A stretch of 64,000 nt of DNA from an uncultured Maribacter sp. (GTDB lineage: Bacteria; Bacteroidota; Bacteroidia; Flavobacteriales; Flavobacteriaceae): the NCBI GenBank assembly GCA_947498505.1, contig CANMKG010000001.1, positions 496,001 to 560,000 on the forward strand. Reading direction: 5' to 3'. Under the pieces are notes generated by a model. The model was not told the DNA's origin. It saw only the letters and a list, made by a program, of their open reading frames with translations, and did no database searches. The translations under genes were made by a program, and so were the position numbers. Below, one piece after another: positions 1 through 64,000 of the stretch (position 1 is its first letter; each line of letters opens with the position of its first letter).

Positions 1-2
1 AT

Positions 3-1925
3 GTTGATTCCATTTTTCTTGACGCCGTAAAAACTAATTTTCATGAGGTATTGCTCGATAAAAAAAAGGTTAAATTCACTAATGATGGTAAGAGAATTAT
101 AATTAAGAGAAAGTTTAAAAAAGGGAAAGCTTATAACCTTTCAATAAAATACTCCAATACTCCAGCACAAGCTGTTTATTTCATAGGTTGGCATCCTAGT
201 TCTCAGATTAATCAAATTTGGACACAAGGTCAAGGTAAATACACTAGCAATTGGTTACCGAGCCTAGATGATATGAACGACAAAATAGAGTTTGATCTTA
301 GTATTATTTTTAACAATAAGTATAAGGTTGTTGCAAACGGAAAGTTAATTTCTAAAAAGGAAAACAACACTTCAACAGTTTGGAATTATGATATGAAAAA
401 ACCAATGAGTAGCTATTTGCTGGCATTTGCCATTGGTGATTATGATAAAAAAGATGTAATATCTGCTAGTGGTATTCCTATGGAATTATATTATTATAAG
501 AATGATTCTAATAGGGTAGAGCCTACCTATAGATATTCTAGAGAAATTTTTGATTTTCTTGAGAATGAAATTCAAGTGCCATACCCATGGCAGAATTACA
601 AACAAATACCTGTTAGAGATTTTCTCTACGCAGGCATGGAAAATACCGGAACAACTATTTTTTCAGATGCTTATATGATAGATTCTGTTGCTTTTGACGA
701 CAAGAATTATGTTAATGTGAATGCGCATGAACTTGCACATCAATGGTTTGGAGATTTGGTAACAGAAAAAAATGCAAAGCATCACTGGTTACATGAAGGT
801 TTTGCTACCTATTACGCACTTTTGACTGAACGTGAAATTTTTGGAAAGGATTATTTTTTCTGGAAGTTGTATGACACTGCAATTCAATTAAATGATTATC
901 AAGGGCAAAACAAAGGAGAAGCATTAAATAATCCAAAAGCAAGTAGCCTTACTTTTTATGAAAAAGGAGCCTGGGCGTTACAAATGTTGAGAGATAAAGT
1001 AGGCGATAAAGCTTTTAAAATTGGAGTAAAAAATTATTTAGACAAACATCAATTGGGTAATGTTGTAATATCTGATTTTTTTAAGGAGGTTGAAAAAGCC
1101 AGTGGAACAAACTTATCTTATTTCAAAACCGCTTGGATTGAAGAAAAATTGTTTCCGACTCAAAGTGCTATAGAACAGTTAAAAAATTCTAATGCAGATA
1201 TTAAGCTCTTTTTAGAATTAAAAGAGGAAATGAGTTCTAGTTACACTTTTCTTCAAAAAGAAAAAAGACTTAAATATTATTGGAACAAAACAAAATCTGA
1301 AGAGGTAAAAGCCCGATTAATATTGGGTTATCCTAATATTCTATCTTTTGATATTCTTAAAAAGGCCCTTAATTCCAAAAGTAAAAAAATTAGAAGAGCT
1401 CTTGTAAATACAGGTTTGGCTCCCCCGACAGAATTAAAAGACGCTTATAAATCTTTATTAGAAGACGAGAGCTATTATACTATTGAAAGTGCTTTATATA
1501 TTTTATGGCAAGCATTTCCTAAAGAAAGAAATAAGTATTTGGAGATTACCAAAAACCATATTGGCATGCCAAATAAAAATGTACGATTGTTATGGTTAAC
1601 ATTGGCCTTACTAACGTCAGAGTACCAACCACAATTAAAAGAAACTTTTCACAATGAGCTCATAGGGTATACCGACAAAAAATACTCTTTTGAAGTTCGC
1701 CAAGGTGCTTTTCAATTTTTAAATCAAGTTTTTGGATTTACGGAACAAAATTTGAAGGATTTAGTTAATGCTTCAGTTCATCATTCTTGGCAGTTTAAAA
1801 AATCTTCAAGAAATTTACTAGAAGCTTTGTTAAAAGATGAAGAGCAGAAAAAGCGTCTTAAGGAAATTTTAAAAGACTTAAACGGTAAAGAATTTCAATT
1901 TTTAAATTCTAAATTAAACAATTAA
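3..1925 (+). CDS. M1 family metallopeptidase (aminopeptidase), 5' truncated by window edge
   Basis: GMENTGT exopeptidase motif and HELAHQWFGD-(x18)-E zinc motif (NAHELAHQWFGDLVTEKNAKHHWLHEGFA). The frame stays open upstream of the listed TTG at 51 to the window start, so the true start is outside the window. Confidence 0.93.
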   Translation, partial: VDSIFLDAVKTNFHEVLLDKKKVKFTNDGKRIIIKRKFKKGKAYNLSIKYSNTPAQAVYFIGWHPSSQINQIWTQGQGKYTSNWLPSLDDMNDKIEFDLSIIFNNKYKVVANGKLISKKENNTSTVWNYDMKKPMSSYLLAFAIGDYDKKDVISASGIPMELYYYKNDSNRVEPTYRYSREIFDFLENEIQVPYPWQNYKQIPVRDFLYAGMENTGTTIFSDAYMIDSVAFDDKNYVNVNAHELAHQWFGDLVTEKNAKHHWLHEGFATYYALLTEREIFGKDYFFWKLYDTAIQLNDYQGQNKGEALNNPKASSLTFYEKGAWALQMLRDKVGDKAFKIGVKNYLDKHQLGNVVISDFFKEVEKASGTNLSYFKTAWIEEKLFPTQSAIEQLKNSNADIKLFLELKEEMSSSYTFLQKEKRLKYYWNKTKSEEVKARLILGYPNILSFDILKKALNSKSKKIRRALVNTGLAPPTELKDAYKSLLEDESYYTIESALYILWQAFPKERNKYLEITKNHIGMPNKNVRLLWLTLALLTSEYQPQLKETFHNELIGYTDKKYSFEVRQGAFQFLNQVFGFTEQNLKDLVNASVHHSWQFKKSSRNLLEALLKDEEQKKRLKEILKDLNGKEFQFLNSKLNN

Positions 1926-2839
1926 TGCGCGCATTAGTAATATCAGGAGGAGGTAGTAAAGGAGCTTTTGCAGGAGGTGTGGCTCAGTATCTACTACAGG
2001 AGCTTAAATACGATTACGATATGTTTTTAGGCACTAGCACTGGAAGTCTTTTAATATCGCACCTTGCATTAAAAAAAATTGAAAAAATAAAGCAGATATA
2101 CACCTCGGTAGATCAAGATAGTATTTTTAGTAATTGCCCTTTTACCATACAGAAAAAACATGGTGTACATAACATTGGTATTAATCATTGGAACGTGCTT
2201 AAAAACTTTTACAAAGGCAAAAAAACCTTTGGAGAAAGTGACAATTTACTTAAGCTTATAAGAAATTCCATAACTCCAGAAGAGTTTAATGAAATTAAAT
2301 ATAGTGCAATTGATATTATTGTTACGGCATCCAACCTTTCCTTAAATCAAGTAGAGTATAAATCCATAAAGGATTATGAATATGATGATTTTTGTGAATG
2401 GATATGGATTTCCTGTAATTATACTCCATTCATGAGTTTGGTGAAAAAAAATAGCTGTGAATATGCTGATGGTGGGTTGGGTTCAATGGTTCCTATTGAA
2501 GAAGCTATAAAAAGAGGTGCAACAGAAGTAGATGCCATTGTATTGCAGACCGAAACAACTTTGGTAAACAGAATGCCATCTAGAAATGTATTCTCATTAT
2601 TAACTACAATGATGAGTTTTATTTTAGATAGAATAGAAGATCAAAATATAAAAATAGGAAAACACGTAGCGAGGCACAATAATGCTATAATTAACTTTTA
2701 TTACACCCCAACTGTTTTAACAACCAATTCGTTAATTTTTGATAGAGAAAAAATGGCAAGTTGGTGGAAAAGTGGGTTTAATTTTGCAAAGTATAAAAAC
2801 ACGCAACAAAATCAAATAGAACCTATTTCGGAAACCTAA
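1925..2839 (+). CDS. Patatin-like phospholipase family protein
   Basis: GGGSKGAFAGG oxyanion motif, GTSTGS nucleophile elbow and DGG motif. The start overlaps the upstream stop (TAATG). Confidence 0.9.
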   Translation: MRALVISGGGSKGAFAGGVAQYLLQELKYDYDMFLGTSTGSLLISHLALKKIEKIKQIYTSVDQDSIFSNCPFTIQKKHGVHNIGINHWNVLKNFYKGKKTFGESDNLLKLIRNSITPEEFNEIKYSAIDIIVTASNLSLNQVEYKSIKDYEYDDFCEWIWISCNYTPFMSLVKKNSCEYADGGLGSMVPIEEAIKRGATEVDAIVLQTETTLVNRMPSRNVFSLLTTMMSFILDRIEDQNIKIGKHVARHNNAIINFYYTPTVLTTNSLIFDREKMASWWKSGFNFAKYKNTQQNQIEPISET

Positions 2840-2843
2840 AATA

Positions 2844-3362
2844 TTACCAAAGCTCTCCGATTTCCTTTTTCACATATGCTAAAGCTGTTGCTGACGGAGA
2901 AGCTTTATCCATAGTTTCGTTTAAAACATCTTCACGTAACTTGTCAGCTGAATCGGTTTCGCTCATAGCCGCCTTACGTATCATTTGAATTGTAGCACTT
3001 TTTGCTGCTTTTATAACATTCCAGCAATCATCAGTCATATAAATTTGTTGCGACAAATTGTGCTCAAATTCCGTTTCAATACTTTGTATTAATAAGCTTT
3101 CGTACTTATTTTTATCTGAAGATTTTGGAGCAACACGCACTACCAAACTCGGAATAGCAATTCGTTCTAAAAATAAGGCCATACGTTCATAAGCTTGTAA
3201 ACGTATTGGTAACGTGTTTGTTTGAGAATCTTTATGTAATAAAAAACGTCGGCGACCTTCCTCATTATTAGTATGCATTCTAAAAAAATAAAAAGCTATT
3301 GCTCCTGTTACTACTGATGGTAATAAATATGCAAAAAGTTGAAAAATTTGGTCTCCAGTCAT
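2844..3362 (-). CDS. Conserved hypothetical protein with N-terminal TM helix
   Basis: 172 aa ORF with hydrophobic N-terminus (LLPSVVTGAIAFYFF). Confidence 0.7.
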   Translation of the reverse strand: MTGDQIFQLFAYLLPSVVTGAIAFYFFRMHTNNEEGRRRFLLHKDSQTNTLPIRLQAYERMALFLERIAIPSLVVRVAPKSSDKNKYESLLIQSIETEFEHNLSQQIYMTDDCWNVIKAAKSATIQMIRKAAMSETDSADKLREDVLNETMDKASPSATALAYVKKEIGELW

Positions 3363-3673
3363 TATTTCGGTTGGTTTTTGATTACTGAAAATTAAAACGG
3401 CTGTTTTTTGGAATTAGTATTTCAGCCGATATCATTTTACAATCAAAATTAGTATAACTGAAACATTGGAGTTAAACGATAAAAAAGTCCCTGATAGCTA
3501 GCATTTAGACGTAAAATCGATTAAAAACAAAGGTCATCAAGTTTTAGTCAAGTTATTTATTAGGCTTAATAACGACTCATATCTTAATTTTGAAGGTATA
3601 TAATTGTAAATGTGTTAAAAAACAACACTTACGATTGCGATATTTTAAATTATATGTTTAAGTAAATATTTTT

Positions 3674-4732
3674 ATGAAAAAGGTAATTTTATTTTTAGTT
3701 TTAAGTATAACTATACAATCATGTTCTAGTTCAAGTAAAGAAATAGAAGAAGAGACCAAACCCGATAGCGAAATTCCAGAGGTAGAGCCTGAACCTGAAC
3801 CTGAACCAGAGCCAACTACCGATTGGAAAGCCATTCCCGTACCAGCTAATCCTGGTGATGGAAAGTCATGGGAATTTCAAGAAGATTTTTCTGATGATTT
3901 TAACTATGTATTTGAACCAGTTACAACATTGACAACTTTTGGAAATAAGTGGACAAACTTTTATCACAATACATGGCAAGGTCCAGGACCAACTACTTGG
4001 AAACATGAGAATATAAGAGTGAGTGATGGTGAGCTTTTAATCCATGCATCAAGGGTTGATGGAGAAACTAAACAGTTTAATTCGGGCAATCAGTCCTACA
4101 ACATGGCAGTAACCAGATTGGGCTGTGTTACATCATCCAAGAGAGTACAATATCCGGTTTTTGTGGAAGCTCGTGTTAAAATAGCAAATGCATTTTTTGC
4201 TTCTAATGTTTGGATGCTTAGTCCTGATGATACTCAAGAAATAGATATTTTGGAATCTTATGGAGCACAAAACACTAGAAATGATCAAGAATGGTTTAGT
4301 CAGCGATTACATATAAGTCATCATGTTTTTATAAGAGACCCTTTTCAAGACTACCAACCAAAAGACGACAGTACTTGGTATGCTGGTACCGAACCAACTT
4401 TATGGTCTAATGAGTGGTTACGAATTGGAGTGTATTGGAAAAGCCCAACAGAACTTGAGTACTACTTAAACGGAGAACTTATTAAAACTATGGAAAGCTT
4501 AGATAACGTAGGAGGGAAGGATGGTATTGATCCATTAAATTATACATCTCCAACCGGAAATAGTGAGGATAGAACTGGTCTTAGTAAAGAAATGGATATT
4601 ATTATTAATGCCGAAGTACAAAACTGGAATGCTGCAGCAGGGAGAACGCCAACTGATGAAGAGCTCTTAAATGAAGATGATCATACCTTTAGAGTGGACT
4701 GGATTCGTATATTTAAACCAGTAGACAATTAA
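3674..4732 (+). CDS. GH16 family glycoside hydrolase (beta-agarase/porphyranase-like) lipoprotein
   Basis: Lipobox-like signal peptide (SITIQSCSSSS), PEPEPEPEP linker, catalytic EIDILESYG motif (ExDxxE). Confidence 0.85.
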   Translation: MKKVILFLVLSITIQSCSSSSKEIEEETKPDSEIPEVEPEPEPEPEPTTDWKAIPVPANPGDGKSWEFQEDFSDDFNYVFEPVTTLTTFGNKWTNFYHNTWQGPGPTTWKHENIRVSDGELLIHASRVDGETKQFNSGNQSYNMAVTRLGCVTSSKRVQYPVFVEARVKIANAFFASNVWMLSPDDTQEIDILESYGAQNTRNDQEWFSQRLHISHHVFIRDPFQDYQPKDDSTWYAGTEPTLWSNEWLRIGVYWKSPTELEYYLNGELIKTMESLDNVGGKDGIDPLNYTSPTGNSEDRTGLSKEMDIIINAEVQNWNAAAGRTPTDEELLNEDDHTFRVDWIRIFKPVDN

Positions 4733-4754
4733 CATAATCTTTTATCTACTTATA

Positions 4755-4786
4755 AAAAAACGGCTATAATATTATAGCCGTTTTTT
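4755..4786. terminator. Bidirectional intrinsic terminator
   Basis: aaaaaaa-cggctataat/attatagccg-tttttt perfect palindrome between convergent CDS ends at 4732 and 4810. Confidence 0.88.
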
Positions 4787-4809
4787 GTGCTTTGTTAGTA
4801 ATAACAACC

Positions 4810-5586
4810 TTAATTTCCATTTTTTATCTGGTCACGAAGCGCCGTATAAAAACGCTCATAATCTGGGTGCAGTTTTAAGCTTATACCTTCTTTAAAACCT
4901 CCGTCTTTTGCCTTTGAAACAATTCGTTTCGGAGCAATTTTAAACTGTTGTAAAAGAGCTGAAGAAACAGCTGCGGCTTGTTGGTTAGAAACATGAAACT
5001 CACCAGTCATACTAAGTCCTTCAACGGTAATTCCCATTTTAGGATTAGCCTTTAATACATTGGCTACTTTTTCAAGCCATGTAATTCCTGTTTCAGAAAT
5101 GGTATTACCTGTATCATTTCCAAAAACCGTAGTTAAACTATTGGAAATTATTACCGTACCTCCATCTACTTTTATTTTGGCATCATCACCTAAAACTTGC
5201 TTTGCTCTGGTAAGTAAAACTACCGCTGTAGAATCGTTTATACTAATACCATCATTTATAAGTTTTAATTGACTCTCTTTTTCTTCTAATTGTGCTAAAG
5301 CTCTGTTTACGTTTTCAGAATTCTTGTTAGAAACTTGAGCAAAATTATTTAAACTTTTTAATAGGGTTGCGTTTGCATTTTGTAACTCTAAAACCTGGGA
5401 TTCATAAGATTCAGCTTTAGCCGAACTTAAACTTGATTTTTTTCTTACATCAGCTAACTGAGTAGTCGTAGTATCCAATGCTGTTCGTAGGCGTTCTACT
5501 TCTTCTAGAAGGTCTCTTCTTGATTGTGCTTGCATATTTCCGAAAGCGATAAACAAAACAAAAAGTATTACGTAATTTCTATTCAT
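4810..5586 (-). CDS. OmpA-like C-terminal domain protein with N-terminal coiled coil
   Basis: Signal peptide (MNRNYVILFVLFIAFGNMQAQ), coiled coil, OmpA/MotB-like C-terminus. The ORF track opens at 5625, but the ATG at 5586 fits the signal peptide better. Confidence 0.65.
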   Translation of the reverse strand: MNRNYVILFVLFIAFGNMQAQSRRDLLEEVERLRTALDTTTTQLADVRKKSSLSSAKAESYESQVLELQNANATLLKSLNNFAQVSNKNSENVNRALAQLEEKESQLKLINDGISINDSTAVVLLTRAKQVLGDDAKIKVDGGTVIISNSLTTVFGNDTGNTISETGITWLEKVANVLKANPKMGITVEGLSMTGEFHVSNQQAAAVSSALLQQFKIAPKRIVSKAKDGGFKEGISLKLHPDYERFYTALRDQIKNGN

Positions 5587-5633
5587 ATTATAGGGATATT
5601 TATATGATGGCAAAGATAATAGCAAATTATAAA

Positions 5634-7202
5634 CTAGCTATCTTTATTAGTATTTCCTCCTAAATATTCACATTCATATAGTTTATGAACATCAGAAAAC
5701 GCTACCTCAGTCTTATGATATCCATAAGTAGACGCTAAACTTTTGTTCAGCTTAGAATCATCTACATTTACTTGAACGTCTTCCATAGTAAATTGACATG
5801 GATGTTCGTAACCTGCTGCATGCGTAATCTCCAAAAACTCCTTTCTAAACGTTTTAAAATATTGTGCCAGTCTATCTGCTTTTAAAGGCACTTCAATTCC
5901 TTTTTGCAACCACTTACTTTGTGTCGCAATTCCTGCTGGGCATCTGTTTGTATGGCATATTTGTGCTTGTATGCAGCCTATACTCATCATTGCCTCGCGG
6001 GCAACATTTATACAGTCTACCCCCATAGCAAAAGCCATTGCCGCTTTAGCAGGAAAACCAAGCTTGCCGCTACCTATAAAAACAATTCTATCTGTCAGCT
6101 GTTTATCTAAAAAAACTTTATACAAACTAGAAAAACCATACACCCAAGGTAAAGAAACATGATCCGCAAAACTTGGCGGTGCAGCTCCTGTTCCGCCTTC
6201 ACCACCATCAACAGTAATAAAATCAGGTCCTTTACCTGTTTTAATCATTAATTCTGCTAATTCCTTCCATTGGTCTAACTTTCCAACTGCGCCTTTTATA
6301 CCAACTGGAAGTCCAGTTTGCTCTGCTATGTCTTCAATTAGTTGCATTAATTCTGGAATGGAGTTAAACGCTTTATGTGTAGATGGAGACAAAACATCTT
6401 TACCAACCTCAACACCCCTTATTTTGGCTATTTCTGGAGTAATTTTTGCTCCGGGTAAGACACCTCCTTTACCTGGTTTTGCTCCTTGTGAAAGTTTAAT
6501 TTCAACAGCCTTTATACATGGATTTTCATCAACTAAGATTTTTAATTTTTCCATAGAAAAATTACCATCCTTACTTCGTACGCCAAAGTACCCTGTTCCA
6601 AAATGAAATACCGCATCGCCTCCTTTTTTATGATAGGGAGAAAGTCCTCCTTCTCCTGTATTATGGTAGGCAGCTGCTTTTTCCACACCTTTGTTTAGCG
6701 CTTCAACAGCAGCAGCGGATAATGAACCAAAACTCATGGCAGAAACATTTATAACGGATGCAGGCCTATAAGGCTTTCTTCTTTTGTTATACTCACCAAT
6801 TATTTTAGCACATGGCAAAAAAGTTTTATCTATAGCGTTTGGGTGATTCTCAGAAACTTTATACGCCATCATTTGATTTTTTATAAAAACGTGCTGATGC
6901 GCATAAATATCTCTGTCTGTACCAAAACCTTCATAGTTATTTTCATTTTTGGCAGATGCATAAATCCATCCTCGCTCAATTCTATTAAAAGGAAGTTCTT
7001 CTCTATTGTTGGCAACAAAGTATTGTCTCATTTCGGGACCAATACTCTCCAACCAATAGCGTAAATGACCTATTACAGGAAAATTATGGCTAATCGTATG
7101 TGCCTTTTGAAAAAATACATCTCTAATGGCTACAATCAATACTATTATTATAACCCACAGCCACCATTGTATACCAGAGATAAATTCTAAAACGGAATTC
7201 AT
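5634..7202 (-). CDS. FMN-binding glutamate synthase family protein
   Basis: GGEGGTGAAP, CHTNRCPAGIATQ and INVSAMSFGSLS motifs typical of the GltB-like FMN domain; N-terminal TM. Confidence 0.92.
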   Translation of the reverse strand: MNSVLEFISGIQWWLWVIIIVLIVAIRDVFFQKAHTISHNFPVIGHLRYWLESIGPEMRQYFVANNREELPFNRIERGWIYASAKNENNYEGFGTDRDIYAHQHVFIKNQMMAYKVSENHPNAIDKTFLPCAKIIGEYNKRRKPYRPASVINVSAMSFGSLSAAAVEALNKGVEKAAAYHNTGEGGLSPYHKKGGDAVFHFGTGYFGVRSKDGNFSMEKLKILVDENPCIKAVEIKLSQGAKPGKGGVLPGAKITPEIAKIRGVEVGKDVLSPSTHKAFNSIPELMQLIEDIAEQTGLPVGIKGAVGKLDQWKELAELMIKTGKGPDFITVDGGEGGTGAAPPSFADHVSLPWVYGFSSLYKVFLDKQLTDRIVFIGSGKLGFPAKAAMAFAMGVDCINVAREAMMSIGCIQAQICHTNRCPAGIATQSKWLQKGIEVPLKADRLAQYFKTFRKEFLEITHAAGYEHPCQFTMEDVQVNVDDSKLNKSLASTYGYHKTEVAFSDVHKLYECEYLGGNTNKDS

Positions 7203-7233
7203 AAACAGAACTATATTACTTAATAAACTTTTA

Positions 7234-8508
7234 CTATTGATTTAAAAAATCTAAACTTAATTCACTTAAAGTTTTTACCCCCAAAAGTAATCCACTATCA
7301 TCAATTTTAAAATCTGGAGTATGATGAGGATAGGGGACTTTGTTTCCGGGTGTCATTCCTCCCAGGAAAAAATAAAAACCAGGAACTTCTCTTTGGAAAT
7401 ATGAAAAATCTTCAGCACCAGTAATTGCTTTTTGAGTTTGAACATTATTTAGACCTGCCACACGTTGCATTGTTGGCAACATTTTAACAACTAAATCAGG
7501 GTCGTTGTAAGTAATATCAGTAGTTTCCTTTATTTCAATTGTAGCTTCACCTCCGTAGGTTTTAGCTATTCCAGCTACCATTTCTTCCATGCGTTTATTT
7601 ATGTGGTCTTTCATTCCATAATCTAACGTTCTTATTGTACCAATCATTTCAGCGCTTTCAGGAATTATATTATAGCGAACACCACTGGTAATTTTACCAA
7701 CGGTTATTACTGCAGCTTCATTAGTTAAATTAGCCTCTCTACTTATAATAGTTTGAAGTCCATCAATAATTTTAGCACTAATTAAAATAGGATCTACACC
7801 AGACCATGGCTGAGAACCATGACTTTGTTTTCCTTTAACCTTTATGGTAAAACTCTGTGCTGCGGCCATTGTACCACCAGATTTATACCTAATTACTCCA
7901 ACGGGGGTTTGTGAATTAATATGTAAACCAAAAATGGCGTCAACATCAGGGTTTTTAAGTACACCTTCTTTAACCATCAATAAAGCACCTCCTTCTTCAC
8001 CTTCTGGAGGACCTTCTTCAGCTGGTTGAAAAATAAACTTTATAGTCCCTTTTATTTTATCTTTATTTTTTGATAATACTTCTGCGACTCCCATTAAAAT
8101 TGCAATATGCGTATCATGACCGCATGCATGCATAACACCAACATTTTCACCACCAAATTCAGTAACAACTTCAGATTTAAAAGATAAATCGTTACGTTCC
8201 GTAACTGGTAATGCATCAATATCGGCTCTAAGTGCGACTACTTTTCCCGGTTGATTTCCTTTTAATAATGCAACCACACCAGTATGTGCAATTCCCGTTT
8301 GCACCTCCATACCTAATTCTTTTAAATGCTTGGCTATTTTTTCTGCAGTTTTAAACTCTCTGTTACTCAGTTCCGGATACTGATGAAAATGCCTTCTCCA
8401 TTCTATTACTTTTTCTTCTATTACATCATAATATTTTTTACTTATTTGATTTTGAGCGGATAGCGAAAAGCAAATAGTAAATACTATCAACGTTAAAATT
8501 TTATTCAT
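7234..8508 (-). CDS. M20 family amidohydrolase/peptidase, secreted
   Basis: Signal peptide; ALRADIDALP, MHACGHDTH and GAEDFSYF motifs. Confidence 0.93.
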   Translation of the reverse strand: MNKILTLIVFTICFSLSAQNQISKKYYDVIEEKVIEWRRHFHQYPELSNREFKTAEKIAKHLKELGMEVQTGIAHTGVVALLKGNQPGKVVALRADIDALPVTERNDLSFKSEVVTEFGGENVGVMHACGHDTHIAILMGVAEVLSKNKDKIKGTIKFIFQPAEEGPPEGEEGGALLMVKEGVLKNPDVDAIFGLHINSQTPVGVIRYKSGGTMAAAQSFTIKVKGKQSHGSQPWSGVDPILISAKIIDGLQTIISREANLTNEAAVITVGKITSGVRYNIIPESAEMIGTIRTLDYGMKDHINKRMEEMVAGIAKTYGGEATIEIKETTDITYNDPDLVVKMLPTMQRVAGLNNVQTQKAITGAEDFSYFQREVPGFYFFLGGMTPGNKVPYPHHTPDFKIDDSGLLLGVKTLSELSLDFLNQ

Positions 8509-8522
8509 CTTTTCTGTTTTTA

Positions 8523-9074
8523 TTAAAAATTAATTAGTCTATAATTTTTATTTTGTAGTTGGACAAGTGCGGTCATTGCTGATATAGAAAGTTTAACTCC
8601 TGGGATAAGTTCTTCCTTTTTTATTCCTTGATATGTTGCTGACTGTCCACATAAAATAATTTGAACATCAGCTCCCAATAAAGCTTTATTTAGTGCTAAA
8701 TTAGGATTTAATATCCCATGTTTTTTCTGATAAGCCTTATTATTTAAAACATCTTTAACTGACCTCCCATGCAAAACTATAGCTACTTTCATTTTTTCCA
8801 CGGGAATACCATTTTGAGCATGCAGGTTCAAGAAACGCGCTGCAGTCTCAATCCATTTATTCATAACATTTTTTTTCTCAGGACTTTTTGCTACGTCAAA
8901 AACTACATGAAAATTCTGCGAAGCATCTACTTTATAATCAGCATTTTTAACTGAAAATACTTTTCCAAAATTCTTTATTATTGGCCCCGCTTTTGTTGTT
9001 TGACCGAAACTAGTCATGGTAAAAAACAAACATGATACTAAAAGAATGCAGAATTTATATGTTTTCATAATCAA
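8523..9074 (-). CDS. DsrE family-like exported protein
   Basis: Signal peptide; NPNLALNKALLGADVQIILCGQSATYQGIKKEELIPGVKLSISAMTAL pattern. Confidence 0.7.
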   Translation of the reverse strand: MIMKTYKFCILLVSCLFFTMTSFGQTTKAGPIIKNFGKVFSVKNADYKVDASQNFHVVFDVAKSPEKKNVMNKWIETAARFLNLHAQNGIPVEKMKVAIVLHGRSVKDVLNNKAYQKKHGILNPNLALNKALLGADVQIILCGQSATYQGIKKEELIPGVKLSISAMTALVQLQNKNYRLINF

Positions 9075-9240
9075 AAAATAATATTATAATGAATAAGCTT
9101 ATAAATATATTCAAATTGAAAAGATATTCAGTTTTATGTTTACGATTTCTATAAACCTTTATTTGTTCATAATTATTAAAAGGCATGTTATTTAAACATT
9201 TTATTTATGGCTAAATTCACACTTTAAAAATGGTAAGGAA

Positions 9241-11568
9241 TTGAGCAGTTTTATAGACGAATTAAATGAAGCCCAAAAAGCGCCTGTTATTCATAAAGAT
9301 GGCGCATTAATGGTAATAGCAGGAGCTGGTTCTGGAAAGACTAGAGTGCTTACATATCGTATTGCGCACCTTATGAATCAAGGTGTAGATGCTTTTAATA
9401 TACTGGCGCTTACTTTTACCAACAAAGCAGCAAGGGAAATGAAAACCCGTATTGCTTCTATTGTAGGTGGCTCAGAAACTAAAAACCTCTGGATGGGTAC
9501 GTTTCATTCCGTATTTGCAAAACTGCTTAGAATAGAAGGAGATAAACTTGGCTTTCCTAGTAACTTTACCATTTATGACACTCAGGATTCTCAACGTTTA
9601 ATTGCTTCGATTATAAAAGAGATGGGGTTGGACAAGGATATTTATAAGTACAAACAAGTGCAAAATAGAATATCTTCTTATAAAAACAGCTTAATTACCG
9701 TTAAAGCCTATTTTAATGACCAAGATTTGGTTGAAGCTGATGCTATGGCCAAAAGGCCGAGAATGGGTGAAATATATCAAAATTACGTAGAAAGGTGTTT
9801 TAAAGCTGGAGCTATGGATTTTGATGATTTGCTTTTACGTACTAATGAGCTTTTAAATCGTTTTCCTGATGTTTTAATGAAATATCAAGACCGATTTAGA
9901 TATATTCTGGTTGATGAGTATCAAGATACCAATCATTCACAATACCTTATTGTAAAAGCGTTGTCAGATAGGTATCAAAATATATGTGTAGTTGGAGATG
10001 ATGCTCAGAGTATATATTCCTTTAGAGGAGCGAATATTAGTAATATTTTAAATTTTCAAAAAGATTATAAAGATGCGGTAATGTACAGGTTGGAGCAAAA
10101 TTATCGTTCCACCAAAAATATAGTTAATGCCGCGAATTCTGTAATAGCCAACAATACAAAACAATTAGAAAAAGTTGTTTGGACGGATAATGATGATGGA
10201 CCAAAAATAAAAATTCACCGTAGTATTACCGATGCTGAGGAGGGTCGCTTTGTCGCGGGTTCCATTTTTGAAAATAAAATGCAAGAACAGTTGTCAAACG
10301 GTGATTTTACAGTACTATATCGTACCAATTCCCAATCTAGAGCAATTGAAGATGCTTTACGTAAAAGAGACATTCCATATCGAATTTATGGAGGTTTATC
10401 TTTCTACCAGAGAAAAGAAATTAAAGATGTACTTGCTTATTTACGACTTGTAATTAACCCAAAGGATGAGGAAGCTTTAAAACGGATTATAAACTTTCCT
10501 ACCCGAGGTATAGGTGTAACCACTGTAGACAAACTTGTAGTAGCAGCAAACCATTATGGGCGTTCAGTTTTTGAGGTCATGGAAAATATAGACCGAATTG
10601 ATTTAAAAATTAACTCGGGAACCAAAAGAAAGTTACATGATTTTATTACCATGGTTAAAAGCTTTCAAATAATGAATGAAGGTGCTGATGCTTTTACATT
10701 GGCAGAACACGTTTCCAAAAAAACAGGTCTTTTACTGGAATACAAAAAAGACGGAACTCCAGAAGGTATTGCCAAAATGGAAAACATTGAGGAATTGCTT
10801 AATGGTATAAAAGATTTTGTTGAAGGACAAAAAGAGCTTGCAGATGCAACAGGAAACATTAGTGAGTTTCTAGAAGACGTTGCTTTGGCTACAGATTTGG
10901 ATAATGATGCTGGCGATGATGACCGTGTAGCACTAATGACTATTCATACTGCAAAAGGGTTAGAGTTTCCACATGTATATATTGTTGGTATGGAGGAAGA
11001 TTTGTTTCCTTCTGCAATGAGTATGAATACTAGAAGCGAGTTAGAGGAGGAGCGAAGACTATTTTATGTGGCAATTACACGTGCGGAAAAACAAGCCTAT
11101 TTGACATATACTCAAAATAGGTATCGATGGGGTAAACTTGTTGATGCAGAGCCTAGTAGATTTATTGAGGAAATTGATGAGAAATATGTTGAAAATTTAA
11201 CTCCGGTTACAAAAACATATCAATTTAAATCGTTTGTTGATAATGATATTTTTGGTGAGGTGGATAAAAGTAAGTTTCGTCAAAATAAACCAAAAGCGGG
11301 TACACCACCAATTGTAGGTAGACCAAGTGAAAATCAGTTAAAACGTTTACGCAAACTTAAACCTGATATTTCTTCCCCAGTTGAAAATACAAATACCATT
11401 GACACTAATTTAATTCCTGGTGCCTTAGTAAATCATACTAGATTTGGAAGGGGAAAAGTAATTAAAATTGAAGGTGTTGGAAGCGATAAAAAAGCTGAAA
11501 TTCAATTTGATAAAGGAGATATTAAAAAGCTACTATTGCGTTTCGCGAAGTTGGAAGTGATTTCGTAA
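9241..11568 (+). CDS. ATP-dependent DNA helicase, UvrD/PcrA family
   Basis: GAGSGKTRVL, VDEYQDTN, VGDDAQSIYSFRGA, MTIHTAKGLEF and FYVAITRAEK motifs; C-terminal PcrA-like Tudor region. TTG start. Confidence 0.96.
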   Translation: MSSFIDELNEAQKAPVIHKDGALMVIAGAGSGKTRVLTYRIAHLMNQGVDAFNILALTFTNKAAREMKTRIASIVGGSETKNLWMGTFHSVFAKLLRIEGDKLGFPSNFTIYDTQDSQRLIASIIKEMGLDKDIYKYKQVQNRISSYKNSLITVKAYFNDQDLVEADAMAKRPRMGEIYQNYVERCFKAGAMDFDDLLLRTNELLNRFPDVLMKYQDRFRYILVDEYQDTNHSQYLIVKALSDRYQNICVVGDDAQSIYSFRGANISNILNFQKDYKDAVMYRLEQNYRSTKNIVNAANSVIANNTKQLEKVVWTDNDDGPKIKIHRSITDAEEGRFVAGSIFENKMQEQLSNGDFTVLYRTNSQSRAIEDALRKRDIPYRIYGGLSFYQRKEIKDVLAYLRLVINPKDEEALKRIINFPTRGIGVTTVDKLVVAANHYGRSVFEVMENIDRIDLKINSGTKRKLHDFITMVKSFQIMNEGADAFTLAEHVSKKTGLLLEYKKDGTPEGIAKMENIEELLNGIKDFVEGQKELADATGNISEFLEDVALATDLDNDAGDDDRVALMTIHTAKGLEFPHVYIVGMEEDLFPSAMSMNTRSELEEERRLFYVAITRAEKQAYLTYTQNRYRWGKLVDAEPSRFIEEIDEKYVENLTPVTKTYQFKSFVDNDIFGEVDKSKFRQNKPKAGTPPIVGRPSENQLKRLRKLKPDISSPVENTNTIDTNLIPGALVNHTRFGRGKVIKIEGVGSDKKAEIQFDKGDIKKLLLRFAKLEVIS

Positions 11569-11578
11569 TATGATTTAA

Positions 11579-11610
11579 CAGGAGCTCAAAAATTGAGCTC
11601 CTGCTGTTTG
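11579..11610. terminator. Terminator hairpin between convergent genes
   Basis: caggagctcaa-aaa-ttgagctcctg stem followed by a T-rich stretch. Confidence 0.72.
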
Positions 11611-11612
11611 TT

Positions 11613-12257
11613 TTACAAGTTACATATAAAAGGAGCTTCACCAACATAGGTATCATCTTCCAATTGTTGAATTAAAAATAAGGCTAGGTTAGTAGCACTA
11701 ATTTTTTCACCAATACAATCAATTAAACTTATATCAACTTCTCTTTCCTCTTCCGTAAGCTCTATTAAAGGGAGACGCACCAGTGTCCAATCCAAATTGC
11801 TTTGTTGTAAAAGCTCATATTCTTTTTGTCTATCTGCTGTGGCCTCAGGAAAGTTTGTATACATCCAATCTGTTGAAAATTTAGTTTTGGGGCTTTTTTT
11901 GTCGAAAATTGTATTTACATTTAACCCTGTCACCACTAAATATTTTTTTAGTTGTAAAATCTGCATTGCCGAAATAATATTATTTGTGGCTGTACTAAAA
12001 ATTGTGGATTTACTTGGAGGAATACCTGTTCCTAAAGTACTTATCAACGCATTACAATCTTTAAGTAATTCTAGAACAGTATCGTAGCTACTTACATTTC
12101 CAAGAACTACCTCAACCAATGGGCTATGAATGGTAAAATTTTGTGGATTTCGTACTAGAACTTTTATTTGAAGTCCTTTGTTTAATAATTGCTGGACAAC
12201 ATACTTTCCAGACTTTCCTGTACCGCCTATTACGGCAACTTTGTAATTTATTTTCAT
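11613..12257 (-). CDS. NAD(P)-binding SDR/NmrA-like protein
   Basis: KVAVIGGTGKSGKYVVQQLL Rossmann motif. ATG at 12257 preferred over 12281. Confidence 0.85.
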   Translation of the reverse strand: MKINYKVAVIGGTGKSGKYVVQQLLNKGLQIKVLVRNPQNFTIHSPLVEVVLGNVSSYDTVLELLKDCNALISTLGTGIPPSKSTIFSTATNNIISAMQILQLKKYLVVTGLNVNTIFDKKSPKTKFSTDWMYTNFPEATADRQKEYELLQQSNLDWTLVRLPLIELTEEEREVDISLIDCIGEKISATNLALFLIQQLEDDTYVGEAPFICNL

Positions 12258-12454
12258 TATTTCTCTAATAATATTAAACATAAAAGTGTTCTTGGTATTA
12301 AGACACCAACAACCTATCTGCCAAAGGTGTAGCAGATCTAAACCTAAATTTCTATGTTATATAGAGAATAGAATACTCCAAAGGTAATTAATAAAAGTAA
12401 TGAACTAGTAATCATGAAAAAATATTACGTAATTTGTTTTAAGGTGGAATATAT

Positions 12455-13075
12455 ATGGCAGAGTTTATAAAAATATACGAGGAGAATCCAAACCCAAAAG
12501 AAATAAAAAGAGTTGTACAAGTACTACAAAAAGGTGGGGTAATTATTTACCCAACGGATACCGTTTATGGCTTAGGTTGTGATATTACCAATTCTAGAGC
12601 TCTGGAACGTATTGCTCGTATAAAAGGTGTTAAGTTATCTAAAGCTAATTGGTCATTTGTATGCCCTAGCTTAAGTAATTTGTCAGATTATGTAAGACAA
12701 ATAGATACCGCTACATTTAAAATTCTAAAAAGAGCGCTTCCTGGACCGTATACTTTTATTCTTCCTGGAAATAACAACCTTCCCAAAGATTTTAAAAAGA
12801 AAAAAACCGTTGGTATACGTATTCCTGATAATTTAATTGCTAGAACTATTGTAGAAGAATTAGGTAATCCCATTGTTTCTACATCTATTCGTGATGATGA
12901 TGAACTTTTAGAATACACAACAGACCCGGAATTGATTCACGAAAAATGGGATAATTTGGTTGATGTTGTTATTGATGGTGGTTATGGAGATAACATAGCA
13001 TCTACAATTATCGACCTTTCAGACGGAGAGCCAACCGTTATTAGAGAAGGAAAAGGGAATCTTGATATTTTGTAA
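12455..13075 (+). CDS. L-threonylcarbamoyladenylate synthase (Sua5/YciO/YrdC family)
   Basis: GGVIIYPTDTVYGLGCDI, KR-type core (ALPGPYTFILPGN), VGIRIPD and STIIDLSDGEPTVIREG. Confidence 0.92.
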   Translation: MAEFIKIYEENPNPKEIKRVVQVLQKGGVIIYPTDTVYGLGCDITNSRALERIARIKGVKLSKANWSFVCPSLSNLSDYVRQIDTATFKILKRALPGPYTFILPGNNNLPKDFKKKKTVGIRIPDNLIARTIVEELGNPIVSTSIRDDDELLEYTTDPELIHEKWDNLVDVVIDGGYGDNIASTIIDLSDGEPTVIREGKGNLDIL

Positions 13076-13153
13076 ATAATTAAAAATCAAAATCTTAAAT
13101 AAACAACTTTCAACAATAAATTTGTTCTTTTTAACAAATATTAGTTTTTATTC

Positions 13154-13183
13154 TTTGTAAGCCTTTAAAAGACCATATTTTTG
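13154..13183 (+). promoter_or_regulatory. Bacteroidota-type promoter (TTTG-N-TAnnTTTG)
   Basis: TTTG (13154-13157) and TATTTTTG (13176-13183), 18 nt apart, just upstream of the CDS at 13203. Confidence 0.55.
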
Positions 13184-13202
13184 CACTCGGAAAAATTATG
13201 GT

Positions 13203-14759
13203 ATGACAGAAGATTTTGAGATAGAATTACAGGAAGAAAAATCGGGTAAGGAACTTTATAATTACCAGAAGGGAGCTATAAGTCAAATTTTTGAGAAATT
13301 TGAAACAGCAGCAGAGGACTATCATTTATTATATCAATTACCTACTGGGGGTGGAAAAACTGTTATATTTTCAGAAATTGTTCGTCAGTATTTAAAAAAG
13401 CATAGCAAAAAAGTTTTGGTAATGACTCACCGTGTTGAGTTATGCAATCAAACCTCAAAAATGCTTACCAGTTTTGGGGTTACCAATAAAATAGTTAACA
13501 GTACTGCCAATTTAGATGATCAAAACGAATACGATTGTTTTGTTGCTATGGTGGAAACACTGAACAATCGCTTAAATGATGATAAGTTAGACATTTCAGA
13601 TGTTGGATTAGTAATTATTGATGAGGCACACTACAACTCATTCAATAAATTATTTAAGTTTTTTAGCAATTCATTTATTTTAGGAGTTACGGCAACACCT
13701 TTAAGCTCTAACAAAAACTTACCAATGTACAGTAATTATCATGAGTTAATTACTGGTGAGAGTATTGAATCTCTTATTGAAAATAGATTTTTAGCGAGGG
13801 CTGAAGTTTTTAAATATGATATGGGGTTAACCTCATTAGAAGTTGGTTCTAATGGTGACTATACGGTAAAGTCATCGGAAGACTTGTATACCAGCTCTGC
13901 TATGTTGGATAAACTTTTAGAAGCATATAAAAGACACTCCGCTGGTAAAAAAACACTAATATTCAATAATGGTATAAATACGTCTATTCAAGTATATTAT
14001 TCCTTTAAGGATGCAGGTTTACCTGTAATGCATTTGGATAATTCTGCTACAAAAAAACAACGAGCACAAATACTAAAATGGTTTAAAGAAACTCCGGATG
14101 CTATATTAACTTCGGTAAGTATTTTAACCACTGGATTTGATGAGCCAACCATTGATACTATTATACTTAATAGAGCCACAAAATCGCTCACATTGTATTA
14201 CCAAATGATAGGTCGTGGATCTCGTATTTTAAATAATAAATCAAAGTTTACGGTAATAGACCTGGGTAATAATTACCACAGATTTGGTCCTTGGGGAGCA
14301 GATTTAGACTGGCAAACCATCTTTAAGAATCCTAATTTCTATATGGATCGCTTAAAAGATGATGAAGAGATTGAAGGTAATTTTAGACATGAAATGCCTG
14401 AAGAACTTAGAGAGGAGTTCTCTAAGTCTGAAGACGTTTTTTTCGATATTAAACAAACTTATATAGATGCTACCTCAAAAGGAGAATCTTCAAAAGTTGT
14501 TTTAGAACGCTCCATTGAGCATCACGCCAAAATGTGTATAGAAAATAGCGAAGATGTATACGATGCTATTGCTCTTGCGAAACTATTAGGAGGTGATATT
14601 AATAACAGGATTCAAACTTATGCAAAATGTATAAGTAGAAGCACTCATAATTTTTTAAGTTGGCTAAAAGATGACTATCAGAAAAAACTAAATGCCTATT
14701 TGCGTCAAAATTTTGATGAGGTGTTTGAGCAAATACATGGGTATCCGCCCGAGGATTAA
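13203..14759 (+). CDS. DEAD/DEAH-box SF2 helicase
   Basis: PTGGGKTVIFSEI, IIDEAHYN, GVTATP and QMIGRGSR motifs. Confidence 0.92.
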   Translation: MTEDFEIELQEEKSGKELYNYQKGAISQIFEKFETAAEDYHLLYQLPTGGGKTVIFSEIVRQYLKKHSKKVLVMTHRVELCNQTSKMLTSFGVTNKIVNSTANLDDQNEYDCFVAMVETLNNRLNDDKLDISDVGLVIIDEAHYNSFNKLFKFFSNSFILGVTATPLSSNKNLPMYSNYHELITGESIESLIENRFLARAEVFKYDMGLTSLEVGSNGDYTVKSSEDLYTSSAMLDKLLEAYKRHSAGKKTLIFNNGINTSIQVYYSFKDAGLPVMHLDNSATKKQRAQILKWFKETPDAILTSVSILTTGFDEPTIDTIILNRATKSLTLYYQMIGRGSRILNNKSKFTVIDLGNNYHRFGPWGADLDWQTIFKNPNFYMDRLKDDEEIEGNFRHEMPEELREEFSKSEDVFFDIKQTYIDATSKGESSKVVLERSIEHHAKMCIENSEDVYDAIALAKLLGGDINNRIQTYAKCISRSTHNFLSWLKDDYQKKLNAYLRQNFDEVFEQIHGYPPED

Positions 14760-14862
14760 CAATAAATATATTCTTGAATCTTACTAAATAAAGTTTGGTT
14801 ATATATAAATTTAACTTTACTTTTTGCGTTAATACAATTCATTTAAATTCTAAAGAGTATTA

Positions 14863-15876
14863 ATGTCGCTTCTAGAGAATATAAAAAATCTTCAAAAGGT
14901 TAATACCCTATCTAAGCATGAGCAACTTGTACATGGTATTATAGCATCTATTGATAACAAAACTTTAATTGTTGGCGATAAATTACCATCTATTAATGTA
15001 ATGGTAAGTGATCTTGGCTATGCCCGTAAAACCATTGTAAAGGCATATGAAGAGTTAAAAGATAGGGGACTTGTTGAATCTAAAAAATTAAAGGGATACT
15101 TTATAGTTAGTAATGAAACTAACGTAACGCTAAAAATTGCCTTAGTTTTATTTTCCTTTCAACGTTTTCAAGAGGAGTTTTATAATGCTTTTAGAAAAGA
15201 GTTAGGTGATAAATTTCAAATTGATGTATTTTTTCATCATAACAATGTTTCAGTATTTAAAAGTATTTTTAATACAATAAAAGGAAAGTACGGTAAATAT
15301 GTAATTGCTCCAATACCAAACCCGACATTACGTCCCGTAATTGAATCAATATCTCCAGACAAGCTCCTTATTATAGATAGGTTTATTGCGTTAAACAATG
15401 AGTATTCTTATATATCCCAAGAGTTTGAAAAATCAACCTATTCAAAATTAGCCGAGTTATTGCCAAAAATTTCTAAGTATAAAAAATTCATACTCTTTTT
15501 CGAAGAGCATATAGATCACCCTGTTGGAATTTTAAATGCTTTTGAAAAATTTTGTGCCAAACATAATCTAAACGGAAGTGTAGAAAAAAGATATCAGCAA
15601 AATTCTGTTGAAAAGAGTAGTCTGTATTTTTTTATAAGTGACACCTTTTTGTGGGAAGTACTAAGAGACGCTAAGCATAATAAGTACACCATTGGTAAAG
15701 ATGTTGGGATATTGTCACATAATGATCATGTGGTTAAGGAAATTGTTTTTGGAGGTATCACAACAATTTCCTCCGATTTTAAGGAAATGGCAGTTAAGGC
15801 AGCGAATCATATTAAATTTAAAAAAGAAATACAGCAGATAGTTCCTTCTCATTTAATCAGAAGAAACTCGTTGTAA
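14863..15876 (+). CDS. GntR-type HTH regulator with LacI/periplasmic-binding-like sensor domain
   Basis: N-terminal winged helix (GDKLPSINVMVSDLGYARKTIVKAYEELKDRGLVES); C-terminal ligand-binding-like domain. Confidence 0.85.
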   Translation: MSLLENIKNLQKVNTLSKHEQLVHGIIASIDNKTLIVGDKLPSINVMVSDLGYARKTIVKAYEELKDRGLVESKKLKGYFIVSNETNVTLKIALVLFSFQRFQEEFYNAFRKELGDKFQIDVFFHHNNVSVFKSIFNTIKGKYGKYVIAPIPNPTLRPVIESISPDKLLIIDRFIALNNEYSYISQEFEKSTYSKLAELLPKISKYKKFILFFEEHIDHPVGILNAFEKFCAKHNLNGSVEKRYQQNSVEKSSLYFFISDTFLWEVLRDAKHNKYTIGKDVGILSHNDHVVKEIVFGGITTISSDFKEMAVKAANHIKFKKEIQQIVPSHLIRRNSL

Positions 15877-15909
15877 GCCAGATTTGTTTTTTTATTTGTG
15901 CAATTATTA

Positions 15910-15917
15910 TATATTTG
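15910..15917 (+). promoter_or_regulatory. TAnnTTTG -7 element of a likely promoter for the GH36-SSS operon
   Basis: TATATTTG with TTTG at 15883-15886, 23 nt upstream. Confidence 0.5.
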
Positions 15918-15947
15918 AATAGTAGCATAGACTATCATAGCATTAAA

Positions 15948-17711
15948 ATGACTAATTCGAGCATGAAAGGAGTAGAAAAAATCAACATAAGTGGAGCTAA
16001 AAACACTGAGCATTGTTCCATTACTAAGGTGAATGAAGCTAATGGTGTTAGCATATATGACTTTAAAGTGAACTTTAAAGAAGGGGCACAACCAACTCCC
16101 ATAACTTTGGAATGGAAAATACCTGCTATAAACGTAAAAGGGGTATGGAAGCCCACAACGGACTTTAATAAGCGTATTCAGGCCGATTGGGAATTAGATC
16201 ATATGGAATCGAGGATTTCTATTGATTCTCCTGTGATTAATTTATTTGGACATTCGGATAACAACATATTAACATTTGCTTGTTCCAATGCCATTAATAA
16301 ATTAGAAATGAATGCACGGCTAAGAGAAGAGGATAATCATTTTTATTGTCACATTACTTTTTTTACGGAACAGCATTACTTTATAAAAAACTATAACGTT
16401 CAATTAGTATTAGATGTTAGGCCAATACACTTTTCTGAGAGTCTAAAAGATGTATCTAAATGGTGGGAAACATACGATAATTTAAAACCAATAGGTGTGC
16501 CCGAAATAGCGAAAACACCTTTATATTCTACATGGTATCAATTTCATCAAGAGCTGGATTGTGACCTACTGTTAGAAGAATGTAAGTTGGCCTATGATAT
16601 GGGTTATAGATCACTTATAATTGATGATGGTTGGCAAACCAATGATAACAATAGGGGGTACGATTTTACAGGAGATTGGCAGCCAGATAGGATTCCTAAC
16701 ATGAAGGAATATGTTGCTAAAATACACAGTACAGGTCTGAAGGTTGCTCTTTGGTACTCCGTTCCTTTTTGCGGAAAAAAGTCAGAAGCGTATCAAAAAT
16801 TCAAAGGAAAATTTTTAACTGAAAATCACAGATGGGCTCCAGTTTTTGACCCAAGATATCCAGAGGTACGAGAACACCTTATTAATATTTACAAACATGC
16901 GGTACAAGAGTGGAATTTAGATGGATTTAAGCTGGATTTTATAGATGATTTCAAAAGGTATCCAGAAACACCACTTGGTCAAAAAGAAGGTAGAGATTAT
17001 GCTTCAATAAACAATGCGGTAGACCGATTGTTAACCGATGTAATTACAGCCGTAAGTAAAGTAAATCCAGATGTTTTTATTGAATTTAGACAAAAATATA
17101 CAGGCCCCGCAATGCGCAAATATGGGAATATGTTTCGCGCTTTTGACTGCCCTGGTGACGCTACCATGAATAGAATACGAATAGCTGACCTAAAAATGCT
17201 AAGTGGAGAAACTGCCATACATTCAGATATGGTTACTTGGCATGAAAATGAGCCTATTGAATTAGCGGCTTTACAGTTAATAAATACCTTGTTTGGAGTT
17301 CCTCAACTTTCCATTTTTTTAACAAAAGCTTCTGAAGAAGAAAAGAAAATGATAGCTTTTTATACGCAATATTGGAATACAAATAAAACAGTTTTTACAG
17401 AAGGAGATTTTACACCTAGTAATCCTTTAGCAAATTATAACATCCAAAAAGCAGTTTATAAAGACCAGGTTATATATGGAATTCACGATGCAGTAGTTGG
17501 AGATATTAAACAACAATACATGAAAATAGATATCCTAAATGCAACCACAAATAATCAAATAGTGTTTAACGCTCATTCAGATTTTGGAGCGTATGAATGT
17601 ATCGTATTCAATTGTTTAGGCGAAGTAGTTTCCAAAGAAAATACATATATTAAAAAAGGAATCCTTTCATTAGCTGTACCCGCTAGTGGATTAATTCAAT
17701 TAAAAAAGTAA
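15948..17711 (+). CDS. GH36-like alpha-galactosidase
   Basis: IIDDGWQTND, GLKVALWYSVPF and LDGFKLDFIDDF motifs. ATG at 15948 preferred over the listed TTG at 15915, which lies inside a promoter-like TATATTTG. Confidence 0.82.
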   Translation: MTNSSMKGVEKINISGAKNTEHCSITKVNEANGVSIYDFKVNFKEGAQPTPITLEWKIPAINVKGVWKPTTDFNKRIQADWELDHMESRISIDSPVINLFGHSDNNILTFACSNAINKLEMNARLREEDNHFYCHITFFTEQHYFIKNYNVQLVLDVRPIHFSESLKDVSKWWETYDNLKPIGVPEIAKTPLYSTWYQFHQELDCDLLLEECKLAYDMGYRSLIIDDGWQTNDNNRGYDFTGDWQPDRIPNMKEYVAKIHSTGLKVALWYSVPFCGKKSEAYQKFKGKFLTENHRWAPVFDPRYPEVREHLINIYKHAVQEWNLDGFKLDFIDDFKRYPETPLGQKEGRDYASINNAVDRLLTDVITAVSKVNPDVFIEFRQKYTGPAMRKYGNMFRAFDCPGDATMNRIRIADLKMLSGETAIHSDMVTWHENEPIELAALQLINTLFGVPQLSIFLTKASEEEKKMIAFYTQYWNTNKTVFTEGDFTPSNPLANYNIQKAVYKDQVIYGIHDAVVGDIKQQYMKIDILNATTNNQIVFNAHSDFGAYECIVFNCLGEVVSKENTYIKKGILSLAVPASGLIQLKK

Positions 17712-17715
17712 CTAC

Positions 17716-19371
17716 ATGGATTTATTACCTATTGTCTCTTTTGTTGGTTTTACGTTATTAGTAGCTGTAATTGCATGGTATGCCACTCGAAAAACCAATG
17801 AAAAGTCTGCTGATGGTTATTTTCTTGGAGGACGGAGCCTCGGCGCTATTACCATAGCAGGATCGTTATTACTTACCAATCTTTCTGCAGAGCAAATTGT
17901 AGGCCTAAATGGGCAAGCGTTTACCGAAGGAGTTTTGGTAATGGCTTGGGAAACCTTAGCCGCAATAGCCATGATTGTAACAGCTGTATTTTTATTACCC
18001 CGATATATGCGTGGAGGTATTACAACCATTCCACAGTTTGTAGAAGATAGGTTTGATCACCAAACCAAAGCAATTCTTACTACTCTATTTTTATCTGGTT
18101 ATGTTGTAGTAATTCTTCCATCCGTATTATACTCAGGTTCATTAGCCTTTAGTACGATGTTTAATTTACCAGAAGTATTGGGTATGACGCACAATACTAC
18201 TATTTGGGTTTGTGTATGGAGTATAGGTATCATAGGTATTATTTATGCCATTTTTGGAGGATTAAAAGCTGTTGCAGTATCTGATTTAATTAATGCTATT
18301 GGATTACTTATTGGAGGTTTGTTAATTCCTGTTTTTGGTTTATTGTTAATTGGTGATGGTAGTATATCAGCAGGGATATCAACATTATGGGAAAGCAACC
18401 CTGATAAGTTTAATGTTAAAGGAGATGTTGACGCTTCTATTCCTTTTGGTACAATTTTCACGGGTATGATGCTTGTTCAAATGTTTTATTGGGGAACTAA
18501 TCAAGCCATTTTACAACGCGTATTTGGTGCCAAAAACCTAAAAGAAGGGCAAAAAGGAATGATTTTAGCCGCATTAGTTAAGTTTTTAATTCCTATAATT
18601 GTGGTATTACCAGGTATAATTGCTTGGCATATTTTTAATGGTGACTTAAGTAACCCTGATCAGGCATATCCGCAATTGGTAAGAACAGTTTTACCTGCTG
18701 CCTTTATGGGCTTTTTTGCTGCTGTTTTATTTGGAGCTGTATTAAGTTCTTTTAATAGCTTATTAAATAGTAGTGCTACACTTTTTGGTTTTGACTTGTA
18801 TCAACAATACTTTAAGAAAAGTGCTTCTGAAAAAGAAATTGTAAGAGCTGGTAAAATATTTGGTTTGGTTTTAGGAATTCTTGGTATGTGCGTAGCTCCA
18901 CTAATTGCTAATGCTCCAAAAGGTTTGTTTGCTTGGTTACAAGAAGCTAACGGTTGTTATAGTATACCCATATTAACTGTAATTGTAATAGGCTTTTTTA
19001 CAAAAAAAGTTCCAGCAATTGCTGCAAAGGTTGGAGTAATCTCTGGAGTTGTTTTATACTCAATTAGTCAGTTTGCTTTAAAGCCACATTTTGTAGCAAA
19101 AGCACTTGATAAGGCCAAATTGGATAACATTACGGATGCTAAACTTCTGAGTGTAATTGAAGCAGAAGCATATCCTCATTTTTTACATGTAATGGCTATT
19201 CTTTTTGTACTTAACATCGGAATAATGTTATTGATAGGATATTTTAATCCTAGAAAAGAAGCCTATAAACCAATGACAACGGATCAGGTTAACATAACTC
19301 CTTGGAAATACGCATTACTTACTGGTGGTTTAATTACCGTATTAGTGCTAAGTACATATTTCATTTTTTAA
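17716..19371 (+). CDS. Sodium/solute symporter (SSS family), SglT-like
   Basis: YFLGGRSLGAITIAGSLLLTNLSAEQIVGLNG signature; about 14 TM helices. Confidence 0.93.
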   Translation: MDLLPIVSFVGFTLLVAVIAWYATRKTNEKSADGYFLGGRSLGAITIAGSLLLTNLSAEQIVGLNGQAFTEGVLVMAWETLAAIAMIVTAVFLLPRYMRGGITTIPQFVEDRFDHQTKAILTTLFLSGYVVVILPSVLYSGSLAFSTMFNLPEVLGMTHNTTIWVCVWSIGIIGIIYAIFGGLKAVAVSDLINAIGLLIGGLLIPVFGLLLIGDGSISAGISTLWESNPDKFNVKGDVDASIPFGTIFTGMMLVQMFYWGTNQAILQRVFGAKNLKEGQKGMILAALVKFLIPIIVVLPGIIAWHIFNGDLSNPDQAYPQLVRTVLPAAFMGFFAAVLFGAVLSSFNSLLNSSATLFGFDLYQQYFKKSASEKEIVRAGKIFGLVLGILGMCVAPLIANAPKGLFAWLQEANGCYSIPILTVIVIGFFTKKVPAIAAKVGVISGVVLYSISQFALKPHFVAKALDKAKLDNITDAKLLSVIEAEAYPHFLHVMAILFVLNIGIMLLIGYFNPRKEAYKPMTTDQVNITPWKYALLTGGLITVLVLSTYFIF

Positions 19372-19484
19372 TTTTTACCTGAAACATTCTTGTTTCCCAA
19401 AATTACCATTCATTCTCTTTTTATAGCAGTGATAAGTGGTATAGCTCGTTATAATTTTGCTGTATAATTTTAAAAACATATACA

Positions 19485-20234
19485 ATGAAAAAAAGAGCTT
19501 TAATTATAGGAGGAAGTAGTGGAATTGGAAAAGCAACAGCTACAAACCTACTAAACGAAGGTGTAGAAGTACATGTTGTTGGAACAAATTCAGCAAAACT
19601 GGATGCTTTTAAACAAGAAACAAATCAAAGTGTAGTAACACACAAAGTAGACATCACAAATTCGCAAGAAGTTGCTGCTTTAAACAAGACAATTTCTGGA
19701 TTAGATAATTTAGACTATTTGGTAAACGCTTCTGGTATTTTTGGTCCAAAATCATTTTTAGATCATACCGAAGCCGATTATGATTCATACCTAAACTTAA
19801 ACCGTGGTTTCTTTTTTATTACACAAGCAGCTGCTAAAAAAATGGCTGATACTAATGGTGGAGCAATAGTTAATGTTGGCTCTATGTGGGCGAAGCAAGC
19901 CGTAAAAGCAACACCTTCTTCGGCATATTCTATGCAAAAGGCAGGATTACACAGTCTAACACAACATTTAGCAATGGAACTTGCAGATCAAAAAATACGT
20001 GTAAATGCGGTTTCTCCTGCAGTTGTAGAAACACCAGTTTACGAAAGTGTTTTTGGCGGAAAGCAAGAAGCTAATGATGCATTGCAAAACTTTCATGCTT
20101 TTCACCCTATCGGAAGAAATGGTAAAGCTCAAGATGTAGCAGATACTATTTCATATCTATTATCTGATAAAGCTTCATGGGTAACAGGAGCTATCTGGGA
20201 TACAGATGGTGGTGTAATGTCTGGACGAAACTAA
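19485..20234 (+). CDS. SDR family oxidoreductase
   Basis: [22 protein letters not shown] (YxxxK) and GAIWDTDGG. Confidence 0.93.
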
Positions 20235-20268
20235 AAGCTTCAGGATAAAAATTAAATATTTAATCATG

Positions 20269-20290
20269 GGTGTGAAAACCTTTTCACACC
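20269..20290 (+). other. Perfect intercistronic hairpin (10-bp stem, 2-nt loop)
   Basis: ggtgtgaaaa-cc-ttttcacacc; no following T-tract. Confidence 0.75.
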
Positions 20291-20304
20291 TTAAAAAGAA
20301 GACT

Positions 20305-20607
20305 ATGTATAACATGAATCATCTCAAAAAATTAGGTACATTGGGCAAAAATGCTGAACCTGCAATGAAAGCTTTTCAAGAATTGGATAAAGTTGCATTA
20401 GCTGAAGGCAGTATTCCAAAAAAGTATAAAGAATTAATGGCAGTTGCTGTTGCATTAACTACCCAATGTCCATATTGTTTGGAAATACATAAAAAACATG
20501 CAGTTGATGCTGGCGCTACTCCTGAGGAATTAGCTGAGGCTACGTTTGTAGCTGCTGCCCTTAGAGCTGGAGCGGCTGTGGTTCATGGAACGCATATCAT
20601 GGAATAA
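20305..20607 (+). CDS. Carboxymuconolactone decarboxylase/AhpD-like family protein
   Basis: TTQCPYCLEIHKKHAVDAGAT CxxC..H motif. The ATG at 20266 would lie upstream of the hairpin; ATG at 20305 preferred. Confidence 0.88.
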   Translation: MYNMNHLKKLGTLGKNAEPAMKAFQELDKVALAEGSIPKKYKELMAVAVALTTQCPYCLEIHKKHAVDAGATPEELAEATFVAAALRAGAAVVHGTHIME

Positions 20608-20612
20608 TTATA

Positions 20613-21662
20613 ATGAAAATAACACATTCAAAATATATCATCGTGGGAGCAGGGTTATCTGGCCTAACCACGGCTCATAAACTTATAGAATCTGGTGAAA
20701 CCAATATTCTTATTCTTGAAGGTCGTTCAAGAATAGGAGGGCGCATAAAAACCCATAATAATATTGATCTAGGAGCTACTTGGTTTCAAGAGCAGCATAC
20801 GCTTGTAAACCACAGTTTAAAAAGTCTTGGAATTGATAGATTTCCACAATATCAAAAAGGTAAAAGTGTGTTGGTGTATAACACAATGGCGCCTGCTCAT
20901 TATTTTGAAAGTGATACTAATGGTCCGTCAGCGCAAAGAGTAGTTGGCGGTTCATTTGCTTTAATTGATGCATTATCAAACTCTTTTATTAATAAAATAG
21001 TTCTAAATACTTCCGTAATTGCTATCTCCGAACAAAATAATCAAATAGAACTTCAAACTAAGAATACAAAGTACATCGCGGAAAAAGTGATTATAACAAT
21101 ACCACCAAAATTGGCTAGTACACTTACTTATACTCCCGAGTTACCTGTTGATATGCAAACATTAATGAAGCAAACACATACTTGGATGAGTAATGCCATA
21201 AAGGTGGGCATTTCTTTTACTTCTCCTTTTTGGAAAAGTAAAAAATTATCTGGAACCGTAATTGGACAAGTAGGGCCTGTTATAGAATTGTACGATCATT
21301 CCAATTATGAAGAAAATTCATATCACCTTATGGGTTTTGTTAATGAAGGTCTTAGAGATGTTACACCTAAACAACGAAAAGAACGAATTTTAGACTATTT
21401 AGAAAAATATTTGGGAAGTGAAATTAGAGATTACACAGGATATGAAGAAAAAGATTGGTCTCAAGATAAATTCACCTCTTGTTCTAATTTAAAATCGGTT
21501 TATATGAGCCCTCAATATGGTGATTCTAGATATTCTAATTTTTATTTTGATGGTAAATTGTTATTTTCAGGTACCGAAACGTCTCCGCATTATGGAGGTT
21601 ATTTAGAGGGAGCAATTTATAGTGGACTAAGAGCCGCAGAGAAATTGCTTCAAAATCAATAA
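20613..21662 (+). CDS. Flavin-containing amine oxidase-like FAD protein
   Basis: YIIVGAGLSGLTTAHKL, EGRSRIGGRIKT and C-terminal GTETSPHYGGYLEGAIYSG. Confidence 0.9.
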   Translation: MKITHSKYIIVGAGLSGLTTAHKLIESGETNILILEGRSRIGGRIKTHNNIDLGATWFQEQHTLVNHSLKSLGIDRFPQYQKGKSVLVYNTMAPAHYFESDTNGPSAQRVVGGSFALIDALSNSFINKIVLNTSVIAISEQNNQIELQTKNTKYIAEKVIITIPPKLASTLTYTPELPVDMQTLMKQTHTWMSNAIKVGISFTSPFWKSKKLSGTVIGQVGPVIELYDHSNYEENSYHLMGFVNEGLRDVTPKQRKERILDYLEKYLGSEIRDYTGYEEKDWSQDKFTSCSNLKSVYMSPQYGDSRYSNFYFDGKLLFSGTETSPHYGGYLEGAIYSGLRAAEKLLQNQ

Positions 21663-21670
21663 ATAAAAAT

Positions 21671-22549
21671 TTGGAAGAATCTTCTAAAATACAACAATAT
21701 CATCTTCATAAAGAGCATCCTGAAAAGTTGCAATTTGATATTTATGATTTACGAAGTTATCTAGACAAAAGTGGCGCTCACGCTACAAAGCCACATTCTC
21801 ATAGTTTTTATCAAATCCTATGGGTTTTTAATAAAGGTGGTGTGCATTATATTGATTTTGATGAACACACTGTCGGTGAAAACACCATGTTTTTTATTGC
21901 TAAAAATCAAATTCATTATTTTGATGATAGTGCTAAACATGAAGGAATTTTAATTCACTTTAATGAAATTTTTCTTTTACAATCCGATGTAGATATCTTT
22001 TTAAAGTACAATGTTTTTAACAACAAATCTAAGCCTCTATGTTGTCTTGATTCCGAGTCTATTGAAATTGCAAATCATTATATTTCAATGATTAAGAGTG
22101 AATTACCTAATCGTAAAGAGTTTGGGCATTCCAACATTATTAGAAACCTATTAAAATCACTATTAATTGTTTTAGAGCGTTCGCAGAGAGTAAATTCTGA
22201 TTCTAACTTTCCGCTGACCAATCAATACGAACTTCAGTTTCTACAATTCAGAGAGCATATTGAGCAATACTACAATACCGGATACACGGTATCTGACTAT
22301 GCAAATTTACTCCATGTATCTCCTAAAACGTTGACTACAATAACTAAAAATGTAAGCGGTAAATCTCCTTCAAAATTGATATCTGAGCGTATTATTCTAG
22401 AGGCACAACGACTGTTATCATTCACATCATTAAAAATTAATGAAATTGGTTATCAATTAGGTTTTGAAGATGCCTCATATTTTGTTAAGTATTTTAAAAG
22501 ACATTTGAAAAAATCTCCTACAGACTATAGAAAAATGACTTCCGTATAA
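21671..22549 (+). CDS. AraC family transcriptional regulator
   Basis: Cupin-like N-terminus; C-terminal HTH (KINEIGYQLGFEDASYFVKYFKRHLKKSPTDYRK). Confidence 0.92.
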   Translation: MEESSKIQQYHLHKEHPEKLQFDIYDLRSYLDKSGAHATKPHSHSFYQILWVFNKGGVHYIDFDEHTVGENTMFFIAKNQIHYFDDSAKHEGILIHFNEIFLLQSDVDIFLKYNVFNNKSKPLCCLDSESIEIANHYISMIKSELPNRKEFGHSNIIRNLLKSLLIVLERSQRVNSDSNFPLTNQYELQFLQFREHIEQYYNTGYTVSDYANLLHVSPKTLTTITKNVSGKSPSKLISERIILEAQRLLSFTSLKINEIGYQLGFEDASYFVKYFKRHLKKSPTDYRKMTSV

Positions 22550-22671
22550 CTAGTTAACACGTAAGTGTTTGACAATTGATTGCGCTTATTATTAGATATT
22601 TAAAAGCTTTTAGTTGATTATTTTGCCTACTTTTCAATTTTTTAAGTAAAAAACCAACCAATCAATAAAAT

Positions 22672-23661
22672 ATGTTCTCATTCACAATTGAAGAAATTAA
22701 TACCATTTTAGGAGGAGTATTAATAGGAAGCACTACCCAAGCAATAACTGGTCTCAATGAGCTAAAAAATGCAGATTTAAATCAGGTAACTTTCATTGGC
22801 AACAAAAAATATATTAGTAAATGGCCTAAGTCTAATGCCTGCGCAGTAATTGTAAATGATGATATTAATCTTGAAATTATTGAAAACAAGGGAATTATAA
22901 AAGTTAAAAACGCCGATTTAGCAATGGCTAAATTATTGGATGTTTTTAGCCCTAAAAAACCTGAATTTGAAGAAGAAATTCATACTTCAGCTGTTATTCA
23001 TAAAAGTGTATTACTTGGTAAGAACTGCAAAATAGGAGCAAACAGTTATATTGGAAAAAATGTACAGATAGGAGATAATGTAACTATTTATCCAAATGTC
23101 AATATTTTTGACGATTCTAAAATTGGCTCTGATACCGTAATATGGTCGGGCACGGTTATTAGGGAACGTACAGAAATTGGTAGCAATTGTATTTTTCACA
23201 ACAATGTAAGTATTGGAGCTGATGGCTTTGGGTATAGACCATCGGAAGATGGAAAATCACTAGTTAAAGTACCACACATTGGTAATGTTGTAATTGGTAA
23301 CGCTGTTGAAGTTGGAGCTAATTCATGTATTGATCGCGGTAAATTTGGATCTACCCAACTTGGTGATGGCTGTAAAATTGATAATCTAGTACAAATTGGT
23401 CATAATTCTGTCTTAGGTCGTTGTTGCATAATGGCAGGTAACAGTGGTTTAGCTGGTTCCGTAACACTCGGTGATGGTGTTATTATTGGAGGTAGCGCAT
23501 CTATAAATGACCATACCACAATACATGCAGGGGCAGTAGTTGGTGCAGGTTCTGGTGTTGTTAGTGATGTAGCTGCTGGTAATTCGGTTCTGGGTTATCC
23601 AGCTTGTGATTCTCGTGATATGCTTAAACAATGGGTTGCACTTCGTAGGTTGGTGAAATAG
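22672..23661 (+). CDS. lpxD: UDP-3-O-(3-hydroxyacyl)glucosamine N-acyltransferase-like (LpxD)
   Basis: Hexapeptide repeats; GADGFGYRPSEDG, VEVGANSCIDRG and IDNLVQIGHNSVLGRCC motifs. Confidence 0.88.
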   Translation: MFSFTIEEINTILGGVLIGSTTQAITGLNELKNADLNQVTFIGNKKYISKWPKSNACAVIVNDDINLEIIENKGIIKVKNADLAMAKLLDVFSPKKPEFEEEIHTSAVIHKSVLLGKNCKIGANSYIGKNVQIGDNVTIYPNVNIFDDSKIGSDTVIWSGTVIRERTEIGSNCIFHNNVSIGADGFGYRPSEDGKSLVKVPHIGNVVIGNAVEVGANSCIDRGKFGSTQLGDGCKIDNLVQIGHNSVLGRCCIMAGNSGLAGSVTLGDGVIIGGSASINDHTTIHAGAVVGAGSGVVSDVAAGNSVLGYPACDSRDMLKQWVALRRLVK

Positions 23662-23707
23662 CTTTTTTATATTTCTATCTAAAACAACCTAGCATTTTAA
23701 ATGTAGC

Positions 23708-23715
23708 TATCTTTG
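23708..23715 (+). promoter_or_regulatory. TAnnTTTG -7 element
   Basis: TATCTTTG 15 nt upstream of the CDS start at 23730. Confidence 0.4.
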
Positions 23716-23729
23716 CCAAAATTGGTATT

Positions 23730-25088
23730 ATGCAATCTTTTGAAGAATTTAAAATTTCTACTCCTTTACGAAATGCTATTAACGATTTAGGTTTTGAAAA
23801 ACCAACTCCTATACAGTCAAAATCTTTTTCCACAGTATTATCTGGACAAGATGTTATAGGTATTGCTCAAACAGGTACGGGAAAGACTTTTGCGTATATG
23901 CTACCTATTCTTCAAATGCTCCCTTTTTCAAAAGAAAAGCACCCAAGGGTACTTGTTTTAGTTCCTACACGAGAGCTTGTTTTACAAGTGGTAGAAGAAA
24001 TTGAAAAGTTTGGGAAGTACCGCAATGATAGAGTTATTGGTGTTTATGGAGGTACGAACATGAATCGTCAAAAAGAGGCACTCGCTGAAGGTGCAGACAT
24101 TATTGTGGCAACTCCTGGACGTTTGTATGATTTGGTTTTAAGTAGAGCACTTCAATTAAAACTCATTAAAAAATTGGTTATTGATGAAGTTGATGTAATG
24201 TTAGATCTTGGGTTTAGATTTCAACTTAATAATATTTTTGAACTGCTACCAAAAAAACGTCAAAACATAATGTTTTCGGCTACTATGACGGACGAAATCG
24301 AAAATTTAATTAAAGATTTTTTCGTCGGCACAAAAAAAGTTTCAGTGGCTGTAAGTGGTACGCCACTAAATAATATAGCACAATCGTGCTACGCTGTTCC
24401 AAATTTTCATACCAAAGTAAATCTGCTAAATCACTTAATAAAAGACGCCGACACCTATAAAAAAGTGCTAGTATTTATTTCAAATAAAAAAAATGCAGAT
24501 TTATTATTTAGTCTTTTAGAGGAATTGTATAGTGAGGAAATATGTGTCATTCATTCTAATAAAACTCAGAATTATAGAATACGTTCTATTCGGCAGTTTG
24601 ATGAGGGTAAAAACCGAATTTTAGTAACCACCGATGTTATGGCTCGTGGTTTAGATTTGGATAAAATATCTCACGTTGTAAATTTTGATACTCCATCGTT
24701 TCCTGAAAACTACATGCACCGTATTGGACGCACGGGTAGGGCAGAGGAGCAAGGTTCTTCGCTTTTGTTTTATACAGAGAAGGAAACTGACGCAAAAGAA
24801 GCTATAGAGTCGCTCATGAAAATGAGTATCCCTGAAATTGAATTCCCTAGTGAGGTAGAAATCTCCGACCAACTTATTCCAGAAGAACGTCCAAGAATAA
24901 TGGAAAGTAATAACCTAGCTAAAGAATTAAGGGACGAAAATAGAGGGGCGAGTTTCCATGAGAAAAAAGAAAAAAATAAAAAGACAAATCAGGGAGGCTC
25001 TTACAGAAGAACAGTGGGTAAAAAGTATAAAAAAGCGAAAACTAAGGGAGATAAAAATTATAACAAGCGAAATAAAAAACGAAAATAA
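23730..25088 (+). CDS. DEAD-box RNA helicase
   Basis: PTPIQSKS, AQTGTGKT, VDEVDVMLDLGF (DEVD variant), SATM, HRIGRTGR; basic C-terminal tail. Confidence 0.93.
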   Translation: MQSFEEFKISTPLRNAINDLGFEKPTPIQSKSFSTVLSGQDVIGIAQTGTGKTFAYMLPILQMLPFSKEKHPRVLVLVPTRELVLQVVEEIEKFGKYRNDRVIGVYGGTNMNRQKEALAEGADIIVATPGRLYDLVLSRALQLKLIKKLVIDEVDVMLDLGFRFQLNNIFELLPKKRQNIMFSATMTDEIENLIKDFFVGTKKVSVAVSGTPLNNIAQSCYAVPNFHTKVNLLNHLIKDADTYKKVLVFISNKKNADLLFSLLEELYSEEICVIHSNKTQNYRIRSIRQFDEGKNRILVTTDVMARGLDLDKISHVVNFDTPSFPENYMHRIGRTGRAEEQGSSLLFYTEKETDAKEAIESLMKMSIPEIEFPSEVEISDQLIPEERPRIMESNNLAKELRDENRGASFHEKKEKNKKTNQGGSYRRTVGKKYKKAKTKGDKNYNKRNKKRK

Positions 25089-25089
25089 C

Positions 25090-25680
25090 CTACAACTCTA
25101 TTTTTTCGTTCAACAAGCTTACTTCTCCTGGTTGCAAATCGTTTAAACAAATATTTCCTACTCGTACACGAACCAATCGCAATGTTGGAAAGCCTACAGC
25201 AGCAGTCATTTTTCGTACCTGTCTAAATTTGCCTTCAGTTATGGTAATGCTAATCCATGAATTTGGTCTGTGCCTATTCAACCGTATTTTTGAATCGGGT
25301 AAGGGTAAGTCTGGTTCTTCTTTCAACCTATTAACTCTGCAGGGTTTTGTAACATACTTTTTTCCAAAAACTCCAATCTCCACACCCTTTTCAAGTTGAA
25401 AAATAGCGTCATTAGTTATTGCGCCATCCAATTGTGCATAATATTCTTTTTCAATTCCAGCCCTATTAATAGTATCACTTAGTTTACCATTATTGGTAAG
25501 AAGCAATAAACCTTCGGACTTTTCATCTAATCTACCAACAGGCATAATTCCTTCTGGAAAATTATACAACTCCCCTAAAAATTGTTTTTTACGTTTTTCT
25601 TTGGCGGTATTAGATATAAACTGACTTAATATTCCAAACGGTTTGTATAGTTTATATAAAATGTCGTCGTCTTGTTTCAT
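25090..25680 (-). CDS. rRNA large-subunit pseudouridine synthase E-like
   Basis: KPFGILSQF, VGRLDEKSEGLLLLTN and EGKFRQVRKM motifs. Confidence 0.92.
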   Translation of the reverse strand: MKQDDDILYKLYKPFGILSQFISNTAKEKRKKQFLGELYNFPEGIMPVGRLDEKSEGLLLLTNNGKLSDTINRAGIEKEYYAQLDGAITNDAIFQLEKGVEIGVFGKKYVTKPCRVNRLKEEPDLPLPDSKIRLNRHRPNSWISITITEGKFRQVRKMTAAVGFPTLRLVRVRVGNICLNDLQPGEVSLLNEKIEL

Positions 25681-25793
25681 TTAAATCAATACAAATTTGG
25701 CTATTTTAATTTAGAATAAACATTTGTTATTTAAATTAGAATGCTATAACAATTTAATGCCCTTATTGTTATAGGTTTACAAAAAGAAGTATT

Positions 25794-26912
25794 ATGAATC
25801 TTTCTAAAGTTATTATCTTATTCTTATTAGGTGGCTTTGTTTCATGTAGTGTTTCAAAAAACAAACCCAATTACGGTGCAAATCAACAAGCATCATTAGA
25901 AATTGCGCACAATCATAAAGATGTGTACTATGAAGGAAGAGTTTTTAAAAATGATATACAAAATGCTACAGAAATTTATTGGTCAGGTTCTAGTATAACA
26001 TTGGAATTTAAAGGGACTTCTGTAAAAACTACAATAGCGGATGAAAATGGCACTAATTACTTTAATGTATTTATTGATGGGGATTTTGTGAAATATATTC
26101 AATTAGAAAAGGGAAAAAGAGAGTATATTTTAGCAAAAAATCTTAGTAATTCAAAGCATAAGATAGCTTTGACGAAACGAAATCAATGGACCGATGGTAA
26201 GAGTTTGTTTTACAAGTTTGCTATAGAAGGAGGTAAAACGTATCCTATCAAAAAAAAACCATTGTTTATTGAATTTTATGGAAATTCAATAACTGTTGGT
26301 CATGGCAATGAGGATTATACAGGCGCGGATGAACTTTCAGGAAAAGTCACCAACAATTATAATTCTTATGCAGCACTAACAGCGCGAAAGTTAAACGCAG
26401 AATATGCCTGTATTGCTCGTAGCGGAATAGGTTTAATGGTTAGTTGGTTTAATATGATTATGCCAGAAATGTACGATTTGGTCAATCCTTTTGACAAGAA
26501 CTTGAAGTGGGATTTTGCTAAAAATCAACCAGACATCGTTATTATTAATATACTTCAGAACGATTCATGGATTGTTAATTTGCCAGACAATGCTGAATAT
26601 AAAAGGAGGTTTGGCAATAAAAAACCCTCGGAACAAGATTACGTTGATGCCTATGCCGCTTTTATTGAAAAAATTAAAGGACATTATCCAAATGTGAAAA
26701 TTGTATGTTATTTAGGTAATATGGACATCACAAAGCAAGAATCTGTGTGGCCAGCACGTGTTGAAAAGGTGGTTGCTCATTTTTCTAAGAATGTATATAT
26801 GACTTCCGCTCCGTACATTGATAAAAAAGGTTTAGGGCATCCAAAAGTAAAGGATCATGAAGTATCTGCGGAAATTCTAACAGCTTTTATTAAAACAAAT
26901 GTCTTAGAATAG
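25794..26912 (+). CDS. SGNH/GDSL hydrolase lipoprotein (CE2-type acetylesterase-like)
   Basis: Lipobox (GGFVSCSVSK), N-terminal jelly-roll-like domain, then IEFYGNSITVGHG and catalytic GHPKVKDH. Confidence 0.82.
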   Translation: MNLSKVIILFLLGGFVSCSVSKNKPNYGANQQASLEIAHNHKDVYYEGRVFKNDIQNATEIYWSGSSITLEFKGTSVKTTIADENGTNYFNVFIDGDFVKYIQLEKGKREYILAKNLSNSKHKIALTKRNQWTDGKSLFYKFAIEGGKTYPIKKKPLFIEFYGNSITVGHGNEDYTGADELSGKVTNNYNSYAALTARKLNAEYACIARSGIGLMVSWFNMIMPEMYDLVNPFDKNLKWDFAKNQPDIVIINILQNDSWIVNLPDNAEYKRRFGNKKPSEQDYVDAYAAFIEKIKGHYPNVKIVCYLGNMDITKQESVWPARVEKVVAHFSKNVYMTSAPYIDKKGLGHPKVKDHEVSAEILTAFIKTNVLE

Positions 26913-26913
26913 C

Positions 26914-27813
26914 CTAAGAATAAAGTATTAAACCCACACCAAGCATTATTCCTAGTAAAGGAATAAGCTTTTTACGCTTGTTTTTTTCTTTAAATAGTAG
27001 TCCGCCAATAACCACTGCAATAAGTATTTGGCTTCTTTTTATGGCCGATAAAAGCATAATTAGTGCCTCAGGATCTTGTAAAGCTTTAAAATAAAAATAA
27101 TCTGCAGTTTGGAGCAAGACACCTACAGCCGGAATACTCCAACGCCAAATAAATGATTTTCGTTTTTCAATCTTTGGAAACCAAATAATCAACAAAATAA
27201 TCAAAAGAATCACTACCGTATATAAGCAAAACCAAAATTGTAAGGTTTGTGGATTAAACTGCTGATATTGAATCAGAAACTTGTCATATAAACCACTTGA
27301 AGCTCCTAAAAACGTGGCTCCTATAATTGCAAATATCCATTTGTTTCGCTTAAAATTTATGCCTTCTTTTTTTCCTACTTTAGAGTATAAGAGTACCGAG
27401 AAAATGATTAAAAAGAAACCAATCCATTGCCAAAAATTAGGCTGCTCTTGGTAAATACATATTGCTCCAATAAAGGTAAAAAACGGACCAGCAGATCTAA
27501 TTGGAGTTACAATGGTAATAGGTAAATGTTTTAGTGCCTGATACGCCAATAACCAAGATGACACCATTATCATAGATTTTATAAAAATATAGCCATGCTG
27601 TGTCCAACTAATAGGCTGAATATAGAACCCCAGTTTTTGGATGTATTCTGGAAAAAATTGTGATCCTACAAAAACGGGTAATAGCAATAAAAAACCCGCA
27701 GATGTAGTTCCTAAAAGCACCGGAAGCACTTCGTTTTCACGTACAGCGTGCTTTTTACATAAATTATGTAACCCTAAAAATAAAGCCGATAATAACCCCA
27801 AATACATCCACAT
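26914..27813 (-). CDS. EamA/DMT-family transporter
   Basis: About 10 TM helices in two repeats; GASSGLYDKFLI and RSAGPFFTFIGAICIYQE. Confidence 0.82.
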   Translation of the reverse strand: MWMYLGLLSALFLGLHNLCKKHAVRENEVLPVLLGTTSAGFLLLLPVFVGSQFFPEYIQKLGFYIQPISWTQHGYIFIKSMIMVSSWLLAYQALKHLPITIVTPIRSAGPFFTFIGAICIYQEQPNFWQWIGFFLIIFSVLLYSKVGKKEGINFKRNKWIFAIIGATFLGASSGLYDKFLIQYQQFNPQTLQFWFCLYTVVILLIILLIIWFPKIEKRKSFIWRWSIPAVGVLLQTADYFYFKALQDPEALIMLLSAIKRSQILIAVVIGGLLFKEKNKRKKLIPLLGIMLGVGLILYS

Positions 27814-27957
27814 GGGCGCGAAGATAATTTTTTGAAGATTCTATTTTGGCATGTTTAATCATAAAAATTTAATCTGTTTTGGTGTAAGTGTTCATAACTC
27901 GTTAATATATAGTACAAAAGTAGCTCAGCTAATTTTTTAACACTTTAAAATCATGAT

Positions 27958-27965
27958 TACTTTTG
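27958..27965 (+). promoter_or_regulatory. TAnnTTTG -7 element upstream of the MORN/DUF2490 operon
   Basis: TACTTTTG about 55 nt upstream of ATG 28021. Confidence 0.45.
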
Positions 27966-28020
27966 CACGAAATCTATTCTTTACTTTTTTACGTATAATA
28001 GAATAATTAAAGAACACTAT

Positions 28021-29982
28021 ATGAACCATAAAAAGTATGTTTCTACCGCATTACTTTTAGTAGGGGCTGTTTTATTTTTTTCAAATTCAATATTTGGGCA
28101 AGAAACACAAAATTACTCAGGCCCTTTTAAAGTTGAAAAATACGCTGGAAACGCAAACTATAATTACGTTGTAGTTGAGGGCGATACCCTTTTACAAGGT
28201 GCTTTTAAAATGCATCGCTCAAGCTTGGAGTCACTTTTAAACCATGAAGATTCTTCTTTTTTGTTTCAAGGAACTTTTGATAACAATTATCCTTCAGGAA
28301 AATGGATTTTTCAGTTTGGAGAATACAAAAGTGATAAAAAATCCCAATTAGTAGATTATCAATATCGCGTAAATATTAATGGTGTTCAAGAGGAGGCCAA
28401 AGGTAAAATTGAGGAAGGAAGACCAAACGGTAAGTGGTTGTATAGTGTAAATCAGATTAAAGATTCTGAAATTGAAAAAACTACATTTAAAAGTAGCATT
28501 ACATTTGACAAAGGAGTGCCTCAAAAAGATTTTAGTATTGAGAATGAAGAAAGTACTTTAGTTGGTCGCTTTTTAAGAAGTGGTATTGCACATGATCAAT
28601 GGTCGTTGTTTTCAAATAGTGCTAATGGTGCAAATGAAGATTGGACTTTTTCCAACGGTATTTTAAAAAGTATTGAAGTAAAAGGAGTAAAAAGTAAGCA
28701 CATTAGTGTATTTAATACCAAAAATAAAAACACAAAAACAATACGGTTAAACAAGCGTTTTTTAAAGGCCATTGCGTTACAATTAACTTTAAAAGGTAAT
28801 GAAACTGTTTACCACGGAGGCATAGAGCAGTTATTGGCTCAAAATGTAAAATATTACAATAAAATTGACGGAATACTTTCCAAAATAGGGGAATCTCATT
28901 TTTTACCAGAATTCAATGTAAAAGTACCGTACTATCCTTTAGATTCTATAGAAACAATTCATATAAATGAAGTATCAAGGCGTTTTGCTTCTGCCAAATC
29001 TATTAGTACAGACTTGTTGACCAACACCCAGTTAAACATTTTAAAGCTATCCGATTCGGAGTCCTTCTACCTGTATAATGTTGTAGATACTATTACCAAT
29101 CAATTGGTATACCCTTTAGAAAAATTGGTTGCGTATTACCAGGAAGACATATTTGAATTTGTTCCAAGAACCGCAATACTGGAAAATATTTGGCAAGGAC
29201 AAATACCAAGTACAGAAATTACAGTTGCTAATGACATAACCGATACAAACAGTAGACAAACTTTTAAATTACCAAATGCAGCACTAAACAATTTTGATGA
29301 TAACCTTAGCTTATCGCAAATTGCTGAAGTAATAGCGTACGCTGAAAAAAGTTTACTTCATATTCAAGAAATTGTATTACAAAAAGTAACCAGAGAACAA
29401 CGTCAGCAAGAATTAATTGCTATTGAAGAGCAGTTAATTTCACAGAACAATGCAATATCAAAATACATAGATTCCACAACCGTTGAAATTGATAAAAAAT
29501 ACGCGCTGGCATTATCGGCAATTAAAACGGCATCTAAAAAACAATTGAGTGCTTACGCTGCTTTAGGTGATGATACCAATAAATTAGAAGAGGCAAAAGT
29601 TATTTTAAATTGTAATAAAACGTATCAAAACTTAGCATCTTCTATTGCCTATTTACCGTTTCAAGTGGATTCTGTTCAACGGAAATATCTAGACAGGGTT
29701 TGGAACCCCTTTACTGCCACTTTAATGAACGAAGAAGTAAAAAAACACATCACAAATGCCTATATCAAAATACTGGTTCCTCATTTTTTACAGCAAAGTC
29801 AAAACGACTTGAACTGTAAAAGAGCAAAAGAACTGATTGGGCAGATAAAAACTTCGTACACCAAAATAATGGCTTTACGTGAAAAGGACACTCATAAACT
29901 GGAACGCAAATTAAAAAGAGAACAGGACCCTAAAATAATTATGGCATTGTTCAATACCAACAAAAAGACCGAAGACCACTAA
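28021..29982 (+). CDS. Exported protein with N-terminal MORN/antitoxin-repeat-like motifs and long helical C-terminus
   Basis: Signal peptide; FQGTFDNNYPSGKWIFQF and AKGKIEEGRPNGKWLYS repeats. Confidence 0.7.
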   Translation: MNHKKYVSTALLLVGAVLFFSNSIFGQETQNYSGPFKVEKYAGNANYNYVVVEGDTLLQGAFKMHRSSLESLLNHEDSSFLFQGTFDNNYPSGKWIFQFGEYKSDKKSQLVDYQYRVNINGVQEEAKGKIEEGRPNGKWLYSVNQIKDSEIEKTTFKSSITFDKGVPQKDFSIENEESTLVGRFLRSGIAHDQWSLFSNSANGANEDWTFSNGILKSIEVKGVKSKHISVFNTKNKNTKTIRLNKRFLKAIALQLTLKGNETVYHGGIEQLLAQNVKYYNKIDGILSKIGESHFLPEFNVKVPYYPLDSIETIHINEVSRRFASAKSISTDLLTNTQLNILKLSDSESFYLYNVVDTITNQLVYPLEKLVAYYQEDIFEFVPRTAILENIWQGQIPSTEITVANDITDTNSRQTFKLPNAALNNFDDNLSLSQIAEVIAYAEKSLLHIQEIVLQKVTREQRQQELIAIEEQLISQNNAISKYIDSTTVEIDKKYALALSAIKTASKKQLSAYAALGDDTNKLEEAKVILNCNKTYQNLASSIAYLPFQVDSVQRKYLDRVWNPFTATLMNEEVKKHITNAYIKILVPHFLQQSQNDLNCKRAKELIGQIKTSYTKIMALREKDTHKLERKLKREQDPKIIMALFNTNKKTEDH

Positions 29983-29985
29983 AAC

Positions 29986-30819
29986 ATGAAACAGTTTACT
30001 AACATTTTTACGGGTATTGTGGTTGTTTTTGCTTTTGGTATTTGCTCCTGCTTACATGCTCAAGAAGATACCGAAAAGGTATTACCTAAAGAATCTAATT
30101 TTAAAGAACCGCTAACAAAAACTTGGATAAATACTTACGGTAACATTCGTATAGCAAAGCGCTTGTTTTGGATTGCCCAAACACATTTTAGATTCGAAGA
30201 AACGGAGGATACTCCTTTTGTAGGTCAAGTAGCGCAGATATACAACCGCCACGCTATTGGATACATTTATTCTAAAAAGTTTAATGCAAGTTTAGGTGGC
30301 GTTTTACGCCTTAATTTTAATACTGATGAAGATTCCACAGATCGTAATTTAGTTCCGGAATGGCGTATTTGGCACCAGTACCAATTTGCTATGCCATTGT
30401 CTAGAGTTATGGTATATCATCGTTTACGAATAGAACATCGTTGGACGCAAGGTTTTGAGGATAATAGCAAATACATATTTAGAAACCGATGGCGTTATAT
30501 GTTACGTTTAAAAATTCCGCTTAACAATCATAAATTAAAGCCTAAAACTTTTTATATCGCCCCAGAAACGGAGCTTATTATGCAAAGTGGAAAAGCAGTA
30601 GTTGCTAGCCCTATGGAAGATTTAAGACTTACCACAACCTTAGGATATATATTAACACCGAGATTAACAGTTGCTGCCGGTGCTATGTATTCACAAGGAC
30701 AGTCACTAAGCAATGGCGGAAATTATAAGCAGAGTTGGGCAATTCGTTGCCACCTATATTTCTCCCCAGATTTTAGAAGAGTGCGTAATAAACTTCCTGA
30801 AATTCATTTAGACGATTAA
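29986..30819 (+). CDS. DUF2490-like outer-membrane beta-barrel protein
   Basis: Signal peptide; KTWINTYGNIRIAKRLFWIAQTHFR, RLRIEHRW and FRNRWRYMLRLKIPL pattern; aromatic beta-strands to the end. Confidence 0.72.
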   Translation: MKQFTNIFTGIVVVFAFGICSCLHAQEDTEKVLPKESNFKEPLTKTWINTYGNIRIAKRLFWIAQTHFRFEETEDTPFVGQVAQIYNRHAIGYIYSKKFNASLGGVLRLNFNTDEDSTDRNLVPEWRIWHQYQFAMPLSRVMVYHRLRIEHRWTQGFEDNSKYIFRNRWRYMLRLKIPLNNHKLKPKTFYIAPETELIMQSGKAVVASPMEDLRLTTTLGYILTPRLTVAAGAMYSQGQSLSNGGNYKQSWAIRCHLYFSPDFRRVRNKLPEIHLDD

Positions 30820-30830
30820 ATGTTATAATA

Positions 30831-31679
30831 ATGAAAAACAAACAAACCATTTTATACGTATCGTTAGCAATAACCGTATTAACGGCTGTGTACTTTATTA
30901 CCAAAACAGTTCGTACACAAAATCAACTTCAACAAAGTATTACTGCCCAAACACAATTAGAGGATAGGGTAGCGGTACAAGATGCTATTTTAGAGGCGGA
31001 CTCACTTTTGGTACGAGGACAATATAATCAGGCGTTGGAGGTATACGATGAACAATTATCAAATAAAGCTCAGTTTAATAAAGAATTACAGCTTAAAATT
31101 GCCTTGACCCATAAATTGCAAGAAATGGGTACCCATTTAACTTCGTCTAAGACCAGAGATACTACTGCTGTAAAAGATACTCTATCTGCTTCTTTAGCAA
31201 AAGCTTCAGCTACTTTTACCCGTAAAATGGACTCTATAAGTTTTGCGTTAAAAAAAGCTAGAGTTGAGTTAAACAGTATGCGCAAACGATTAAATCAAAA
31301 ATCGATTGGAGCTTACCTTACCTTTAAAAGTAAAAAAGGGAATCATATACATTATGTTGGCAGTGTAACTAACCAAAAAGCAAATGGTTATGGTATTGCA
31401 CTACTGGATTCTGGAAGTAGATACGAAGGAGAATGGAAAGATAATCAGCGGCATGGAGAGGGCGTTTTTTATTGGAAAGATGGCGAGTATTACGAAGGTA
31501 GTTATCAAAATGATCAAAGAAGTGGAGAAGGTAGCTACTATTGGCCAAATGGTGATAAATATGTAGGTCATTGGAAAAATGACAAACGTAATGGACAAGG
31601 CTCTTTTTATGGTAAAAAAGGACCTGTAGTTACCAAAGGCGTTTGGAAAAACGATAAGCTGGTTACCCAACAAAAATAG
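30831..31679 (+). CDS. MORN-repeat protein with N-terminal TM and coiled coil
   Basis: YEGEWKDNQRHGEGVFYWKDGEYYEGSYQNDQRSGEGSYYWPNGDKYVGHWKNDKRNGQGSFYG. Confidence 0.92.
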   Translation: MKNKQTILYVSLAITVLTAVYFITKTVRTQNQLQQSITAQTQLEDRVAVQDAILEADSLLVRGQYNQALEVYDEQLSNKAQFNKELQLKIALTHKLQEMGTHLTSSKTRDTTAVKDTLSASLAKASATFTRKMDSISFALKKARVELNSMRKRLNQKSIGAYLTFKSKKGNHIHYVGSVTNQKANGYGIALLDSGSRYEGEWKDNQRHGEGVFYWKDGEYYEGSYQNDQRSGEGSYYWPNGDKYVGHWKNDKRNGQGSFYGKKGPVVTKGVWKNDKLVTQQK

Positions 31680-31771
31680 TGGTTTTTGCTATTTCAGTAA
31701 ACATTTACTAATATTATAAGGTAAGCGGTCCTAATATTAGTATAAAAGTAGGGCGCATTAAATTTTAAGCC

Positions 31772-32257
31772 ATGCGAAAAATCGATGATTTATTGAGTCA
31801 ATATGGAGAAAGTCACCAAACAAAATTTAATAAACTAATACATTACTTTTGTGTACCTGCCATTTTCTTTAGTTTAATAGGATTATTGGCAAGTATACCT
31901 ATCGCTAACTTATTTCAAGGAATATTACCAAATGGACTATTACCATATGCACATGTAGGTACTGTTGTAATACTTTTAGGTTTAGTGTATTACCTGCGTT
32001 TATCTATTCCATTATTTATTGGAATGCTTATTTTTTCTGGATTGGTACTTTTTGGAATTTATCAAATACAATTGCTTGATATTGCACCATTATGGGCTGT
32101 AATGCTTGGAATTTTTGCCGTTGCGTGGATACTTCAGTTTATTGGGCACAATCATGAAGGTAAAAAGCCATCATTTTTAAAAGATGTACAGTTTTTAATG
32201 ATAGGTCCTGCATGGACCATGAGTCATTTATTTGAAGCTTTGGGAATAAAGTTTTAA
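31772..32257 (+). CDS. DUF962/Mpo1-like membrane protein
   Basis: HQTKFNKLIHYFCVPAIFFSLIGLL, WILQFIGHNHEGKKPSF and IGPAWTMSHLFE. Confidence 0.88.
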   Translation: MRKIDDLLSQYGESHQTKFNKLIHYFCVPAIFFSLIGLLASIPIANLFQGILPNGLLPYAHVGTVVILLGLVYYLRLSIPLFIGMLIFSGLVLFGIYQIQLLDIAPLWAVMLGIFAVAWILQFIGHNHEGKKPSFLKDVQFLMIGPAWTMSHLFEALGIKF

Positions 32258-32310
32258 TCAATCAATGGTTATGCGTTAATATATTATATTCGTGACCTTA
32301 AAAAATTCTT

Positions 32311-33012
32311 ATGAAAAATAGCATTGCATTACTTTTAGTCGTTTTATTAATTTCATCATGTAATCGTAATAAGACTAAAAATCTGTTCAACGGAAAAGAT
32401 TTAAAAGGATGGCATGTAGATGTACCTGCTAACGATACCGTGGCAAATCCTGTAAATCCGTTTGTAATTGAGGAAGGAAACCTTGTTAGTTTAGGAACAC
32501 CACGAGGGCATTTAATTACGGACAAATCATATGAAAATTATAGGCTAGAGGTGATGTATCGTTTTACTGGAAAACCTGGCAATTGTGGGGTATTAGTGCA
32601 TGCATCAACACCTAGAGCGTTATATAAAATGTTTCCAAAATCAATTGAAGTTCAAATGGAATATCAAAATGCAGGCGATTTTTGGTGTATTGTAGAAAAT
32701 ATTGAAGTAGATGATATGGTAAATCGTCGCGGGCAAATGTCTGAATGGGGGATAACCGAAGGTAAGCGACGAAGAATACTAAATCTTACCAATGGTTCAG
32801 AAAATCCAAAAGGGGAGTGGAATACCATGAAAATAGAGTGTTTAGATGATAAAGTAAAGGTTTGGGTGAATAACGATTTGGTAAATTATGGATATAATGC
32901 TACTGCAACAAAAGGTCAAATTGCTATACAAGCCGAAGGTAGTGCCGTTGCTTTTAAATATGTAAAACTTACTCCAATAACGGAACTGACAGAAGAACCC
33001 GAAGCAAAGTAA
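32311..33012 (+). CDS. DUF1080 (3-keto-disaccharide hydrolase-like) lipoprotein
   Basis: Lipobox (LISSCNR), NLFNGKDLKGWHV, GNCGVLVHAS, EVQMEYQNAGDF, GEWNTMKIE. Confidence 0.88.
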   Translation: MKNSIALLLVVLLISSCNRNKTKNLFNGKDLKGWHVDVPANDTVANPVNPFVIEEGNLVSLGTPRGHLITDKSYENYRLEVMYRFTGKPGNCGVLVHASTPRALYKMFPKSIEVQMEYQNAGDFWCIVENIEVDDMVNRRGQMSEWGITEGKRRRILNLTNGSENPKGEWNTMKIECLDDKVKVWVNNDLVNYGYNATATKGQIAIQAEGSAVAFKYVKLTPITELTEEPEAK

Positions 33013-33013
33013 T

Positions 33014-33601
33014 TTAGGCTTCTACAGGGGTGTTTTTTACTACAGCGCTAACACAATCTAAAGCAAGTTTTTTTACTTCGGTTTGGTCTACAGCAACATT
33101 TTTGCTTTTTAATCGTAAAAGGCTATTGTAATTGGTAATCGCTTTATCAATATTAATAACGGTATAGTTAATTTTTGAACTATCCAATTGTTCAATAAAG
33201 TTGTTTCTAAGGGCAAGTGCTTTGTATCTTTTAAAAAAACCAAACTTAGAATTGCAGAGGTATATAAACTTTTGAACGCCCTCTTTTTGTCCTTCAGTTA
33301 ACAAATTACAATTTATATGGTAATCTACGTAGCGGTCAAAAAGACTTCTTTTTTTTGTAAAATTAGGAATAGAAATTATCGTACTAATGTTATTAAACTG
33401 TCCCTTTAATAGTTCAGGTTGTGTTGCAGACGCAACAATAAATTCTACATTACAATGTGTAAATTTTTTAGCAGTATCTGTATTTCTAATTAATATTTTG
33501 ACCGGTATGCCAAGTGAAATAAATTCCTTTATTATGAATTCCCCTAAAGCACACTCGGCACCGGCCAACAGTACCGATTCAATAACTTTACTTTGTAACA
33601 T
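33014..33601 (-). CDS. Degenerate Rossmann/NAD(P)-binding-like protein
   Basis: ESVLLAGAECALGEFIIKEFISLGIPVKILIRNTDTAKKF resembles an NmrA-like N-terminus. Confidence 0.55.
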   Translation of the reverse strand: MLQSKVIESVLLAGAECALGEFIIKEFISLGIPVKILIRNTDTAKKFTHCNVEFIVASATQPELLKGQFNNISTIISIPNFTKKRSLFDRYVDYHINCNLLTEGQKEGVQKFIYLCNSKFGFFKRYKALALRNNFIEQLDSSKINYTVINIDKAITNYNSLLRLKSKNVAVDQTEVKKLALDCVSAVVKNTPVEA

Positions 33602-33826
33602 TAATGCAATCTTTTACACTTAATACAGTTTAACGAAAGGTTTAAATGCAATGATCAATTAATAAAGTTTAGTCTTAAAAACGATACCTTATTTTTTAAA
33701 TGTAATGTCTTTAAATATGTCATAGATGGTTAGCTTGTGGTTTGTTACTGAACCAAAATTATGTAGAAACCAAAAAAGAAAAGAAATCCAATAAGACACA
33801 AATAGCCCGATAAGACATTTTAATGA

Positions 33827-34888
33827 TTATTTTCTGTACTCGGATGGGAGTATTCCCTGACATTTTTGAAAAGTTTGGGAAAATTTACTCACATTTTCAT
33901 ACCCAAATTTGGCAGCTATATCCTTGATTTTAAGGTCGGTATTTTTAACATATTGTTCCGCAAGCTGCATTTTGTTAGCCTGAAAATGCTTAAAAATAGA
34001 AGAACCATACATGATTTTAAAATTCTCTTTAAGCCGTGTTGGAGAAATTTTATGGTCTTTCGCCAAATTATCTACGCCTGGAAATTTTTGAAACAAATTT
34101 TGCGATAAATAGTGCTCAATTTTACCAATTTTAATGCGATCACCATAACTTAATTGATTAGAATTAACATTATCTTCTCGCTCCAGAGAATCAAAAAACA
34201 CACTAAAATAGGTATAGGTGAGCTTTTTTAGTTCAAATACGTTGGGCTTTTCCTTATGATTAAAGGCGGTTGAAAGTTGCGCAATTAAATCTTTAAATGC
34301 CTTTTTATCGTAGCTGTAGTTCAAAAATTCTTTTTGCGTGTCGTTTAGTAGCTGTTTTACAGTATCTGGTGTAGTAGTGGACTCCAGAATATTCTTTTTA
34401 GCCCATTCTTGATTAAAATACAGAATATACATAATTTCTGTAGCACCCTTAAAATGACCATTTAAAAAATCTGTAGCGGGCTTTGAAAAGGAAATCGAAT
34501 GATTTTTAATTTTTACATTATTAAATTCATACGTATCATTAGTCAATTCGTTTTCAATACTATTAATTGAGATAAAATAATAGTCAGACGGTAGAAACTT
34601 GTCGTAAATGGGTTGGTACGATACGTTGTTTTTATAGAACATATCAGATTTCATAATCCATAAACCTTCTTCCAATTCTACATAATAAAATTCACCTTTA
34701 ACAAATGGTGTATCTGCATAAAGCACTTGACGTTCCTCATTATGCTTCATAAAAGGCATTTTCGCGGAACTTTTTACAATTAGTTCTGGTGAGTTAGATA
34801 AGTACGATAGATTAAAAAAACCGTTACGGTATGTAAAAAAGTATTGTTTTGATAATGTAAACCAATTGTTTATCCGGTCAATAATCAT
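33827..34888 (-). CDS. AraC family transcriptional regulator
   Basis: C-terminal double HTH (LKIKDIAAKFGYENVSKFSQTFQKCQGILPSEYRK). Confidence 0.9.
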   Translation of the reverse strand: MIIDRINNWFTLSKQYFFTYRNGFFNLSYLSNSPELIVKSSAKMPFMKHNEERQVLYADTPFVKGEFYYVELEEGLWIMKSDMFYKNNVSYQPIYDKFLPSDYYFISINSIENELTNDTYEFNNVKIKNHSISFSKPATDFLNGHFKGATEIMYILYFNQEWAKKNILESTTTPDTVKQLLNDTQKEFLNYSYDKKAFKDLIAQLSTAFNHKEKPNVFELKKLTYTYFSVFFDSLEREDNVNSNQLSYGDRIKIGKIEHYLSQNLFQKFPGVDNLAKDHKISPTRLKENFKIMYGSSIFKHFQANKMQLAEQYVKNTDLKIKDIAAKFGYENVSKFSQTFQKCQGILPSEYRK

Positions 34889-34990
34889 TTGAGTATTACT
34901 ATTTTTTAAATGAATTATTTAGGGGGAGCGGCAAGATACTTCTTTTTTACAGATGTAGAAAATAAACATTGTAGTACGACACCTAATTTC

Positions 34991-35066
34991 TATTTTACAT
35001 AATATAAATTATAGTACAAATGTATTTCATCCATTAGATAGCTATAATTCCATATTATGTAAAATA
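34991..35066. repeat. Nested imperfect hairpin with 15-bp perfect outer arms
   Basis: TATTTTACATAATAT (34991-35005) and ATATTATGTAAAATA (35052-35066); inner AATTATAG (35007-35014) and CTATAATT (35042-35049). Confidence 0.85.
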
Positions 35067-35175
35067 TCCCAGAATATGCAGTCTATACAATAAACTTTCG
35101 TCTGGGGGTCATTAAACATTTTGCTCTTGGCTTTTGTACTACATTGAAATTTTTGTCTTGTTGTACTATAATTAG

Positions 35176-35745
35176 TCGTTATGTAAAATTGCCGCTCGCA
35201 AACGCTCGATTGCTTTTTAAAAATAATTATGCTGTCGCAGTAATTTTTTTAAACACAATTATCCATCGCTTGCCATCGCCAAAAAAAGCTAGCTTTTGCT
35301 TCTTGTTTAAAATTCGCGTATTCGATAAAATGTCCGCAAGATTTTTTTCTACGCAATTCTCGTCAAGGTTGCCGCAAGAGAATAAAATTTTTCCAGCGCA
35401 TTATCCAAGCTTAAAATTTTATACACTTGCTCAAATTGTGCATTTGTTTAAAACTTTTAAATGTTTGCATATCTTTTTTTCTTGATAAAAAAAGAAACAA
35501 AAAAATCAAGGCTGCATAAAACTTTGGAAACAATGTACGGCTCAATCGCTATATTTTAGAAAACATTGGAACGTTTCAAGATTGCTTAGAACTTGCTTTA
35601 AACCTAGTTAAAATGTAAAGAAAATGTATTACAAGCCCTCTAAAATATGCACGCTCATTCACCTATTGTTTTAGCCAAAGTTTTCTGAGGCCGTTTTGCC
35701 ATCGCTTCATCTGGGTAAAAACGCACGCTCTATTTTACATAATAT
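35176..35745. repeat. Non-coding repeat block bounded by inverted ATGTAAAAT/ATTTTACAT motifs
   Basis: gttatgtaaaat at the left and attttacataat at 35733-35744. Contains segments re-used at 46057-46158. Confidence 0.6.
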
Positions 35746-35751
35746 TATAAA

Positions 35752-36162
35752 CTAAACTTTTAGTTTATCAATCACATTATTTAAAACGTACTTTTCAAAC
35801 TCTTCAATGGATTTGCTTGATATTTTAATCTCCCAATTTGATAAACTGGGCATTAAACTCACTTCATTATTTACAAAGAAACTATTATCAGAATCTTGTA
35901 ATTGTGTAGATGGAATTAAATACACAACTCTTGGTTGTTTTTCTATGATTAAAACTAAAGCGATAAACAAGTTATCATTGAGTTCTCCTAAGTCTTGCTT
36001 TGAAATTTTAATACTTTGTTTTACAGTATTTAAATCTAGCGGTTGTAAGTATATGTGATGGTTTCCTATAAAAAAGTCTACTCCTTCCCTCCCATTGTTT
36101 TTAGGATTTAAATCTATACTATGGCTTTTTAATTCAGATTTTAAGAACTCTAAGGCAATCAT
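35752..36162 (-). CDS. Conserved hypothetical, XRE-linked (possible nuclease-like fold)
   Basis: Overlaps the upstream XRE gene by 4 nt (ATGA). GREGVDFFIGNHHIYLQPL...ALVLIIEKQPRVVYLIPS resembles a PD-(D/E)XK-type core lacking the usual Lys (inference). Confidence 0.65.
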   Translation of the reverse strand: MIALEFLKSELKSHSIDLNPKNNGREGVDFFIGNHHIYLQPLDLNTVKQSIKISKQDLGELNDNLFIALVLIIEKQPRVVYLIPSTQLQDSDNSFFVNNEVSLMPSLSNWEIKISSKSIEEFEKYVLNNVIDKLKV

Positions 36163-36365
36163 TTTGTAGAAACTAATAACTCTCTGATATCCACATCGAG
36201 TATCTCTGCAATTCTTTTTAAATCCTTTAGATGTGGTTGTGATTTATTATTGCAAAAAGCAGTTACAGAAGTTGTACTTTTTCCCAATTCTTCCGCAAGC
36301 CAAACTTGTGATTTCCCTTGAATTACTAATACTTCTTTTATTCTATTTATTCTTTCTACAGCCAT
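36159..36365 (-). CDS. XRE-type helix-turn-helix regulator
   Basis: IKEVLVIQGKSQVWLAEELGKSTTSVTAFCNNKSQPHLKDLKRIAEILDVDIRELL. Confidence 0.92.
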   Translation of the reverse strand: MAVERINRIKEVLVIQGKSQVWLAEELGKSTTSVTAFCNNKSQPHLKDLKRIAEILDVDIRELLVSTK

Positions 36366-36414
36366 ATTTATTGATGTATTCTACTTTAAATATATAATAC
36401 ATTCTTGTCAAAAT

Positions 36415-36531
36415 ATAAGTTTAAATTAAATTTTAGTAATCTAAACTTGTGTTTTTGAAATTTTAATTATAAGTTTGAATTAACTTTATGTAAGTTTACA
36501 TTATATAAAAATAATTTAAACTTATGTTTTT
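36415..36531. promoter_or_regulatory. Cluster of five AAGTTT/AAACTT operator-like motifs
   Basis: ATAAGTTTAAATTAA (36415), AAACTTGTGTTTTT (36443), ATAAGTTTGAATTAA (36469), GTAAGTTTACA (36490), TTTAAACTTATGTTTTT (36515) between divergent genes. Confidence 0.55.
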
Positions 36532-36558
36532 ATTGTTAATAACTTTATTTCAAATTTT

Positions 36559-36756
36559 ATGCCATATCCTAAATATACTAAAGCCGACCTAGAGAGAATC
36601 GTATATACACAACTAGATAACTTAAATGCCATTCACGACTTGTTACGCATTATGAAACTTCAAAATGAATTGATTGAAAATGCCAATAAGAAATTAAAGG
36701 ATGAAGTAATTGACTTTAAGAAACGTGTTAATTATGGTACTGGGAAGTTTGAATAA
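36559..36756 (+). CDS. Small hypothetical protein (65 aa)
   Basis: Complete ORF with ATG, charged/helical, divergent from the XRE gene; its stop abuts the helicase stop. Confidence 0.55.
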   Translation: MPYPKYTKADLERIVYTQLDNLNAIHDLLRIMKLQNELIENANKKLKDEVIDFKKRVNYGTGKFE

Positions 36757-38559
36757 TTAGGGAAACATTTTCTTATTCCAAACTTCTACATCTGAATCAG
36801 GAACAGACATAATTAATACCTTTCGCGGTCTGGTTATACCTACATATACAATCCTTAATTCCTCTTTACAATTTTCTGGTAAATCATTAAAATTAGGTGT
36901 ATTTATTATATTTACATAATTCCTTATGGCTTTTTTACCTAGAAGCAATAAAACGGCTTCAAAAGTTTTTCCCTTAACGGAATGAACAGTGCCATAATAA
37001 AATGGATGAATACTATCCGAATTTAAATTACTCGCATAATAGTCATCAATTAAAACATTCCCATTTTCTGTATTAATATTTAATGTTATTCCGCTGTCTT
37101 TTAATTCTTTGTTGGACTCCTCTATCCATTGGTTAAATGTTTTTCCATTAGTACCCGTAAGTTTATTAATGAAACTAAAAACAGTATCTCTATGTTTCAT
37201 AAGCCCATTTAATTCAATTTGAGTCTTAATAAAATCATCTGTGCAATAAAAATTACGATTAGTTTTTCTTATTAGTACCTCAAAATATCCTTTTTCTAAG
37301 AGTCTGTATCCTTTAAAAGAATCGTGATTGTCTATTAAATGCTTTCCTAAAATGATATTTCTAACGTGATATTGTTTATCTACCCACGGAATATTTTCAT
37401 AAGATGAAATATCAAGATTTAACCCTAAATATTTAGAACTACTTTTACCTCTGTATAATACAGCCACATTCTGTTTGTTAATTTCTATATCATTCTCTCG
37501 ACATAATTTTAAGAATCCTGATAAAATATTGTCAAAACTAGATTTACTTTCTTCTTGACTTATTATTGTTGGGTCTTTTTGGGTTGCTCTTTTTGGAAGC
37601 TTATAACCTATTATTTTAGGCACTAAATCATAATCAGCTACTTCTTCATTTACAGCATCTGATTTGTCAAATGATGATAAATTCTTTGTGAAGTCACAAA
37701 TAGCCTGAGAACTTCTTCGATTTTCATCAAGTAGAATATTATCCCATTCATCAAACTTTTTATCAAATAGCTCAGGCTTAGCATCGTTCCATTCAAAGAT
37801 AGATTGGTCTCTATCACCAATCAACATTATATTATTTGTACCTGAATTTTTTAATATATCAAGAATTCTCATTTGAATTTCATTAGTATCTTGTGCTTCA
37901 TCAATTATAAAATATTCAAATAGATTAGCAACATTAGTTGCGATAAGAGGATAGTTCTCTAATATTTTCAAAGCGATATAATTAGCATCTGATTGATTAG
38001 CATAACCTAGAGAGAAAAATTTCCATTTAGAATCAATTATGTGTTGTATATTCCCATTTACCTTTCCAGCCTGAGTGTAATAGTTCCATCTAAAATGAAA
38101 AGCTTGATATGGTGCAATCATCAATAATTTATCATCGATTCCGAAAGTTGTTTTATCGAAATATTGACCATAATCTCTTTCGAATAATTTATGAGACCAA
38201 TTAGAATGTGGTTCGCCAACAAGAACAGGACGAATGGGGCATTTCATAATTAAATGACCAAAAGGAAGAAATATATAAGTATTAATAAAACTATCTATGG
38301 TCCCCATAAAATGAGGATGCTTTAGAGGAACATATATACCAAAATCATCTCTAAGTTTCTCTTCGATTTCAGAACAAGCTACATTTGTAAAAGAAATAGC
38401 TGCAATCCCTTTTCTCTTAAAATCATTTTCATATAATAATTTAGAAATTCTTGCCGATACAGAATAAGTTTTACCGCTTCCTGGGCAAGCTTTAACCACA
38501 ACAGCCCCTTTGTTATAACGTAGAATTTCTTTCTGCTTTTCAGATAAATGGTCGTACAT
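36757..38559 (-). CDS. gajB: UvrD-like helicase, Gabija GajB-like
   Basis: VVVKACPGSGKTYSVSARI, IDEAQDTNEIQ, GDRDQSIFEWNDA, VHSVKGKTFEAV and IVYVGITRPRK; TAATG overlap with the upstream OLD-family gene. Confidence 0.82.
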   Translation of the reverse strand: MYDHLSEKQKEILRYNKGAVVVKACPGSGKTYSVSARISKLLYENDFKRKGIAAISFTNVACSEIEEKLRDDFGIYVPLKHPHFMGTIDSFINTYIFLPFGHLIMKCPIRPVLVGEPHSNWSHKLFERDYGQYFDKTTFGIDDKLLMIAPYQAFHFRWNYYTQAGKVNGNIQHIIDSKWKFFSLGYANQSDANYIALKILENYPLIATNVANLFEYFIIDEAQDTNEIQMRILDILKNSGTNNIMLIGDRDQSIFEWNDAKPELFDKKFDEWDNILLDENRRSSQAICDFTKNLSSFDKSDAVNEEVADYDLVPKIIGYKLPKRATQKDPTIISQEESKSSFDNILSGFLKLCRENDIEINKQNVAVLYRGKSSSKYLGLNLDISSYENIPWVDKQYHVRNIILGKHLIDNHDSFKGYRLLEKGYFEVLIRKTNRNFYCTDDFIKTQIELNGLMKHRDTVFSFINKLTGTNGKTFNQWIEESNKELKDSGITLNINTENGNVLIDDYYASNLNSDSIHPFYYGTVHSVKGKTFEAVLLLLGKKAIRNYVNIINTPNFNDLPENCKEELRIVYVGITRPRKVLIMSVPDSDVEVWNKKMFP

Positions 38560-40565
38560 TATTCTCTATTTATTACCCAGCGAATTGATTCTTCTATGTA
38601 TTCAGGAATTATAAATCTATCTCTAAATATTTCTTTGGATTCAAGAATTAAGCTTAGATTTTGAGCAAATTCAGACTTATCCTTATTAGATTTTAATTTT
38701 TCTAATAAATCAATGGCTTTATTATGTAGACTTTCTTCAGAATCAATGAAAATGGTTTTTGGATGCATTCTCTTATAAACACCTAACATAATCTTAGAAT
38801 TATCAGAATCTGCTACCATCAATTCATATTCAAATGTATTTTCAGCTAAAACAACTTTCAAGTTGGCTCCTGTTAATTCGTTTACTTTAAAAGCTCTATC
38901 TGATATCTTATCAAACATTATATTCAGCACTTCTTTAATATAGTCAGATTCTACTTCGTAACCTTGAATTACTAAATCTACATTATTATCAAAATTTATA
39001 ATTCTATTATTTGTATCAACAATATTTAATTCTTTAAGTTTTTCAAATATTAGTTTAGCCTTAGATTTATCTATGTTCTGCTCTTCATTAAGAAAATGTT
39101 TTGGAGAAATTAGCCCCTTATCATTATCTGTTATTATTGAACAAAAAGCTGATAAGCGTTTACTAGTATCTTCAGAATTATAAAGTTTAGCAAATGGTTC
39201 GAATGCAACTCCATTTATATTGATTAATTCAATTCCATTTTTATCTAAATTAAATTCTTCACCCATTATTTCTGCAAATACGGGAAGTAATAATGCTTCT
39301 GAGATTCCCTCAACCATAATTGTCCCATTTGAGAAAAAGAGTTGAGATTTGGTAACATCTAGAAACTTCCTCAAATAATTTTTATTATTAGAACTTAACT
39401 CTGATTTTTTCAATGCAAAATTGCTAATTAAATCGTCTTGTTTTTGTAAGACTAATAAATTATCTAAATCTGATTTTGCAGTTATAGTAGGAGAATGAGA
39501 AGTAATGAATATTTGTACTCCTAAATCTTTTAAACTACTTAAGTAATTAAAGAATGAATTCTGTTTTTGAGGATGTAAATGAGCTTCAGGCTCTTCTATT
39601 AAAAGAGCATAATAATGTTCTATTTGTTCAGCTCTTCTGTTTTTTAAATCTCCTAGTACCGATGAGGCTAGAATCAGATTATTTTCTCCTAAACCATTTT
39701 GACTAATGTCAAAGTACTTTTGTTGAGTAAAATCTCCATTTAACAGTTCCTCTTTATAAACGGGTTTTCTAGTTAAAACCCCTTTGACTATATTATCATA
39801 TTTGTATTCTAATAATTTTAAATGTACTCTAGATTCTTTCTTTCTTATATCAGCTTTTTCTAAATGTTCATTTACAAAACTTTCCCCTGTTTTTACTACT
39901 CCTGTCCAATCTCTATCTTGGATAACATCTTGAAGAGTATTTGCTAGTTGATTTTTTTTATCAATATTTAATTCAATTTCTTCTGTCTCTCCTGCTTCAT
40001 TGACTCTTTCATATTTAGTCATTTCTTTAAAAAGAGAAGTTACTTTGTTGCTTTTAGCATAAGGCCTCAATTCTAATTCAGCATTCCTTAATGGCTCTAG
40101 ATAAGAATAAAATAAAAGTTGAGCTTCTTCTGGTTTTATTCTTTGACCTGGGTTTTGCCCTCCCCAAATATCCCATCTTAATACTTTATTTCCTTTAGGA
40201 TTAGTTTCTAATGAGTACCTAGCTTGTATTTGTAAATTAACATCGTTTGGGTCATCTGGATTTTGCCAAAGTAAACTTTGGAAATATTCCCTATCTTGGG
40301 GAGTCTCTATTGTAAAAACTAAACCAAATTCTATTGGTTCTAATGGAGAATTTATGTCGTTTACATTGATATGAAAATCTTCATCGTTTTTTACACCAAT
40401 ATCTCTCCATTGTTTGCCTATACTTAAACAGATGCGTAGAGCATCAATTATGGCTGACTTGCCAGAATTGTTTTCTCCTATTATAATATTTACACTCCTA
40501 TTGAAATTAAGTTGTAATTCTTTAATTCCCCTGAAGTTTTTAATGTTGAGTTTTTCTAAGAACAT
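38559..40565 (-). CDS. gajA: OLD-family ATPase/TOPRIM endonuclease, Gabija GajA-like
   Basis: IKNFRGIKEL, GENNSGKSAIIDAL, LLIEEPEAHLHPQKQ, FITSHSPTI and TOPRIM-type MVEGISEALLLPVFA. Confidence 0.83.
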   Translation of the reverse strand: MFLEKLNIKNFRGIKELQLNFNRSVNIIIGENNSGKSAIIDALRICLSIGKQWRDIGVKNDEDFHINVNDINSPLEPIEFGLVFTIETPQDREYFQSLLWQNPDDPNDVNLQIQARYSLETNPKGNKVLRWDIWGGQNPGQRIKPEEAQLLFYSYLEPLRNAELELRPYAKSNKVTSLFKEMTKYERVNEAGETEEIELNIDKKNQLANTLQDVIQDRDWTGVVKTGESFVNEHLEKADIRKKESRVHLKLLEYKYDNIVKGVLTRKPVYKEELLNGDFTQQKYFDISQNGLGENNLILASSVLGDLKNRRAEQIEHYYALLIEEPEAHLHPQKQNSFFNYLSSLKDLGVQIFITSHSPTITAKSDLDNLLVLQKQDDLISNFALKKSELSSNNKNYLRKFLDVTKSQLFFSNGTIMVEGISEALLLPVFAEIMGEEFNLDKNGIELININGVAFEPFAKLYNSEDTSKRLSAFCSIITDNDKGLISPKHFLNEEQNIDKSKAKLIFEKLKELNIVDTNNRIINFDNNVDLVIQGYEVESDYIKEVLNIMFDKISDRAFKVNELTGANLKVVLAENTFEYELMVADSDNSKIMLGVYKRMHPKTIFIDSEESLHNKAIDLLEKLKSNKDKSEFAQNLSLILESKEIFRDRFIIPEYIEESIRWVINRE

Positions 40566-40628
40566 AAATTAATTGAGTAGAGGGTTTTATTTAAGCTGAT
40601 TAGTCATATTTTTGATTTATACTAATAA

Positions 40629-41702
40629 TTAATTACTTCTATTTGGATTTTTATCAGCTTTAAATTTTCTACTTGTAGAAATAGTAAAATCATTGCCATC
40701 AGAAGTTACAATTACATCATTTTGATAAATGGCTTGAATTTCCCTAACATTTTTTGGCATTGAATTTCTTGTTGTACCCCAAGAAGTTTGTATTACTCTA
40801 TATACTTTTGCTTCAGCTAGTCTATTCAGCACATTTCTATTAGGGTGTGAATGGCGATTACCATTTCCTGCGGATATTATTGCTATTATTGGTTTTATAG
40901 ATTCTAAAAACTTTTTTTCAGATGCATTATTTCCTCCGTGATGATTCACGTGTAAAACATCAATAACTATGTTTTTATTTTTGATATATTCTCCTACTTT
41001 TTCTTCTATTTTAGCATCCTCATTACCATATCTTCTACCAATTAAATCACCAGAAATTAGAAAATCAAAATCTTTATACTTAATTAAAAAAGAAAGGCTT
41101 CTTTCATTTTCTGTATTTACATCATCTACTTTTCTTGAACCATCTTTTATAAAGCCATTAGCAGCTAAAGCATAAGCCTTAGCTCCCTTTCCTAAATCAA
41201 TTTCAAAATCATTTAATTTAGATTGACTATCTAATGATATTCTATTTTTTGAATCAGCAATAACTTTGTATTTTCTATAAGCTTGAGAACTTGGGGGATA
41301 TTTATCACCTCGGTCAACAAAATTGATAACTTTAATATCGTCTCCTCCACCTGGTTTCTCATCATAACCTAGCAAAAGACTTGTCCCGTGAACGCCTCCA
41401 GAAACAATCCCTCCTATGTGGTCAGCATCATAATGACTAATTATTACGTAATCTAATTGTTTAATACCTCGTTTAGCCAATACTGTTCTCAATATGTTAC
41501 CTCCATCTCTACCTGAAATATTACCAGCATCAAATAATACATTTACTCGTTTTCCATTGCTTTGTTTTGGCCCTTGAATTATAGTTGCATCTCCTTGACC
41601 TACACGAACATTAATTATTTTTAAATCTTGTCCATTTAAAAAAGAAGTCAATAATAGTACATTAACTAAAATTAAATTTTTAAGTTTTTTACAAATATTC
41701 AT
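40629..41702 (-). CDS. Exported MBL-fold (ComEC/Rec2 C-terminal-like) hydrolase
   Basis: Signal peptide (LILVNVLLLTSFLNGQ); IINVRVGQGDATII, FDAGN, ISHYDADHIGG, SGD and HVNHHGG motifs. Confidence 0.88.
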   Translation of the reverse strand: MNICKKLKNLILVNVLLLTSFLNGQDLKIINVRVGQGDATIIQGPKQSNGKRVNVLFDAGNISGRDGGNILRTVLAKRGIKQLDYVIISHYDADHIGGIVSGGVHGTSLLLGYDEKPGGGDDIKVINFVDRGDKYPPSSQAYRKYKVIADSKNRISLDSQSKLNDFEIDLGKGAKAYALAANGFIKDGSRKVDDVNTENERSLSFLIKYKDFDFLISGDLIGRRYGNEDAKIEEKVGEYIKNKNIVIDVLHVNHHGGNNASEKKFLESIKPIIAIISAGNGNRHSHPNRNVLNRLAEAKVYRVIQTSWGTTRNSMPKNVREIQAIYQNDVIVTSDGNDFTISTSRKFKADKNPNRSN

Positions 41703-41876
41703 ATTTAGAGTTTAATTGGTTAATTTCTAAACAATAGAAAATATTAATCATACCATCAATGGTGATATAATTAAAAAAATATTGTTGCTATTATAAAAAT
41801 TAGTAGGGAGGATTTAAATATACAGAATTTTAACAAGCATTCCTTTACTTAATCCTGTAAATAATTGGAAATTAGT

Positions 41877-42052
41877 ACAGAATAATCCCATTCCATACAC
41901 ATTTTGCCTCCACTACTCTGCCCTAGCTGCAAAAAGAGTATTCCATTACATTTTAAAAAAACTTTTGGGATAGGAAAAAAATCTAAAAAGAAGAATAGTT
42001 ATTTGTAATCGCTTTTTTCTCCCAAGCAAAGTTACATAACGCAGAACATTAT
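41877..42052. repeat. Dispersed intergenic repeat, copy A
   Basis: Shares 22-nt (41933-41954) and 27-nt (42026-42052) exact blocks with copy B at 44445-44558. Confidence 0.85.
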
Positions 42053-42150
42053 GAAACACTTTGTTTTTCATAATCCGACGTTATATAAAATAGCAATAAG
42101 TTATTAATAATCTGAAAAAATTGAATCTTATTCTATCGAAATTATTTAAT

Positions 42151-42187
42151 AAAAAATGCCCTAGTTTAATATAACAAGGGCATTTTT
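42151..42187. terminator. Terminator hairpin
   Basis: aaaaaatgccct...agggcattttt. Confidence 0.78.
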
Positions 42188-42208
42188 AAAACGTATTACG
42201 ATACTAAT

Positions 42209-42952
42209 TTACTCTACAGGTTTGTTGCCTACCTCTTCAATTTCTTTACGTTTATTTTTTACTTTTTCCTTTCCTTTTTTAATTACGTCTTCTAATTCAT
42301 TTAATTTCTCTTCGGCTTTAGATATTTTAGCTTCTTTCTCTTTAATAGCTTCTTCATCAACACCTTTTTCTTCACGTTGTTTCGCTACTTTTTCTTTAGC
42401 TTCTTTAACTTTTTTACGACCACGTTTTAAGGTTTCTTCCTCATCAGATAAGGTTGAAGCAGTTTCGTCAATTTTTTCTTTGGCTATAGTTGCTCTATGC
42501 TTACCAAATTCCTCTCCACTCATATCGCCTTTATCACGACCATACGCATTGCCTTTATTTGATTTTTCTTTTTTGGCTTTTTCTTTCTTTTCTTTTTTTA
42601 ACTCATCATCTTTCTCATTGTCTTCATCAAGATCATAGTCATCATCACCCTTTTCCTTTTTAATCTTATTTTTTTTGTCTTTACCTTTCCCCTTCATTTC
42701 TACGCCTTTCTCCTTCATATCCTTGGCCTTATCTTTCATTTTTTCTTTGCCTTTCCCTTTCATTTCGTCAGCTTTACCTTTTTGCTGCTCTACGGCATTA
42801 TCAATGTCTTCTTCAACATCTTCTTTGACCTTTTTAACTTTCTCCTTCTTGGCTTTTCCTTTCTCCTGAGATTTACCTTGGGCATACCCAGTAGTTGCCA
42901 TCATTGTAAATGCAAAAAGCATTAAACCTATTATACGTGCTATATTTTTCAT
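42209..42952 (-). CDS. Exported Lys/Glu-rich coiled-coil protein
   Basis: Signal peptide (MKNIARIIGLMLFAFTMMATTGYAQ) followed by a highly charged low-complexity sequence. Confidence 0.8.
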   Translation of the reverse strand: MKNIARIIGLMLFAFTMMATTGYAQGKSQEKGKAKKEKVKKVKEDVEEDIDNAVEQQKGKADEMKGKGKEKMKDKAKDMKEKGVEMKGKGKDKKNKIKKEKGDDDYDLDEDNEKDDELKKEKKEKAKKEKSNKGNAYGRDKGDMSGEEFGKHRATIAKEKIDETASTLSDEEETLKRGRKKVKEAKEKVAKQREEKGVDEEAIKEKEAKISKAEEKLNELEDVIKKGKEKVKNKRKEIEEVGNKPVE

Positions 42953-42964
42953 GTCTTTTCTTTT

Positions 42965-43168
42965 TTAGATACCATCAAGTTCACTAAGCGCTGATTCTAC
43001 TTCTTCTGATTTTTGTTCAACTTCTTTTACTGTTTCATCAATTTCTTGCTCTACGGCCTCTATTTTATCTAAAGTAGCGTCTAATTCTTGTTGTTCTTTT
43101 TTTGTGTCTCTACAGGAAATTATTCCCATAAAAAGAACAGATAAAGTCAATAAACTTAATTTTTTCAT
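42965..43168 (-). CDS. Small lipoprotein (67 aa)
   Basis: LSVLFMGIISCRD lipobox; heptad-like Glu-rich helix. Confidence 0.75.
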   Translation of the reverse strand: MKKLSLLTLSVLFMGIISCRDTKKEQQELDATLDKIEAVEQEIDETVKEVEQKSEEVESALSELDGI

Positions 43169-43321
43169 AATTTTTATATAAATGATTAGTACTTATTTAA
43201 CTTATATATAAAGTATATATTGTTTAATTTTTAAATGTCTTTAAATCAAATTTTATCAGAATTTAGATTAGCTTTAAGGTTCTGACAAAGAAATACCGTG
43301 CAGTTTCTTTACTAGTAAAAC

Positions 43322-43346
43322 AAAAAAAGCGGGATAAATGTCCCGC
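43322..43346 (-). terminator. Intrinsic terminator for the DUF4382 gene
   Basis: On the minus strand: gcggga-catt-ta-tcccgc followed by TTTTTTT. Confidence 0.82.
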
Positions 43347-43372
43347 CAGTAATTACTTTTATAATCTCTGTA

Positions 43373-44257
43373 TTATTCCTTAACTAATTCAAAATCTTGA
43401 ACTGTTTTATTCGCTGCATTTATTTGAACTTCTTCAGTGGTTTGCATAATATAGCCTTCTTTTTGTACTTCAACATTGTATGACCCAGCATCTAATCCCA
43501 TTAACATATAAGCACCATCAACATCTGTGAAAGTTGTAGTATTAATGGTGTCTGAAACGATAACAGCCACCTGAGCGCCTTCTACAGTTGTTATAGTAGA
43601 ATCTTGTTCAACGCCAGTAACTGACCCCAACAACGTACCCGTTGTAGACAAATTACTTGCTTTAATTACAGGTTTAAAATTGAATCCTGTAATATTTTGT
43701 CCTCTACCTTTTGCTACAAATGATTTGCTCACATCAAAATCTAGCAACAAATCTGATGAAAGTCCGCTACTTACAATAAGTTCGGGTTTGATAAACACTT
43801 TAATGCCTGATTGTGCGCCACTAGGAACTTTTAGATTATAGGTTGTACTATCTTTTAAAACAATGTTTACTCCTTTTACGTAGACGCGCATTAAATCATA
43901 AGAACCTGTCGGTATATCCATATCTACTAAATTCTTGGTAACACCATTAGTAAGCTCTAAAAGATTTACTTGTATTTCATCTTCCATTAATACAATGAAA
44001 GATTTACCGCTGTCGGTTTCTATTGTCACGTCAGTACTATCTATTGCTTGAGCGTTTAATTCGATATCTCCTTTATATCTAGCATCAATTTTAAAAATTG
44101 TTACATTGGCTTCGGCCACCATATCATGAGGAAATGGGGCATCAGTTAATTGTATATTTAATTGGCCATACCCACTGTTGGAATCATTGTTATCGGTACA
44201 TGAGCTAATTAGAATGCTACAAACAACAAGAAAAACATTTAAAAAGTTAAGTTTCAT
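43373..44257 (-). CDS. DUF4382-like lipoprotein with carboxypeptidase-regulatory-like domain
   Basis: Lipobox (ILISSCTD), LNIQLTDAPFPHD, VDGAYMLMGLDAGSYNVEVQKEGY. Confidence 0.82.
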   Translation of the reverse strand: MKLNFLNVFLVVCSILISSCTDNNDSNSGYGQLNIQLTDAPFPHDMVAEANVTIFKIDARYKGDIELNAQAIDSTDVTIETDSGKSFIVLMEDEIQVNLLELTNGVTKNLVDMDIPTGSYDLMRVYVKGVNIVLKDSTTYNLKVPSGAQSGIKVFIKPELIVSSGLSSDLLLDFDVSKSFVAKGRGQNITGFNFKPVIKASNLSTTGTLLGSVTGVEQDSTITTVEGAQVAVIVSDTINTTTFTDVDGAYMLMGLDAGSYNVEVQKEGYIMQTTEEVQINAANKTVQDFELVKE

Positions 44258-44389
44258 AGTTTAAAATTTAAGGTTTTCGTTACGTAAAACCCTATAAATA
44301 AGGGTTTGGTACTTTGTAAACAACAAAGAAAGTAAAAACCCTACTATGAATTTTTTGTTTTCGATGAACGGTATAAATTTAATGCGTTA

Positions 44390-44558
44390 TTAGATATTAC
44401 CATTTCATACACATTACCACTTCGCTCCTATCGTCGCTTCGGGCAAAGAGTATTCCATTACATTTTTAAAGAAACTTTTGAGAAGAAAAAAATCTAAGAA
44501 AATTTAGGAGAAGAACTTCGCTTTTCCCAAAGCAAAGTTACATAACGCAGAACATTAT
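44390..44558. repeat. Dispersed intergenic repeat, copy B
   Basis: See copy A; gcaaagttacataacgcagaacattat exact at 44532-44558. Confidence 0.85.
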
Positions 44559-44593
44559 AGTACATTTATAGTAAATTAGCGAATAGACCATTT

Positions 44594-44656
44594 TCGGTCT
44601 ATTTTACATAGTTGCAGATATCGGCCTTTAGGACTATATCGTCAGCCATTATGTAA
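44594..44656. repeat. Imperfect hairpin with ATTTTACATA/ATTATGTAAAA arms
   Basis: Outer arms as named; inner gatat/atatc pairing with bulges. Confidence 0.65.
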
Positions 44657-44876
44657 AAGCCAATTTACGGGAAGCTTTTCGTCAGAAGATATTATCAAAG
44701 CCGTTTTACTGGAAGAGATATTTAAATACTTAAGCTATAATTCCATCGATTGCTCTTTATAATTAAATTGCTTTTCCAGAGGCCTTATCTAGCAGCTAAA
44801 TAAAATCTGAGCACTTGCTACTCTTTGCGTTCCATAGAAAACTTTTTTGAATTCTATTTAACATAATGTATGGTAA

Positions 44877-45341
44877 TCATTTAGTTTTGAATAGACGGAT
44901 ATCAAATTCAAAAGCCTCTACATTCAGAATCTTAACTTTTGAGACTTCCTTGTGTAAAGGATTTATTAAAACATTATAGTCCCCCGATACTACTGCTGAG
45001 GGAACTTGTAGAATTAATGTTTTCTGCTCATCCACAAATGTGTCACCGATTTCTTGAGTTAAATATGATGGAGGGTTTGATTTCCAATTTATGCCTTTTA
45101 GGTCTTTTTCAGTAATACTTGACATTTCCGAATCGGGAATTTCGATTGAAATCATGAAATAGTCTTTTGGTAGTTTATTAAATGGAACATGCACAGCAAC
45201 CTCTGACATAGCCAAGGCTCTTGATGACGCCGTATATATTAATTTAGTTCCTTTGTTATTCCATCTTCCTCCGTAGAGTTCTGCTCCAGTACCAGATAAA
45301 TCAGTTTTATATTTACCTTTAGAAATTCTGAATACAATCAT
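44877..45341 (-). CDS. RES-domain toxin
   Basis: MIVFRISKGKYKTDLSGTGAELYGGRWNNKGTKLIYTASSRALAMSEVAVH. Confidence 0.9.
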   Translation of the reverse strand: MIVFRISKGKYKTDLSGTGAELYGGRWNNKGTKLIYTASSRALAMSEVAVHVPFNKLPKDYFMISIEIPDSEMSSITEKDLKGINWKSNPPSYLTQEIGDTFVDEQKTLILQVPSAVVSGDYNVLINPLHKEVSKVKILNVEAFEFDIRLFKTK

Positions 45342-45934
45342 GCTAAAATGCCATGTTCTATTCTACCTAACTCATCCTTTACAATTCCTAAACCAACCGA
45401 AGTATCTAGTAAATCTCCAGGAACAATACCTCCTACCGCAATATTTTCACTCATTAACCAATCGTGAAAATTTTCCTTATCTCCAAATACCTCTTCCCCA
45501 TATTGCATTAACTGTTGAATTTCGATAATCTTTTCAGTTTGTTTTGGAGCGAAAGTTTTGTTGTCTTTTTTATATCGAACAAGTGTGCGCAAAGTAGTGT
45601 CCAAAATAACAGCCCAATCTTTATCTCTTAAGGGTGTTTTAACTGCAACGCTTTCAAAAGTTTCATAATCAATACCATCTCTAATAACTGTCACCAATTC
45701 AAAGCCGCGAGAATCATCATTCCAATCATATGAGACCGATTCAATAAGTTTTTTTGGTTTTCCTTCAAAGGTAATTTTAAAGACATTTTTGCGAACATCT
45801 ACTTTCTCTCTTACTGTTGTTTTCTTATCCACAGTTTTCCCTGCAGAAACTTTTTTATGTAAACTAACCCCTTGTCTCACATATTTTACTTGTTCTGACT
45901 GTTTGGCTTTATTTTTTGTTCTTTTAATTGCCAT
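45338..45934 (-). CDS. Xre/MbcA/ParS-type antitoxin with long N-terminal extension
   Basis: C-terminal EVFGDKENFHDWLMSENIAVGGIVPGDLLDTSVGLGIVKDELGRIEHGILA. Overlaps the RES gene by 4 nt. Confidence 0.85.
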   Translation of the reverse strand: MAIKRTKNKAKQSEQVKYVRQGVSLHKKVSAGKTVDKKTTVREKVDVRKNVFKITFEGKPKKLIESVSYDWNDDSRGFELVTVIRDGIDYETFESVAVKTPLRDKDWAVILDTTLRTLVRYKKDNKTFAPKQTEKIIEIQQLMQYGEEVFGDKENFHDWLMSENIAVGGIVPGDLLDTSVGLGIVKDELGRIEHGILA

Positions 45935-46056
45935 AATTATACTTTTATTTATCTAATATACAAATATTTATGACATTTGTCTTAATTTTAACGACAATTT
46001 ACATGTTTTAATTGTTTTGTGACATTTTATATTTAGATATTCTATGGTTGATTATT

Positions 46057-46158
46057 CTTTTTCTTGATGAAAAAGAAACAAAAAATACAGGCTGACTGAT
46101 AATTTTGGAAACAATGTACGGTTCTCCCGAAGCTTCGGAACTCGATTGCTTTTTAAAA
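46057..46158. repeat. Repeat sharing two blocks with 35205-35543
   Basis: tttttcttgat(g)aaaaagaaacaaaaaa...caggctg...ttttggaaacaatgtacgg and ctcgattgctttttaaaa (exact, 18 nt). Confidence 0.75.
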
Positions 46159-46176
46159 TAAAAGGAATACTTAATA

Positions 46177-46782
46177 TTATTCCTCTTTTTTTACATGGCG
46201 ACCTGGTTCCCAGTCTTCTTTACGTAAGTTTTTCGTAGCAAAGTTTAAAGGTGTTTTTTCAAGTTCGGTTGCAACGGTATCATTCCACCGATTGAGTAAC
46301 CCAAATACAGTAATCATACCCATTATTTCCATTATCTGGCGAGTGTTGTAATGCTGTTCAAGTTTTTTGAAATGCGCATCGGTTGCCGCATTTGGTTGTA
46401 CTCCTGCAGCAAAAGCCAAATCAAGAGCAGCACGTTCTGCATCTGAAAATAATGGATTACGGGCATACTCCCATACGTGTTTAATTTTTTCAGCATTTAC
46501 ACCAACCATTTTCACGGCACCATGGGCTGTATGGGCTTGACAATATCTACAGCCTGCGGCACCGCTGACAATTGTGGCAACCATACGTTTCAAAGACATA
46601 TCTAGTTCGCCCGGTGCATAGACAACATCTACAAGAGCTTTTACTGCCGATAAATACGCTGGCCAACGTGCCATAGTTAAAACATCATTTGGGGTAAAGC
46701 CCATTAGTTCTTCAGCATATTTCAAGTCCATACGCACGTTTTCCGGTAATTCATCTAAACTAAGTGGAGAAATTCTAGCCAT
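46177..46782 (-). CDS. Carboxymuconolactone decarboxylase-family (AhpD-like) protein
   Basis: GAAGCRYCQAHTAHGA CxxC motif. Confidence 0.88.
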   Translation of the reverse strand: MARISPLSLDELPENVRMDLKYAEELMGFTPNDVLTMARWPAYLSAVKALVDVVYAPGELDMSLKRMVATIVSGAAGCRYCQAHTAHGAVKMVGVNAEKIKHVWEYARNPLFSDAERAALDLAFAAGVQPNAATDAHFKKLEQHYNTRQIMEIMGMITVFGLLNRWNDTVATELEKTPLNFATKNLRKEDWEPGRHVKKEE

Positions 46783-47035
46783 AATTTATTTCTTGGATTA
46801 TTAACTAATTGTGTCTAAAAGGGCCTATTATCACCCGTAGTGCATTTTGATTGAAAGACAAAAAGTTATGCAAAATGCTTAATATCAGTAAATTGTAGTG
46901 ACAACAAAACAATTTCAATGCAAAACTTTGATGTAATTTACTAAAGAATATTGGAAATATTAAAAGGAATAACTCCGGAACAATTAGCAAAACTAGCCAT
47001 TCCACCTCCCTCCTTCCTACGATTTCGCTCTGAGA

Positions 47036-47057
47036 TGTCGGGTCGCATACTAAGTGT
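47036..47057. repeat. Dispersed repeat core (also at 51582-51603)
   Basis: tgtcgggtcgcatactaagtgt vs tgtcggctcgcataataagtgt (20/22). Confidence 0.65.
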
Positions 47058-47343
47058 CAGATATTTCCTTGAAGGTTTTTTTGCGCTTAAGGAGCATATC
47101 TCTGATGATTAACAAAGACCATTTTATAACCTGCAACATCTAGTGAAGATATGATTGGACAGCCAGAGCGAAATTCTTTTTTCATATTGTACATATTACT
47201 ACATCAATTCGATAGTAATTGTTATTTTCACTAATACGGAATTATTTTTATGCTACGCATTGCAACACCCTCATTTTCACTTTGATGTAATGCTATATTG
47301 TTTGAACAATTTTGTATCAAAATTTACTATAAAAAAAGAACTA

Positions 47344-48243
47344 ATGTTTAAAAAAACGTATTCAGGATATGTATTTCTTATTCTAATGATGATTGCATTT
47401 ATATTGACACAATGCAAAGCTCAAGTACAATTAATTTCTAAACCATGGGAGTATAATAACAATCGCTTAGCAGTTAGCTATGACGGTAATAGTGAGCCAG
47501 ATAATGCCTATAAATGGCCAACAGGAGATCCCGATGACTGGGGAGCTGCCGCAGCCTCTTTAGCAATTATTGCAAAGTTGGGCTTGCAAGATAAGCTTGT
47601 ACATTGCTCATACAATAATTTTATTGATGCTCCTGCTGGTCCTGATAATGAAAATGAACTTAAAATAAGTTGCGATGGGGCTATAGAAAGATGGGATTTT
47701 GATGGAAGTAAATTTTTTGATGTAACAAAACAACTTGAAGCATCTAAACTTAATTTGGCTTCAGAAATGAGCAAATCAACTGCTGCCAACCCTTTATATT
47801 TTATGCACGCAGGTCTTTCAGAATTTTTATATCAAGTTGTAGAAGAAGTTATAAAGCAGGGCAATATTGAAACACTTAATCATGTATATCTTTTATCTCA
47901 TAGTGAGTTTAATGAAAAAGAAAGAAGACGAAATTATCATAGAACTTGGAATGATGTTCAGGAATTATGTGGGAATCGTATTAAATATAGGAAAATTAAA
48001 GATCAAAATAATAAAACTGTTCCAACCGATTTATGGCATTCACAAAAAGACTTTTCTGTTTGGTATTGGATGCGCGATCATAAAGACCCCGATGTAAAAT
48101 GGATGTATTCTAGACTAGAAGCTCATAGTGGAGGCGATGCAGATATTTCTGATTGTGGCTTATTCTATTACCTGTTAATGGGAGATGATAATGGTAGTCC
48201 TGCTAAATTCGAAAAATTTATTGGAGATGGTATTATGAATTAG
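47344..48243 (+). CDS. Lipoprotein, possibly nucleoside-hydrolase-like
   Basis: Lipobox (FILTQCKAQ). GDPDDWGAAAASLAIIAKLG resembles the DxDxxxDD motif. ATG 47344 preferred to the listed 47155 start. Confidence 0.55.
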   Translation: MFKKTYSGYVFLILMMIAFILTQCKAQVQLISKPWEYNNNRLAVSYDGNSEPDNAYKWPTGDPDDWGAAAASLAIIAKLGLQDKLVHCSYNNFIDAPAGPDNENELKISCDGAIERWDFDGSKFFDVTKQLEASKLNLASEMSKSTAANPLYFMHAGLSEFLYQVVEEVIKQGNIETLNHVYLLSHSEFNEKERRRNYHRTWNDVQELCGNRIKYRKIKDQNNKTVPTDLWHSQKDFSVWYWMRDHKDPDVKWMYSRLEAHSGGDADISDCGLFYYLLMGDDNGSPAKFEKFIGDGIMN

Positions 48244-48322
48244 TTCATACTTTTTTTAAATCATTAATTCTATCAATTGAAATTGCAAAATTTATTTAAT
48301 TTAAATTGAAAATATACTTCAT

Positions 48323-49624
48323 ATGAAATATAAAATTATCTTGACTTTAGTCTTATTTTCTTTTACCATGTCATGTAAAGCGCAGGATTTATATTCCAAT
48401 GTTTGGATTGATAAAAATGAAAATGAAAATTACACAGCACGCCATGAATGTTCTTTTGTTCAGGCTGGAGATAAATTTATAATGTTTGGTGGTCGAGAAT
48501 CTGCAAGGAAGTTAGACAAGTACGATTTTGAAACGGATACATGGAGCAGTAATACTAATTTTGCGCCTAAAGAGTTTAATCATTTTCAAGCTACATTTTA
48601 TAAAGGATTTGTTTGGGTAATAGGAAGTTTTAAAACGAATAGTTTTCCTAGAGAGGTTCCTGAAGAAAATGTTTGGTTATACTCCCCTTCATTGGATACT
48701 TGGATAAAGGGTCCAGAAATTCCTAAAAATAGAAGAAGAGGCGGCGCAGGTTTAGTTGTTTATAAAGATGTCTTTTACTTAATAGGAGGAAACACAATTG
48801 GTCATGATGGTGGTTATGTTAATTGGTTTGATTCGTATGATCCAAAAACAAATACTTGGACTATTTTACCCAATGCATCTCAAGAAAGAGATCACTTTCA
48901 TGCGGGAGTAATAGGCAATAAATTATATGCTGCTGGTGGAAGAAAATCTGGAGGAGATGGTGGTGTTTTTGCACCTTTGGTCGGTGTGGTTGATACGTAT
49001 GATTTTGACACCAAAAAGTGGTCTGTTCTTAAAACTGACTTACCAACACCAAGAGCTGCTCCTGGTATAGCTACGTTTAAAGGGGAATTATTTGTTATGG
49101 GTGGCGAAAGTGAGCACACGGGTCCTGCATATAAATTGGTTGAAGCATATAATCCAGCAACTCAAAGCTGGTCTAGAAAGGCTGACATGCATTTTCCTAG
49201 GCATGGAACACAAACTATTGTATCTGGAAATGGTATTTATATAGCAGCAGGGTCTCCAAAACGTGGTGGTGGAAAACAATTAAATATGGAAGTGTATAAT
49301 GAAGATAAACCGCAAGGAAATGTAATTACCGCTTCTTATTTGGAGGCTCCTGAATTAGTTGTAGTAAAATCGGGGAATAAAGCCATTGTTAAAATAAAGA
49401 ATACGGGTGGAAATTCTGCAAGCTTTATTAATTCTGTGATTTTAAGTGATGCGTCTAGCTCTAAATTTAAAATTAACTCCGATTACAATTTAAAATTAGT
49501 AGATGCCAATAGTACTTTTGAAATTGAAGTAGCTCATATCGGTGACTCAGTAAAAGACATAGGATATATAATGGTTAGTTATAATGGGGAATTGACAAGA
49601 AAAATCCAGCTAGTTTGTGAATAA
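48323..49624 (+). CDS. Kelch-repeat beta-propeller lipoprotein
   Basis: Lipobox (FTMSCKAQ); repeated GGR/GG..W Kelch blades; C-terminal Ig-like domain. Confidence 0.9.
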   Translation: MKYKIILTLVLFSFTMSCKAQDLYSNVWIDKNENENYTARHECSFVQAGDKFIMFGGRESARKLDKYDFETDTWSSNTNFAPKEFNHFQATFYKGFVWVIGSFKTNSFPREVPEENVWLYSPSLDTWIKGPEIPKNRRRGGAGLVVYKDVFYLIGGNTIGHDGGYVNWFDSYDPKTNTWTILPNASQERDHFHAGVIGNKLYAAGGRKSGGDGGVFAPLVGVVDTYDFDTKKWSVLKTDLPTPRAAPGIATFKGELFVMGGESEHTGPAYKLVEAYNPATQSWSRKADMHFPRHGTQTIVSGNGIYIAAGSPKRGGGKQLNMEVYNEDKPQGNVITASYLEAPELVVVKSGNKAIVKIKNTGGNSASFINSVILSDASSSKFKINSDYNLKLVDANSTFEIEVAHIGDSVKDIGYIMVSYNGELTRKIQLVCE

Positions 49625-49691
49625 ATCACACAAATAGTTAAACAATAATATACAGAATTCTGTAATCAATTGAAAATTAGAGAGAATAATC

Positions 49692-49778
49692 CAATATTTT
49701 ACGTATCAAAACTTGGCTCCTATTGTCGATTTCAACAAAAGTTTAATTTAAGTAGCTATAATTATTCATTATGTAAAA
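49692..49778. repeat. Related hairpin/repeat: ATTTTACGTA...GTAGCTATAATTATTCATTATGTAAAAT
   Basis: Right half matches the element at 35040-35066. Confidence 0.55.
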
Positions 49779-49791
49779 TTGTTCTGGAATG

Positions 49792-51303
49792 CTATTGCTC
49801 AGGCACAAGGCGTATCAATCTACCAGGGCCCTCTACCGCTATATAAAGATAACCGTCTGTTCCCATATGCGCATCACGTATCCTACCTATACCGTTTAAT
49901 AGTGTTTCATGACCAATCACTTCATTCCCATCCATCTTTAAACGATGGAGATATTCGAACTTGAGTGAGCTTACAAACAAATCGTTTTTCCAATTTTTAT
50001 AAAAATCACTGGACACAAATGTCATTCCACATGGTGCAATGGAAGGAGTCCAGTAATATATTGGCTGTTCCATCCCATCCAATTCGGTAAGGTCTGTAAA
50101 TGTAGTTCCATCATAATTGATACCATATGAAATCACAGGCCAGCCATTGTTGTTCCCCGCTTCCAAAATATTGATTTCATCACCTCCTTGGGGCCCATGC
50201 TCTCCCTCCCAAACTGACCCAGTTTCAGGGTGCAGACTCATTCCTTGAGGATTGCGCGTTCCATAAGTGAAAATTGAATTGACCGCTCCCGATGTATTAT
50301 AAAAAGGGTTGTCGGTAGGTATTTCGCCGTCATCATGGATACGGTGTATTTTTCCGTGGGCATTGTCCAGTTCCTGAGGGTAAGTATCTCTATTCCCACG
50401 ATCACCCACGGAAACGTATAAGTAGCCATCGTTATCAAATAAGAGCCTAGAACCATAATGATGAGAACTACTGAGATACGGAAGTGCCGTAAATATGTTC
50501 TCTACTTCAATCAAGTTGTTACCCTCAAGCCTAGCTCTTGCAACGGCAGTCGTCCGCTCGGATGCATTATTTGGATTGACACGGGAATAGGATAGATACA
50601 CGTATGCATTGTTTTCAAAATCTGGATGTATGAGCACATCCAGCAACCCACCCTGCCCTTGCGAAGCTACATCTGGGACACCGGTAATTGCTGTCAATTG
50701 TTTGTTATTATTTATCAAAAATAGCCCTCCCCCACGTTCGGTCACCAAAATTTCACCATTGGGCAATTGTGCTATCCCCCAAGGAATACCGGGAATCTCA
50801 TCGGTTAAGGTTTCCAGTCGGAAGGTGAGGTCATCGGATGAGATTAAACCTGATAAATCAGGATTTTCCTCCTGTAACATCGTTTTGGTTTTTCCATCGA
50901 TCTCCGTAAGTATATAGTTGGTCAAATCCTCGATTGCTTGCGCACCTAATGCAGTCCCGTATGCTGGCATACCATTGCTTGTATACCCTTCGGTTATGGA
51001 ATTTATAACATCTTCATGAGAATTACCGTAGGTCCAATCACGTTCCACAAATGAGCCTAGGTCTTGTCCATGGCAACCTCCACAGTGGTTTCTGTAATTG
51101 AGGGTGACATTTCCTAAATCAACAATTTCATTGTCTGGGTCAATTTCTTCTTCGGGAGACACAGGTTCCGACGAATTGTTACAGCTCAGCAGTATGGACA
51201 AAAAAGACAACAATACCAATTTCGATGTTGTTTTCAACCATTTGCAAGCGCACTTTAATTCGAAAGTCATTTCAGAAAACTGATTTGAAGTAATCGGGGC
51301 CAT
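49792..51303 (-). CDS. PQQ-dependent glucose/sorbosone dehydrogenase-like protein with N-terminal cytochrome c domain
   Basis: CGGCHGQDLG heme motif; ITERGGGLFLI, GDRGNRDTYPQELDNAHGKIHRI and EGEHGPQGGDEIN motifs. Confidence 0.9.
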   Translation of the reverse strand: MAPITSNQFSEMTFELKCACKWLKTTSKLVLLSFLSILLSCNNSSEPVSPEEEIDPDNEIVDLGNVTLNYRNHCGGCHGQDLGSFVERDWTYGNSHEDVINSITEGYTSNGMPAYGTALGAQAIEDLTNYILTEIDGKTKTMLQEENPDLSGLISSDDLTFRLETLTDEIPGIPWGIAQLPNGEILVTERGGGLFLINNNKQLTAITGVPDVASQGQGGLLDVLIHPDFENNAYVYLSYSRVNPNNASERTTAVARARLEGNNLIEVENIFTALPYLSSSHHYGSRLLFDNDGYLYVSVGDRGNRDTYPQELDNAHGKIHRIHDDGEIPTDNPFYNTSGAVNSIFTYGTRNPQGMSLHPETGSVWEGEHGPQGGDEINILEAGNNNGWPVISYGINYDGTTFTDLTELDGMEQPIYYWTPSIAPCGMTFVSSDFYKNWKNDLFVSSLKFEYLHRLKMDGNEVIGHETLLNGIGRIRDAHMGTDGYLYIAVEGPGRLIRLVPEQ

Positions 51304-51581
51304 AATTATTCAAATTAAATTGGTGATGAAAATCTATAACTTACAGAGTACCACAGACGAATCTATTTTACAGTATCATAGCACTTAATGTATCAACCTT
51401 ATATTATATGTAACGTTATTTATGAAATTAAAGTATTGGGTTAAATTACCAAAAGACCCCTCGATATCAGCAGATTACTACTAAGAGCTCGTTTAATGAG
51501 ACGGTTATGTAAATAAAGGAGAATTAGTCAAGGTTTCAATACCAAACACTTTTACCTCCCTTATGGTTTCGTCCCCCGTAG

Positions 51582-51603
51582 TGTCGGCTCGCATAATAAG
51601 TGT
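51582..51603. repeat. Dispersed repeat core
   Basis: See 47036-47057. Confidence 0.65.
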
Positions 51604-51765
51604 TTATTGATTGCTAGTTTATTGTTTTTAAAGGTATTCATGAACCTTGTAAAAAGACTTGATTTCATCTTTTAGAAGAAACCTTTAGGAAGAAAAAGAA
51701 GATAGTAACGATTTACCAGTGCTGAGACTAAAGTCAAGAAAGTTTATAAGGTTATTTTATCTTAA

Positions 51766-52611
51766 TTAAAAAGGAAATAAATCTGGTTCTACAAATTCTC
51801 TTTTAGCGTTAGTAGATTTAAATAAATCAAAACTATAATGACTGCCTATTAAACCGTTAAAGTTGATTTTCAACTGTATGTTTTCAGCAATAAAATCTTT
51901 AAAATTGTTTGTGTTAGATTTTTGCATAAAATGATTCATTATTTTCATGGCAATCAAAGTAATGGTTACATGATATTTATCTTGGGCGCCAACATGAGTC
52001 ACAAAATTACGTAACAGCTCTTGGATTTGCACTTCGGTTTTTTTTAACCCATATGTATCAATAAGTAACCATGCCAACCGCAAATGAGCTTCATGACTAA
52101 ATAGTTCTGGGTTTAAAGTGCAATTTGAAAACTGTTTAACAAACTCTTCATCAGAAAGTTGGAAATGTGCTTCTATATTTTCTTTCACTTTAACTTTTTT
52201 AATATTTCCATTAATCCATTGACTTCGCGCTTGTTTTGAAAATAAAAGTTCCTTTGTATAATATCGTAGCGGTGTATATTTTGATGCCATTTCAGTTTTA
52301 AAGAAATTGGCACAGGCTTCTTCCAAACGATCGAACCTGTTTTCTTTTAAAAAATTAGATGTTAGCACCATCCAAAATACCGTTAGGGTTTCATGGTAGC
52401 CAGAGTTTTCGGTATTTGGTGTACCAACCGAAATATTATATGCTTTGATTTTAGTACGTATTAAATTAAGGGCATTTTCAAAATTGTAATTAAAATTATA
52501 CCACAACGCAACCGTAATATGAGCATCATGTGTCCACTTTTCTTTTTGCAATAATTTTTTGGAAAATTGTGTAACTAAGTTTTCAATTTCGGTGATTGAA
52601 TTCTTGTTCAT
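51766..52611 (-). CDS. Hypothetical protein with internal domain duplication
   Basis: WTHDAHITVALW...GYHETLTVFWM and FSHEAHLRLAWL...KYHVTITLIAM. Confidence 0.75.
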   Translation of the reverse strand: MNKNSITEIENLVTQFSKKLLQKEKWTHDAHITVALWYNFNYNFENALNLIRTKIKAYNISVGTPNTENSGYHETLTVFWMVLTSNFLKENRFDRLEEACANFFKTEMASKYTPLRYYTKELLFSKQARSQWINGNIKKVKVKENIEAHFQLSDEEFVKQFSNCTLNPELFSHEAHLRLAWLLIDTYGLKKTEVQIQELLRNFVTHVGAQDKYHVTITLIAMKIMNHFMQKSNTNNFKDFIAENIQLKINFNGLIGSHYSFDLFKSTNAKREFVEPDLFPF

Positions 52612-52695
52612 TTCTTAGTGTTAATGTATACTTTACTTTGTTTTTGGTTTTAAATTACCTTCTACAAAAGTATAGTTACGACAAATGGTTTTCGT

Positions 52696-53232
52696 TTACA
52701 TTTGTTGATAAAATTGCTTTCTTGCTCTACTTAATTGAGTGGGCGTAATTCCAAGAAAATTGGCAACTAAATAATGTGGGATTCGGTTTATTAGGTTAGG
52801 ATACTCTTTTAAAAACAGTTTATACTTTTCTAAAGAATTTAAATTGATTAGAGATACTAACCTTGATTGCAATTGGGTATTGAGCGTATGAAAAGCCTTA
52901 TTTATGATATTGGTTATTTCAATATTCTTGTTTACATAAGACATTATCTCTTTGAAACTTCCTATAGAAATAGTACAATCTTCTAGTGCTTGAATATAAA
53001 GTGTTGAGGCAACATTTGGAATGTAACTAGCCAGAACCATATCTTTTTCCTGGTAAAAATGTGTTGTTATTTCGTTTCCATCTTCATCAATCACATAACC
53101 TCGAAGCACTCCAGTTACTAATTGCCCAATGTACATGTTGAGTTGACCTTTTTTAACGAATAAATCTCCTTTTTTTAATGTTATGGTTTTATGGAGCGAT
53201 GCTACAAGCATATTTAAATAGTCTTTACACAA
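52696..53232 (-). CDS. Crp/Fnr-type cyclic-nucleotide-binding regulator
   Basis: KKGDLFVKKGQLNMYIGQLVTGVLRGYV and IPHYLVANFLGITPTQLSRARKQ HTH. Confidence 0.9.
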   Translation of the reverse strand: MCKDYLNMLVASLHKTITLKKGDLFVKKGQLNMYIGQLVTGVLRGYVIDEDGNEITTHFYQEKDMVLASYIPNVASTLYIQALEDCTISIGSFKEIMSYVNKNIEITNIINKAFHTLNTQLQSRLVSLINLNSLEKYKLFLKEYPNLINRIPHYLVANFLGITPTQLSRARKQFYQQM

Positions 53233-53316
53233 AGATATTTAAATGGAATGAAGATGGGCATAATAAGTATTTCACAACCTACGTCAATAAATTTAAGTTA
53301 ACCGTAAAATTCCATA

Positions 53317-54171
53317 TCATTTTATCAGGGCCGATAACCAGTACATACTTTGCACTGCGGTCATAGGAAATGCGGTTTGATGGCTACCTTCTATAATTAC
53401 AGGCTTCAACAACAAGCTCTTATCATTTCTGGATGTAAGTATGCTAATGAATTTTTCAGCGTTGGCACCTAACTCTTTTTCTAAAGCACCGTATGAAACT
53501 AAAACATTTGCATTTAGCTTTTTGTGTTTAAACTTAAGTTCCGAAAGTAGCGGAATATCATTATTAAGCGATGGACTGCCAAGAATGTAGTTTTTAAATG
53601 TATCTGGTTGTGCTAGTAATATATATGCTCCTAATTCACCTCCCATAGAATAGCCAAAATAAGCATGGTTATTTTCATCGGTTTGATAATTGTTTTCTAC
53701 ATACTTTATGACATCATTTTTAATAAAATTTAAATGGTATTCTGCTCCTCCATACTGATATTTAGCTTGATGTTCTTTGTTATCTGATTTCCTAATGGAG
53801 TAATCTCGATATCTACTTACATGTTCCCCTATTTCCTTTTTTAAGTTTTCATCAATATCTTTTTGCCATGAAATTCCAACCAGAATAGCATCTTCCAATA
53901 GGTATTCAGTTGTACCCGAAAGTATTTCTATATGCCACATCGCATCCGTGAAAAATAGTACGGGGTACTTTTTGTTACTCTTTTCTGAATACCCTTCTGG
54001 AAGTTTTATATAAAGTTCATAATGCCTATCTGTGTTTGTATCTGTTATAGGAACTACTTTTACGCGAGGCAATTCTAAGGGCGATTTTTTGGTGTTATTG
54101 CTATCACTTTTTTGAGCAAAAACAGGACATATTGTTATAAGAAATATAAAAACAAAACAGAGGTTTCTCAT
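53317..54171 (-). CDS. Alpha/beta hydrolase, Fes/IroE-type esterase-like
   Basis: YFGYSMGGELGAYIL nucleophile elbow, EGSHQTAFP. Confidence 0.85.
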   Translation of the reverse strand: MRNLCFVFIFLITICPVFAQKSDSNNTKKSPLELPRVKVVPITDTNTDRHYELYIKLPEGYSEKSNKKYPVLFFTDAMWHIEILSGTTEYLLEDAILVGISWQKDIDENLKKEIGEHVSRYRDYSIRKSDNKEHQAKYQYGGAEYHLNFIKNDVIKYVENNYQTDENNHAYFGYSMGGELGAYILLAQPDTFKNYILGSPSLNNDIPLLSELKFKHKKLNANVLVSYGALEKELGANAEKFISILTSRNDKSLLLKPVIIEGSHQTAFPMTAVQSMYWLSALIK

Positions 54172-54200
54172 TGTTACGATTTTATTATTATTTACAATTA

Positions 54201-55394
54201 TTACTCCGCAAAAGCAGGCAAAATTCTCTCTGCTACTATTTGCAGGGTGCTGTTATCGTTATCATGAGACGTAACTACAATCATTAAATCTAACTCTTCA
54301 ATTAGAATAATATATTGACCGCCACCGCCTTGAGCAGATACGCTGAAATAGCTTTTATCCTTGTATTTTAAATCTGCACTCCACCAGTAATAACCGTAGC
54401 CTTGATTCGAAACATCTTTACCTCCACCATAGACATCATCATCACCAGTTACAAGTATTCTACTGGTAGCTTTGGAAATAAAGGCTTCAGGAATCAGCTG
54501 TTCGCCTTTCCATTTACCTTTGTTCGAAGTTAAGATTCCCCATTTGACCATATTTCGCGATGTCATACTCGACCTACTTGCAGACACAGGAAGACCGTTA
54601 ACGTCAGTCTCCCAACCATAAGTTGTTATCCCCATTTTGTCAAGGAGTTCTTTTTTAATAAAATCTTGAGCAGTTCCTGGTACCACAGCTTCAATAACTT
54701 GCATCACCAACCTTGGGTCGTCTTGATACAAAAAACTTTGAGACGCTGAAGTAATAGGCTCACTGTGTTCAAGAAAAGTCTGAACTTGTTTTTGACCTTT
54801 TAATTGGGCAGGCGTTTTCTCAAATGCTTTTCGTTGTTCTTTACTAAGGCGAATACCAGAACGCATCGTCATTGCCTTGTGTAGTGTGATTTTTTCTGCG
54901 CCCTCAACAAATTTTGAGGGGTCCAAGTCTTTTAGAAAGCTAATTAAAGGCTTGTCTAAATCGGACATAGTCAGATAACCCAACTGTATGGCTCTACCTA
55001 GTGCTAAACAAGTATAAGCTTTAGTTGCTGATGCTTGAAAATGAGGTAGATTGATGCGACCTTTTCTATAATAGGATTCAAAGATCAGTTTGCCTTTGTA
55101 AGCAATAAGAAAACTGTCATTAGGGTCAAGTTTATTATCTGCTATTTCTTGTGCTAACGTAATAATCATTGTTTTATCTCCCCCATCAATACCCAATTTG
55201 CCGACAGCGATATTGTCCTTTTTATCCTCCGGTGTGGCATCTATAAAGGCCTGTTTGAGTTCAGGAATATCTCTGAAAGAGAGTGTGGTTTCGGCTGTTG
55301 TAGCCTTAGGTGCAACGCTATTACTTTGCTGGGAAAAACCAGCATTGGTTAGTATTAGTACTATTAAAAGTAGTCCTCCTGTTTTGTTTTTCAT
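54201..55394 (-). CDS. Serine hydrolase, beta-lactamase/PBP family
   Basis: Signal peptide; SATKAYTCLALGRAI (SxxK) and YYWWSADL; GGGGQYI. Confidence 0.9.
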   Translation of the reverse strand: MKNKTGGLLLIVLILTNAGFSQQSNSVAPKATTAETTLSFRDIPELKQAFIDATPEDKKDNIAVGKLGIDGGDKTMIITLAQEIADNKLDPNDSFLIAYKGKLIFESYYRKGRINLPHFQASATKAYTCLALGRAIQLGYLTMSDLDKPLISFLKDLDPSKFVEGAEKITLHKAMTMRSGIRLSKEQRKAFEKTPAQLKGQKQVQTFLEHSEPITSASQSFLYQDDPRLVMQVIEAVVPGTAQDFIKKELLDKMGITTYGWETDVNGLPVSASRSSMTSRNMVKWGILTSNKGKWKGEQLIPEAFISKATSRILVTGDDDVYGGGKDVSNQGYGYYWWSADLKYKDKSYFSVSAQGGGGQYIILIEELDLMIVVTSHDNDNSTLQIVAERILPAFAE

Positions 55395-55428
55395 GATTTT
55401 TAGTATTTATAAACGAAGTGGTAATGGA

Positions 55429-56325
55429 TTAGAGTTTAGGTCTTAACTCATCAATGATTTTAGCATCTACCCAATATTTGGTAGACTCCCAATAGGTACT
55501 TCCATCTTCCTTTACTTTTTCTTCAGACCTTGAAAAAAGCAAGTATTTCCCATCTGGTGTTAAAAAAGCACCATTTTCCACCAATTCAGTATTTATCTTA
55601 TTTCCCATATTTACAGCTGGCCCCCATGAACCATCTTTCTGTCTAAAACTGATATAATTGTCAGACCTACCGTATCCATCTTCTCGCTCACTACCCCATA
55701 TTAAGAAGGATTCATCCGGTGCTATAAAGGGGTGTGCTGTCCATTTACCTGAGTTAATTTCCTTTCCGAGTAATTTTGGTGCTTCCCGTTTGCCATTTAT
55801 AATCCTTGATATACGAATGACATCGTTACTTTTATAATCGTCAAAAAGGATAGTTCCTTTATCGGAAACTGACAAAACCATAATGCCCCAATCTTCTCTA
55901 TCAAACATGGGACCCAGACTTTTTATTTTTGACCAACCTGTAGCCGTACGTTCAATATAGTTATGCCTTGAGTATAGTATGTCGCTATTTTTAGAACCAC
56001 TATGGCGAAATGTGTATTTATTAGTTTTGTAATAATTCCCACCTTGTTTATAAACCACAACAGCTGGCTCAAAAGGATTGTTGCCTGAGTACGTAAAGTA
56101 AAACTCCTCCATATTCAAAGAGCCCTCATACCCTAATTCCCAATCTTTAGAAGTATCCGCTTTGGGAACAAAAATTTCAGGAGTTAGCCCTGGCGTATTA
56201 TATCCGAAGTATGGATTTTCGATTGTTGAAGCATCATTCTCTATTGTTTCTGGTGCCTCAGTTTTACAAGCAGTAATAAGTATCGCAAATACCAGTATGT
56301 ATAATTTTATAGCAAGATTTTTCAT
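55429..56325 (-). CDS. PD40/WD40-like beta-propeller lipoprotein
   Basis: Lipobox (AILITACKTE); IAPDESFLIWGSEREDGYG and TPDGKYLLFSR repeats. Confidence 0.78.
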   Translation of the reverse strand: MKNLAIKLYILVFAILITACKTEAPETIENDASTIENPYFGYNTPGLTPEIFVPKADTSKDWELGYEGSLNMEEFYFTYSGNNPFEPAVVVYKQGGNYYKTNKYTFRHSGSKNSDILYSRHNYIERTATGWSKIKSLGPMFDREDWGIMVLSVSDKGTILFDDYKSNDVIRISRIINGKREAPKLLGKEINSGKWTAHPFIAPDESFLIWGSEREDGYGRSDNYISFRQKDGSWGPAVNMGNKINTELVENGAFLTPDGKYLLFSRSEEKVKEDGSTYWESTKYWVDAKIIDELRPKL

Positions 56326-56530
56326 GTATATTGCTTTTGTGTAAGTTTCACTCTTAATAACAGTTATTGCATAAAAGTATAGTATAATTTATGTCTAAAA
56401 CCATAAAAAGGATGTATGGAACAGTTACATGATAAAACCGTTTCGTCATTGATATACCACTTTTATAAGAAATTATGGAATGCTGCATTTGTAGATAGTA
56501 TCTTTATATTCTTCATTAATAGAACTCATC

Positions 56531-57553
56531 TTGAAAATAGTTATGTTTAAAAAGTCTTTGAAGAATACCATACTCATTAATGCAGGCGCTTTTTTACTGG
56601 TTGCTATGCTAGAAATATTGAGTGTGTGGTCCATCAAAGAGAAATTTGATAGTCAGTATAATTTTTATAAATGGCAATTAAATTTTGCAGTTTTTATTAT
56701 GTTAATTATATGGATGAATCATTTTATTCTCATTCCCTTTTTTCTAGATAAGAAGCGATATGTTTTATACGGAATACTGCTCATTGGAAGCATATTTTTG
56801 GGTTCTTATTTAAAAGGTTATACAGATGGACATGGCACTTTTAAATCATTTTTCTTTTTTATTTATACCACAGGAACGGGTATGGCTGCTTTTTTTTTAA
56901 GAAGAAGTATACTCATGCAAAGAGAAAATGCTGAGAAAGATAAATTGCAAAGAGATATGGAGCTTAATTACCTGAAGGAGCAAGTGAATCCTCATTTTTT
57001 ATTTAACTCATTAAACAGTATTTATTCACTTTCCAGACAGCAGTCAAAGGAAACTCCTGATGTTGTAATGCAGCTTTCAGAATTAATACGATATCAGTTA
57101 GAGAGTTCTAAAAAAGACACTGTTTTATTGAGGGAAGAACTTGAGTTTATAGAGAATTATTTATTGCTTGAAGAAAAGAGATTAAGTAAGCGTTGTATTA
57201 TTGAATTTTTAATTGAAGGTGATTTGTTGAACTTAAGAATTGCTCCAATGCTGTTAATTCCGTTTGTTGAAAATGCTGTTAAACATGGTGCTCAAAGTAC
57301 TAATGAACAAAGTACCATTGATATCTCTATATCTATTAAAAACACCAGCCTCCACTTTTGTGTAATTAACTCAAAACCTTCTATGGTTTCTGAATCGAAA
57401 AGAAAAGGAATGGGGCTTGAAAATGTAAAAAGACGTTTAAATCTATTATATCCTAATTCCCATGTATTAGAAATGGATGATAAGGAAAAGGTATATCTTA
57501 TAAATTTGTCTATTGATTTAAAAGATTCAATACAAAACACAGTGAATGATTAA
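56531..57553 (+). CDS. LytS/YehU-type sensor histidine kinase
   Basis: TM helices; LKEQVNPHFLFNSLNSIYSL (His_kinase) and IAPMLLIPFVENAVKHG. Confidence 0.94.
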   Translation: MKIVMFKKSLKNTILINAGAFLLVAMLEILSVWSIKEKFDSQYNFYKWQLNFAVFIMLIIWMNHFILIPFFLDKKRYVLYGILLIGSIFLGSYLKGYTDGHGTFKSFFFFIYTTGTGMAAFFLRRSILMQRENAEKDKLQRDMELNYLKEQVNPHFLFNSLNSIYSLSRQQSKETPDVVMQLSELIRYQLESSKKDTVLLREELEFIENYLLLEEKRLSKRCIIEFLIEGDLLNLRIAPMLLIPFVENAVKHGAQSTNEQSTIDISISIKNTSLHFCVINSKPSMVSESKRKGMGLENVKRRLNLLYPNSHVLEMDDKEKVYLINLSIDLKDSIQNTVND

Positions 57554-57605
57554 AATAGGTATCATAGATCATCTTACATTGCTAATTTAGAAAAGGTTAC
57601 AAAGG
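57546..57605 (+). pseudogene. Collapsed LytTR response-regulator remnant
   Basis: atgattaaaataggtatcatagat matches the start of the intact regulator (63120). It is followed directly by acattgctaatttag...gttacaaagg, matching 63685-63712 near that gene's 3' end, then a stop. Confidence 0.75.
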
Positions 57606-57616
57606 TATACAGGCTT

Positions 57617-58558
57617 TTATTTTATTTTTCCGTTTAGTGCTAGGTTATATTCCAATTCTAATTGACTGACAATCTTAGAAACTGGAAGTATAGCTTTTGT
57701 GGCGCCTACCCCTTGGCCCGCAGACCAAATGTCTTTCCAAGCTTTGGCGCGCGATTTTTCATCATCAATCATTACTTTACTTCTCGGTTTCATCAGTTCC
57801 TCTTTTGTTATCCCTGTTTTCTCGATAGAAGGAAGCAAATAATTAGCCTCTACACCAGTAAAAAATGGAGAAGCTATGATATCTTCAACGGTACTATCTA
57901 TCAACATGTTACGGTATTCATCGGAAGCAAGGCTTTCACGCGCCGAAATAAAATGGGTTCCCATTGAAACAAGGTCTGCTCCTAAAAGTTCCATGGCTCT
58001 AATCGCAAAGCCATTACCAACAGAACCGCCAGCAATAATCGGTCCTGAAAAGACTCTTCTAACTTCAGGAATAAAAGCAAAAGGGCTTAATTGCCCTGTA
58101 TGTCCGCCTGCTCCAGAACAAACAAGAACAAGGCCATCAATACCCGCTTCAATAGCCTTATGAGCATGTTTCATGGAGTTGACATCGGCAAAAACCAAAC
58201 CACCATAGGTGTGAACTGCCTCTAATACCGGACCTGGGTGACCTAAAGCACTAATTACAATTGGAGGTTGATGCTTAACAATAAGGTCTAAATCTGATTG
58301 TGATCGGGGATTGCTCCGATGTACAATAATATTTGGAATAGCCAAACCTGAATCCAAAGCAATATTAGCTAACCAATCATCTAATATTTCAGGTTTACGG
58401 GCATTTAACGTAGGGAAACCACAGGCAATTTTATTAGATAAACAAGCCGTGACAAGCTCTGGTCCTGATACCAAAAACATTGGGGCGGCAATAATAGGTA
58501 GCCGCATATCTTTTCGAATGGCATCAAACTTTTTTCGACTTTCTTCTATAGTTCTCAT
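57617..58558 (-). CDS. Nitronate monooxygenase family protein
   Basis: PIIAAPMFLVSGPEL, GLVLVCSGAGGHTG and GPIIAGGSVGNG. Confidence 0.92.
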   Translation of the reverse strand: MRTIEESRKKFDAIRKDMRLPIIAAPMFLVSGPELVTACLSNKIACGFPTLNARKPEILDDWLANIALDSGLAIPNIIVHRSNPRSQSDLDLIVKHQPPIVISALGHPGPVLEAVHTYGGLVFADVNSMKHAHKAIEAGIDGLVLVCSGAGGHTGQLSPFAFIPEVRRVFSGPIIAGGSVGNGFAIRAMELLGADLVSMGTHFISARESLASDEYRNMLIDSTVEDIIASPFFTGVEANYLLPSIEKTGITKEELMKPRSKVMIDDEKSRAKAWKDIWSAGQGVGATKAILPVSKIVSQLELEYNLALNGKIK

Positions 58559-58694
58559 TGTTGTTTGTTTTAAATTTTCACCAAGTATGTATAAATTTCA
58601 AGTTAATACCATAGTATTAAAATTCATTTTTACTATGTTCGTTTTCTTCAACAAGCGTAGTTCCTTTTACTCGATAATCGAGATTTAGATGCTC

Positions 58695-58757
58695 CGACGC
58701 TTGCGTCGAAATCAATGCTAATTTTCCTTCTAATACCTCGTGAGCTTGCCCCGAGGT
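58695..58757. repeat. REP-like hairpins
   Basis: cgacgc-tt-gcgtcg (58695-58708) and acctcg...cgaggt (58735-58757). Confidence 0.55.
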
Positions 58758-58812
58758 TGTTTACTTTGAGGTCATCGAAAAGCATCTTCGCTTAATTACG
58801 AATTCATGATTT

Positions 58813-59613
58813 TTACTCCCAAAAGAAGGCCGTTTGGTTGGTAACAGCCAATAAAACTCCTGATCGCGACCAAACCCGTCCATTTTGATGATATGTGCCA
58901 TTTCGAATACAATGACTATCCCCTTCAATCAGAACAAACTCCGATTCATTTTTGTTTAATTCCCTAGCTGTTGAAAATAAGCTAACACTGTAGCTAAAAG
59001 TTGCTATTGGAAACATATTATCCGACATAAAATATGGTCGGGGCGCCATAGTATCACACAATGAAACAATTGCCTTTGCATCTAATGCACGCCCCTCTTT
59101 ATCCTTTGTCCATACCGCACTGTAGGGAGTAGTGTTTTTTTTAAAAGCCGTTCCCAATACTGGGCGTTGGTCATAAAATTGCATCCATCTAGGACCTCTT
59201 GTGACATCCTGAGGCTTAACACCTTCTGGATCAACCACCTTAGGAAAAGGAGGTTGAAAATTAATGTTGGATGTTTGAACTAAAGATGTTGTAATATGAC
59301 ATTCATACAAAATGCTGTTTTCCTCATTCGTTTTACAGATTTTAACCTGCCAGAAATCTGTAGTTTTACCGCTATGGATTTTTTTTGTAAAAATGAAAAT
59401 GATTCCTTCCTTAATAGGGAGTACCATGGTAGCGTCTAAATGTACTATATCACCACGAAAGTCTGGCTCACTAACTACGGCCTCGATTGCAATTGCAGCA
59501 GACCACCCACCGAAAGCACTATTAAAATTCCAATAGTCTTTGCTGACTAAAGCTGTAGAATATGCATCTTCCGTTTTGGTCAATAACGTTTCAATATCTA
59601 ATTTGTATGGCAT
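58813..59613 (-). CDS. Acyl-CoA thioesterase (TesB-like)
   Basis: FGGWSAAIAIEAV double-hotdog start; RPYFMSDNMFPIATFSYSVSL. Confidence 0.8.
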   Translation of the reverse strand: MPYKLDIETLLTKTEDAYSTALVSKDYWNFNSAFGGWSAAIAIEAVVSEPDFRGDIVHLDATMVLPIKEGIIFIFTKKIHSGKTTDFWQVKICKTNEENSILYECHITTSLVQTSNINFQPPFPKVVDPEGVKPQDVTRGPRWMQFYDQRPVLGTAFKKNTTPYSAVWTKDKEGRALDAKAIVSLCDTMAPRPYFMSDNMFPIATFSYSVSLFSTARELNKNESEFVLIEGDSHCIRNGTYHQNGRVWSRSGVLLAVTNQTAFFWE

Positions 59614-59859
59614 AGTTTTCGCCTCTATCGGATTTGTATATTGGGATTTTCACCTACGTTGCAAAGCTGTGTTAGTAAAAGGTTAATTTTCTCTCAATAT
59701 AATAGTTAATAAAGTTAACTATTATATTTAACTATTCATAGCTCTGACCCTAAATACAATATAAATCCAAGCAACATACCCAATTGCCTCTAATAGAAAA
59801 ATAGACGCTACGAACTTAAGTATTAAAAAATCCTGATCTTCCACTACCCTGGAATCGAC

Positions 59860-61119
59860 CTAGTCTTTCTTATTACCTATCAAACTTGACCGACTCTTAA
59901 CCCGAACTAAAAGAAATAAAATTAGTGCTGTTAAGCAAAGCCCTATCATCAACTGAATACTAGTAACATAAGACCCCGAATAATCGCTCATTTTGCCAAG
60001 CACCACTATTCCAGCAACCGAAGCAAGCGTATCAATAGTTAGTACTACCCCTAAAATTTTTCCATAAGATGGACCAGAATAAAGCTCCGCAATCATTATT
60101 TGAATCATGGTGAATACACCACTATAGGCAATACCATAAGTAAACGCATACCAGTATGGGGATAATTCGATAGTTTTGATTGCTATAATATAAAGAACTA
60201 GGTTACCAATAATTAGCAAAAGAATGGACCAAGCCATTATTGACTTTTTGTTAAAGCTATCACTCAAAAAACCGAATATTAATTTTCCAACAACGCCAAA
60301 TAGAAAAAGGGCTGAACCAACATTGGTAACTTTGCTCGAACTCAAACCCAGTTCTTTTTGGAAGAAAATATCTTGATGCTGGCCAAATCCAATGATACAA
60401 AACCAAAGTGCTGCAGTTGTCAAAAAAATGAGATAGAGTTCTGGTGAGCGAAACGCTTGTGCAAGTGACGGCCCGTCTTGTATTGACTTATGTCCAGAAT
60501 TCCTTTCTATTCCATCAGGAAATAGACCTTTTTCCGAGGGGTCTGTTCTAACCAAGGTCCAAGGAATTATCATAAACAGAAAAGCGAGGGCAGCCAGTAA
60601 CAGCGTTGTGTTTTGCCATCCAAACATATCAATCGCATCACCTGTTACTTTGTTGAAAAAGGCCGCGCCAAGACTACCTCCTAATAATAAAATACCTACG
60701 GCTTTACCTCGATGCCTACGAAACCAGCGTGTAAGGATATACATGCTAGATGCCATTCCTGCACCAGCCACACCGAATGAAAAGACAATGTAAATAGCCA
60801 TAAAATGATTTAAACTAGACATCTGACTCATACCAACCAAGCCGATAAGAATGAGAGTTGCGCCAGCTAGTATAATTCGTTTTGGATTCCCGCGATCAAG
60901 TGCTGCACCAATAAACGGTGTTAAAAATGCAATGATAAAATAGAAAATCGAAATAGGTTGTGTCACCTCTGACTGAGTCCACCCGAAAGTCTCTATAAGA
61001 CTGGGATAAAATCGCTTTAACGAAAGGGTGACAATACCATTTACCGTAGCATAAATTGAACAAAGCGCTGCCAGTACCCACCAGCCAAAGAATATTTTTT
61101 TGTTATGTGTCTTTTTCAC
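59860..61119 (-). CDS. MFS transporter (OFA-like)
   Basis: 12 TM helices; WTQSEVTQPISIFYF, RWFRRHRGKAVGILLLGGSLG. Confidence 0.9.
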   Translation of the reverse strand: MKKTHNKKIFFGWWVLAALCSIYATVNGIVTLSLKRFYPSLIETFGWTQSEVTQPISIFYFIIAFLTPFIGAALDRGNPKRIILAGATLILIGLVGMSQMSSLNHFMAIYIVFSFGVAGAGMASSMYILTRWFRRHRGKAVGILLLGGSLGAAFFNKVTGDAIDMFGWQNTTLLLAALAFLFMIIPWTLVRTDPSEKGLFPDGIERNSGHKSIQDGPSLAQAFRSPELYLIFLTTAALWFCIIGFGQHQDIFFQKELGLSSSKVTNVGSALFLFGVVGKLIFGFLSDSFNKKSIMAWSILLLIIGNLVLYIIAIKTIELSPYWYAFTYGIAYSGVFTMIQIMIAELYSGPSYGKILGVVLTIDTLASVAGIVVLGKMSDYSGSYVTSIQLMIGLCLTALILFLLVRVKSRSSLIGNKKD

Positions 61120-61261
61120 CTTCTTAATTTACAATATTATTTCCAAAGTATAACATATGCCAAGTTAATTGCAAATATTCTACAAAGTGCCTTTACTTGT
61201 TGTTTTACAATAACTTACTAATGCAAACTTGGTCTAAATGAGAACGCTTTCACTAATTTCT

Positions 61262-61269
61262 TATATTTG
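61262..61269 (+). promoter_or_regulatory. TAnnTTTG -7 element
   Basis: TATATTTG 25 nt upstream of the CDS start at 61295; no clear -33 TTTG. Confidence 0.4.
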
Positions 61270-61294
61270 TGAAACTAATGACACATACTAATCT

Positions 61295-62803
61295 ATGGTG
61301 AATAATGAGCTCTTTTCAGATTGGTTACAACACTTTGCTGACAATGATGGTGAGCGTTTAGCAACAGTAGACATACACACCGGGCGTCATTTGACCTATT
61401 CCGAACTGAATGACCGTGCCAAACGACTGGCCAGTGGCCTGAAAAACAGGTTTACTATAGAAAAAAACAATCGTATTGCTATAATAGCAAACAATAGCAG
61501 TGACATTATAGAACTTATGTTTGCCTGTTGGAAATTAGGAGCAGTATTCATGCCTATGAATTGGCGTTTAAGTGCCTTCGAAATAGCAGAGATTTTCAAA
61601 GAAGCAGAACCTAGTGTAGTGATTTATGATTCGGAATTTTTAGAATTGTTGCAGCACACCAAATTACCAAGTCTCGAACGTCAAGAGAATCTGAAAACCA
61701 GTCCGTATGAGCAACTCATCACCGAAAGCCCGGCATCGATTACTATGCCCGGTGTTAGTTTAGATGATATGAATTCATTAATGTATACCTCTGGGACAAC
61801 TGGTGAACCTAAAGGGGTTATTGGTACATATCGCATGATCCAAACCAATGTATTACAGCAGGCATCAATAATAAACAGTGATTCGGTTTGTCTTACTTAC
61901 GCTCCACTTTTTCATACGGCAGGACTTAATGGATTCACAACGCCTTTGTTTCATTTTGGAGGGACGTTATACATCATGCGCGGATGGGATGCCGATATTG
62001 CTATAAAATACCTCAGTAGTGAAAAAATCGGTGTGACGCACACTCTTGGTGTCCCCTATCATTTAACTGTACTAAGTCAGCACTCGGACTTCGAGTCCAC
62101 TACTTTTCCTGCCTTACAAGTAATTGGTGTGGGAGGTGCACCTGCAAATCTGAAACTTATTGAACGCTGGTATGAAAAAGGAGTAGCGTTGTCACAATCA
62201 TATGGTATGACCGAAATATTCGGCCTAATCTTTCAACCACCAGAAGCCGCACGAAAAAATCCAAAGGCTGCCGGTAAGGCATTGATGTACACAGATGTTC
62301 AAATAGGTGATGACAACGGCAATCCTGTCGCAAGCGGTCAAACTGGAGAAATTCAAGTCAAAAGTTCCGGACTTACACCTGGCTATTGGAACAAGCCTAA
62401 ACTTACAGCGGCTTCATTTGTTAACGGATGGTTTAGAACTGGTGATGCCGGTTACGTAGATTCCGATGGTACCTTTTATATAGTTGACCGAATAAAAGAT
62501 ATGTATATTTCAGGAGGCGAGAATGTTTACCCCATTGAAATAGAAAATGTAATCTCAAAGATTCCAGAAGTTGCCATGGTAGCCGTTATTGGTGTTCCAG
62601 ATGAGCAATGGCAAGAGGTGGGTAAAGCTTGTGTTTTACTACGTCAAGGTACAAAGTTAACTGAAGAGGCAGTACTTGATGTTTGCCGCAAAAAATTAGC
62701 AAAGTATAAAGTGCCCAAGTCCGTTGAATTTTTATCGTCATTTCCAATCAGTGGACAAGGCAAAATACTTAAACGAGAACTGCGAAAAAAATACGAAGAA
62801 TAG
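61295..62803 (+). CDS. AMP-dependent acyl-CoA synthetase/ligase
   Basis: LMYTSGTTGEPKGV, YGMTE, GWFRTGDAGYVD and YKVPKSVEF motifs. Confidence 0.93.
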   Translation: MVNNELFSDWLQHFADNDGERLATVDIHTGRHLTYSELNDRAKRLASGLKNRFTIEKNNRIAIIANNSSDIIELMFACWKLGAVFMPMNWRLSAFEIAEIFKEAEPSVVIYDSEFLELLQHTKLPSLERQENLKTSPYEQLITESPASITMPGVSLDDMNSLMYTSGTTGEPKGVIGTYRMIQTNVLQQASIINSDSVCLTYAPLFHTAGLNGFTTPLFHFGGTLYIMRGWDADIAIKYLSSEKIGVTHTLGVPYHLTVLSQHSDFESTTFPALQVIGVGGAPANLKLIERWYEKGVALSQSYGMTEIFGLIFQPPEAARKNPKAAGKALMYTDVQIGDDNGNPVASGQTGEIQVKSSGLTPGYWNKPKLTAASFVNGWFRTGDAGYVDSDGTFYIVDRIKDMYISGGENVYPIEIENVISKIPEVAMVAVIGVPDEQWQEVGKACVLLRQGTKLTEEAVLDVCRKKLAKYKVPKSVEFLSSFPISGQGKILKRELRKKYEE

Positions 62804-62928
62804 ACACAGACTGGATTACAGGCATTGGACAGACAATTTATATTATCCCCTTCAAACCATATTTGTTTCATTACTTTATAGAAAAGCGTTCAATAGATAG
62901 GTCTGCCACTCTAAAAAATAGAATCCTT

Positions 62929-63119
62929 CATTTTTGTAACCTTCTATGATTACTGAATCGAAAAGAAAATGAATGGGGCTTGAAAATGTAAAAGGCGTTT
63001 AAATCTGTTATATTCTAATTCCCATGGATTAGAAATGGATGATAAGGAAAGGAAAGGAAAAGATATATCTTAATACATTTGTCTAGTGATATATAAGATT
63101 CAACACAAAAAGAAGGTTA
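62929..63119 (+). pseudogene. Decayed 3' fragment of the LytS-type kinase gene
   Basis: cttctatgattactgaatcgaaaagaaaatgaatggggcttgaaaatgtaaaaggcgtttaaatctgttatattctaattcccatggattagaaatggatgataagg matches 57379-57487 with indels and stops. Confidence 0.9.
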
Positions 63120-63815
63120 ATGATTAAAATTGGTATTATAGATGACGAAATACTAGCACGTAAAGTGTTAGAAGATTATTGTTCTAAAATTGACAACTTT
63201 GAAATAGTACTAAGTACAGGAAACCCAATTGAATTCATCAATTTTACTCAGCAAAATGAGGTTGACCTTATTTTTTTAGATATAGAAATGCCAGAACTTA
63301 ATGGTATGGAAATTTTGCGTTCTATGGTTAAACCTCCTAAAGTAATTTTAACTACAGCCTATTCTGAATATGCATTGGAAAGTTATAATTACGGCGTTGT
63401 AGATTATTTATTGAAACCTATAAAAATTGAACGTTTTTTAAAAGCAATAAACAAAGTTTCAGCTTCAAAAATATCAGAATCTAACAAAGCAAAAGGCAAT
63501 GAAGAACTTCAGATAAAACATGATGGAATTCCCGTTAATATTTCATTTAAATCCATTCTTTACATTCAGAGCTTTGGAAATTATTTAAAAATCTTTACAG
63601 ACTCCAGAATGTATTTGATTACAGAAACACTTGTTAATATGACGACATTATTGCCTGAGAGTTTCCAACGCTCACATAAATCATACATCGCTAATTTATA
63701 TAGAGTTACAAAAGCAACCAAAACACATTTGCAAATTGAAAATAATAAAGTTCCTGTGAGTACTACATACAAAGTTGTTGTTTTTAAAAAATTAGAGGCT
63801 TTGGCCAAATCATAA
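63120..63815 (+). CDS. LytTR-family response regulator
   Basis: KIGIIDDE, DLIFLDIEMPELNGMEIL, TTAYSEYALESY, KPI; C-terminal LytTR (SFQRSHKSYIANL). Confidence 0.95.
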   Translation: MIKIGIIDDEILARKVLEDYCSKIDNFEIVLSTGNPIEFINFTQQNEVDLIFLDIEMPELNGMEILRSMVKPPKVILTTAYSEYALESYNYGVVDYLLKPIKIERFLKAINKVSASKISESNKAKGNEELQIKHDGIPVNISFKSILYIQSFGNYLKIFTDSRMYLITETLVNMTTLLPESFQRSHKSYIANLYRVTKATKTHLQIENNKVPVSTTYKVVVFKKLEALAKS

Positions 63816-63863
63816 AATGGTAATTTTAATTTCGTACAAAATTTTATCCGATCTACTATTTCT

Positions 63864-64000
63864 TTATTGTTTTAATAAAATTTTCAGACCTTTTTTTAGT
63901 GCAAAAACAGCTTTCACTTCTTCAGGATTTAGTGCCTTACTAAAAATAGAAAGTTCATCTAAAAACCCAATATAACCAAGCCCTAACATTATTTTTCCAT
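63864..64000 (-). CDS. Partial CDS, C-terminus of a LamG/concanavalin-like domain protein
   Basis: Minus-strand translation GKIMLGLGYIGFLDELSIFSKALNPEEVKAVFALKKGLKILLKQ*; runs off the window edge. Confidence 0.65.
   Translation of the reverse strand, partial: GKIMLGLGYIGFLDELSIFSKALNPEEVKAVFALKKGLKILLKQ

Follow-up and report, generated by a model that had tools for sequence, protein, structure and literature searches.

In an uncultured Maribacter sp., the genes of a LytS/LytTR-type histidine kinase and response regulator have been parted by a block of metabolic genes, and a partial copy of the pair is left at each seam of the block. The locus lies near the end of the window, i.e. the whole stretch of 64,000 nucleotides that was analysed. 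About 30 empty sites and four filled alleles that have decayed to different degrees make up an unusually complete natural series, which appears to show how a metabolic block without an integrase can enter a site and pass from genus to genus with nothing but homology, and how a sensor and a regulator with overlapping genes can outlast their physical split, possibly under the transcription of the cargo. An integrase-free insertion with duplicated seams and spread between species is well supported; it is real and ordinary in kind, and its allele series is unusually well documented. The explanation that we find probable is one additive insertion that partly duplicated the kinase-regulator junction, after which the filled allele spread by its flanking homology and the redundant halves decayed.

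The order in the window is intact kinase, regulator remnant, 5.2 kb of cargo, decayed kinase 3' end and intact regulator (Table 1), and both members of a LytS/LytTR pair, a His_kinase sensor and a regulator with receiver and LytTR domains, were found with Pfam. The preliminary description of this DNA had reported the same split with both outer genes intact, which we could reproduce, and its reading of the junction fragments as homologous to the intact genes was borne out by BLASTN, where the left junction (57375-57569) aligns with the right one (62938-63143) at 85% over 207 nt (E=2e-62). The match spans the kinase 3' end and the regulator start. A second, collinear match (82%) pairs 57571-57603 with 63680-63712 in the late part of the regulator, and the left remnant is therefore the start and the end of the regulator gene with about 540 bp deleted between them. 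The remnants thus exist as described, but their exact ends had to be moved, as the left one runs to about 57603-57611 and the right one starts before 62929; compared with the empty-site genome G002, the latter can be followed upstream as far as about 62893 and lacks 13 bp. The insert is flanked by a direct partial duplication of its target genes and the outer copies are intact, as in additive Campbell-type integration. Since the split structure is present in three other assemblies, it is not an assembly artefact. No Rfam families were found within 53-64 kb of the window.

Table 1. Features of the split kinase-regulator locus, in window positions
Feature	Position	Strand	Basis or remark
LytS-type histidine kinase, intact, 340 aa	56531..57553	+	His_kinase PF06580; orthologues adjoin regulator in about 30 empty loci
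Left regulator remnant	57546..57611	+	Regulator start (to 57569) fused to late part (57571-57603)
NMO family (nitronate monooxygenase / FabK-like) protein	57617..58558	-	PF03060; PDB FabK/NMO matches
Acyl-CoA thioesterase (4HBT_3 / 4HBT_3C)	58813..59613	-	Family profiles; sampled-genome survey
MFS transporter (monocarboxylate/OFA-like)	59860..61119	-	PF07690; best NCBIfam SfMCT, below cut-off
AMP-binding acyl-CoA ligase	61295..62803	+	PF00501
Right remnant, decayed kinase 3' end	62880..63119	+	Stops, frameshifts, 13-bp deletion
LytTR response regulator, intact, 231 aa	63120..63815	+	Pfam Response_reg + LytTR
Block common to filled loci in different neighbourhoods	53305..63825		Esterase, beta-lactamase-like hydrolase, (PD40 protein), kinase, cargo, regulator

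An uninterrupted locus without the cargo block exists in the same genus, where kinase and regulator of G002 (locus L037) overlap by 8 bp. Such genes had been described as normally adjacent, and an ancestral adjacency of this pair agrees with the about 30 loci of relatives, other genera included, in which the two genes are always adjacent or overlapping (the count is of distinct kinase-regulator loci, as two rows duplicated one sequence). Empty sites are also present in the relatives G366 and G367, and the locus thereby has the unoccupied counterpart in close relatives that is looked for in genomic islands. A variant of the locus was seen in G023 (L164 3735-5784), where two kinase copies in tandem (89% at the amino acid level, dS 0.21) precede one regulator.

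The filled allele, with homologous seams, was found in three other species. One is a Maribacter (G004, public record NZ_CANMDU010000006) with the same arrangement and 96% nucleotide identity to the window, and the others are two other Flavobacteriaceae, L071 and L072, which carry the cargo at the same kinase-regulator site. In L071, an additional gene between the regulator remnant and the NMO gene codes for an S8 protease of 1078 aa, which has MAM, fn3 and a sorting tail for type IX secretion and is predicted to be secreted. L072 matches both ends of this protease region but not its body, and a 3' scrap of the protease gene is left; the ancestral insert was therefore about 9 kb long and the form in the window is a trimmed one. 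The internal regulator deletion is common to the window, G004 and L071, and in L072 a further deletion at TAAAATAG took out the regulator remnant. Decay of the kinase fragment has gone least far in L071, whose copy still has an open reading frame that overlaps the start of the regulator. All four right fragments form one clade in the tree of kinase 3' ends (support 0.96), so the seams share one origin. The shared homology of the filled loci starts at window position 53305 and stops near 63814-63836, the neighbourhoods outside it being different, and the stretch from esterase to regulator acts as a discrete unit across the filled genomes.

Between species, the dS of the cargo is 0.05-0.28, against 1.4 or more for gyrB. 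When the window is compared with G004, L071 or L072, the background dS is 1.5-1.9 for gyrB and 1.3-1.8 for lpxD, and uvrD is saturated or above 2.7, which makes the divergence of the block incongruent with that of the genome background, another mark of genomic islands. Between the window and L071, dS is 0.98 for the kinase and 0.72 for the regulator against 0.15-0.28 for the four cargo genes, and in the L071 pairs the cargo lies below the adjacent kinase (about 1.0), with Fisher tests on synonymous counts of kinase against cargo giving P=3e-23 for window-L071 and P=6e-34 for L071-L072. The contrast is weaker between the window and G004 (kinase 0.19 against cargo 0.05-0.16; regulator against cargo P=0.23), because kinase and regulator are themselves mosaic and exchanged. 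For the four filled genomes, the trees of cargo and gyrB branch in the same way and differ in depth alone. Such low cargo dS against the background means that the block is younger in these genomes than the species split and, judged from these divergences, it has moved horizontally between species at the same kinase-regulator site.

Kinase, hydrolase and esterase genes have been exchanged between genomes as well and are mosaic, and a low-dS tract common to the window and G004 continues beyond the regulator for at least about 16 kb, which is as far as the compared DNA reaches. In the right fragment of the Maribacter loci, the sequence changes from L071/L072-like to G002-like about 140 bp before the regulator, so recombination with resident sequence has taken place there, and in L072 a kinase of the Maribacter type is followed by a kinase fragment and 80 initial regulator codons that resemble those of L071. 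On the left side, most of the informative sites turned out to be changes private to L072 after polarising with outgroups, so no position can be given for the switch there, and the comparison does not separate circular from linear donors. As the filled allele has been exchanged across species and genera, the locus in the window may have arrived already split instead of arising by integration on the spot. Both this exchange and the larger original insert with its S8 protease had been overlooked in the preliminary description. The genes dprA and comEC were found in all five genomes; both are widespread, and their presence is no proof of competence.

The composition of the cargo is foreign-like, with a GC content of 38.9% above the 29.7% and 28.9% of kinase and regulator. 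Its thioesterase is absent from 350 other sampled genomes of Flavobacteriaceae, and in a scan of the 84,980-species collection of GTDB r220, ligases of >90% identity were found only in three other genomes, i.e. G004, L071 and L072. The next ligase relatives are proteobacterial (50-59%), several of them with an NMO gene nearby. In the PDB the ligase is nearest to feruloyl/fatty acyl-CoA synthetases, and the NMO/FabK-like enzyme is FMN-dependent; by these family matches, the cargo looks like a route by which an organic acid would be taken up and activated with CoA, the ligase being of the acyl- or aryl-CoA type. A plasmid origin was rejected, as PLSDB holds no near DNA match and the best plasmid thioesterase and transporter reach 28% each. 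The regulator now follows the ligase in the same orientation at a distance of 316 bp and no terminator-like site was found between the two, so that the regulator may rely on the cargo for its transcription, by readthrough from the ligase gene. The promoter scan of the regulator gave a single TAnnTTTG motif, which lies at 63074; matches of the sigma-70 type were no commoner than chance. With a dN/dS near 0.1 for each gene between the window and G004, kinase and regulator both seem to be still in use.

We hypothesize that an overlapping kinase-regulator pair, presumably translationally coupled, received a single foreign insertion of about 9 kb, made up of the S8 protease gene and the block of NMO, thioesterase, MFS and CoA-ligase genes. 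A single crossover with a segment of kinase 3' end and regulator leaves kinase, partial regulator, cargo, partial kinase and regulator in that order, and this additive topology would be the product here, with a duplicated stretch that takes in roughly the last 80 codons of the kinase and stops shortly before the end of the regulator. The redundant halves would then have decayed, the outer kinase and regulator being kept by purifying selection, and homologous recombination in the flanks would have carried the filled allele into further species and genera, with transformation as one possible route; for this later spread, homologous flanks are all that is required. Lineages would also have shed parts of the insert, such as the protease, which is gone in the window, G004 and L072. 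The original end points of the duplication are eroded and do not by themselves show an integration in one step.

Either a Campbell-type integration or a tandem duplication had been proposed beforehand, and the adjacency, the empty allele and the reciprocal partial copies at the seams all stood; the two routes would give the same final topology. A tandem duplication of the pair, followed by foreign cargo between the copies and loss of the opposite half from each, is a possible but rather unlikely history. The tandem kinases before the single regulator of G023 tell that tandem duplication with regulator loss occurs at the locus, but a cargo-free intermediate of two consecutive pairs was found at none of the about 30 loci, and the route requires two or more events. 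It is hardly credible that a single old insertion was inherited vertically with a slowly evolving cargo: the cargo tree ((window,G004),(L071,L072)) does agree with gyrB and all seams are of single origin, but the cargo dS is five-fold or more below that of gyrB and lpxD, the intergenic parts of the cargo, where aligned, are still 81-95% identical to L071, and G002, G366 and G367 are empty.

A site-specific mobile element or transposon that has lost its recombinase is very improbable. The two cargo ends of the window do resemble each other weakly in inverted orientation (77% over 31 nt), but the likeness is due to the remnants of regulator and kinase and is missing at the cargo ends of L071, and terminal inverted repeats were rejected on these grounds; the duplicated sequence is host kinase-regulator DNA. 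Among open reading frames and families, no integrase, transposase or tRNA, and neither a recombinase gene nor defined ends, were found in the window block or in the longer L071 version, and the earlier remark that no integrase or IS is visible extends to the fuller insert. We also doubt that the duplicated kinase 3' end is a portable homology address, by which a cargo circle, excised through recombination of the two copies, would re-enter any kinase-regulator junction of the family, repeatedly and between genera, as at a recombinase-free attachment site, although a second entry would fit the right fragment of the Maribacter loci, where L071-type sequence gives way to the resident type.

The single additive insertion that we favour is similar to Campbell-type (insertion-duplication) integration in that a truncated copy of each disrupted gene flanks the insert in the same orientation and the outer copies are intact, but the locus in the window is natural, old and decayed and its donor molecule is unseen. 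In pneumococcus, transformation brings in or removes genomic islands by homologous recombination in the arms on either side (Apagyi et al. 2017, PMC5850275), and there as here a block of 5-9 kb comes and goes between fixed flanks without an integrase; our block, in contrast, crosses species and genera and has duplicated seams, and its route of transfer is inferred. Merodiploids formed by transformation carry duplications of about 100-900 kb (Johnston et al. 2013, PMC3784515) and arise similarly by recombination with partly repeated donor DNA, whereas less than 1 kb is duplicated here, around an insert. A literature search found no precedent in Maribacter or of the Campbell type.

Elsewhere in the window, long tracts (23730-33012 and 46177-53232) have a dS against G002 that has fallen to 0.06-0.2, compared with about 0.6-1.0 otherwise, which may be a sign of recent recombination between species. 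A Gabija anti-phage system at 36757-40565, with GajB helicase (PADLOC 1e-204) and GajA nuclease (2e-152), is followed by an MBL-fold protein at 40629-41702. The Gabija stretch has no homologue in the syntenic region of G002, and the same stretch holds a RES-domain toxin with an Xre/MbcA/ParS antitoxin at 44877-45934.
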